Part shown: piece by piece, positions 1-64,000 of the stretch
Layout: each line of letters begins with the position of its first letter
How positions within the stretch are numbered: the first letter of the stretch is position 1
Assembly: GCF_905475395.1 (NCBI RefSeq)
Contig: NC_058342.1
Coordinates: forward strand, 16,526,640-16,590,639
Source of the DNA: Chrysoperla carnea
Lineage: Eukaryota; Arthropoda; Insecta; Neuroptera; Chrysopidae
Direction of reading: 5' to 3'
DNA: 64,000 nt
Translations under genes and position numbers: made by a program
Notes under the pieces: generated by a model
Told to the model about the DNA's origin: nothing
The model's database searches: none
What the model saw: only the letters and a program-made list of their open reading frames with translations

Positions 1-1675
1 TAATTTGTCTCACCTTGGACCAAAAGTTTGGTACACCCATGTTGTCGTTCAAATGTAAAGTTAAAAAAATGTTAGTGTTCTTGGATTATTTAGTGTAACT
101 AGGATGCAAAAAAACGTAAAAATCCAGCTCATTTAACGATAAGTTGAGTATTTTCCGAAATATCTTCTGAATACCTTCTAAATAAAAACTTTTCGTATCG
201 GCCTTCAGCGATATCTTAACAATTATTCGCCCAATCAATAAATGAAATCGATTATTTTTATTTTTGGCTTAAAATTAACTTGGATAAATAGTTTCATCCA
301 ATTTTAAAGCAAATTTTGTTAGTGAATTTCTTGATTTTTTTCAAAAGGATACTTAAAAAATGATTAAATATCGATAAAACTATTTTGTCTCCGATTTGAA
401 TAAAAATCGTTTTCTACAGTTATTTCTAAACTACAAAAATCGAGCCTCTTGGACGATTAAATGAATAATTTCTGAGATATAATCTAAAATTGTACAGGTT
501 TGATATCCTGGACCAATTTCTTCAATCGATACCGTAGAAACTTACCGTTCATGATCGTAACCACAAAAGGGCAGGTCAGAACGGACAAAAAATGAACGAA
601 AATTTCTATTCTTATCTCTGCTTAGGCTAAAAGTATACTCATCCCTAGAATTTTCGACTCCAATATTCTATTAAAATTCGTTTAAACTTATTGTTGTAAT
701 AAAATGGTCTCATCGGGATCATCTATAACTCATTCGACAGATTCTACTTTGTAGTTTATAAATAAGAAACTGAACGATTTAAACAAAAAACAACAAAAAA
801 TTACTTAGGAAGAAATATGCATTATGTGCATCAAAAACTTATACACTTTTCCGTAGATTCTTTATCTTTTGGTATCGCCTCCAAAATGTTCTTTGGATCG
901 TTCTGATCAAAAGCTCTCACCGTTAAGAAATTTTTTAATGAGTAGTTTACGATCTACGGTCTATATAACTAATGTGTACCTTTGATTGCCCGTACCTCGA
1001 AAACGAACTGTTAAAAATTTTTGTGACCATGAGAGTTTCTGATCAGAACGATCTGAAGAACATTTATGGAGCGGTTTGAAAAAGTTTCACAGGAAGCCAT
1101 TTTATTAGTAATACCGTTACTATAAATATAATACAAGTGTAGCTTTGATCGCCCGTAGCTCGAAAACTATTCGTTAAAAAGTTTTATGGCCGTGGCAACT
1201 TTTGATTAGAATAATCCAAAGAACATTTTAGGGTGACATGACAATAAGCTGAGGCATTATGTGACGGCAAACGTTAGCGTTGGGTCAAAAATATCACAGA
1301 TTGAGCTAAAACAAAATTTTAACTTAGTATTTCTTCAAAATTAATAATAATTATTTATTTTTGTAAAAAAAATATATTTATAAGGTAATTATTATTTTAT
1401 TATACATTTTTAAAGATTTTTGTAAAATTACAATTGTTTTTTGTAATTTTCTAAAACTGTTGATTTATTCTGAAACAAATAATTTGAAATTTACAAAAAC
1501 TGGTTATAATTTGATATACAATACTTTTTTTTATGAATTACAAAAAAATGTTGAAACTCAAATTAGTATAAAACAAGTGAAAACAAACAATTAACTAAGT
1601 TAATTGTTGAAATACCATGTATGGACGTTAATTACTCTGTCACATTACACATATATACATGTCACACACATATAG
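1..1675. other. Intergenic, AT-rich, no gene seen
   Basis: No open frame or domain is recognisable. About 880-1240 holds degenerate copies of a ~200-bp unit: the motif around 'ttctgatcagaacgatct' near 1035 is inverted relative to 'tggatcgttctgatcaaaag' near 895, and a further copy starts near 1200. About 1565-1625 resembles the tail of the dispersed repeat seen at 39340-39660 (shared 'aacaattaactaagttaatt'-like text). Nothing else is supported. Confidence 0.6.
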
Positions 1676-1684
1676 CTGATATAC
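1676..1684. repeat. 9-bp target-site duplication, left copy
   Basis: CTGATATAC lies immediately outside the left inverted terminus that begins AGCTCCGTATAC at 1685. The same nine bases follow the right terminus at 9463-9471. Nine-base duplications are typical of Foldback and Mutator-like transposons. One chance 9-mer match at exactly the predicted place is unlikely. Confidence 0.75.
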
Positions 1685-2520
1685 AGCTCCGTATACTTAG
1701 CAGATAAAATTGTTATTTTTCACTCAAACTATTTCCATTCATTTGGGAATCGTTTGGTAGGATTTAGGAATATAATTTTAGAATTTGGGAATTATTAGTT
1801 TTCCTGTAATTAATGATTCTTTTTTCAGCGTATAGTTAGCAGGTACGAAATTAAATCCACTTTTTATGTTATTCGAAAGGAAATCATTTGGGAATTACGA
1901 TAAACACGGTTTCAGAGTTTGGGAATGTATAATTAATTAATTACACCTATTTTTTAGTTGATTGATAGGTTATGTTAATTAACCGTACATTAATTGTTAT
2001 ATAGCAGTATGGTGCCAATATTCAAATATTACTGAATAATTTATTTTATAATTTATGTAAATGTTAAGTTTTATTTTGCCTTAAAACTGTTCTTATTCAA
2101 TTGGGAATCGTTTGGGAAGATTTAGGAATAGAATTTTATTATTTATTACTAATTAGTTTTCATTTAATTAATTATTCTTCAATATACTTAGAAGGTAAAA
2201 AATTAAATTTTCACCATTTTTACGTTATTTGATAATAATTTATATGGAGACTAATATAATTAATTTGGCAATCACATTATACACGGTTTCATCATTTCGG
2301 AAAATATAGTTAATTTATTAATTACATTTATTTTTTAGTTGACTTTTTATGGTTATATTAATGGCGGCAATAGTCAAATGTTACTTCATTTACAATAATT
2401 TTGTTTTTTTTAATTTATGTGAATGTTTATTTGACATTAAAACTATTTTTATTTAATCGGGAAATTTTCAAAGATCAGGAATCGTTTGTGAAGGTTTGTT
2501 TGAAGTGTTTTGGGAGTGAT
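1685..2520 (-). repeat. Left long terminal inverted repeat of the Foldback-like element
   Basis: This arm holds about two and a half ~360-bp units. The marker 'gggaatcgtttgg' or close variants recurs near 1745, 2103 and 2470. Each unit also carries a 'ggcggcaat' or 'ggtgccaat' box and a conserved 'ttatgtaaatgtta' stretch. The first ~700 bp pair with 8752-9462 in reverse complement. Confidence 0.75.
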
Positions 2521-2879
2521 TAATGTCAAAATATATATTTTCTATATGATGATTTGTATCATTTTTTATGTAGGTGTAGATTAATGCTTTATGCGAATCT
2601 TATTTTTATTAAAGATTAATAATTCGTCCAATAAAAAAAGTGTTAATTAGGAAGTGTGAAGAGGATGTGGATAGGAAGGAAAATTATTTAACTGTTTATT
2701 CTAATAAAGATAAATAAATTGATCATGAAATAAAAACTGCATTTGTATTGATAAAATTGTAAATAAAATATTTATTCTCTTATACAGGTACAGGTACAAG
2801 CTAGCGTAGGAGGTTAATTTTTAATATTAATTTTTTATCTTCTAAGAATACGCTTTGAAAAACTAATTAAGTACATGAA
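2521..2879. other. Spacer between inverted sub-repeat arrays, no gene seen
   Basis: AT-rich single-copy-looking sequence between the minus-oriented units (to about 2520) and the plus-oriented units (from about 2880). It contains several AATAAA-like strings but no open frame or domain. It is the loop of the inner foldback formed by 1685-2520 and 2880-4966. Confidence 0.5.
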
Positions 2880-3302
2880 AACTAATCAGTCCTAAATAAT
2901 AAAACTATATTCCTAAATCTTCACAAACGATTCCCAATTGAATAAGAACAGTTTTAAGGGAAAATAAAACTAAACATCTACATAAATTTTAAAAAAAATT
3001 ATTGTCAATAAAGTAACATTTGAATATTGCCGCCATTCATATAACCATAAAAAATCAACTAAAAAATAAATGTAATTAATTAAATAATTTTAGTGTCCCA
3101 AATGATGAAACCGTGTTTGATGTAATTCCCAAATTAATTAGATTAGTCTCCATGTAAATTATTATCAAATAACGTAAAAATGGTGAAAATTTAATTTTTT
3201 ATTTTCTAAGTATACGCTTTGAAAAACTTATTAATTACATGAAAACTAATCAGTCCTAAATAATAAAATTATATTCCTAAATCTTCCCAAACGATTCCCA
3301 AT

Positions 3303-3347
<45 letters not shown>

Positions 3348-4397
3348 TATTATTTCATAGAAAAAATATACAAAATTTGTACATGAAAATTGTCAAAAAA
3401 AAGAAAGAAAAGAACAGAGTAGATTTACATGTCCAAAAATTCACTGACACTATAATTGCATCTCTCCAGTAACAGCTGCTTGAGACTTACCTTGAACTTA
3501 TGTTCGTCGCGGACTTGACGAATTTCAACTGGGATTTTGTTGTAAATTCTTATCGTATTGTTGTATGGCCCTTTTAATATCGTGCTCAATCTCGTTTGCT
3601 GAACCTTGTATTCCCAGGTGGATCTAGTGATACGCGCTCTCATATTTTCCTTACACTCGAAAAGTTTTGGGTTTCTCTTTACGAATAGGGAACTTTCTAG
3701 AATGTAGATGTCGTATACTGTCAGAAGTTTATGCTTATTGAAGTAAGGTCTACAGTGCTCCTGTTGTTTTAAGGTGAACATTACACGAAGGCATCTTTTC
3801 TGGCATTTAAATATTTTTTCAGCATATCCCGCATTTCCCCAGAAGATTATTCCATACCTCAATATAGCATAAACTTGACTATAGTATACTTGTAGTAACC
3901 CATCAATCGGCAACTTAGACTTTAGAATCCTCAGTAAATATATAGATTTGTTGATTCTTTTTGCTACATAATCGATGTGTTTTTTCCAATCTAGATTTTT
4001 GTCTACAAATATTCCCAGGAATTTACTGCAGTCATCGATTTTAATTATTTGGTTGTCTATTATTTCTAGTTCTCCCATCTTTTCGCCATAATTTCCAAAT
4101 TTTATTGCTTGCGTTTTGCAGACGTTTAGTTTCAGACCATTATTTCTAAACCACTCAGATAGTTCAGCAATTGAATCATTGATTTCTGTTTTCAAATCTG
4201 CGCTGTTTTCAGATGAGTATACAATCGATATATCATCTGCAAACAGTATCGGGTCATTTTTTATATTAGAAACTATGTCATTGAGGTATATTATGAACAG
4301 ATATGGTCCCAATACACTTCCTTGAGGCACTCCTCTTTTTACTTCCTGATATGTTGATTCAATTCGATGATTATGACTCTGAATAACAACAGTTTTA
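3303..4397 (-). mobile_element. 5'-truncated non-LTR retrotransposon inserted in a sub-repeat
   Basis: Read on the minus strand, an ORF2 fragment is followed by a short 3' UTR with AATAAA near 3343-3350 and an (ATT)n tail at about 3303-3345. That is the usual 3' end of an insect non-LTR element. The 5' side is truncated near 4397, where the Foldback sub-repeat resumes ('taagaacagttttaaa'). The insertion interrupts the second ~360-bp unit, so it is younger than the array. Confidence 0.85.
3425..4397 (-). pseudogene. Reverse transcriptase fragment, Jockey/CR1-like non-LTR ORF2
   Basis: This is the C-terminal part of a non-LTR reverse transcriptase, which copies element RNA at a nicked target. 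The open frame runs from 4507, but its first ~37 residues come from flanking repeat DNA. The element part begins near residue 38. Visible are motif B (GVPQGS at ORF residues 59-64), the catalytic motif C as FADD (89-92, a variant of YADD), and the thumb and C-terminal region with the CR1/Jockey-type string HCRPYF near residue 247. The fingers, first palm motif, endonuclease and ORF1 are absent. No stop or frameshift interrupts the remaining frame down to TAA, so the copy is fairly recent but dead through 5' truncation. The clade is an inference from motif text; a tree would decide it. Confidence 0.88.
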
Positions 4398-4985
4398 AAT
4401 AAGAACAGTTTTAAAGGAAAATAAAACTTAACATTTACATAAATTAAAAAAACAAAATTATTGTCAATGAAGTAACATTTGAATATTGCCGCCATTAATA
4501 TAACCACAAAAAATCAACTAAAAAATAAATGTAATTAATAAATTAATTATACTTTCCCAAATGATGAAACCGTATTTAATGTGATTCCCAAATTAATTAG
4601 ATTAGTCTCCATGTAAATTATTATCAAATAACGTAAAAATGGTGAAAATTTAATTTTTTACCTTCTAAGTATACGCTTTGAAAAACTAATTAATTACATG
4701 AAAACTAATCAGTCCTAAATAATAAAATTATATTACTAAATCTTCCCAAACGATTCCCAATTGAATAAGAAAAGTTTTAATGAAAAATTAAACTTAACAT
4801 TTTAATAAATTAAAAAAACAAAATTATTGTAAATGAAGTAACATTTGAATATTGCCGCCATTCATATAACCACAAAAAATCAACTAAAAAATAAATGTAA
4901 TTAATAAATTAACTATACTTTCCCAAATGATGAAACCGTGTTTAATGTGATTCCCAAATTAATTATATTAGAAACTGATGTTAAA

Positions 4986-6455
4986 ATGGAGAACGAACGA
5001 ATTAAACTTGAACAACAATTAAATACTGAATTAATTATTAAAGATGAAATATTTGATGGAAATGATTTAGAATTTCATAATATTAAAAATGAAGAAACAT
5101 CTTTGACTTGTGAAGTGTGTGATAAAACTTTTAATAAAAAACACCATTTAAGTGAACATAAACGAATTCATACCAGGGAAAAATGTTTTTCATGTGAAGT
5201 GTGTGATAAATCATTTAATTATAAAAGCAACTTAGTTCAACATAAACGAATTCATACCAAGGAAAAACCTTTTTCATGTGAAGTGTGTGAGAAATCATTT
5301 ACTTATAAAAACGGTTTAATTCAACATGAACGAACTCATACAGGGGAAAAACCTTTTTCATGTGAAATGTGTGATAAAAAATTTACTCTAAAAAGTAATT
5401 TAATAAACCATAAACGAACTCATACAGGTGAAAAACGTTTTCCATGTGAAGTGTGTGATAAATCATTTACTTCTAAAAACAACTTAGTTCAACATAAACG
5501 AATTCATACCGGGGAAAAGCCTTTTTCATGTGAAATGTGTGATAAAATATTTACTCAAAAATGCAGTTTAAATGTACATAAACAAAGTCATGTAGGTGAA
5601 AAACGTTTTTCATGCGAAATGTGTGATAAATCATTTAATTATATAAACCTTTTAATTCAACATGAACGAATTCATACTGGGGAAAAACCCTTTTCATGTG
5701 AAATGTGTGATAAAACATTTACGTGGAAAAGTAATTTAATCAAACATAAACGAACTCATACAGGTGAAAAACCTTTTTCATGTGAAGTGTGTGAGAAATC
5801 ATTTACTTATAAAAACGTTTTAATTCAACATGAACGAACTCATACAGGGGAAAAACCTTTTTCATGTGAAATGTGTGATAAAACATTTACTCTAAAAAGT
5901 AATTTAATAAACCATAAACGAACTCATACAGGTGAAAAACCTTTTTCATGTGAAGTGTGTGAGAAATCATTTACTTATAAAAACGGTTTAATTCAACATG
6001 AACGAACTCATACAGGGGAAAAACCTTTTTCATGTGAAATGTGTGATAAAACATTTACTCTAAAAAGTAATTTAATAAACCATAAACGAGCTCATACAGG
6101 TGAAAAACGTTTTCCATGTGAAGTGTGTGATAAATCATTTAATAGAAAAATCGATTTAATTGTGCATAAACGAATTCATACTGGTGAAAAACCTTATTCA
6201 TGTGAAATGTGTGATAAAACATTTACGTATAACAGTGCTTTAACTTCCCATAAACGAACTCATACAGGTGAAAAACGTTTTTCATGCGAAATGTGTGATA
6301 AATCATTTAATTATATAAGCCTTTTAATTCAACATGAACGAATTCATACTGGGGAAAAACCCTTTTCATGTGAAATGTGTGATAAAACATTTGCGCGGAT
6401 TTCTTATTTAATTCAACATAAACGAACTCATACCAAAGATAAATCTAAATTGTAA
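4986..6455 (+). CDS. C2H2 zinc-finger protein, 16 tandem fingers
   Basis: A single uninterrupted frame encodes a likely DNA-binding nuclear protein. I start it at ATG 4986 (MENERIKLEQQ). An upstream in-frame ATG at 4938 lies inside the ~360-bp repeat and adds only repeat-derived residues. The 489-aa product has an acidic, Lys-rich N-terminus of ~37 residues without a recognisable ZAD, KRAB or BTB domain. Sixteen C-x2-C-x12-H-x3-H fingers then follow, joined by HTGEKPFS-type linkers, and the C-terminus ends KDKSKL. Fingers 3-4, 9-10 and 11-12 are near-identical pairs, and 7 and 15 are near twins, so the array grew by recent two-finger duplication. All Cys and His ligands are intact. It sits between the arms of the Foldback-like element and has no intron. 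A host gene captured by the element, or an element-borne gene, both fit. Targets are unknown. Confidence 0.9.
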   Translation: MENERIKLEQQLNTELIIKDEIFDGNDLEFHNIKNEETSLTCEVCDKTFNKKHHLSEHKRIHTREKCFSCEVCDKSFNYKSNLVQHKRIHTKEKPFSCEVCEKSFTYKNGLIQHERTHTGEKPFSCEMCDKKFTLKSNLINHKRTHTGEKRFPCEVCDKSFTSKNNLVQHKRIHTGEKPFSCEMCDKIFTQKCSLNVHKQSHVGEKRFSCEMCDKSFNYINLLIQHERIHTGEKPFSCEMCDKTFTWKSNLIKHKRTHTGEKPFSCEVCEKSFTYKNVLIQHERTHTGEKPFSCEMCDKTFTLKSNLINHKRTHTGEKPFSCEVCEKSFTYKNGLIQHERTHTGEKPFSCEMCDKTFTLKSNLINHKRAHTGEKRFPCEVCDKSFNRKIDLIVHKRIHTGEKPYSCEMCDKTFTYNSALTSHKRTHTGEKRFSCEMCDKSFNYISLLIQHERIHTGEKPFSCEMCDKTFARISYLIQHKRTHTKDKSKL

Positions 6456-6461
6456 AATAAA
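6456..6461 (+). promoter_or_regulatory. Polyadenylation signal after the zinc-finger ORF
   Basis: AATAAA begins at the base after the TAA stop of the zinc-finger ORF. Further AATAAA strings lie near 6650 and 6668, so the 3' UTR may be a few or about 200 bases long. This supports a real transcription unit but is weak in AT-rich DNA. Confidence 0.4.
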
Positions 6462-7129
6462 AATACCTATAAAATTTATTTAAAGGAGTAACGTGAGGAA
6501 GCACACTTGAGGAAGCTGGGGCGAGGTGAAGTATCCAATGGTCCAAATGTATGGAGGTTTAAGAACAAAACTTCCATCGAATCAAATTTTAATAATAATT
6601 GTCATACAAGCATTTATTGTCATAAAAACCGTTGAATATTATGAAAAAGTGAATAAATATTGCGTGAAAATAAAATTGATTTATATTTATTTGATTTTCT
6701 TGAAGTTCTTTTTATGATAAAAAATCTTGCACGCAGTGTAATATGAAATTAATACGAATGTCAAGTTGGTACTACTGATACTGTTTATATCATGGTACAA
6801 TTATTGGGATCTGACATATGGGCGGGGCTAAAAAAACATGGCTGACATAAAGTGACAAATTTTAATAATAACGTAGCAATACATATTCTTTATGCAATTT
6901 TTCAAGAAGAGAATGATTAATATTAATGAAATTTGTTGTTGGGGGTAAACAAAACCGAGTAATCGTAATTTTACTGAATATGAAAGACTTTTGAAAGCAA
7001 GTCATGTGATTAAATGTCGAAAAATCAAATCGAAGGTGATGAGAATGTGCTCAGTTTAACGTCATACTGTTTACAAAACAGTATTTAAATAAATTGAATT
7101 GATTTTTTCTGATTTTTAATTGTCTTTTA
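6462..7129. other. Region downstream of the zinc-finger ORF, no gene seen
   Basis: A short 63-codon open frame at 6526-6717 has no domain and biased AT-rich composition; I do not accept it. The stretch 6490-6540 is locally GC-richer ('gaagctggggcgaggtg') than its surroundings. No RNA gene or repeat family was recognised. Confidence 0.4.
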
Positions 7130-7530
7130 CCTATCCTTCTCTTCTTTCCGTCTGTCCTACCCTTTTCTTTCTTATTCCTTTATCAAATTTCATGATTTTC
7201 CCTTTATTTTCAAGCTTATTTGGTTTAGGATTGGTGAAAATATACACACAATCTTAAAATGTACTGCTTAAAAAAAAACAGACAAATAATTTGAACGAAA
7301 AAATATCCATAAATTTAAATAATAAGTTTATTAGGCAAACATGTTAGTTGTTATAGATGCTCTCCTAATACGCCAGACATATAATTACTATTTTAAAATT
7401 TTAAATACATGTTCTCCTAATATTAATTAAAAAACTTTTGACTTTTTTCTCCACTTTTCTACCATATTTATTGTTTGTTATTTTTAACTACGGGAGCGGA
7501 ATTCCTCACGGATCGAGCTGCTATAAATTA
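7130..7530 (+). repeat. Dispersed Helitron-like repeat, copy 1
   Basis: It shares the ordered blocks 'ttccttatcaaat...'-like text, 'caagcttatt', 'aataagtttattaggcaaac', 'atgttagt' and a terminal 'gagcggaattcctcacgg' with copies at 8190-8410 and 40290-40590. In the better copies the 3' end reads 'gggtcgagCTAGT', which fits the CTRR end of Helitrons; here it is degraded to 'gatcgagctgct'. Confidence 0.55.
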
Positions 7531-7822
7531 TTTATAAGTTGTACGAGAGAATAAGTATGGAAAATTATCGATTATTATCGCGATTTACCACTCATATAAT
7601 AGCACTCCGTGGTTTTTTTTCTTTAATAACCCATTGAACAATTCCTGCAATAAAAACATATGGTTCTACATTATAATTTCATCATCTATGTAATAATATT
7701 GCCTATATATTTCAATAAATAGGAATTATTTTATGAAAGTATGAAGTTGGTAAATTTGTTATCCAACAATTTGTCACGATATGTTTAAAATGGGAAATAC
7801 ATTAAATTATGTTATTTTTCAG

Positions 7823-7963
7823 GTAGCTGGAACAATTATAACCTATGAATTGGTATTGATACAGTTTAATGCTCAAGATGGCGATGAAAATTTAATACCA
7901 CCAGCATACAATATTTCTGATACCATAATTTTACCACCCTGTACAAAATATGTTGATAATTAA
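7823..7963 (+). pseudogene. Orphan gustatory-receptor-like terminal exon
   Basis: A strong 3' splice site (TTATTTTTCAG at 7812-7822) opens in phase 0 onto a frame beginning VAGTIITYELVLIQF. Insect gustatory receptors end with a phase-0 intron followed by a short exon coding the last membrane helix with the signature TY-x5-QF; here it is TYELVLIQF, residues 7-15 of the exon. A 31-residue polar tail follows and the frame ends in TAA with AATAAA just after (about 7965). No upstream receptor exon was found on the plus strand, so this is probably a captured or stranded gene fragment rather than a working receptor. The tail is longer than usual for the family. The assignment rests on a short motif plus the intron phase; it could also be an unrelated membrane-protein exon. 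Confidence 0.45.
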
Positions 7964-8189
7964 ATAAAATTTTATAAATTTTATGGGATTTTTTATAAAG
8001 ATGGCTCATATTCTGAGAATCGTATTATGTATACGATGTGGAATGAGAAAATATTTAAACGATTGGATTAAATATGGCACATTTATTTAAACCACTCTGT
8101 AAAATATCGTCTATGATTGTGTAAGTTGGTAACCAATAAATTTGATGTACTTAATTATTTTGACGGAAATAAAACTTATTTTTTTAATC
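7964..8189. other. No gene seen
   Basis: AT-rich sequence following the receptor-like exon, with AATAAA-like strings. No domain or repeat family recognised. Confidence 0.4.
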
Positions 8190-8410
8190 TTATTTATTAT
8201 AACTCTAGCAAGTTTTTTTCTGTCCTATACTTATCTTTCTTATTCCTTTATCAAATTCCATGATTCACACCTCATTTCAAGCTTATTGTGTCTAGGGTTG
8301 ACGAAAAATATATTCACAGTTTAAAAATGTACCGCTTAGAAAATTTAAATAATAAGTTTATCAGGCAAACATGTTAGCTTTTACAAATGATCTCCTAATA
8401 AATATAACAG
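8190..8410 (+). repeat. Dispersed Helitron-like repeat, copy 2 (3' truncated)
   Basis: It matches 7130-7400 and 40290-40500 block by block ('tttcttattcctttatcaaa', 'tcaagcttattgtgtctagg', 'ggcaaacatgttag') and stops after 'ctcctaata', before the conserved 3' end. Confidence 0.5.
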
Positions 8411-8427
8411 AGATAATTTAAAGTAAG

Positions 8428-8738
8428 TACCATGAAGGTAATAGAACAGGAGAAAGATCGCTATGTACTAAAGCATTAGCGTACCTGTCCCTAAAAATTT
8501 GTAGAATTTATAGTTCATTTTTAAGCCACCAGCCGCGCTGTCATCAAGAAGTAGTATCTGTGAAGTTAGCTGTTGTTGTTAGCATAATGTACAAATTGAT
8601 ATATCATTTGAAATTAGCGCACAACAGCCCGCTTTTATTGATACTACATATTGATCGCAGCGCCTCACTTATTTTATCCATATTGCGGGGACAATATTTT
8701 CTATAGCGATCGTTCTCCTGCCTATATGCTTCATGGTA
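8428..8738. mobile_element. Small MITE nested in the Foldback-like element
   Basis: Termini are imperfect inverted repeats: TACCATGAAGG...CAGGAGAAAGATCGCTAT on the left pairs with the reverse complement of ATAGCGATCGTTCTCCTG...TTCATGGTA on the right, about 38 bp each. Length is about 310 bp with no coding capacity. It lies directly inside the right arm. Confidence 0.6.
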
Positions 8739-8751
8739 AGTACAATGCATG

Positions 8752-9462
8752 AAGTAACATTTGAATATTGCCGCCATTCATATAACCATAAAAAGCAACT
8801 AAAAAATAAATGTAAATAATTAATTAATTATACTGTCTCAAATGATGAAACCATGCTAAATGTAATTCCCAAATAAATTAGATTAATCTCCGGGTAAATT
8901 ATTATCAAATAACTAAAAAATGGTGAAAATTTAATTTTTGACGTTTTGAAAAACTAATTAATTAAATGAAAACTAATCAGTCCTAATTAATAAAATTATA
9001 TTCCTAAATCTTCCCAAACGATTCCCAATTGAATAAGAACAGTTTTTATGCAAAATAAAACTTAACATTTACATAAATTAAAAAATAAATTATTCAGTAG
9101 TATTTAAATATTGGCGCCATACTGCCATATAACAATTAATGGTTCAGGTGTACGGTTAAATAACATAACCTATAAATAAACTAAAAAATAGATCTTACTC
9201 TTATTAATTAATTATACATTCCCAAACTCTGAAACCTCTTTTATCATAATTCCCAAATGATTTCCTTTCAAATAACATAATATTAATTGGATTTAATTAC
9301 CTACCTGCTAACTATACGCTGAAAAAATAATCATTAATTACAGGAAAACTAATAATTCCCAAATTCTAAAATTATATTCCCAAATCCTCCCAAACGATTC
9401 CCAAATGAATGAAAATAATTTGAGTGAAAAATAACAATTTTATCTGCTAAGTATACGGAACT
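8752..9462 (+). repeat. Right long terminal inverted repeat of the Foldback-like element
   Basis: About two ~360-bp sub-repeats ('acgattcccaa' near 9019 and 9399). The outer ~700 bp pair with 1685-2395 in reverse complement, with good conservation at the tip (caattttatctgctaagtat). It ends ...GGAACT at 9462. Confidence 0.75.
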
Positions 9463-9471
9463 CTGATATAC
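9463..9471. repeat. 9-bp target-site duplication, right copy
   Basis: CTGATATAC immediately after the right terminus, identical to 1676-1684. Confidence 0.75.
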
Positions 9472-9483
9472 CCATATAATACT

Positions 9484-9930
9484 AGAATTTGAGCATAATA
9501 TGCGCTTTCACGGGTAAACAGTGATGTTAACGTAAAAATGTTTCAAACAAAAGTTGTTTATTTTTTTATAATGGAACATTTTTTACATTTAAACTTTTGT
9601 TCGATCTCTAACGATTTACAACGTGGGTCCTACGGACCCAAGACTCAATTGACCTATATTGCTCATTTACGAACTCGACCTCACTTTTTACGTCTTAAGC
9701 ACACTATAAAAATTTCAGCTTGGCATCTCTTTTCGTTTTTGAGTAATCGTGATGACAGACGAACAGACGACAGACAGACAGACAGGCAGACAACCGGAAA
9801 TTGACTATTTAGGTGATTTTATGAACACCTATACCAAAATTTTGTTCATAGCATCAATATTTTTAAGCGTTACAAACTTGGGACTAAACTTAATATACCT
9901 TGATATATTTCATATACGTGGTATAATCAT
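9484..9930 (+). repeat. Dispersed 'acagacgg' repeat family, copy 1
   Basis: Ordered blocks shared with 21815-22215, 29560-30010, 39340-39610, 39690-40165, 54140-54470, 54860-55150 and 60175-60300: 'aaagttgttta', a stretch resembling 'ctcaattgacctatgttgc', an (ACAG)/(ACGG)-rich tract, 'gattttatgaacacctata', 'agcgttacaaacttgg', then a terminal inverted motif like 'tatacc...ggtata'. A short open frame at 9538-9804 recurs in other copies but is not conserved as protein; I treat it as non-coding. Confidence 0.7.
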
Positions 9931-10328
9931 TCAAGAATTTACAAACAATTTTGTTATTTTTGTAACACAAAGTTGAAATTACATTACCTATTGTAATTCT
10001 ACCAAAAGTTTTTACTCCTAACACGTATTATAATTTGCTGTAACTGTTAATATAATGGTTCGCGTTCATCAATGGCGTTTAACCTTTTTGTTTTTCCCTT
10101 TGGAAGTCCATGATAAAATACCTAAATAAGAAAAAAAACTAATATTAGTTTTCAAAACAAATAATAAGATTCAATTCCGAAAAACAAACTTTGTTTTCGA
10201 ATATGATTTCTGCAATTTAAATAATAGATCCGGCAAAATAAAATTTTCACATGGAAAATTTTTGCAGGATCTCGTTTAAAACATGTTCCTGAACGTAAAA
10301 GGGCAGGTTTCCCGTGGGTAACCCGGTA

Positions 10329-11206
10329 GAATATTGTTTTGTATTGCTAATTTTTTTAAACAAATAAGTAATATTAACCGAATTGCTTTGGGAAAAATTG
10401 TTTTATGAATTGGGGTCAAAAGTTATAAAAAATGTTCTTAGGAATTATTTAGTCCAATTTTCGAGTAAAAAAAAAACAATTTTCATTCCTCAAAAAGTCT
10501 ATTCCTCCGTAGAGTAAAGCTTACTCAACAACATTATGCAAAAACCTTTGACCTAATTGCATTTAAAGTGCTTGATTGTTAATTATTGAGAGAGCTCGTG
10601 TAAAACCATCCAAAAATAACGATTTTCTATTCTATACATGCTAGAAAGATGGGATTGACACCAATCGACTTGAAATAAAGTCAAATTTTCAGAAAAGTTC
10701 GAATATTAACATTTTCCACAACGCAACTCTCCGGAAAATTTAAAAAAACGATTTTCCGGAAGGCTGCGTTGTGGAAAATCAATTTTTTTTTATAATTTTC
10801 TGTTAATTTGACTTTATTTTGAGTCGATTGGTGAAAGCATCATCTTTCTAGCATGTATAGAACAGAGAGTCGTTATTTTTGGGTGGTTTTTCGCGAGCTC
10901 TCTTAACAATTAGTAATCAAGCACTTAAAATGTAATTAGGACAAAAGTTTTTGCGGGATGTTGTTGAGTAAACTTTACTCTACAATTGAAAATTTTATAC
11001 ATATTAAAAATATGATTTTTTCAGACGGATTAAAATCTTTTTTTCTTTCGTTTTTTCAAATTTTATGAATTTTTTACTCGAAAACTGGAGGGCTTAGAAA
11101 AAAATGTCTAAGAACACTTTTTTTTTACTTGTGACCCCAATTACATGAAGCAAGTCGGTCAATATTACTTATTTGTTTAAAAAAAATTAGCAAAACAAAA
11201 CAATAT
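10329..11206. repeat. Palindromic (foldback) element, ~880 bp
   Basis: Left and right halves are reverse complements with small differences. The centre is near 10738, where 'ccacaacgcaac' faces 'gctgcgttgtgg'. Matching pairs include 'gaaagatg' with 'catctttc' and 'gcttgattgttaattattga' with its complement near 10915. There is no coding capacity. As RNA it would fold into a long hairpin. Confidence 0.8.
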
Positions 11207-11209
11207 CCT

Positions 11210-13885
11210 CAGGGCCGGATTTAATCTTTTGCCGCCATTGAAATCTCACTCAAAGTTATGTAGTTTTGATATCTTATTTAAAAATAAACAAAACTATTGA
11301 GTCTCTTTGCACTCATTGTAGAACGTAAGTAGTTTTTAACCTTTTTCTAAAAACGATCGCTCTGCACTACAGTTTGTTACAGCTAAAGGTCGTTTGCTCG
11401 CAAAAGTTTTAGAAGATCGGAAGGTCAATTTTTTTCTATCGTTTTTTCAGTGCAACAAGCATAGCAAAAATACCCAAATTTAAATTTTATGATTCCAGAA
11501 AATTAAAAAATTAAATATTACCATTTCAAATCTTCAAAGAAATTAATTAATTAAATTTTTTCGAAGACAAATTTTCACTTAAGGTGCCAAAATTATGATT
11601 TACAGTTATTTCGATTTGACAAATATTGTATAAGTCGAATTTCTTGAATTATCTATTAAATAATGTATGATTCATTAAAAAAATAAAAAATTTCCATTCA
11701 GAAATTTTGATGACAATAAGAAAATTTTTTTCCACTCTAGAAAATTTGCCGCCCTGGGCACTAGCCCCGACTCCCCCTAGTGTAAATCCACCGCCGGGTT
11801 AGGTAAAAGATGTCAAGGATCAAAAAATGGGAATCGTTTAAAATATAAAATCCAATAATTTTTTTAAATGCTCAATAAAAAGAATATGGGTGTCCGGAAG
11901 TGAGGTAAATCGAAAAAGTACAAGTTCACATGGATATGATTTTGTTGAGTACACTTAGACAAATATTTTCTACCAGGCGGTTTCCATAAAAATCTACTGG
12001 CGCGGAGTTTTTTCGGTTTTATTTCCTCGAATAAATTGAAACCTGTTCATTTCGATGCAAAAAATTAGAATTTATTTCAATCGGAATAAAACTTTTATCT
12101 AATTCATTGAAAATTCAAAATGCTTTTCAATCGAAATGAAATTGAATTTTCATTCTACGAAGAGGATTCACGATGAAAATGAGATAAAGCCTTTTTGACG
12201 ATGAGTATCGTCAAAAAGACGAATATACGATCGATTCACATTACGTGTACTTTGGCGTGAAGTCAACGCAGATTATCGACACACATCGGGCAAAGATCCT
12301 AGGTATTATGAAATTATAAAGCAGCGAAAAACCATTGAGAAACTTAATGTAAGGAATCTTTTAAATTAAAAAATACATGGGCCCACTTCGCAGATGCCAA
12401 TTATTTTCGCTTTATACTTTCGTACGACGTACGTGGTTCGATTCGTCTGTCGAAAAATTCGATTTTATATTTTAAAGTTTCGATCTACTATACTCCAATC
12501 GTTCATTAAAATATAAGCATTCGAAATAAAACTAAAGAAAATACCTTTTTTTTCAAATCCAAATTTTTCGACGAATTTTCTTCGTCGGCTTCTTGTGTAT
12601 GTGGAACTTTATCTGGAACATTATCCAGGGTATTAGCTTCTTTATTTGCTTTTTGAACATTCATAATTTAATTTAAAGTCCAATAAAATATATTAAACTA
12701 ATAATTTTTATTTTATTTAACTCAGTTTTAACGAGACAGATTTAAAACGTCCTCAATTTAGTGAAACCTAATTTCGAATAACTTTTGTTTTATAAACAAA
12801 TTATGCATTTTTCTAAGCTTGCTCTGATTAAAATCTAAACGATAAGTTATTCTAGAACATACTAGATCATTCTATTCGTTAAATTTTTGTCGTTCGATAA
12901 TTTATCCTACATATTTTCGTATCCATAGTAACCATAGGCATTTTTACAAATTGGGGTGTACTTAAGTAATATTGTCTGTCTCTAAGCGCGGATTCTGAGA
13001 GGGTAAATTGGGGTGTGCGCCTCCTCCAAAAGAAATCAACTACAATCAAACCTGGATGGATAACCATATACTGCCGATTTAGCCTTCTGAAACCTCGATA
13101 AGTGAGGAACAGGAAACATCTATAAGAGAAAGTGGTTTTTCTCTCTTTTCCCTAGTGTATCTCCACAAGTTAGACTGCTACTTGCCTGCGCCTCTAAGCG
13201 CGACAGTCGACTAACTGACATTGTTTTTGTCAAAAACCTTTATAAGTGAGAAAAAACCAATTCTGAACTTATATAAGCGCGAAACCAAAAAATAAAATAT
13301 TCGGATCCTATTTGTGAAAAGACAGCGGTGGATTTACACTAGGGGTAGTCGGAGCTAGTGCCCAGGGCGGCAAAATTTGGCAAGTGGAAAAAAATTTTCT
13401 TATTGTCATCAAAATTTCTGAATGGAAAGTTTTTATTTTTTTAATTAATGATACATTATTTAATAGATAATTCAAGAAATTCGACTTATACAGTATTTGT
13501 CAAATCGAAATACTGTAAATCATAATTTTGGCACCTTAAGTGAAAATTTGTCTTCGAAAAAATTTAATTAATTCATTTCTTTGAAGATTTGAAATGGTAA
13601 TATTTGATTTTTTAATTTACTGGAATCATAAAATTTAAATTTGGGTATTTTTGCTATGCTTGTTGCACTGAAAAAACGATAGAAAAAAATTGACCTTCCG
13701 ATCTTCTGAAACTTTTGCGAGCAAACGACCTTTACACTGAGTTTCCAAACGTAGAAATCGCAATAATAGAATATTTATTACGTTAGCTGTAACAAACTGT
13801 AGTGCAGAACGATCGTTTTTAGAAAAAGGTTAAAAACTACTTACGTTCTACAATGAGTGCAAAGAGACTCAATAGTTTTGTTTTT
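11210..13885. repeat. Inverted pair of a ~560-bp repeat with 1.5-kb spacer
   Basis: 11290-11800 and 13322-13882 are reverse complements ('ttgcactcattgtagaacgt' near 11309 against 13843). The facing inner ends read '...cccctagtgtaaatccaccgc' and 'gcggtggatttacactagggg', a probable element terminus. The spacer holds pogo-like sequence at 12940-13310. It could be one large foldback or two copies inserted head to head. Confidence 0.75.
12940..13310. repeat. Pogo-like non-autonomous DNA element fragment
   Basis: It carries the repeated 'cctcgataagtgagga', 'tataagcgcg' and 'ctctaagcgcg' strings typical of pogo/Tigger-class non-coding regions, and resembles 41574-42570. No transposase frame survives. 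Confidence 0.4.
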
Positions 13886-13889
13886 TATG

Positions 13890-14290
13890 AGGGTTACAGA
13901 CTGGTCAAGGTACGGATGCTAGAGTCAAATTAGGCCAGTTTAATTTAAAGACTGAGGTTAAGCCTAAAGAACGGATTCTCAAATAGGGCATAGAGGGATG
14001 ATTTAGGTACACACGAGAAAAGAATACTATCGAATATAGGATTTAAATAATATATTTTTATTTAATATAATACAACAATAATTTCAAAAAAATAAAAAAA
14101 AAAACACAATTTTTTCTCAGTTAGTTTGTTTTAAAAATTTTCATATACTCATATCAAAGCTGCAATTTTTTATTTCGTTTTATCCAGACGTTTCGAGACA
14201 TCATTAGTTTTTTTTTTCGTTTTTTTAGAATTTATTTATAATATACATATTTTTTAAATAGAATAGAAAAACCATACAAAAGCATAAATA
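13890..14290. other. No gene seen
   Basis: Contains A/T runs (14080-14110, 14205-14225) only. Confidence 0.4.
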
Positions 14291-14296
14291 ATAGTA

Positions 14297-15212
14297 CAGT
14301 CAAAATTGATTATAACGACATTGCTTATAATGATAAATCGTTTATTATGACAAATTGGCAAGTTTCTGACTGAATCCAAATATAACATACCGTCAATATA
14401 CCGTTTATAACATACATCGGATAAAACAACATATCTGGATGAATGGGATTTTAACGTTAAGATGTCAACTGATTTTTTCATTGATTGAAAAGGCAAAAGA
14501 CACCTACTACTTCACTTTTTAATGTGCTGTGCCATATTTGCTCTTCTAGTCTTTTATAATTGCGATAGTTTTCCTAGTTTTTTATAAACTTTGTAGTTTG
14601 TGTTCTTATAAATATTTGGTACATATAATTTTATGTAATTCACTAACAAAATTTTTACACCTATAGTTCTTTTTTCGATCGCTAGATAGAGTCTTCCTTA
14701 GCATTAAAATACTTACATCACTCAATTTTGAGTAGTCTTTAATTAATATTGAGTAGTTTTCACTTAAATTTAATAATTTTCACTTTATTTTGAACCTTAT
14801 AAACAGCGTGGCCTTAACTACAAAGTTAACTGTTGTAAATGACAGTTGTTCATTTTTTTGTAAGGAACAACTTCATAAATTTCTATCTACAATGTAGTCA
14901 ATGTTGTTAGGAGCTTACGTTATATTATAGGAGCTTAATTTAGCCCAATCGTAAAAAGACAAGCTGAAATACTTTACTTTTGTCGTCTGTTTGGGAAAAT
15001 TCTTTGTCCACCTAAATGATCAGGTGGGGGCGCCCCAATCTGACCATATGGTATTACAGCTTGTCTTTTGACGGCCAGGCTTTCATTTTTCTTTAGAAAG
15101 GGATGATTTTTCTGTGATTAGCTTCTGGTGACGTTTTTTTTCAGAACGACTGTCGGATATAAAGACCATAATTTTAGATCTCTTCAATGTTGTTATAACC
15201 GGATTTTGACTA
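14297..15212. mobile_element. Pogo/mariner-type non-autonomous element with TA target site
   Basis: The left terminus after TA reads CAGTCAAAATTGATTATAAC; the right terminus in reverse complement reads TAGTCAAAATCCGGTTATAAC, again next to TA. The interior has 'ttataatgataaatcg', 'cgtttataacatac' and similar TTATAA-rich text common in pogo-like elements. Length 916 bp, no transposase recognised. The same opening text recurs at about 61313 and 61605. Confidence 0.65.
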
Positions 15213-15892
15213 TAATGAACGTAAAATATTTTGTTTTTTTTTTTTTTAGTTTTGTCATGTGTGTATGTATAAATATACAAATTTTTTTATATATTTTTTA
15301 TAAGGCCTTTACAAAAATGTTTGACCTGAAACTTTTATTAAAATTATCAATTGAACATCAAACGAAAAAATATTAAACGAAATTTTGTAGTTTCTCTGTT
15401 AAGGAAAGGAGTTCTCAAAAATAAAAATTTTGTAGTGCATTTAATTCTGATAAAAAAATTAACAAATCGAAATAAGGTAGTTGATTGTTTTTTAAAGTTA
15501 TACGGCCACTACAAAAGAACCACTATCTATTATAGCAGCTTGATATGAAGACAACATTCTAAGAACAAAGTTCTTTTGCAGTTTTTGAATCCGATGTTCC
15601 ATTAACGAGATAGAGTTTTGTTAATTATCCTTTCTAACGATAACTAAAGAAGACCCACCTCGTTAATAATACATCGGAGCAAAAAAAAAAATTTTTCTTA
15701 GAATATAATAGCTTTGGTACAAACTGTATTAGTCAGTAATTATGAGGGAGCCAGAATAATATACGCATTTTTAACGATGATGGCTCTAGAAAGTTAGCAC
15801 TCCGTATTTTGTTTTTCTTTATAAAATAAATAAATATGGAGTGCTAATTATTTAGATAAAAGTGAGTTAGACATACTTTTTAGGGCCGGAAC
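15213..15892. other. No gene seen; one small hairpin
   Basis: Short AT-rich open frames only. At 15794-15847 'ttagcactccgtatttt' pairs with 'aaatatggagtgctaa', an imperfect stem with a ~22-base loop. Confidence 0.4.
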
Positions 15893-16072
15893 TTCAGCTA
15901 AAGAGTCCCCGGGACAAAACAAATTGTGAAAGCTCCATTTAAAAATTATTTGTGGTAATAATATGGTATAAATGAAAAGTATGATGCAATATGTTTAGAT
16001 CTGGTTTGAAAATTTTCCCTTTTTATCCTCTGCCAAAGGGTTCCGCCAGTTGTTCCATTGTGGTTCCGGCCC
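15893..16072. repeat. Possible small MITE
   Basis: GGGCCGGAAC at 15893 and GTTCCGGCCC at 16063 are perfect 10-bp inverted termini 180 bp apart. In this AT-rich context the match is notable but short. Confidence 0.3.
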
Positions 16073-16751
16073 ATGTATTTTTTATTTTGGGCGCACAGTT
16101 TAATAATTATGAACTAAACTATCTGTTAACGTGCACCATTGGTAAAAAGAGACGTCAAATAATGTCCACTGACGATAATGCGGCTAATTTTTATTTTTTT
16201 GTGTCTATATCAATCAACAGTCAGTCTATTCTTCTCTATGGAGCGAATAATTTGATCGTAGATCAGATATATTTGATGGTTGAAAAATACATATTTTTTA
16301 ATATGCTTAGTGCCACCAAATATATTTGATGTATATAAGGTGTTGGAATTTTACTGGCCGCAAATACGTCTCGGTAATTAAAGACTCTAAGCTAAGACTG
16401 ATGAATTTTAAAGAGTTCATATTAATTGAGTCTATTATTCTGAATTTTAAAGAATGTATGACGTTCTTGTAGCAAATGAACAATATTCTGTTGACATAAG
16501 GCAAATTTGGTTATTTCTTAATCATAAAAATGTATTAATGTTTTTCCCAGCGCTTATGGTTAAATTTGATGAAACATATGCGAGGTTTCCTATTGCTTTT
16601 ATGTTAAATATTGAATTTTTAATTGCACACAATTGGTTTATTAAAATTTACTAGAAAAAAATTATCTAAATCTTAAATTTAATGTTAACAGCGTATTAAA
16701 AATACAAAATGATTTAGTGACCATATAACTTTCAAGTGAGTATATTCAGGT
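16073..16751. other. No gene seen
   Basis: Short overlapping open frames without domains; AT-rich. Confidence 0.4.
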
Positions 16752-17413
16752 CAGTGCTGGATTTGATGGTGATAGCACCCTAGACTCAAGGCATTGCAAG
16801 GCGCCGTTTTGTAACGAAATATAATCCGACGGCAAGAAAATATATAAGGACGAGAAACTATATAAGGACGAAAGTGGAGAGGTTAGGAGAAAAAAAGGCG
16901 CCTATCTGGGCGAGGTCTAATCCTCGATTGTTGCGTACCTTGTACTGCACATCAAGCTGTCTTTTGTTTTCAATTTTTTGTCTTTTGTTTTCAATCAATT
17001 GAAAGTTATTGAAAACAATTTCAATTGTTTCAATTGTCAAGTACGCAACGAAGGATGACTAGACTCCGCCCAGATTAGCACCGTAAATTCAGCTACGGCC
17101 GCTCATAGCTCGACATAGGAAGTTTCTACGCTGAGGTTCTATCTGGGCGGGATCTAGTCATCGGTCGTTGCATACTTGACAATTTCAAGTATGCAACGTT
17201 TTCAATCACTTTCAATTGATTGAAAACAAAAGACAGTATGATGCGCAGTAGAAAGTACGCAACTGCCGAGAGCTAGGCCTCGCCTAGATAGGTGCCTTTT
17301 TTCCTGCTATCCTCTCCAAGTTTCACGTCCTTATATATATGTTCTTGCCGCCGGTGTGTATTTTGCCTTGCAATGACTTGGATCTAGGGTGCCATCACCA
17401 TCAAACCCGACAG
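16752..17413. mobile_element. Foldback/MITE, ~660 bp with GC-rich arms
   Basis: The left arm (gctggatttgatggtgatag...) and right arm (...ccatcaccatcaaacccgac) are reverse complements over most of the element, including 'tatctgggcgaggtctaatc' facing 'gaggcctcgcctagatagg'. The middle is a further inverted set around 'gtacgcaacgaaggatgac' and 'cagattagcac'. The 'acttgacaatttcaagtatg' hairpin lies near 17175. No coding capacity. Confidence 0.75.
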
Positions 17414-19115
17414 AGGCTTCATGGATTCAAGCCTAAAGCCACCACTGAGTCAACTGCCTGAAAAAAACATACAAATTTGCGGCAAATTTTTTGGCAAAAG
17501 ATTTCTAAATGACATTTAATTATCAGATGTGAACAAATGACAATCGAAAGTGGATTATGTTTCAAAATGGCATTTGTTAATGTATATTATTTTCGAATAT
17601 CTTGAAAATTGTAAGATTTTATCGTAAACAAAATCATTAACAAATTTTAAGAACCTAAATGATGAAATCACAAAGTGTAAATTCTACCGTGTTGAAGTTC
17701 AGGATAGGAAGACACCAATACAATGGTTTTTAGAGGCACTCTACGGCATTGGGCGAACAAAAATTTTCTCTGATACTTCAACTTGGTATAAAGAAAAATA
17801 CACTTTCGTTTTGAGAGAATGTTAAAAGAAATTCAATTTTGAGAGGATGTTAAAAGAGATTATAAGGCGGGAAATTGCAGTAAAATTTTCTGGCTAACGT
17901 AGCTGTTGTACTCGAATTTTTAAGTTTCTTCCAAAAATTTAAATGCAAATTCTATTTCAAGCAAATTTTATCGTAAATGACTTAAGGGATCATTACTGAT
18001 CATTCTCGATTAATATATCAAAAATCTTCTTCGGATAAAAAATTCTAAAAGGTTTTTAAATTATGAGGGGTCAGCGCGCTTAAGCAGCCCGACATTTTTT
18101 CCTAAATTTATTTGCCTTTATATATATCTTCCTAAATATGGCTGTTAACGAAAAAGCAAATACAAACGCGAACGCCGAGTTAAAAAAAATTGATTTAAAA
18201 AAAAACTGTACGGTAAATATCATGTTGAAATTTATTTTCTATTAACTGAGGGAACTCTGATCTTTTGAATAAATTAAAAAAATTAGTAGTTAACTGTGAT
18301 CCTCGATACTGCCATATTACCTTAACTAATTTTGAAGCGATATTTTTGCGAATTTACTGCTCTCTTACTAGATCAAACGCTTTATTAACGAAATGATATG
18401 ACAACCCTGACCAAAATCAGAGATTTTGTAGTTAAAATTTCTCTGATTATTCCTTAACATTTCCAGAATTTCTAAATTCTCTGATATTTAAGGTTTTTCG
18501 ATTGCCATCTGTTAAATCTTGGACGAAGTCTCATTTATAAAAATTTTCGTAGAGGGAAAAGCATTAGCCTATCAAATTTTCAGCCGTTTCGAAATAAATG
18601 TCAAATACTGCGCTTAACCTTAAATTTTTTATGATTTTTTTTTTTTTTTTTTTTTGCATCGTTTTAAAAGTAATCAACTACCCTATTGATTATTATAACA
18701 AATTTTTTTAATCAAATTTCGGAATTTCCAAATTAATTTTTGGGGGAGATCAAATTGTAAAAGGTGACTTAAATAATCGTTCTGATACGATCGCTGCCGG
18801 TCAAAGAATACATTTTCAAACAAAAAATTTCGATTTTCACATAAAACAAAACAAAAAAGAAATTTTCTTGTATATGTTAATTATTGCTTATATATTTAGA
18901 AAAAATGTTGACACCTCCATATACAAATTACTGCATACGTGGATTGTAATGTGGAGGCATTTGTTGTTTTGTTTTAAAGGTATATTCTCTGAAAATAAGT
19001 TTTTATATGCCCAACTTTGTTTTTAGAATAAAATCGTGAACAATTGAACAATGGCTTTGTTTTGTTTTTTGTTTTTTGTTTTTTTTTTTAAGTTTTTTTT
19101 TTTTTTTTTTTTAGT
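17414..19115. other. Intergenic region downstream of Cullin-2, no gene seen
   Basis: AT-rich with poly(T) tracts (about 18637-18656, 19080-19112). No domain or repeat family beyond low-complexity runs was recognised. Confidence 0.4.
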
Positions 19116-19137
19116 TTTATTTTCGATATAATTTATT
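19116..19137 (-). promoter_or_regulatory. Polyadenylation signals of Cullin-2
   Basis: On the minus strand AATAAA occurs at 19137-19132, just after the stop codon, and again at 19121-19116, followed by an A-rich tract. They could give a very short 3' UTR; a longer one is possible. Confidence 0.45.
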
Positions 19138-19139
19138 TT

Positions 19140-33594
<14,455 letters not shown>

Positions 33595-34330
33595 TTTGAA
33601 TGATTTTCCCGAACACACTCACAAATCAAGAAATTTTTCGTACACTTTCAAATAATCATAAAACAAATTTTCTTTTTGTTATTTTTTTTTCAAAAGTATA
33701 ACGTTTTTAATTTTTTGTTAAATCCAAAATTATATTTTTTTTGATTGAGGTTGACCTTACGCTTTCTTTATTTATGTTTTTTTTTATTATTTTGCTTGTT
33801 CATCTGTCGAATTGTCACGAGAACAATTATGGCTGAACTATGGTTTTTTTCATATATGTTATTGGATGCTAAGCGATTATATATCTTATAAACAAAAGAT
33901 ATAAAGTATAGAATGCCTTGGACACGTTGTACAGTGTCTTCTGTGTTTCACTTAATTCATTTTCACTTTTTTAAAGCTAAATGTAATGTAATAGAGGTGT
34001 TTTATAATGATCTTATTCGAGCAATAAATTGATATAGATTTCGTCGATGAATTACTGGGATTTAGGAAATAATAAACCCGGAAAAAATACCGGATTACTT
34101 AGATGAATAATTAGTTGTTTTATACAACCACTAGCTGTTTTATAAAAAGTGTTTAGCGGTTTTTAATAAATACTGAACTTTAACACGAAAAATTGCATAT
34201 TTAATAATGCAGTGAATCAACGATTAGAGGTTATGTAAAACAGGTTGAAATGAAACGTCAGATTGTCGATTTTAGTTCTAAACAACAATAATGGCGTAAG
34301 TTATATATATATTAATAATAATAATATACT
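33595..34330. other. Upstream region of Cul2, promoter expected, no motif certain
   Basis: The Cul2 start codon is at 33594 and transcription runs leftward, so its promoter lies here. There is no convincing TATA box. No divergent gene is visible on the plus strand. Confidence 0.4.
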
Positions 34331-34333
34331 AGC

Positions 34334-34440
34334 TCGACTCGCACGGAATTCCCATGGATAAAAAAAACAACTTTATTGTTTAAATTAGCATTAGGAGAAC
34401 AGGATCAAGCTAGCACGAGGCTATGGTTTTTTGTAACTTG
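34334..34440 (-). repeat. 3' end of the Helitron-like dispersed repeat
   Basis: Read on the minus strand it ends 'ccgtgcgagtcgagCTAGT', matching the 40590 copy ('cacgggtcgagctagt'). Confidence 0.5.
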
Positions 34441-37400
34441 CGTTTACCTTGTGAATTAAGTATCATCGTCTATGAATTTTAACTCGACCCCATTCAAGGC
34501 ATGGCCAAAAAGTTGTAGTACCTGTGCATTTTAATAACAGGTTTAACGTGTAAGAGTCAAAAAATCTTCAGACCGGCTCTAGCACAGAATCCATTTGATT
34601 GTTTTTTTGGTCGAAATTTGTTTTTCGTCAATCTGTACTATGTAGCAGAATATTAAAATAAAATTGGAAACTCGAAAAAATCGTCGATGATTTACATAGG
34701 TTAGCATTTTTTATTTCGCCCTACACTAAATGCTTATTGTGGCTGCAGGTAAGCTATTCTGCATTACTGCCAAACTTGGGTAGCAGTTTTGTTAGTTATT
34801 TTGTAAAATAACTAATGAACTAATGAACTAATGGATTTGTAAAACCACTGATACTATCTATCTGCGACATAGATGCAGAATTATGCAATAGAAACATATA
34901 TAAGTCTGTAGGTACAGATTCATAGAAAAGTCATGATAAGTTTTCCAATCCGATTCGGGGTATATAGTTTTAGTCGATATCCTAGAAACTACTCGTCTAT
35001 TTGTCAAAGAGATACGATTTTTGTATTTTTTGGATTAAAGTTACTCTAGAAAATTATTTTTATTCAAATCGGAGACAAAAATTTTTTTACCAACTTTCTT
35101 AACCCTTCCCTTTTAAAAAAAATCGAGAAAATTACAAAAACAAATTCCTTGTATCGAAACTTGTTGAAATTTGGTATATGATTCTCTTTCAAAACGAATG
35201 AAAATAGGGTTAATTTGAAAGGAAACCTAGTTTTCGATTAATTTTTAATTTTTTTTTCTGAACAACCGCTTAATTTCATTTATCCCTGATAGAAAAGTTT
35301 GGTTGAATTTCGACTCAAATTTCCAATTCATTCTGGTTGAATTACAATTCAATACAATAGAACCCATTATGAAATTTCGAATTCGATCCCATTCATGAAT
35401 TGCAACCAATTTCAAATTACCGATTAGTCTATTGGATTGAATCGGAATTCAATCGCAATGAATTGGAAATTTTTTCCAATTAAACTCGATTCATTTTAAT
35501 TAAATTTCGATTCAAAATTTTAATTGATTTCAATTGGAATGAATCGAAACTTTTTTTACAAATGAATCCTATTTATTCCGATTGGTTGAATTGCAAATTT
35601 CTGATTCATGAATCGGATTTTTTGATCAGGGATATAATTTGAAAATTTGAGTCGTTTCGTAGTTTTTATGGTAACTGAAATGAATTGAATCTATTGACTA
35701 ATCACCATAATAAAATTAACACATTTATTTATAATGACAGTTTTTTTTTTTTAAAACAATAACTTTTAAATGGATTAATGAATTATTTTAAAATGCTCAC
35801 AGTAGTTTTAGCCTTAACTGAAGAGCATCCTATTTTTCGTTCGTTTTGTATGATTTTGATATGTCCCACAATAAAACATTCTTAATAGTTAAAAATTAAA
35901 TGATTAAATTACTTTTGTTACAAATACGATAATTTTGATGGAAGCCACTGTAGAAAAATGCGTATATATTCTGTATATATAGGTAACTGAACTAAATAAA
36001 AGAGATTTCCTAATTTTAAATATTTCGCCAAAAATTAAGTATCATTCACAATGAATTTCATTATAAATGTTCTATTTTTAAAAATATCCTTCAGTTTTTT
36101 TACCTCTACATTCAGATAACTGCGTAAAATTTTTATAGCATGGAAAAGAAATGTTAAGTTTTCATTGGAAACTTTACATTTTTTGGTATCCGTTTTAATG
36201 CTTTTACGATTTTTGGTCTTTAGGCTTTTTAGATATGTGATGTATAACTCTGTATTTACCCAGTTTTGTATTTTTATATTACAAAATGTTGCGTTCGAGC
36301 TAATCGAAAGATTTTTCAAATTTATTCAAAAAGCAAGCGTATACCTAGAAAATTTGTAGGAAAGGCTTTTATTCAACCTTTATCAGGACGGTTCTAGGGA
36401 TATCTCGAAAAATACTCATCTAATAGTTAACTGAATTAGATTTTTATGTTATTTGGGTCTCAATTTTAATAATTCGTAGACATTCCTCCTTTTTACAATT
36501 TACAAAGCAAAAATTCCTCCTTTTTACAATTTTTTCATGAGAAATTTCTTACCTTTCTGCTACCTAGTACAAACAATGGAACCTTAAATTTATGCGTATA
36601 CTTCGTAGTATATGCAATACTAATTGCATTTATGTCTATTTCTTTAACATATAAGAAATTATAAACGTAAGGCAAAATATGTATTACTTGCACTACCATT
36701 TGTTTAAAGTAGTTCGGCTTTTATTTTTTTTTTTGCGGTAAAGAATAGTTAAAAATCCCTTGATCACAATAAACACAGTTTTGGGGCCTCTTGCGTGGCA
36801 AAATTGTGATTTTTAACACAGAACCTTATTTTCTTCTTTATGAAGAAAATTTATCGCAGATTCTGATGCAAAAAAAAAAAAAAAAACATTACTTTACGGC
36901 GCTTTCCAAAAGAAAACATAAAAAAAACTTTGGTTTTTGACGTTTAAACGTCAAAAACTAGTCAAATTTCTTTTAACGATATTTTTAAAGCATAAAATCG
37001 ATCTTTTACGATATTTTTAAAGCATTAAAAAACATTTACGTGATACAAATATTATTTTTATTCATAACTTAGATTTAAATTCAGTGAATATAAATTAGTT
37101 GCTAACTTGACTAGTCATGTGACGGCCGAACTACTTTAAAATACAGTATATGTGCGCTACTGGAAACTGAGTGGGCAAATTATCACAATATTTTGGGTAT
37201 GTTTCGAAATAAATTGGCACTAATGTAAGATATGACATTTATTCAGTATACTGCAAAGCATTTTTTTTAGCCAGCTATAGTGCTATACTGGTTACTGGTT
37301 AAAACGGAACACAGTCCAGTGTATTGTCACCTCGGTTTTTGACACCTTTATCAAATGAAAATAATTTTCATTAAAAAGTTCTCTATTCAACGAAATAAAT

Positions 37401-37610
37401 TATTGTTTGAATATTTTTATAATTAAATATTTATAAATTATAATATATTCAAGATTAGTTGAAAAAATTAAATTTTTTTTCTTATAATAAAAATGTATAA
37501 ATTTTTATTTAGTTAAAATGTTTTATTTTCATTTATCATGAATGTAATGTCTAAAATTTTTATTAATAAAACAATTTTACTTCACATTTTATAATTATGA
37601 CGAATAATTT
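34441..37610. other. Intergenic, no gene seen
   Basis: A 96-bp-unit fragment ('gaccccattcaaggcatggc') lies near 34485. About 35270-35640 is a degenerate low-complexity tract rich in 'gaattg', 'aatcgaa' and 'attcaat'. Open frames of 60-95 codons near 36035-36359 overlap on both strands and have no domain. Confidence 0.45.
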
Positions 37611-37614
37611 ATAA

Positions 37615-37920
37615 TATTTGGATGACCGAGATTTGCTCGGTATTTTTTGAGTTAATAAGACATAAATTTTATCACTAATATAAGACCGTTTAAAATGTCT
37701 CCACGCAAATACAAATTTGAATTTCCCGGTAATGTCTTTTATTTCGTTAACTACAATATACACCAATAGATGTCAGGAAGAGTCAGTTATTGCAGTGCAT
37801 GTTTCAGTTTTTCATGAAAAGACGGGTAAAAGGTCGTTTTTTAAAAATGAAACTTTGCTAGATCGACTTTTCGCCCCAGCACACTCATTTTCATGAACAT
37901 CGTTGGAGCCATTTCCAAGA
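37615..37920 (-). repeat. Dispersed repeat with 'gaccgagatttgctcggta', copy 1
   Basis: It is homologous to 54470-54770 over ~300 bp: 'ttttatcactaatataag', 'atgtctccac', 'caccaatagatgtcaggaag', 'ttttcatgaa'. The short open frame at 37563-37766 recurs only as repeat text. Confidence 0.6.
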
Positions 37921-38933
37921 TCGTTGATATATATAAATATATATACAAGAATTGCTCGTTTATATATAAGGTATTATAAGGTATATTAATAATTGAAGCG
38001 AAATGTTAAAAAAATGGCGCTGTTTGATTTTGATCACGTGATAAATGCACTGAGGGTACCTTACCTCTAAAACGCCAGTGCTTGCAGTACAAAAATGGCG
38101 ATGATTTATGACGTTTCATGACGTCGTTATTTTCCTTAGGGCAGGTACTGCGGCAGTGTACTGGTAGTCTATAACGGAACGAATTTCATTCCAATAAGAT
38201 CAATGAACAGTGCTCGCAGTGTATATCGGAACGTACCCTTTGTTACACGGTTTGAAATGAGTTACTTTGTTACAAGGCAATTTGGAAAAAAAATTTAACG
38301 TATTATTGTATCTTAAAATTTTTAGCCGTGATACAAAACTCAGAAGCTATGATATCATGTTTATATAGGATGAATTGAAATATTTGCACCTTTAGAACTG
38401 AGTTTTTAGAAAATAAAGTACTTATAGGTAAATAAAAAACGCCGCTGTCAAAATGTTAGCAAAAACTTTTTTCCTGTAATGTTTGGTTTATGAATAGTGA
38501 CATTTTTGCATTTGCTGACATAATTTACTCAATTTACGAAAAAATAACCGTACCATGCTTATAGTCGGTATATTTTGCCACACGGAGTCGGCCCAAAACA
38601 AAAACTATTAATTATGAGATAAAAAAGAAAAAATTTCATAAAAATACATCACTATCAGTTATTTTAAAAGTGGCCTTGACTGATAAGAAAAATTTGTGAA
38701 ATATTGAAATAAAAATAGGGAAATTCCATAATTCCAAGCGAATTTTTATAAAAATAGTTTTTTCCTATTCATAAAAATATTACGTGAGAATTTCGTAAGA
38801 ATTATTCTCACGCTCATGTGTCAAAGACATGAGTAAAATATTTGCGAATGAGAAATTTTAATCACAAATATTTTTGAATTTTGTAAATGTAAATTTGAAA
38901 ATATGCAAAGTTGATAAAAAATGAATATTTTAT
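37921..38933. other. No gene seen
   Basis: About 38070-38240 contains 'cggaacg', 'gtactg' and 'cagtgc' motifs resembling the MITE at 43296-43590. No open frame is supported. Confidence 0.35.
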
Positions 38934-39152
38934 AGTTATTGAAATAAATACCACGATACTCGAAATAAAATTGTATATTGTAAAAAATGTTTGTAATGTG
39001 TTGTATGAATAAACTTAGTTACTGACGATGGTTGCGTTGCAATGGAAATATCGATATTTAGCGAAATATGAATCTGTTGTAAGTTTTTTAATTATATTTT
39101 TTAAATAGAATATATCTTTATTTCGAGTATCTTGGTATTTATTTCAATAACT
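38934..39152. mobile_element. 219-bp MITE
   Basis: Inverted termini of about 36 bp with one clear mismatch: agttattgaaataaatacca... on the left, ...tggtatttatttcaataact on the right. Interior non-coding. Confidence 0.7.
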
Positions 39153-39339
39153 ATGTCTCAACTCGAAGTCGACAAAAATTCATCCGTATACTTAAAAAAA
39201 AATTTTTGGAAATTGAAATTTCAGTATATGTCCACTTGAAAATTTTTGTACATCGGTCTCCGTTGCTTCCTTTTCCACTTTTGGAGTTGAGCCTAGATAA
39301 TAATCTGTCTCAAGTGAATACTTACCTTTAAACTTAAAA

Positions 39340-40165
39340 TAGGCTTCAGCAGGGATATTCGAGGGTAGGTAATTTTCGTCGTATGCATGAGTTCAAGAAA
39401 AAAAATTTCAGCTTGATATCTCTTTTTGTTTTTGACTTTTGAGTTAATGTTTTTGTGTTTTTCAGCAATCAGACGGACAGCTGGAAATGGATTTTATGAA
39501 CACCTATACCAATATTTTATTAGCCGCATCAATATTTTTAAGCGTTACAAACTTGGAACTAAACTTAGTATACCATGATATATTTCATATATACATGGTA
39601 TAATAAGTGAAAATAAACAATTAACTGAGTTAATTTTTGAAATATCATGTATACACAATTTTGAACATCAGCTTGCTTGCATTATTTTTAATAAATTTAA
39701 GAAAGTTTGGAAAACCAACACATTTATGGCGGCCTTCGAGCCTCTATTTGTTTATTTTTGCAAATTTTGAAAATTTTTAGAGCTTTTTTTTAAGTTGAAG
39801 CTACCTTGAAATATTCAACTCTCTATCTTTTATAGTTTTGAAGAAAATGAACACCAAAATTTTGCCCAAAGTTGTTTATTTTTTCATAAGGAACATTTTT
39901 CATATTTAAAATTTTGTTCTATCTCTAACGGTTTACAAAACGAGTCTTACGGATACAAGAACCAATTAATAAATCTGTACAAATCTATACAAATTTCAGC
40001 TCGATATCTTTTTTCGTTTTCGAGGTCTCGTGCTGACAGACAGACGGACGAACAAACGGAAGAGGACTAATAAATGTTTTTATGAACACTTATACCTAAA
40101 TATTGTTCTTATGTTATATATTGTTATGTATATATTGTTCTTATGATCATCATTTCTAAGCGTTA
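39340..40165 (+). repeat. Two adjacent 'acagacgg' dispersed repeat copies
   Basis: Copy A (39340-39610) ends in 'tataccatgatatatttcat' followed by 'atatacatggtata', an inverted terminal motif. Copy B (39690-40165) has 'acagacagacggacgaac' and 'ttctaagcgttacaaacttgg'. They are direct repeats. Confidence 0.7.
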
Positions 40166-40289
40166 CAAACTTGGGAGTAAAAAAACATAAAATCTTGGTT
40201 TTTTTATTAACAAGAGGGGCGCAGGCTAAATTTTGCACTCCGGTGTCTAATATAGTTAAGACTACCCTGGATCTTATATATTATTACTC

Positions 40290-40595
40290 TAGCAATCAAT
40301 TCCTTATTCCTTTATCAAATTCCATCCCCTCATTTTCAAGCTTATTATGTCTAGGTTTGACGAAAAATATAATCACGATCTAAAAATGTACCGCTTAGGA
40401 AAAAACATGCAAGATAAACTAAAAAAAAATTTAAGTAATAAGTTTACTAGGCAAACATGTTAGTTTTTATAGATGTTCTCCTAATACTCTAGACATATAA
40501 TGCTCAAAACAGTATTAGGTTTGTTATTTTTAGCCACGGCTTACGGTAACTACGAGAGCGGAATTACTCACGGGTCGAGCTAGTATTCATATAAA
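40290..40595 (+). repeat. Helitron-like dispersed repeat, best 3' end
   Basis: Block order matches 7130-7530. It ends 'ctcacgggtcgagCTAGT' followed by 'attcat', consistent with Helitron CTRR|T ends. No rolling-circle replicase is present, so it would be non-autonomous. Confidence 0.55.
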
Positions 40596-40751
40596 ACTCT
40601 CCTACCGCGAATCTGACACGCACTTTGCCGATTATTTTTTTAAATATCAATCACAATTAATTCGTGGAAAGTATTCGGGTCATTATTTTATTGCTTGAAC
40701 TTTGTTGAAAATATTATATATTATATCAATATTACAACTCACACCACTAGA

Positions 40752-41233
40752 GCGGGCGCTGGATGGGGTTGAGTGTGCAAAATATGAGTGCCGCATTTGT
40801 TCAATTGATTCTTGATTTGTTCAATTGATTCTTGGTCAGAAAAGCTTATAGATTAATATTCTGGATTTTGCCAGAAACCCCATTGTTCCAATTTTTGCAT
40901 ACCTCTCCCCTCCACAGAAACAGTTTAATGACATTTTTTTTGAATCAAGTAAAAGTTACTCTAGCTTTAGCAAAAACCAAGTTTACGAAAAAATCACAAA
41001 GAACCTTTTTGACGTTAAATGAACCATAGAACCTAGAGTAACTTTTACTTAGTTCAAAAAAATGTCATTAAACTGTTTCTATGGAGGGGGGGGGGGAGTA
41101 TGCATTAAAAAAATTGGAACAATGGGGTTCCTGGCAAGATCCAGAATATTAATCTATAAGCTTTTCTGAGCAAGAATCAATTGAAAAAATGCGGTACTGA
41201 TATTTTGCACACTCAACCCCATCCAGCGCCTGC
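40752..41233. mobile_element. 482-bp palindromic MITE
   Basis: The ends 'gcgggcgctggatggggttg' and 'caaccccatccagcgcctgc' are inverted, and pairing runs through 'aagcttatagattaatattc' and 'gaccattt'-like interior to the centre near 40995. A short run of eleven G at about 41087 interrupts the right arm. No coding capacity. Confidence 0.8.
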
Positions 41234-41573
41234 ACTGCACATAGAAACACAAATGATTCATTAGCATAATTATTCATTAAAACGATGATAAATAAATTGT
41301 AATTTTTTTTTGTTATGACCACAACATTGTGCTTGTTAGGTATTATAGAATTAATTCTAAAAATAACCGCTAGGTAATTTTTATTACGGGAAGTTATAAA
41401 TCTTATCTTGGATATGTTGGATTATAAACAAATCTGTCATACGGTTGAAAGCAGACTACTTACTGATCATAAAAACGGTAATCGTGTTGTTTTGAATTAC
41501 CCGAAACCTATTATTGATATGCTTCAGACTATAGCCACATACGGTTTGATATTTTGAGAAGTACAGTGGAATC
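41234..41573. other. No gene seen
   Basis: AT-rich, no recognised motif. Confidence 0.4.
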
Positions 41574-42570
41574 TGGTTGAGTGAGACATCAAGGACCTGA
41601 AAATTTGTCTCACTTATAGAGCAGACATGGGCAAACATGGCTTAGAGAAGTCCCTCACCGATTTGTATCTATAATACGAGTAAGACAGTGACAACTTAAC
41701 CAGTGACAACCAAAAATACTAGTAAGACAGAGAGATAACATTTTTCTAACAATCTCATTACTATAAGAGAAACTGTGATAGGTAGAAGAGTCATATACCC
41801 GTCTCGCTTCCTCCTATATGAGCAATGCGGACTTGGATAAAGAGACACACTTAAAAGTTTATGGTACACAATAAAGTTATAACAATGACTTCGACTTAAA
41901 ATAACTAGCCCATGCCTGTTCTAGAGGTATTCCACTTACCCAGTGTCTCAAAAATCCAGGTATAAATAAATATCTGTCTCATTTATAGAGGGTTCCATTA
42001 ATAGAGGTCAGAATACAGGTTATTTTAGTTATAGAGGTGCAATTATTAAATAAAATAACGTATTATGAATATCATTGCTGCTACAAAAATTATGAAATAT
42101 TGTGCCTTATATTTAATCACCGGTCCACTTACCGTAACGGTTTTGCTACGAAATTGCTTGACTCACGTTGGCAAACACTGTTCAAGTTCAAGATATTTTG
42201 ATAAACGTACATGTTTTAGTTTTCCTTGTCCTTCAGAACATGATTTAATTTAATCTTTATTCTGAATTATCCTACAAAGATTAGATTTTGGCAAATTAAA
42301 TTCGGCATAGACTTCATCGCGTGTCTTCCCACTTTCATAAAAAGATATTAACTTCGTTTTATACGTACTGATAACGATTTGAGCCTTCGTTTCGGTATTT
42401 TTCAAATAAACATCCGTATGATAGTAAAAAAATTAGTTAAGTGCGAAATTTGCGGGTAGAATAAGAATAAGTAAGTAAACAAACAAAACGATATTATCTC
42501 AATTCTCGGCTATAAAGGTTACTGTATTTAATATTCACTCGCTGTCTCAGTTATAGAGGTAACTATGACG
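41574..42570 (-). mobile_element. Pogo/Tigger-like DNA transposon remnant
   Basis: After TA, the left end reads CAGTGGAATCTGGTTGAGTG, the usual style of pogo-like termini. The interior repeats 'tgtctcacttatagag', 'gtctcatttatagagg' and 'gtctcagttatagaggt'. The right end is not sharp. The interior holds a transposase N-terminal remnant. Confidence 0.6.
42075..42400 (-). pseudogene. Pogo-like transposase N-terminal (CENP-B type) remnant
   Basis: On the minus strand, one frame reads KLISFYESGKTRDEVYAEFN, then LPKSNLCRIIQNKD, a stop, and later TVTVSGPVIKYKAQYF. This is the psq/CENP-B helix-turn-helix pair of pogo transposases, ending in the (V)SGP-x-(I/L)-x-x-KA motif. Two in-frame stops are visible and the DDE catalytic domain is missing, so it is dead. 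Motif-level recognition only. Confidence 0.7.
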
Positions 42571-43295
42571 ATAAAATCGAAAGAACGAATCCCAGATATA
42601 GCGGCTTGCTTCGTCCCACCAATTCAGTGCTCAAAAATATTGATGTTACGAACAAAATTTTATTATATGGTGTTATATATATTTATCAAAAATAATGCAA
42701 GCACTGACATTCAACACTTTTTAAACAGTGTATTTCAACAATTAACTCAGTCAATTTAGTAGTTTTGTTTAAATATATTTCATGTTTTTGAAAAATAACA
42801 AAATTCCCATTTCAATAAAATCACCTAATAGTAAGAAACATAACATAAGGAGGAAATATGACCTATGTGACGGAGCTCGGATGCTCACAAATTTGTTATT
42901 TTCATAATTGATTGAAAAAATTGCCATTCAATTATGTCTCCAATTAATTCAATTACGTTGTCATTCTTATATTCATTTAGAATAATGTGAAAAAAATTCT
43001 TTTGAAAGAAAACAATAAAATAAAAATTATTTTTTGCAAATGATAATAAAAAAATGTTTTTGTCTTCCATATTTTTGCTGACAATGCTCGCAAACACATC
43101 ATTATTCTATATTATCCTGAATGTACACTGTCATAAAAAGTCTCTATTCTTTCAAATTCCATGCCGTTCGGTGTTACCTCATTGAGGGGATACCAACACT
43201 TTTTGTACGCAATATTATAATTATAAATATCATAAATTGTAGAAAAAAATGCTATAGAGAATTAGCCGAACTCTGAAATAACTTTTAATATAAAG
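42571..43295. other. No gene seen
   Basis: AT-rich. 'aggaggaaatatgacctatg' near 42849 resembles the complement of text near 57285-57325, suggesting ends of a further dispersed repeat. Confidence 0.35.
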
Positions 43296-43590
43296 AGTGT
43301 GCTCCTTAATATTCACCAGTATACTGACCAGTGCTCATGACGTCAGAAATCGGCGCCATATTGTACTGGTATACTACGCCATATTGCACTGGTAACACTT
43401 TGTGCAAGAGATTTATTTATTTATTGTTCATTAAGAAGGAATAATGGCGTCTGAAAAAGACTTACTCGAATTTCCGAATACAATAAGAATATATATTTAA
43501 GAATATATTCGGAACGATTCGCCAGTATGGCGTCAGTTTATGACTTCATAAGCACTGGCCAGTATACTGGTGAATATTACGGAACACACC
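43296..43590. mobile_element. 295-bp MITE
   Basis: Inverted termini of ~60 bp: 'taatattcaccagtatactg' at 43308 pairs with 'cagtatactggtgaatatta' at 43560, with outer 'gtgtgctcc' against 'ggaacacac'. A 77-codon open frame starting at 43527 lies mostly outside and across the terminus and is not accepted. Confidence 0.75.
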
Positions 43591-44613
43591 CAAAAATAGG
43601 GCATTCTACTATGTTTGAAAAAGTACTTCAAAATGTTGATTTTCCTAATAAAAAGCCACAAACATTATGTTCTGGTAAAATTAACACGCTTTCTTGCATT
43701 AAAATTAAATTAAATTTTAAACCTTTTTTATTCTCTCGAAAATCTTGTCATTCATTTTGATGACGTAATATTGGTATTATCAACAGTCATTACTTCAAAA
43801 CATTTCGAAGCAGTAATTCATTCTCCCCATAGCGGAACTCGTACCATAATCCACTTCTATGTTTATTGTTGGTCTCTTTTTCTGCGTTTCTAATATTTAT
43901 GTTATTAAAAAAATGTGCTATTTGTTCCAAAAATTTATCACACTCATTGCTTTTTTTTACTATATTGTATAACAAATTTCTCGAAAACTCCACTGGACGA
44001 CGAGAAATTGTTTACCTAAAGCACCAGGTACCATTGAGACCAATTCTGTTACAATATTCGTGTTCAGCAACTCCAAAAACCCCCGTGTAACGAGTTTGAA
44101 ATCATTTTCATCACTATTAACCGAATTTAATATTAACGGTCAATTTAAAATGCAATTATACAATGCATATTTATTATACTAGTTGCATATTTTTAATTTC
44201 TTATAAATCAGACTAGGTCACAAAATTTCCTGCCACTCTAACGAATCGAATGCCGAAAACCGCATTCAAATCCGACTTACTGCTCAAATTTTTCGTACTT
44301 TGATCATTTTTTGTGCTTTGTTTCTGCGTCTATAATACCTATATGACATCACACCAGAGCTTACGCGCGTTTTAGGTCACGTGATATACAGTATAAAAAT
44401 TACGATTTCTAATTTTAATAAAATAAAACAATTATATGCTTTTATGACTCAAAATCAGAATATTTAAGTATATTTTAATTTTTATGAAATTTTATAATTT
44501 ATTTTTCACTACCGAAAGTACCCTATTATAAGAATAAAAAATACATAAAAGCAAATACTTACTCCGACAGTAAACTGTGGTACATGACTTAAGTTGGTAT
44601 ATGTATGTCTATA
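43591..44613. other. No gene seen
   Basis: About 44215-44395 has the style of another dispersed element ('ctaggtcacaaaatttcctg', 'taggtcacgtgatatacag') but no second copy in the window. Confidence 0.35.
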
Positions 44614-45134
44614 CAGGGCGTTCTGTTATTGACTGCAGATCTTTGGCCTACAGAATAAGCTCATAAAGGCGAAGGAAAAAGAATTTTGGATATGAGGCCT
44701 AGTTTGCGAGATAATTAACAAAATAAATTAATATAATATTAATAAAAAGTAAATAAGTTTATCGAATCATAATTCATTATAATTTTGAAGGCTGGTATTG
44801 TATTATTACATAAACTAAGAAATAATAATAACAGGAGAAGACGAATAAGTAGGGTGTGGTACATAGTACATAGATACAATCATTCCCACTACTATATTAT
44901 ATCAATATGCATACAATAAACTAAAGTGTTGATGGCTCAATCAACTATTTAAACACACACAAACAATATTATGCATTTTTTGAGTGTTTTTAATGTAGGA
45001 CCACCTCCTACTTTCAATATTTTATTGAACTGTGAACTGTTGAACAGTTCGAAAATAGGTAAATAACTTTTTCCTTGGTCTTTATGAGCTTATTCTGTAG
45101 GCCAACGATCTGCAGTCAATAACAGAACGCCCTG
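44614..45134. mobile_element. 521-bp MITE with TA duplication
   Basis: CAGGGCGTTCTGTTATTGAC on the left and its complement on the right are identical; the inverted repeat runs about 57 bp with one mismatch ('gatctttggc' against 'gccaacgatc'). TA (or TATA) lies at both edges, as in Tc1/mariner-type insertions. Interior non-coding. Confidence 0.85.
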
Positions 45135-46345
45135 TATACACTCTTGTGTGTTACATTATTTGGTAGGTATATCTATCTACATAACAATATACTTTGTCTA
45201 TACAAAGGCGTGCTGCTCTTGATCGCATCAACTGCATTTATTTTTTACCGCCCTTAAAGTAATATTTTTCGGAAAATGTCAGCCCAAATTTTAACTCACA
45301 ATAATTTAATGCGGTTTACTAAATTTTTTATCCGTGTTAATTTAGATAATAAATTTTAAGAAATAAAAAATGTGGCCCCAACAGTTGTTTATAACAAATT
45401 TCTATAATAAAATGTAATTATTTTGTATTTCCGGTTTTGCTATTTAAATTTCGTTTATTGGCTGCAAAGTTATTTCAGAAAATAACGAGTGGATTTTCTA
45501 AATTGATTATAAATACATATAGTCTTCGCTTTCATTAAAAATGGGAATGATGTTATTCTTTAAACTTATTATGATTTATTTATGAGTTATTTTGGACCTA
45601 ATAAAAATGTTTAGTGAAATTTCGGAAATTTATAATGAATTCTGGCTCGTAGTTTAATTATTTGGCGCTGGTTTAATTACAAGTGAATTTTTTTGGCTAA
45701 TCGAAGGCATAAGCTAAAAAGACCTTTACCTTTGTATAATATGCTGGAGCTAGGAAAGATCGGCGTATCTGCAAAAAGTATGCTGTGTATTCACCAACAC
45801 CATTTATTTACTTAAAATTTAAATTTAACAGAACTACAAGTACCATCTGTAATTATCAAATCGCAAAAAAATTCGACAGTTGATTTGATTCACGACAGCG
45901 ATGTCCAATTATCTTATAATTCTACGAGATGACGCTACTACATAAATATTTTGGAAAAATTTTGTTTTCCGCGTTTCTGCAGGGATGTTACACTGAAAAA
46001 AAAATTAAAAAAATTACAACCTGATCCTTAAGTTGTCCGTTTCATATTGAAATAAAGTAAAATTACTTTCAAACAATTTCTTAATGATTGGAACAAATAC
46101 AGCTAAATATTTGTATTTATAATAGAATGGGATTGAATTTAAAATATGAATTCATTGATACAAAATCACTGAAGTTAAATTAACAAAATCATTACTTCTA
46201 TGAAAAAGATTGATTTTAGTTTAAAGTCATGCAATTTATACTTTATAGATGCAAAATAAAATTTTACATAGATGGAATATATAATCATGTAAATAAAATC
46301 ATTGACTTTAGAGTTATATAGACTGAGTGTCAAACGATTTTAATC
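45135..46345. other. No gene seen
   Basis: AT-rich intergenic sequence; no domain or repeat family recognised. Confidence 0.4.
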
Positions 46346-46642
46346 GTGCCAACATCTGACGTAATTAAGGTCCAACCATTGTAGATTCGTAAGAAAAAAT
46401 GTAAAGTGATACGAGATAAGTATTTTTTTTAAGTCAAAAATCGAAAAAGTTCAGTGAAATCAAGATGTTTTATGTAAAACATTTTGTGATATGATTTGAC
46501 ATTCAATGTATGTTTTATTTGATAAATGTCCCTATATTCAATGAATTTTTTTTTTTTGGGTAAATGTTCCTATATTCTTTTGATAAATGTATTTTTATAA
46601 ATATCCCAAGCTCACCTAAGCAATTGCCTCAGATGTTGGCAC
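46346..46642. repeat. Possible 297-bp MITE
   Basis: GTGCCAACATCTGA and TCAGATGTTGGCAC are perfect 14-bp inverted termini. Sequence inside the termini does not pair further. No clear target duplication. Confidence 0.45.
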
Positions 46643-48784
46643 ACTTCTCACTGTACAGAAAGATAGGCGATGGTTAGCCTACAATTCATTTTCTAACTGC
46701 AATCACTCGAAAAAAGTTGGCAATTCTATCCATCCTTAAAGAAGATTGAATTAATCGAATAAGTTTTTCGAGCTGAAAACAATAATTTTCTGTTTTTTTT
46801 TTTTTTTCAAATTGTAAAAAATAAGCATTTTTCTAGTTTTCCGCTTGTGAAAACTATAAAAAGTGATGAAAAACGTTTTTTATTAAAAATAATGTAATCT
46901 CACTTTTAAAACTTTCTGTTCTATTAATCATAATTTTATTTCACTTTCAAAATTTTCTGTGTAGAATTGCACAAAATTCGGTTAATTTGTGCAATCCTTA
47001 AAATTGTTAAAAAAATTCTACTGCTAAAAGTCTTGATTTTTAATCAGATGAAGGCTTAAAGAATCGCTAGACAAAACAATTAATTGACATGGAATATCAA
47101 GTCACGTTTCACGGTAAAACGTGATCTAAAAACGATCTTATTTCAAATTTTTTGTAACATTATCATAAACAAATAGAAAGCAACATCTGCGAAAAATGAT
47201 TCAAATAAAAGGTGTTCAACTAAGGAAAATTTTTTATTATTTTACTTAGAATTATATTAATAGAATCGTATTAAGCCTTTTATAGATTACACAAATATAA
47301 GTATTAAAACTTTACAAAATTGGAAAGTCCAAAAAAAAAAAATCGAAATAATAGTTTTAAGGGTTCCGTTGCGCAATGGAAAAAACAAATTCGTCATTTC
47401 CCAATTTCATAAATTCTTTTAATGGGTTAGAATTAATATCGAATTTGTTACATAAACATGTAAAAACGAAAATATGCAAAAATAATTCAGCTAGAACTTT
47501 CATTTGAACTTTTTTTTTATTTAATGCATATGTAGCGGGCTCAACGTGATCAAATTTGTGTAATAAAAAATTCAACTGTCTATAGGATTATACGAATTTT
47601 TATTGTTAAGCTTTTTTTAATACATATAAATATAATACGATTCACAACACTTTTATTTTAATGTTATTATGATAAATGAGTTCTTCACTTCACTCGTTCT
47701 GTACTTAACTTGAAGAGTCCGTATTGCAATCTCTCATATTGTAATCTGACTTATTGTAATCTCTCTGCTCCGTTTATATAGTTACAATCAATTGTTATAG
47801 CAAATTCTAGAACTGTCATGTATGTTCTATTGCACATATTTTACTATAAAGATTACATTTGTTTTTAATATAGTACTGTATATGTGTGTTAATTGTTAAC
47901 ACCACACATAGTTTTTTTGTAATTTGTAAAAAATTGATTAAAACCCCCCAAAAACGGGAGTTAGGCATACCCCTGAGAGGTCGATTTTTTCCCATGATAT
48001 TTTATTTAATTTTGTTGTACTAATATGTTATACAAATCAATTAGTTTGTAATATATTTTTAATGATATTTTAGTTCATACGCCGATTCCTTTATTTGTAG
48101 AACTACCTCTACGTAGTCTAAATATCAACACAGACACCGCACTAATCCGTGGCTAACAACCAAATAAGAAGGTACGAAAATCAGCAAAATCACAGTGATG
48201 CTATTTTTGAGTTAACAAGAAATGATTGGTCTGAGATATCGCGCGCGAGTATACGAAGGTTAACATAGGCGACTTCCTTACTTTTTGTACGTAGAAATTA
48301 CACCCAATTGCTCCTCCCTGGATCTATTAATTAAAACTATGAACACTATTTTTTTCATAAATGGTTTTTCAGCAATAAATAAAAGAATTTATTTATAAAA
48401 ATTCATCTATTAAACTAAATGGTTTTTCAGCGAGAAACAAAAGAATTTGTTTATAAAAATTCAATTCACGTGAACAAAAGAACATACTAATTAATTCTTG
48501 TTAAGGTTTCTTACAAAAATTTTACGACGTGCCTCTGCCACGCTGAGCCGGGGGTTTTTTTATTCCACATAAGAAAATGCATACAGATTTCAGATTTATC
48601 TTGTTACACAATAAAATGTTTTTTTTTTTTTTTTAAACTTTTAATTGTGTTTTCATTGAGTTTTGAAAATAGTATATTTGTTTTAAATTCTTGATTACGC
48701 ATATTTTGGGTTTTTTTTTAATTTTAATTTTACTAAATGATTTTCCCCTTTGATTTGTATACAGGACGGACAGCCGGTCAGTAG
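46643..48784. other. Intergenic, no gene seen
   Basis: A 72-codon open frame on the minus strand (47357-47575) has no domain; its edge 'agggttccgttgcgcaatgg' looks like part of a dispersed repeat. Poly(T) near 46795 and 48618. Confidence 0.4.
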
Positions 48785-49315
48785 CATCTAGAATATTCTC
48801 AACTAGCTTGATACCCACCCGCTTCACTGGGTTTAAAAGTAAAAACCACCGCTTTATAGCCTCCACCTCTTTTGATATAACTTATCAAAGTTCCATAACA
48901 CATAAAGGGATTGTTTTACGCAGCTAAAAGGTATGCACAGTTTTAAATTTTTTAAATTGTAAAGTAGTCATAAGTCATTGAGTATATCAGAAAAGGTAGC
49001 CATGAATGTTGACATTTACTATTTTATATTTTTACAGAAATCTTTAATTTATGGTTCAAAATGATCCATCCGTGATCATCATTTTGAAACATTAATTAAA
49101 GATTTCTGTTAAAATTTAAAATAGTAAATGTCAGATTAAATTTATTAAAATTTTTTTTTAGTATCTGTATCTTTTTAATTTATAGCTCATGTGTTATTCT
49201 GATGTATGAGCTATATTGCTATACAGTTTCATTAAAAACCATTCGCTAGTTTTTGCGTGAAAGCTCAACAAACAAACAAACATCCTTACTTTCACATTTA
49301 TAATACATAGATGCC
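48785..49315 (-). mobile_element. Helitron-like dispersed repeat, copy A
   Basis: Read on the minus strand: 'tattataaatgtgaaagtaa', 'tttcacgcaaaaactagcga', 'catacatcagaataacacat', then a 3' part 'cccagtgaagcgggtgggta' and 'tcaagCTAGT'. The CTAG|T end with a GC-rich segment just before it suggests a non-autonomous Helitron. Related copies: 55310-55825 and 60312-60600. Confidence 0.6.
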
Positions 49316-49762
49316 TATGTAAATTTTTTTTTTTTTTTCTTTGAGATTTTTTCTTTTCTTTTTTTACAATTTCTACTTCAGCATAAAGACTAAGAGGAGA
49401 AGGCTCTCATTACTGGTAATGTTAAAAAAGTGTATACGAGTTTCAACGCCTCTAGTGATTCAGTCATAGAATTATAAAACGCGACTGATAACCCATTAAA
49501 TTGAATTAAATTTGAAAGTAGGAATGTGCTAAACTGAATTGAACTGTAATTTATCTACTTTTCAGATTCTGTTTATTAAGTTTTTTCCAGTTTTTTTATT
49601 ACCATTAAAAAACGGCTAAACTAATTCTGGTGAAAACTCTTTCAGTTCTTAAATACGCGCTTACGCGTCGAATAAGCCCAGGCATGTGTTAATGCCCTAA
49701 TTGGTTCGCGAGATAACCGAGGTGAAAGAATCCGAACGAACGTACGAACATATGCACATACG

Positions 49763-49763
<1 letters not shown>

Positions 49764-49823
<60 letters not shown>
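49764..49823. repeat. (CA)n microsatellite
   Basis: About 30 perfect CA repeats. It creates a spurious His-Thr or Val-Cys open frame on the two strands. Confidence 0.98.
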
Positions 49824-49828
<5 letters not shown>

Positions 49829-50224
49829 TCAAATTGAAAAGGTTTGGTTCGGATATTGCGGTCTTGAAACCGCGAAAATATGTAAAACTGGAGATTTTCA
49901 AAACCGACACCATTACATTAACTTTCTCTGGGAAGTTAATAAAATTTTATGTAAATACAGTATATATACTTTAGTACTTGCGCACAAATACCAGATGGCA
50001 CCCGTGCTTGCATACGCGACCTTCTCCTGTATCTTATACTCTTTGCTCCAACATAAATACAATACAACATATCCATTGGAATAATTTAATTTCCTATTAA
50101 CAGATATCGCTCGTGTACTAAAATTTAACAATAGTTCTATTTCCCATTCCCAGATTGAAATTAATGATCAATCTACATAATCAATTATAAATATTTATAA
50201 TTTGTATAAATTTTGTTTCAATAT

Positions 50225-50254
50225 GTGACACGTCACAAGTGCGTGACGTGTCAC
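50225..50254. repeat. Perfect 12-bp hairpin
   Basis: GTGACACGTCAC and GTGACGTGTCAC are inverted around a 6-base loop (aagtgc); the stem extends imperfectly into 'atat'. Flanks are AT-rich. Function unknown; another hairpin (tatatgcctat/ataggcatata) lies at 50595-50622. Confidence 0.8.
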
Positions 50255-51299
50255 TTATATTGTGGATCCCGCCACCCGTACATATTTTTTTAACTTTCGA
50301 TACTTCTATCGTGAACAATCAACTGCCTAAGATGGGTATTGTCCACTCTTGCTCCCTCCTAGCTTCGCAAATATTGTTTTAGTTTTAGCAGATGAATTTA
50401 CTTCGTTTGCAATAATTTTTATACAAATAGTATACTAATTGATCTTAACACTTCATATTGATCCACTGAACATTTAACAAAGCTTCTTCTTTGAATTTCG
50501 TAACATATTCTTCAAAAAAAAAACAAGAATTAAAAAACAACACCTATACATTAAAAAGCATACGTATGCACGTAGTTATACATATCTGTATATGTATATG
50601 CCTATACACACATAGGCATATATTATACAAATAAGTACATTTTCCAACTTTAATTTAGCTATAACAAGAAATCCTGTCATTTTCATGACTTGTGGTCATG
50701 AGAACTTTTCTTTAGAATGACTTAAACTATCATTTCCCAAAATTTGAAAAAGTTTGACAGAAATACAGATTACATCTAATTTGGGCGAGGTCCTTTAAAA
50801 AATTGAAGAAGAAAATGAATTGGTAAAAGTTCAGTTTTAGCACTTTTTCTTATAAAACATCCTAGAACATCAGGAAAAAAACCATTTTCAAGCATTTTTT
50901 ACGTAGATTACGAATCCGTATGCGACGATACCGAAAAACTTACAGTTTTTCTTTAATTCAGGAAAATATACTCAATTTTCTTGGTTAATATTTTCAAGCC
51001 TAAAAATGAATAACTGTATTCATAAATTAATTAAAAATAGGTCGTTATTTACTTTATTTATTATTAAATATGTTAAATTTATACAAAAATTATAAAAATA
51101 TATTTAATAAAATAATATTTTTAAATATTTAAGTATTGAGTTTCAAAATGAATATGGCGTCAACATGTGACATTTATCTTGTTTGTGTAAACATGCAAAA
51201 ATAGGGTTGACGACAAAATTAATGGATAGTATGAAAGCCTAAAAACAACTATTAACCTACGATACTCATGCTAACTCGATACCGTTAAAAGTATGATTG

Positions 51300-51728
51300 A
51301 CATCAAATCAAAGAGTGAACGCAAGGGCCAAAAACCCGCAGACCCGTCCTAACTCGATCCCATTAAAGGCATGGCCAACCTGTTGATCACAGGGTGAATT
51401 CAATCACAGAATGAACGCAAGGGCCAAAAACCCGCAGACCCGTCCTAACTCGACCCCATTAAAGGCATGGCCAACCTGTTGATCACAGGGTGAATTCAAT
51501 CACAGAGTGAACGCAAGGGCCAAAAACCCGCAGACCCGTCCTAACTCGACCCCATTAAAGGCATGGCCAACCTGTTGATCACAGGGTGAATTCAATCACA
51601 GAATGAACGCAAGGGCCAAAAAACCCGCAGACCCGTCCTAACTCGACCCCATTAAAGGCATGGCCAACCTGTTGATCACAGGGTGAATTCAAGCACATAG
51701 TGAACGCAAGGGCCAAAAAACCCGCTCG
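51300..51728 (+). repeat. 96-bp tandem array, about 4.4 copies
   Basis: 'atggccaacctgttgatcac' begins at 51371, 51467, 51563 and 51660 (periods 96, 96, 97). Units are almost identical and GC-rich relative to the surroundings. Confidence 0.95.
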
Positions 51729-51730
51729 CA

Positions 51731-51960
51731 AGATTTTTGGCCTTTGCGTTCACCATATGATTGAATTCACCCTGCGATCTACGGGTTGGCCATGCCTTTA
51801 ATGGGGTCGAGTAAGGACGGGTCTGCGGGTTTTTGGCCCTTGCGTTCATTCTGTGATTGAATTCACCCTGCGATCTACGGGTTGGCCATGCCTTTAATGG
51901 GGTCGAGTTAGGACGGGTCTGCGAGTTTTTGGCCCTTGCGTTCACTCTGTGATTTGATGT
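51731..51960 (-). repeat. 96-bp tandem array in reverse orientation, about 2.3 copies
   Basis: 'ttggccatgcctttaatggg' begins at 51786 and 51882. It is the reverse complement of the left array, with consistent differences ('gcgatctacggg' in place of the complement of 'ctgttgatcac'). Confidence 0.93.
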
Positions 51961-52480
51961 CAATCGTACTTTTAACGGGATCGAGTTAGCATGAGTATCG
52001 TAGATTAATAGTTGTTTTTATGCTTTCATACTATCCATCAATTGTGTCGTCAACCTTATTTTATAAATGCATACATACACAAACAAGGTAGATGTCACTT
52101 GTTGACGCCATATTTGTTTTGATACCTACTCAATACTTAAATATTTAAAAAAATTATTTTATTGAATATATTTTTATAATTTTTGTATAATTTTAACATA
52201 TTTAATAATAAATAAGGTAAATAAAATATCATAAAAACATGTTTAATTAACTTAACACATATATTCCATTTTAGGCTTATAATATAACTTGTATTAACCA
52301 AGAAAATTCATATTTTCAAAAAGCATATTTTCCTGAATTAAAGAATTTTTCGGTATCGTCGCATATAGATTCGTAATCTACGTAAAAAATGCTTGAAAAT
52401 GGTTTTTTTCCTGATGTTCTAGGATGTTTTATAAGAAAAAGTGCTAAAACTGAACTATTACCAATGAATTAATTAGATTT

Positions 52481-54029
52481 GAAGTCGAATATGATGATGG
52501 CGAAAATGACTAAAAATTTTATTTAAAATAATCTTTTGAATCAATTTTGAGCATAAAAATCCCCTCATTATAATTTGACCGGAAATTTGATATAAATACT
52601 CTACTGTATGACGTTTATCAGAATATAATGTAAATATACTATAATAAAATGTATTGTATTCATCAGTGGTAGTGACTGGGGCAGTTTTAACTTATAGCTG
52701 GCACACAAATGTACACATACACCACTGGTATTCACTGACATTTAAAAGTACATGCATTCAGTGTAAAATTTATTCATCTTTGTGAGTGGTTATAATAATG
52801 ACTTAATATTAATAAATAAATAAAATAAATTATAATTGTGAACAAATATAACCAATAATTAGTTTGTGATGTAAAAAAAAAAGTTTTTCATTTAATGTTC
52901 AATACGTGTTCATCTACAAATTTATATTATTTTTTAAAGTATGTATTTTTTGAAATTTTATCTAAGTTCTTATTTTTTTTTGATCATGTAATCTAACAGT
53001 GAGTATACATCAGTCACTATGTAGACATGTGAGATTTTATAAATACACGTTGTTTATTTTACGTAAAAAATCGTTAACGTTTGAATTAACGTATCGAGAC
53101 ATGTGTGCATATATAAAATTCAAAAAAATTAAATTTTTTGTTTATTTATTAAGGGGGTTATATGTATTCAAAATTCAGTAATGAATTTTGAATAGGTTAT
53201 AATTTAGTGGATGATACAAATAATAAACTTTCAGTTTACGAGATATTAACTGTCGAAGATAATTTTTTTGTAACACGTAACTCATAGAACTATTTTTGAA
53301 ATAACCGTGGTAATTGTACTTTTTAGAATAATTATATCAGACTAAAGAATGTAGGATTGTTTTTTATCAAAAAATTGTTGTCTGTGTAAAAGTTATAGTT
53401 GATTTTGTAATTGCATCTGAATTTTTACCGCAGCTGTGCTTTTTTTTAGAATTCGAGATACTTTTTCTATATAATTTTTATTAAAATCTTTGTATTTTCA
53501 AGATTTTATTATATCGGATGATAAATATTCTGGGAAGTCGTGAGATAAACTAGAAAGTCTGGAGATAGTGAAGCTACATTATATATTTTGCATACCCAGT
53601 TTTCAATAAAAAATTTAAAGAAGGCTTCAAATAATAACTTTAACACAATATTTCTATAAGTGTCTGAAAGGCTAAAAAAAAAGAAGAGTGCGCTCTTGGG
53701 ACTCCAGTTAGAAACGAAGTTCCTTACGAAAACTATGGCAGGTTCATGATTCGAATTTTTACCATTTTCTGGAAAGTTTTTTCAATCACTGTCACTCTTA
53801 ACATAATTCTGTATAAAAGATTTTGAAAAGCTCTCGATTCAGCTTAGAGAAAATCATTTCACATTTTCAAAATTGGAATGCTATCAAAATTGGATATCTA
53901 GTGCGTTTCTATTTTTGTAAATCACTACTCGCTAGTATACAGTATGTTCTTTTCTTGAATTTTTAGGGAAACGAATGATTTTTGGATAATGTAAAATATG
54001 GCAAAAGATACCTCTAAAATATTTCGAAA
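52481..54029. other. No gene seen
   Basis: AT-rich intergenic sequence. A 60-codon frame at 52999-53181 has no domain. Confidence 0.4.
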
Positions 54030-55150
54030 TTTTTATACCAGTCTCAACCTTCTTTACTTCCCTCAACAATTTTTTGGTTATATGTTTTGTGTGAAATTCG
54101 AATTTGTACGATTTTCTGGAAGGTTCTTGTCGAAAGATTTCATCGCAGGCTTGTACGAAAAAATGTTTCAAACAAAAGCTGTTTATTTGTTTATAAGGAA
54201 CATTTTTTATGTTTAAACTACTGCTCTATCTCTAACGTTATACAACGTGGATCCTACGCACCCCAGATCCAAATGACCTATGTTGCCTATTTACGAACTC
54301 AAACTCAATTTTTATGTCGTGATCACGGTATAAAAATTTCAGATAAATATCTCTTTTCGTTTTTGAGTTATCGTGTCGGTGGACAGACGGACGGACAAAC
54401 GGAAATAGAATAATTAAGTGATTTTATGAACACAAATATCAAAATTTTGTTAGTATAGTCAACGTACCTGGATGACCGAGCTTTGCTCGATATTTTTTGA
54501 GTTAGATGATAAATTTTATCACTAATATAAGAACCGTTTAAGATGTCTCCACACAAGTACCAATTTGAATGTCACGCTAATGTACTTTATTTTGTTAATT
54601 ACGATAAACACCAATAGATGTCAGGAAGAGTCGTAGTTTGTTTTAGTTTTTCCTAAAAACATGGATAAAACGAAATTTTCTGAAAACGAAACTTAGCTAG
54701 AGCAATTTTTCGCCCCCAAAAAATTCTTGCATAATAATTTTCATGAAAATCGTTGAAGTCGTTTCGTGTCGGCGGACAGACGGACGGACACACGGGAATT
54801 GAGTAATTAAGTGATTTAATGAATACAAATATCAAAATTTTTTTCGTTTCGTTTTTTTTATTTTATCTCTAACGGTTTAGAAGGTGAGTCCTACAGACCC
54901 AAGACTCCATTCACCTATGTTGCTCATTTACGAACTCGACCTCACTTTTTACGTCCTAAGCACGCTATAAACGACAGACGTCAGACATACGACAGACAGA
55001 CAGACAAACAACCGGAAATATAATAATTAGGTGATTTTATGAACATCTAAACCAAAATTTTGTTAATAGCATCAATATTTTTAAGCGTTAAAAACTTGGG
55101 ACTAAACTTAGTATACTTTGGTATTTCATATACATACATGGTATAAAAAT
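54030..55150 (+). repeat. 'acagacgg' repeat copies around a 'gaccgagctttgctcg' repeat
   Basis: A copy of the first family (about 54140-54470) is followed by copy 2 of the 37615 family (54470-54770), then a second partial copy of the first (54860-55150) with 'gttaaaaacttgggactaaa'. Short open frames here repeat those of other copies and are not accepted as genes. Confidence 0.6.
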
Positions 55151-55309
55151 GAGAATGTGCAAAAACATTTCAGCTAATGAAACCGTAACAAACAAACAAA
55201 CATTCTTGTTTCGAAGTGTTTCCACCCTAATGAACAACTGTGGAAAATTACAAAGATGCATTAATTTTTTCCTTTGAGATATTTAGTTTAATTGTACTAA
55301 TTAGATATT

Positions 55310-55825
55310 CCTATATATTATAAATATGAGGTTAGAATGTTTGTTTGTTTGTTACGCTTTCATGCCAAAACTAGCGAATGGTTTTTAATGAAACAGCAAT
55401 ATAGCTCATAAATCAGAATAACACATGAGCTATAAATTATAAAGATATAGATATTTAAAAAAAAAAATTAAATTTAATCTGGCATTTACTATTTAAAATT
55501 TTTTCAGAAATCTTTAATTTATAGTTCAAAATAATGATAACAAATGGAGCAAAATTATCATCATTTTCAACCATAAATTAAAAATTTCTGTAAAAATTTA
55601 AAACAGTAAATGTCAAACAAATCATGGCCAAATTTTCTGATAAACTCAATCAATTATGACAATTTTACAATTTAAAAAATTGAGAAATGTGCATATCTTT
55701 TAGCTGCGTAAAACAACCCCTTCAAGTGTTATGGAACGTTGATAAGTTAGATCAAAAGAGGTGAAGGCCATAAAGCCATGATTTTTACTTTTAAGCCTAG
55801 TAAAACGGGCGGGTATCAAGATAGT
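55310..55825 (+). mobile_element. Helitron-like dispersed repeat, copy B
   Basis: Same block order as 48785-49315 in the opposite orientation, ending 'gggcgggtatcaagatagt' where the CTAG is mutated to ATAG. Confidence 0.55.
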
Positions 55826-56341
55826 TAACAAATAATGCACTGATAAGATTATAACAAACAATTACCTGTACATGTATTTTCGCCGGTTTTTCATTAACCT
55901 TATCGTGGTTTTAATTGAAAATAATGAATTTTTATGGAATTTATTTTGTACTGAAATAAATATTTTGCCAACTTTTATTTGAAAATTAGCTAAGATTTTT
56001 TGCACATACATTTTTTTTTGTACTGATTGTGTGTTTAATAAAAACCGGTGATTTAATAAGTATGGTTATGCAATTATTATATTTATAAATATAAAAATTA
56101 ATATATTCAATTAAAAGACATGCATTTAATAATGAATTAATATCAGAAATTTATTAAAACTATCAATAAATTTAGCCTTGATAATATTACAGATAATAAT
56201 AATAGCTTTTATTCTTTTTTTACACAAAAATATTAGAATAAGTAAAAACTGTTGTAGAAGATATTGCAAAAATAAAAAAAATCGATAGATAAGTTTTTTT
56301 TTTGCCACTTTAACATCTAGAAGTCCAAACTAATATAAAAT
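55826..56341. other. No gene seen
   Basis: AT-rich, no recognised motif. Confidence 0.4.
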
Positions 56342-57060
56342 AAGGTAGTATGGGTGGTCAACAGACCATCTATTTTTTCAAAATTTTAAATAGCGTACAA
56401 AATAGAATACGCACATTACCATAATTTATCATAATAATTAAACTGATTTTATAACAATTAATAATACATAAAATTATATTACAAAGAAAATAAATAGTAT
56501 TTTGATCATTCATTTGATTAATTATTGTAGTTATAATTCCTATATTATCGACATATTATCCTCTAGAAATCTTCTGTATCGTAATGATAGATAAATAATA
56601 GATTTGGCAACGTTACAACGGTTTAAAGCGCCGAGTTATGGTTCTTTAAAATTTTCGGAGTCGATTGTCTATTTTATAATTTTTTTTTGTGACATATTAA
56701 TTAAACTTGTCAACCGATGTCAACATCTGTTAATGATTTTTAAAGTTATCATACTCATAATGAAACATACGGAAATTACAATGTGAATTATGATTACCTA
56801 ATCGTTAATATTTTTTGATAATGATCGATAACATGTATTTTTTTTAATATATATAAATTCTTTATGCTTCAAGCTTTTTTTGGTGCATTATTATGTGAAC
56901 ACAGTTTTTTTGGAAACATTGAGTCAATGTAAGAACTACGATTTTTAATTTTCAATGTTTCATTAAAAAAGTCGATAAGGCATCCTCAAACTTGACTAAA
57001 ACATTATTTAGATGCTTATCTTTAATATAATAAAAACTTCTTCATCGAAAGTAAAAATTT
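56342..57060 (-). repeat. 'aaggtagtatgggt' MITE, copy 1, truncated
   Basis: It begins with the terminus AAGGTAGTATGGGT and matches the reverse complement of 62268-63040, including 'tttggcaacgttacaacggt'. Its far terminus is missing. A 60-codon frame at 56604-56786 is repeat text. Confidence 0.75.
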
Positions 57061-58012
57061 GTTTATAAAATTTTCAGCTAGCAAGAATCCCAAAATAAAT
57101 TTAGAAATACTAAGAATAAAAGATCTTGTGGAATTTTTTGCAGTGTTTTTCAGGATATTATTTAGTTTTGAATTATAATTATTTTTAATAACTTTATGAT
57201 TATTATTTAAAATAAATAATGATACGTTTTTGAAATTATTCCTCTCTGATTACGTAAAACTCGCGAGCAGCAGAGCTCCATCACTTAGGTCATATTTCTC
57301 CTTCATTAGACCATATTTCCTCCATATATTAAATATTTAAATCAAACAACTGGAAGGGGTGGTCTGGTCGTCAGCTCTACCAAAAAGTCAAAAAGTAGTT
57401 TTTCCACCCTGAGAATCCCTTCTTAATTTCTGGAATCAACAGTCCCTTTTTTAACATTGTTCTGCTTAATAAAAAACCTAGTTTGAGCTCATTTGGGCTT
57501 AAGAGGGGCACTTGAGGTGTTTACAAGTAGTATATATCATACATGCCCAAAATTTTCAAAAGTGTTGTAAGAGACATGAAATGAATTTATAACACACCTC
57601 TACCACCCCCCATTGACCTTCAATACAGTGTATAAGACATTACTTACGGGGGATATATGACTAAAATGTCTCGATTTCTTAATCTTTTAAAATGGAATCT
57701 TAATAGGTTTTAAATATTTTAAAACTCGAGTCGAGTCTAATTACCATTTATTACGGTCTACTTTTAAAAAGGATGTCTAATTACTCTAAACATGTACCGG
57801 ATTAACTCACGTTGGAGACCTAAACATTTTCTACTTGTCGGGGCCGTTTGTTTATTATATACGATTGTCTAGCAGAAAAGTAAATTGTCTAATTTACAAA
57901 TATTTTCATCAATCTTTTAAAGTAGACAGTTTAATCGGGCCTTTTATAACCTTTCAATAGTGGCACCAATTGTCTCAGACCTGACAGGATTATTTTTTAT
58001 AATCTTGTATTT
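57061..58012. other. No gene seen
   Basis: Less AT-rich in 57350-57650, with no domain or second copy recognised. Confidence 0.35.
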
Positions 58013-58620
58013 AAGGTAGTATGGGTAAAATATAAAAATAAATTTAGAAGTTAGCCTTTTATTATATTAAAGATAAGCATCTAAATAATGTTTTATTCAA
58101 GTTTAAGGATGCCTTATCGACTTTTTGAATGAAATATTGAAAATTAAAAATCGTAGTTTTTACATGGTTCAATGGGATCCCGTGAGTTATTCTTTATACA
58201 ATAACAAAATTTTCATATTTCCAAAAAACTGTGTTCACATAATAATGCACCAAAACAAAGCTTAAAGTTTAAAGAATTTATATATAAAAAAAATTACATG
58301 TTATCGATCATTATCAAAAATTATTAACGATTAATCATAAATCACATTGTAATTTCCGTATGTTTCATTTTGAGTATGATAACTTTAAAAATCATTAACA
58401 GATATCGTTCACATTGGTTGACAAGTTTAATTAATATGTCACAAAAAATTTTTGTAAAATAGACAATCGATTCCGAAAATTTTAAAGAACCATAACTCGG
58501 CGCCTTAAACCGTTGTAACGTTGCCAAATCTATTATTTTCACTATCATACAGAAGATTTCTAGAGTATAATATGTCGATAATGTAAGAATTATAACTACA
58601 ATAACTAATCAAATGTCACC
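58013..58620 (+). repeat. 'aaggtagtatgggt' MITE, copy 2, truncated
   Basis: It begins with the left terminus and follows 62268 to about 62880; it stops at 'aatcaaatg' before the right terminus. It is inverted relative to copy 1. Confidence 0.75.
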
Positions 58621-59190
58621 GGGGGTATTCGACCAAATTCAGTTGAGAGTTTTACTACCTGAACCAAATGTAGGTCACAGGGACTTGGATATCGATATCC
58701 AGGCTGTAAAAAAAGTGGTTTAGAATGTGAAAACAATTCCGCCATACCAGAGTCGGTAGCTCATCTCATAGACGCATGCGACTAAAATTTGTACCATATT
58801 ATAAATATTATAAAGTATTGCGATCGAAAAAAAATCGATATCGGGGTTTCAACGGAAATACACGTTTTGAGTGGTCCCTGATTCCGAAAAAGTGGTTTTT
58901 AAAAAATTTTGCGTTCGTCGGTATGTTGATATGTCGATATGTCTGTTACCAAGCTGGAGCCTTCAATTTTCAACCGATTTTTTTCGGTACATAGGTTTAG
59001 TTTGGTCATAATTCCAGACGATTTTTTCATTTTTTCCCTAGGCATTTTTCAAGGATGCTTCCCCCTGGGCCAAAACGGGATTTTTGTAGTTTCATCAAAA
59101 ACGGCTCTAACGATTTCGATTAAACTTGGCACAAGGCTAGACCTTAAGGGGTTCCTCGGATTGGTATAAGCCACATATCCGGGAAAATTC
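58621..59190. repeat. Probable dispersed-element fragment
   Basis: GC-richer stretch with 'cgttcgtcggtatgttgata', 'caaaaacggctctaacgatt' and 'gattaaacttggcacaaggc'. Such text is common in non-coding parts of large arthropod repeats, but no second copy is in the window. Confidence 0.3.
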
Positions 59191-60174
59191 GAGAAGGCCC
59201 ACACCCTAGGGAAAACCTTTGCAAATACAGGAAAATGGGATTTTCTAGGGAGAGGCTGAGGGGACAGTAGTGAAACTTCGTATCAGAGTTTATATCAACA
59301 AGGTTCTAGGTTTTATATAACTCCTCTCTGGGATCCCTCCCCCTGGAGGCGTGGAGCTGGACGGGATGAAATCGTCAAAAGTGGTCAAATCAACCCTATC
59401 CAAAATTGATCAAATTTTATTTAAAATGTCTTTTTAAATAACTTTTGTAATTTGGTAATCTTTGCTTAACCTCACCCTTACCAAACTACATCCTTCTAAA
59501 TATTATATTAAATCCAGTGAATATCTAAGGTTCCTCATTACCGTATGATTCCAAATATACCGCTATGCTTGTATTTATAGCTGATATAAAATAAAATTTG
59601 GGAAAAATAATAAATTTCTATCAATAATATATCAATTTTACAATATAATAAAATCTTGTCCGATGTTTCGGACCGTTTATTACAATTACAACGACAAAAA
59701 TAAGTATTTGATCTATAAAGTATGTTTCAGGAGTGATGGCAGAGGCATAATATTTTAATTTGTTATCGTTGTTATCGAAAACAGTGTCAAGTTATTTACT
59801 GATAACTTGACAAATAGTACAATATTATGTAATACTGTTAATTAATTTTTAATACATGGATCAATATATCGGGTGTCCTAAAATTATTGCATTAGAACAA
59901 CTGAGGTGATGTGAGTTGTTAAACTAAGGAAGATATTAAGTCTGTTTTGGGCTCGACATTTTTGGTACATTCTATTTGGGTAATTCAGTGTACTATATTG
60001 ACAAAAAATTCTTAATATCAACCGATATGAGGTTGTCTCAACCTCATCGCGAGATCACATATGGTGAATGGAGCCATGAATGTGATATAACTACCTTACG
60101 GGGTTGAGTGGTGAAGTTAACACAAACGCATGTGTTGTTTGTATGAAAGTAATATACTGTCTAACAAATTTCAA
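59191..60174. other. No gene seen
   Basis: AT-rich; 'tatcgggtgtcctaaaatta' near 59867 may be one end of a DNA element. Confidence 0.35.
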
Positions 60175-60600
60175 ATATTGACGGGCGGGCGGAAAAACGG
60201 AAATGAGCTAATTAGGTGATTTTATGAACACCTATACCAAAATTTTCTTGGTATCATTAATATTTCTAAGCGTTATGACTAAAATTAGTATACCTTAATT
60301 ATATCTCTTCTCAATATATTATAAATGTGAAAGTATGGATGTTTGTTTGTTTGTTTACTACGCTTTCACGCAAAAAATAGCGAATGGTTTTTAATGAAAC
60401 TGTACAGCAATATAGCTCATACATCAGAATAACACATGAGCTATAATTTATAAAGATTTATTTAAAAAAAAATTAAATTTAATCTGACATTTACTATTTT
60501 AAATTTTTACAGAAATCTTTAATTTATTGTTCAAATTGATTGATTATTTATGGTTCAAATTGAAAATCATAGATGGAGCAAATCTATGATTATTTCATAT
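60175..60600 (+). repeat. 'acagacgg' tail followed by Helitron-like copy C
   Basis: 60175-60300 has 'attttatgaacacctatacc' and 'tttctaagcgttatgac'. 60312-60600 repeats the 5' part of the Helitron-like family ('aatggtttttaatgaaactg', 'catcagaataacacatgag') and lacks its 3' end. Confidence 0.6.
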
Positions 60601-61050
60601 ATACAGGGTATATAAAACTTATTTTGAAAAAGGATAGTTTTTATCGAATTTTTCACCTTAGGCTTTTACAAATTTCGTAAGCCGTTTCCGTAACAGAACT
60701 CGATCTGTCTATGTAGATTATATTTAGTTAGAACAACAATTTCTTCTCTGATTCGTTTTTAAGGTTGCGCACCTGAAGGGTTGCCAACGGAAATCTATTA
60801 CTAAGATTTCGGTGCCCTCCTTTTCGTTTGTCTGCCTGCGGATTGTATCTCATAAACTGCAACAATTTTGACAGAATGTTTAATACTATTTCCGCTATAA
60901 CGAACAACCAAGATAGCAAATTCTAAAATGACCGCCAAGAATATTAAAATACAAAAATAATCATGCTGGTGTATAGGGCATAGTCTTAAATCTTGTTTAA
61001 AAAGTACAGCGTTATATCTTCTACGATGATCGAATCCCTTCGTGTGCGAG
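60601..61050. repeat. Probable dispersed repeat, single copy in window
   Basis: It runs from 'acagggtatataaaactt' through 'gccctccttttcgtttgtct' to 'gaatcccttcgtgtgcgag'. The text style is that of widespread insect dispersed repeats, but this rests on recall. The 63-codon minus frame inside is not accepted. Confidence 0.35.
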
Positions 61051-61312
61051 CCTGACTTAATTATTATCAGTTAATATAATTGTTTTTAACGACTTAATAT
61101 TTATTTGTAACATGGATTTTCCCATCTAATCTTTAAATTAATTTAGGGATTCCTTAATTTTATCATAATTTCCATAATACTTTAATGTGAACTACATTTT
61201 CCACAAGTACTTATTACTTCACCCAAAGCTAAATTGTAAAATCTTACAATTTGGATTTTCTAATTAAATTAATAATAATTATTATTATTATATTAACTAA
61301 ATTAGAGTAAAA

Positions 61313-61745
61313 ATCGATTATAGCGACATTGAAAAGGTCCACAGTTATGGACATTATATTCGATAATCGTTACAAACGATATGCAGTTTTTATCTATGTG
61401 AAAATTTTTTTGGAAAAAAGTAAAAAAACCATCGTTTTTACACCCTATCATATATGAAATATATATCAAGGCATACAAATTTTAGTCCCAAGTTTGTAAC
61501 GCTTAGCTAGTCTCCAAAACTATAAGAAATAGAAAGTTGAAAATTCGCCCAAAAAATATATCCAAATTTCAAATCTATAGTGTAAAGGGTATAATTGCAG
61601 TGCTTGAAATCGGTTACAGCGACATGGAAGAGGTCCATAGTTATATTCGATAATTGTTATAAACGATATGCAGTTTTTGTCTATCAGAAAAATCTTTTGA
61701 AAAAAAGCAAAAAAATCATAGTTTTTATACCCTGTCATATATGAC
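61313..61745. repeat. Tandem duplication of a ~140-bp segment
   Basis: 'gattatagcgacattgaaaa' near 61316 and 'ggttacagcgacatggaaga' near 61609 open two parallel copies sharing 'aaacgatatgcagtttttat/gt' and 'ctatgt/ag..aaa'. A reverse copy of the 'acagacgg' family tail (61440-61505) lies between them. Confidence 0.6.
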
Positions 61746-61758
61746 AGGGTATAAAAAC
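61721..61758. repeat. Perfect 38-bp palindrome
   Basis: The left half GTTTTTATACCCTGTCATA is the exact reverse complement of the right half. No loop base is unpaired. Confidence 0.95.
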
Positions 61759-62267
61759 TCGCACTTGAAAGATTTTTTTCTTATTTCTGGTTTAGAGACA
61801 TATGACAATGGTTTAATAATCTAAACTTGTAATACCCTTAGATAGTCACAGAGTCTGCAGATTTTCTAGAAAAACATCAAAAATGAATTGTATATGAATT
61901 TTCTGAAGACCTTGACATTTTCAGACCATTTGTACTGAAATTGTTTACCATTTAAAGTCGATAGAAATGAAGTAAACAATATATTTTATGATCATCAACA
62001 TAAAAATTTTCTCGGAAAATGTCTGTTTATGAGCATTATTAATTTTATTTAATTATTAAAACATTTGTACTAAACTTAGTTGTGTGGAAAACCTTGAGAT
62101 TTGCATTAAAATAAATGTTTTTTTTTTCTTTCAGTCAAATCTTAAAAACATAAGTCTTTACATTTTTAAGGTAGTTACCAAGAAAATTATTTTTTTAAGG
62201 GATCTATCTATTCATTTGTTTTTTTTTTTTTTTTTTTTTTACATTTTCATGCCAATTTAATGTATTG
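61759..62267. other. No gene seen
   Basis: AT-rich with a long poly(T) tract at about 62218-62240. Confidence 0.4.
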
Positions 62268-63040
62268 AAGGTAGTATGGGTAAAATATAAAAATAAACTT
62301 AGAACAGTTAGCCTTTTATTATATTAAAGATAAGCATCTAAATAATGTTTTATTCAAGTTTGAGGATGCCTTATCGACTTTTTAATGAAATATTGAAAAT
62401 TAAAAATCTTAGTTTTTACATTGATTCAATGGGATCCCGTGCGTTATTCTTTATTCAAGACCAAAATTATCATATTTCCAAAAAATCTGTGTTGAGATAA
62501 AAATTGCACCAAAAAAAAGCTTAAAGTTTAAAGAATTTTATATATAAAAAAAAATTCATGCTATCGATCATTATCAAAAAATACGATTAATCCTAAATCA
62601 CATTGTAATTTCCGTATGTTTCATTATGAGTATGATAACTTTAAAAATCATTAACAGATGTCGCTGACAGCGGTTGACAAGTTTAATTAATATGTCACAA
62701 AAATTGTTTTTATAAAATAGACAATCGACTCCGAAAATTTTTAAGAACCATAAGTCGACGCTTTAAACCGTTGTAACGTTGCCAAATCTATTATTTATCT
62801 ATCATTACTATACATAAGATTTCTAGAGTATAATATGTCGATAATATAGGAATTATAACTACAATAATTAATCAAATGAATGATCAAAATACTATTTATT
62901 TTCTTTGTAATATAATTTTATGTATTATTAATTGTTATAAAATCAGTTTAATTATTATGATAAATTATGGTAATGTGTGTATTAAATTTTGTACGCTATT
63001 TAAAATTTTGATAAAAAAAGATGACGACCCATACTACCTT
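62268..63040 (+). mobile_element. 'aaggtagtatgggt' MITE, full-length copy, 773 bp
   Basis: The termini AAGGTAGTATGGGT and ACCCATACTACCTT are perfect 14-bp inverted repeats. The interior is non-coding and defines the family found at 56342-57060 and 58013-58620. Confidence 0.85.
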
Positions 63041-64000
63041 AAATTATGACTAATTTTGACATTTATATACTTGAAAACGATATTATTAACAAAATTGCGG
63101 AACCGATTCACGCCTCATTTTAGAGCTATTGCCAGCAACGCGTTCTAAACAATGTGTTTTTTTTATACACTTTAAGTAAAATCCCCTTAAGAATATTTGC
63201 TATAAAGGCTTCCAATATTAATTAGTCATATTTTCCTTAAAAACAATCTTCCTAAACCGCGTTAAATATCCGTAAGTAGGCTGCCGTCATGTCCACCATA
63301 TAAGATTTAGAATGACGTTAATACAAAAACATGTTCTTAAGTAGTTTTGTTTGAAAAAATTTTATGTTTTTGGCTAAGCCCAAAATTGCATAAAAATCAT
63401 CAAACAGTTAAAAAGAAACATTAAATGAGAAAAAAATATAGCTTTAATTATGGAGATCAGCTGATCCCGAATTTTTTTTATTATTTTATGCTGAAACTAC
63501 CTTACTAGTATCTGTAATTATTTTAAAAATACAACAACAAAAATGGTCGTTAAAATAAATTAATTATGTAAGTAATGTTTCGTAAATAGTTTTGCAATAC
63601 ATATTTTATTCGCATTAAGAATGTATGAGCATGACAACAATGTTTGATTTAAAGGCTCAAAATTTGTTTGTAGGTAGTCTTTTACTCAAAGAATATGTGG
63701 TTAAAATTTCAGCTTAGGTATCCGTGCAAATTTTTAAGAAAAAAGTCATTAAAAATCGATATAAAATACATTGGCTCTTATGGAGGAATCTCAAAAAACG
63801 ACATATTTTGGAAGTTTTTGATAATTTTCATTTGGAATGAATGAAAACAAATTTAAAAAAAACTTTTTAATAGAAAGTAAACATATTAGCAATGAATTAG
63901 AAAAGAAAAAAACTAAGTGTCACCGACCATATAAGGGATGTAAGAGCAGGGTAGATTAAGGGTTGAAATTATTTTATATATGAATTTTGTTATAACTTCA
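63041..64000. other. Intergenic to the window end, no gene seen
   Basis: AT-rich; no domain, repeat family or RNA gene recognised. Confidence 0.4.

Follow-up and report, generated by a model that had tools for sequence, protein, structure and literature searches.

In the TE/FB composites of Ising in Drosophila melanogaster, as described in PMC6431247, DNA lying between two foldback elements moves as a unit. In Ssk-FB4, presented as a Drosophila "Pack-MULE", a nearly complete host gene lies within FB4, an element with ~700-bp inverted repeats, and was reported at three loci with distinct 9-10-bp duplications; the account in PMC8277862 explains its origin by fork stalling and template switching.

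The locus examined here lies in a 64,000-nucleotide stretch of Chrysoperla carnea DNA (NC_058342.1, forward strand, positions 16,526,640 to 16,590,639; the window). A first-pass annotation had read positions 1685-9462 as a foldback-like transposon carrying a zinc-finger gene and a receptor-like exon. The best reading of the further analysis is that a Foldback/Mutator-like family has repeatedly transposed zinc-finger genes as composites, or by capture and then transposition.

Structure of the unit and its target site

The window contains a 40-mer tip beginning CCGTATACTTAGCAG in exactly two places, 1689-1728 (+) and 9419-9458 (-), in inverted orientation, and no such pair was seen in 100 shuffles. 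The two arms are complementary over 1685-1867 and 9280-9462 (94%) and over 1988-2179 and 8950-9141 (93%), with 88% in a gapped alignment of 1679-2389 and 8749-9469, and direct-repeat spacings of 358-384 bp within them mark sub-repeats of ~360 bp. The unit is flanked by a perfect 9-bp duplication, CTGATATAC (1676-1684 and 9463-9471). The window holds one further copy, on the other strand at 48982, with 0.29 copies expected by chance. The repeat analysis therefore bore out the matching tips, the sub-repeated inverted arms and the perfect duplication described at first pass. The features, in window coordinates, are as follows.

1570..1684 (approximate limit), + strand: left part of the dispersed repeat that served as target
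1676..1684, + strand: left target-site duplication, CTGATATAC
1685..2470, + strand: left arm, a terminal inverted repeat with ~360-bp sub-repeats and outer tip AGCTCCGTATACTTAGCAG
2471..2822, no strand given: spacer, found in other copies too (e.g. L011, L013, L020)
2823..3312, - strand: inner right-type arm of a nearly complete smaller element, first part
3313..4394 (approximate limits), - strand: reverse-transcriptase fragment (RVT_1) lying within the arm, its tail AAT-rich
4395..4971, - strand: remainder of the inner right-type arm, outer tip missing, running directly into zinc-finger gene DNA at 4970/4971
4986..6455, + strand: intact C2H2 zinc-finger ORF of 489 aa with 16 canonical fingers
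6456..7595, + strand: 3' flank of the zinc-finger gene, about 89-99% common to other loci
7651..8215, + strand: gustatory (trehalose/sugar) receptor gene fragment, last exon at about 7823-7963
8430..8735, no strand given: short nested dispersed repeat, with the receptor fragment on its left and the right arm on its right
8749..9462, - strand: right arm with outer tip
9463..9471, + strand: right target-site duplication, CTGATATAC
9463..9927 (approximate limit), + strand: right part of the target repeat

The long inverted arms stand, but the picture of a unit with two simple arms does not, as a smaller element (1685-4971) lies inside it. The zinc-finger ORF likewise follows the sub-repeats, though only after this inner element, which is broken at about 3313-4394 by the reverse-transcriptase fragment, presumably of non-LTR type. 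The unit is thus made up of one nearly complete element and one arm, and not of cargo bracketed by two complete elements.

When joined, the flanks of the unit form a dispersed repeat, 10 uninterrupted copies of which cross the insertion site. These paralogues bear on the question of an empty site, as a single 9-mer, CTGATAWTC, is present in 9 of the 10, and so it is in all three full-length uninterrupted paralogues of another type. Relative to L030, L012 and L046, the window's copy of the target repeat is missing ~73 bp beside the site, whereas it is short of only a few bases relative to the 10 uninterrupted copies. The tips, the 9-bp duplications and the uninterrupted target repeat support the proposal that 1685-9462 is a single mobile unit carrying the gene, and the whole unit very probably transposed together with its zinc-finger gene. 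The further notion of a single element in which the gene is resident is better replaced by that of a composite of element, cargo and arm.

The zinc-finger and receptor cargo

The zinc-finger ORF begins with an ATG at 4986 and has no inner stop, confirming an intact multi-finger gene inside the unit. Its N-terminus is shorter than those of paralogues beginning MASKSFQNENTDLF. The arm cuts the gene on its 5' side at the 4970/4971 junction. It is the only zinc-finger ORF among those listed for the window (three of at least 90 aa touching 1-20000 and six of at least 110 aa in 20000-64000). Simple Nei-Gojobori dN/dS values of 0.41-0.80 were obtained in 10 zinc-finger pairs of at least 346 codons, rows for L030 (at most 6 codons) and R2 (14-50 codons) being dropped, and are only a hint of past constraint because fingers recombine. 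The R2 frame meets a stop after 56 codons. Across 90 fingers of six related proteins, variation peaks at helix positions -1, 2, 3 and 6, as is usual for zinc-finger proteins.

The open frame at 7754-7960 was matched by the C-terminal ends of both Trehalose_recp (2e-5, over the cut-off) and 7tm_7 (0.0066, under the cut-off), so that the receptor-like exon was upheld, as a last exon only. The receptor exons missing from the window remain at C1:2115500-2118750, apparently the parent gene, and the most fitting interpretation of the window piece is a last exon that has strayed from a gene with its remaining exons still present elsewhere. The point at which it was joined, from a different context, lies at about 7595. 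A sister unit on C2, consisting of one complete element and an arm, is 98% identical over window positions 6752-8434 and has the same receptor-arm junction with its own separate duplication; the short dispersed repeat at 8430..8735 has no counterpart at that place in it.

Related units in the genome

Tips of the same type were found at 138 places in the genome, so the termini of the window unit do recur in other copies. The arms are 93-96% identical at many of these copies and alignable over about 610-800 bp. Among the 37 pairs of tips that face inward and lie no more than 16 kb apart, 20 had identical 9-bp flanks and one more was off by one base, whereas none of 1118 other left-right tip pairings had a 9-bp match at 0 or 1 mismatch. 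This test used 35 left and 33 right flanks, all from one assembly; set aside were tips lacking a tested partner, additional inner tips where copies are tandem or double-tipped (L016, L028, L030), inner tips of the C2 unit (the left one) and of L079, and, at single loci of the L074 type (e.g. L075), the second tip. The window was the starting case, and the C2 unit entered the sample via a zinc-finger search.

Perfect 9-bp duplications were found at the outer tips of eight large units (>5.5 kb), and seven of the eight contain polydactyl zinc-finger DNA, drawn from several subfamilies. Zinc-finger DNA was present in none of the 11 small units examined; over all 19 duplication-bounded units examined, 12 are without a zinc-finger gene. 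The question of whether zinc-finger DNA lies inside other copies is thus answered in the affirmative for the large units with the exception of C5:13968202, and arms flanking unrelated DNA at random were not seen. Duplication-bounded large units elsewhere in the genome are as follows.

C6:13085432, 7774 bp: ORF of 645 aa with 19 fingers
C1:35203999-35215587, 11589 bp: an ORF of 421 aa between two complete elements
C1:102120424, 9544 bp: a complete element, a 593-aa ORF of another subfamily and an arm
C2:91132822, 5714 bp: zinc-finger DNA, with a complete element and an arm
C1:99418709, 7930 bp: broken frames with at least 13 fingers
C5:64886180, 9731 bp: two ORFs of 479 and 433 aa
C5:13968202, 7949 bp: no zinc-finger ORF

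The duplication at the C2:91138535 end is perfect, as seen in a targeted look in 500 bases. Both elements of C1:35203999-35215587 have both tips, with the duplication at the outer tips only, and in the two C1 composites the inner tips do not share the outer duplication. The large units look composite, with an element, then cargo, then another arm or element.

No duplication was found at the large tip pairs C1:137825100, C2:78256331, C2:95686488, C2:95813074, C5:63082205, C5:63101475, C5:66183037 and C5:66547291. Zinc-finger DNA nevertheless lies between tips lacking a duplication at C2:95686488-95696348, C5:66183037-66192165 and the smaller C5:66188321-66192165, indicating that not every arm-bracketed gene demonstrably moved as a unit.

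In R1, R2, R4, R5, R6, R7 and L034, loci that are not all independent, a tip precedes the zinc-finger start codon by 38-114 bp. A tip was found within about 5 kb of 11 of 37 zinc-finger loci, against a mean of 0.26 and a maximum of 4 in 2000 local shifts. The control drew on 96 of the 138 tips (38 were not among the tips listed and 4 on C6 were omitted) and on 38 zinc-finger loci hand-merged from 89 matches, one on C6 and the window being omitted. In the paralogues L039, L040, L043, L044, L046 and L048 no tip lies closer than 160 bp to the start codon.

Transposase and superfamily

No transposase was found inside the copies examined, and none of the 14 genome matches to PF10551 (MULE transposase) falls within an examined copy, as compared by position only. 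An ORF of 1055 aa (P0001) beside a right arm on C6 was rejected as a candidate, as no left arm is present within 12.5 kb left of the tip and it matched nothing in PDB and nothing over the cut-off in Pfam (best E 0.49). A P-element-type transposase fragment abutting the arm in L026 was read as a neighbour or insertion.

With no transposase in any examined copy, Foldback serves as a structural label for the family, and any superfamily assignment is putative. The family has the long inverted arms, made of internal tandem repeats and variable between copies, that mark the Foldback structural class, and its 9-bp duplication (20 of 37 inward pairs) and arms of about 610-800 bp match FB4 by structure. 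Long terminal inverted repeats and a 9-bp duplication are also Mutator-like features; duplications are about 8-11 bp in the Mutator-like superfamily and 8 bp in the P superfamily. Those of Phantom are given as 8-10 bp (PMC6446971). The P superfamily and Galileo, with duplications of 7-8 bp, are ruled out on this feature by the 9 bp found here, and the family is probably Mutator/FB-like and non-autonomous. Two elements around cargo with an outer-only duplication, at C1:35203999-35215587, are a feature of composite transposons, and terminal inverted repeats enclosing host gene DNA that has a parent copy elsewhere (the receptor exon and the zinc-finger paralogues) are one of Pack-MULE or Pack-TIR elements.

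Origin of the units

Composite assembly is the probable route for the window unit. A polydactyl zinc-finger gene would have had a small foldback-type element close by on its upstream side, and a second family arm, joined to the neighbouring sugar-receptor last exon, would have come to lie downstream, leaving the gene bracketed by arms. A transposase acting in trans may then have used the two outermost tips, placing everything between them in a copy of the dispersed repeat and duplicating CTGATATAC. We infer the enzyme, the order of the steps and a tandem duplication by which the receptor exon came to lie downstream. Insertion close upstream of start codons, followed by outer-tip transposition, best explains why zinc-finger genes recur in the units.

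Capture inside one element in the Pack-MULE or Pack-TIR style, by template switching or gap repair and then transposition, is possible, though less expected. It has an animal precedent in Ssk-FB4 (PMC8277862) and agrees with a window unit that has no two complete elements and a receptor piece joined from another context; as the inner tip of the inner element is gone, capture into one element would give a similar picture. However, C1:35203999-35215587 has two complete elements, C1:102120424 and C2:91132822 each have one complete element and an arm, and the cargo comprises entire genes together with flanks of several kb, against a median of 224 bp reported for Pack-TIR elements in PMC8277862.

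It is improbable that segmental duplication or ectopic arm-arm recombination spread the genes, with the mobile look being secondary. R1, R2, R6 and R7 do have several kb of sequence downstream of the gene in common, and no second downstream arm was seen within the stretch examined for R2, R6 and R7, which carry an element on the gene's 5' side, suggesting that zinc-finger genes spread by other duplication too. However, the perfect duplications of the eight large units, unmatched among the 1118 control pairings, and the target repeat found uninterrupted elsewhere argue against this as the source of the units.

A zinc-finger gene resident in the family as its own DNA-binding factor is very unlikely: many copies do have zinc-finger DNA next to the edge or tip of an arm, but the cargo comes from several subfamilies with differing N-termini, most duplication-bounded units have none, and there are paralogues with no nearby tip. 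Chance enclosure by arms of an abundant gene family is hardly credible since, although 764 first-look candidates (40 scored) resemble zinc-finger DNA and the family is large, only ~1% of random 8-kb stretches would be expected to contain it, taking 764 as a rough number, against seven of eight units, the local shifts fall far below the 11 loci near tips, and the window has no other listed zinc-finger ORF.

Returning to composite transposition, C2H2 zinc-finger arrays expand quickly in many animals, which is usually ascribed to tandem duplication. A DNA transposon family with entire zinc-finger genes of several subfamilies, and insertion footprints on several chromosomes, offers a testable route for the spread of DNA-binding repertoires and a system for asking whether mobile zinc-finger genes regulate their carrier element. 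It is a doubtful extension that the family prefers sites a few dozen bases upstream of zinc-finger starts and has been their main disperser and amplifier in this lineage, with arms acting as promoters and some proteins recognising the repeats; if so, a transposon and its would-be repressors travel together.

Comparison with known systems

As in Ising's TE/FB composites, cargo between foldback elements is mobile as one unit. However, those span hundreds of kilobases in the account of PMC6431247, whereas the units here are 5.7-11.6 kb, each with a 9-bp duplication, and one gene class is carried again and again. Ssk-FB4 likewise has a host gene inside a foldback element with long inverted repeats and copies with distinct duplications, but as described it involves one gene at few loci (PMC8277862), in contrast to several zinc-finger subfamilies and units with complete inner elements.

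The Tm1 family (Mutator/Foldback) of root-knot nematodes also has composite terminal inverted repeats, 9-bp duplications and non-autonomous members; its description in PMC3169594 includes members with a Phantom-like transposase, none being found in a copy here, and internal motifs of ~14 bp as against sub-repeats of ~360 bp. Galileo, a foldback-like member of the P superfamily involved in rearrangements, has similarly long arms but 7-bp duplications rather than 9 bp, according to PMC2775673. A literature search of partial coverage returned no comparable pattern; the Drosophila FB composites and Ssk-FB4 are precedents, and the dominance of a single gene class in the cargo looks new.

Structure of the window unit and its target site

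The first-pass annotation had read 1685-9462 of the window as one foldback-like transposon with which an intact zinc-finger gene travels. The tips (the outer ends of the inverted arms), the arms, their sub-repeats, the 9-bp duplication, the 16-finger ORF and the receptor-like exon were each confirmed in the window sequence. This is a real, well-marked mobile unit, and the earlier reading was correct in the main. However, its inner make-up is more complex than was described, as an extra right-type arm, a reverse-transcriptase fragment and a nested repeat are also present:

1685-2470: left arm, the first part of the unit from the left, followed by a spacer
2823-4971: inner right-type arm, interrupted by the reverse-transcriptase fragment
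4986-6455: zinc-finger ORF, right of the inner arm
ending at 7595: 3' flank of the zinc-finger ORF
between this flank and the nested repeat: receptor fragment including the last exon
8430-8735: short nested repeat
8749-9462: right arm

The outer tip of the inner right-type arm is missing, and the arm joins the zinc-finger gene at a point that is coding sequence in the paralogues; the window ORF starts at what is an internal methionine in them. Instead of two complete elements, the unit contains a single arm plus an element that is nearly complete, and it behaves like a foldback composite transposon, showing most of the structural features tested for that kind. Two cullin-like frames (window 28236-32002, minus strand) have no relation to it. 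The window (C6:16526640-16590639, 30% G+C) is eukaryotic, as cullin exons and the reverse-transcriptase fragment indicate, and its receptor family points to an arthropod.

With a single copy of the duplication between them, the outer flanks aligned in one piece to a dispersed repeat. The empty site is represented by paralogues of this target repeat, not by the same locus in another individual: ten uninterrupted copies cross the insertion site, and nine hold a single 9-mer, CTGATAATC or CTGATATTC, in place of the window's CTGATATAC; no clear 9-mer is present in the tenth, L032 (70% identity). Three copies of a longer type of the repeat cross the site, with one CTGATATTC each; compared with two aligned copies of this type, the window copy is shorter by ~73 bp immediately to the right of the insertion point.

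A family with a 9-bp target duplication

A search of the assembly (559 Mb, 337 contigs) for the same termini, as suggested by the first-pass annotation, found other copies: 70 forward and 68 reverse tips at up to two mismatches, with 100 tip places listed. The reversed tip pattern, used as a control, had no match in the whole genome, and left-arm DNA gave at least 107 matches (40 of 169 candidates scored). The nine bases just outside the tips were compared among the fetched copies, and were identical in 20 of 37 inward tip pairs (left and right tip facing each other) up to 16 kb apart; of the remaining pairs, one differed at a single base, one at two bases and 15 at three or more. As only two of 1118 other pairings came as close as two mismatches, all the rest having three or more, the family transposes with a 9-bp target duplication.

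At several loci (C5:66558382-66559550, L016, L010, L022 and L030), elements are apparently nested at one site inside an arm, with TCAGGTGTA or its complement nearby, resulting in double tips ~315 bp apart; one short copy has a perfect duplication of this 9-mer. Five tandem tips spaced ~251 bp apart (C5:63082205-63083208; L056, L028) stand at the left end of two paired elements with an ankyrin-repeat ORF (520 aa scanned) between them; the flanks of this pair show no matching duplication.

No transposase was found inside any of the fetched copies, and the 14 MULE-domain matches in the genome all lie outside them, 12 being at C1:138.27-139.77 Mb, within the final 2 Mb of this contig. At L026:7798-8274, part of a P-element-type transposase, with HTH and RNase H-like N-terminal domains, adjoins an arm. 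A 1055-aa open frame (P0001; L031:533-3700), with no Pfam match over the cut-off and no PDB match, adjoins a right arm; the 12.5 kb retrieved on the left side of the tip contain no left arm.

Zinc-finger genes as cargo

On whether zinc-finger DNA lies within other copies, a check suggested by the first-pass annotation, large and small units gave different answers. Polydactyl zinc-finger DNA was found in seven of the eight duplication-bounded units larger than 5.5 kb, including that in the window.

Zinc-finger cargo of the other large units
C6:13085432-13093205: ORF of 645 aa, 19 fingers
C1:35203999-35215587: ORF of 421 aa, 11 fingers
C1:102120424-102129967: ORF of 593 aa, 15 fingers; other subfamily
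C2:91132822-91138535: zinc-finger DNA from sequence search; middle of unit not fetched
C1:99418709-99426638: broken gene, with 13 canonical fingers in a 685-aa frame and more frames after it
C5:64886180-64895910: two ORFs of 479 and 433 aa

In the remaining unit, C5:13968202-13976150, two elements enclose ~4.3 kb that contain no zinc-finger ORF, and one frame of this cargo had no Pfam match. None of 11 smaller units fetched whole (ten with identical flanks and one with a mismatch; two more were not fetched inside) contained a reading frame with two or more fingers. Three of the large units, at C1:99.4, C5:13.97 and C5:64.9 Mb, had been picked from tip pairing only, with zinc-finger cargo expected before their interiors were analysed, and two of them carry it. 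Because the C2 unit was found via a zinc-finger search, it is not unbiased in this count; without it and the window, the starting case, the fraction is five of six. A weakly lipase-like frame (L038:3865-4353; Pfam Lipase 0.024, under the cut-off) also lies in the cargo of C1:35203999-35215587 (11.6 kb).

A tip was found 38-114 bp upstream of the zinc-finger start codon at seven loci. Five of these (R1, R2, R5, R6 and R7) have 5' flanks related to one another and cannot all be counted as independent; R4 and L034 have different flanks. Of 37 zinc-finger loci, at least 11 lie within ~5 kb of one of 96 listed tips, whereas 2000 local shifts gave 0.26 such loci on average and never more than 4. Joint duplication of genes and elements raises the observed count, and the shift control retains regional clustering but not shared descent. 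Mutator elements have a general preference for the 5' ends of genes. As a BTB-BACK-PHR ORF (L037:4107-5339) also starts ~250 bp from a tip, such a preference may be enough to explain the zinc-finger association. Values of dN/dS below 1 in the longer zinc-finger alignments hint at past constraint only.

Assembly of the units

Composite transposition accounts directly for C1:35203999-35215587, which has two complete elements, both tips on each, and CTTATTAAC at the outermost flanks, with inner flanks that do not match. The unit at C1:102120424-102129967 has the order complete element, gene, arm between outer flanks of CACCGGGCC, and the C2 unit the order arm, receptor fragment, zinc-finger gene, complete element between flanks of CTATTTTGT, a duplication that was perfect when 500 bases were fetched at the far end. 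For units other than the two-element one, capture via template switching is a fair alternative, and was put forward for Ssk-FB4 (PMC8277862). By either route the outcome is the same, a zinc-finger gene moving with the arms.

The window and C2 units share 98% identity over 6752-8434 and 97% over 8736-9214 of the window, and have the receptor/arm junction in common. They thus represent one composite present at two sites, with a separate duplication at each. A further, almost complete copy of the receptor block occupies C1:2117409-2117975, and a fragment lies at C1:83276582. More exons precede the copy at C1:2117409-2117975: Trehalose_recp matched two overlapping frames there (1.4e-14 and 1.2e-5), and two further frames tested had no match; the last exon, after these frames, has a match of the same type (1.5e-5). 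This gustatory receptor locus looks like the parent gene of the window exon. At this locus the receptor is followed by an arm with its tip and then by the zinc-finger gene. Read in the direction of the zinc-finger gene, the window and C2 units begin with the element, followed by the zinc-finger gene, its flank, the receptor exon and an arm. The latter order would result if the C1 arrangement had been duplicated in tandem and the outermost tips had then been used.

Some arrangements fit this picture less well. Zinc-finger DNA also lies between inward tips with non-matching flanks (C2:95686488-95696348, C5:66183037-66192165 and C5:66188321-66192165), and several more large tip pairs have no duplication. 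At R2, R6 and R7, the element is 5' of the gene and no second arm was found downstream within the fetched stretch. Some genes have therefore been copied otherwise, or footprints have been lost.

Comparison with known systems

Among the papers listed in the literature search, none came up on a foldback family whose large mobile units hold one gene class so often. Related arrangements are described in three reports: Tm1 of nematodes combines foldback arms with a Phantom-like transposase (PMC3169594), Ising TE of Drosophila involves mobile segments between foldback elements (PMC6431247), and in Ssk-FB4 a host gene was moved by FB4 with 9-10-bp duplications (PMC8277862).
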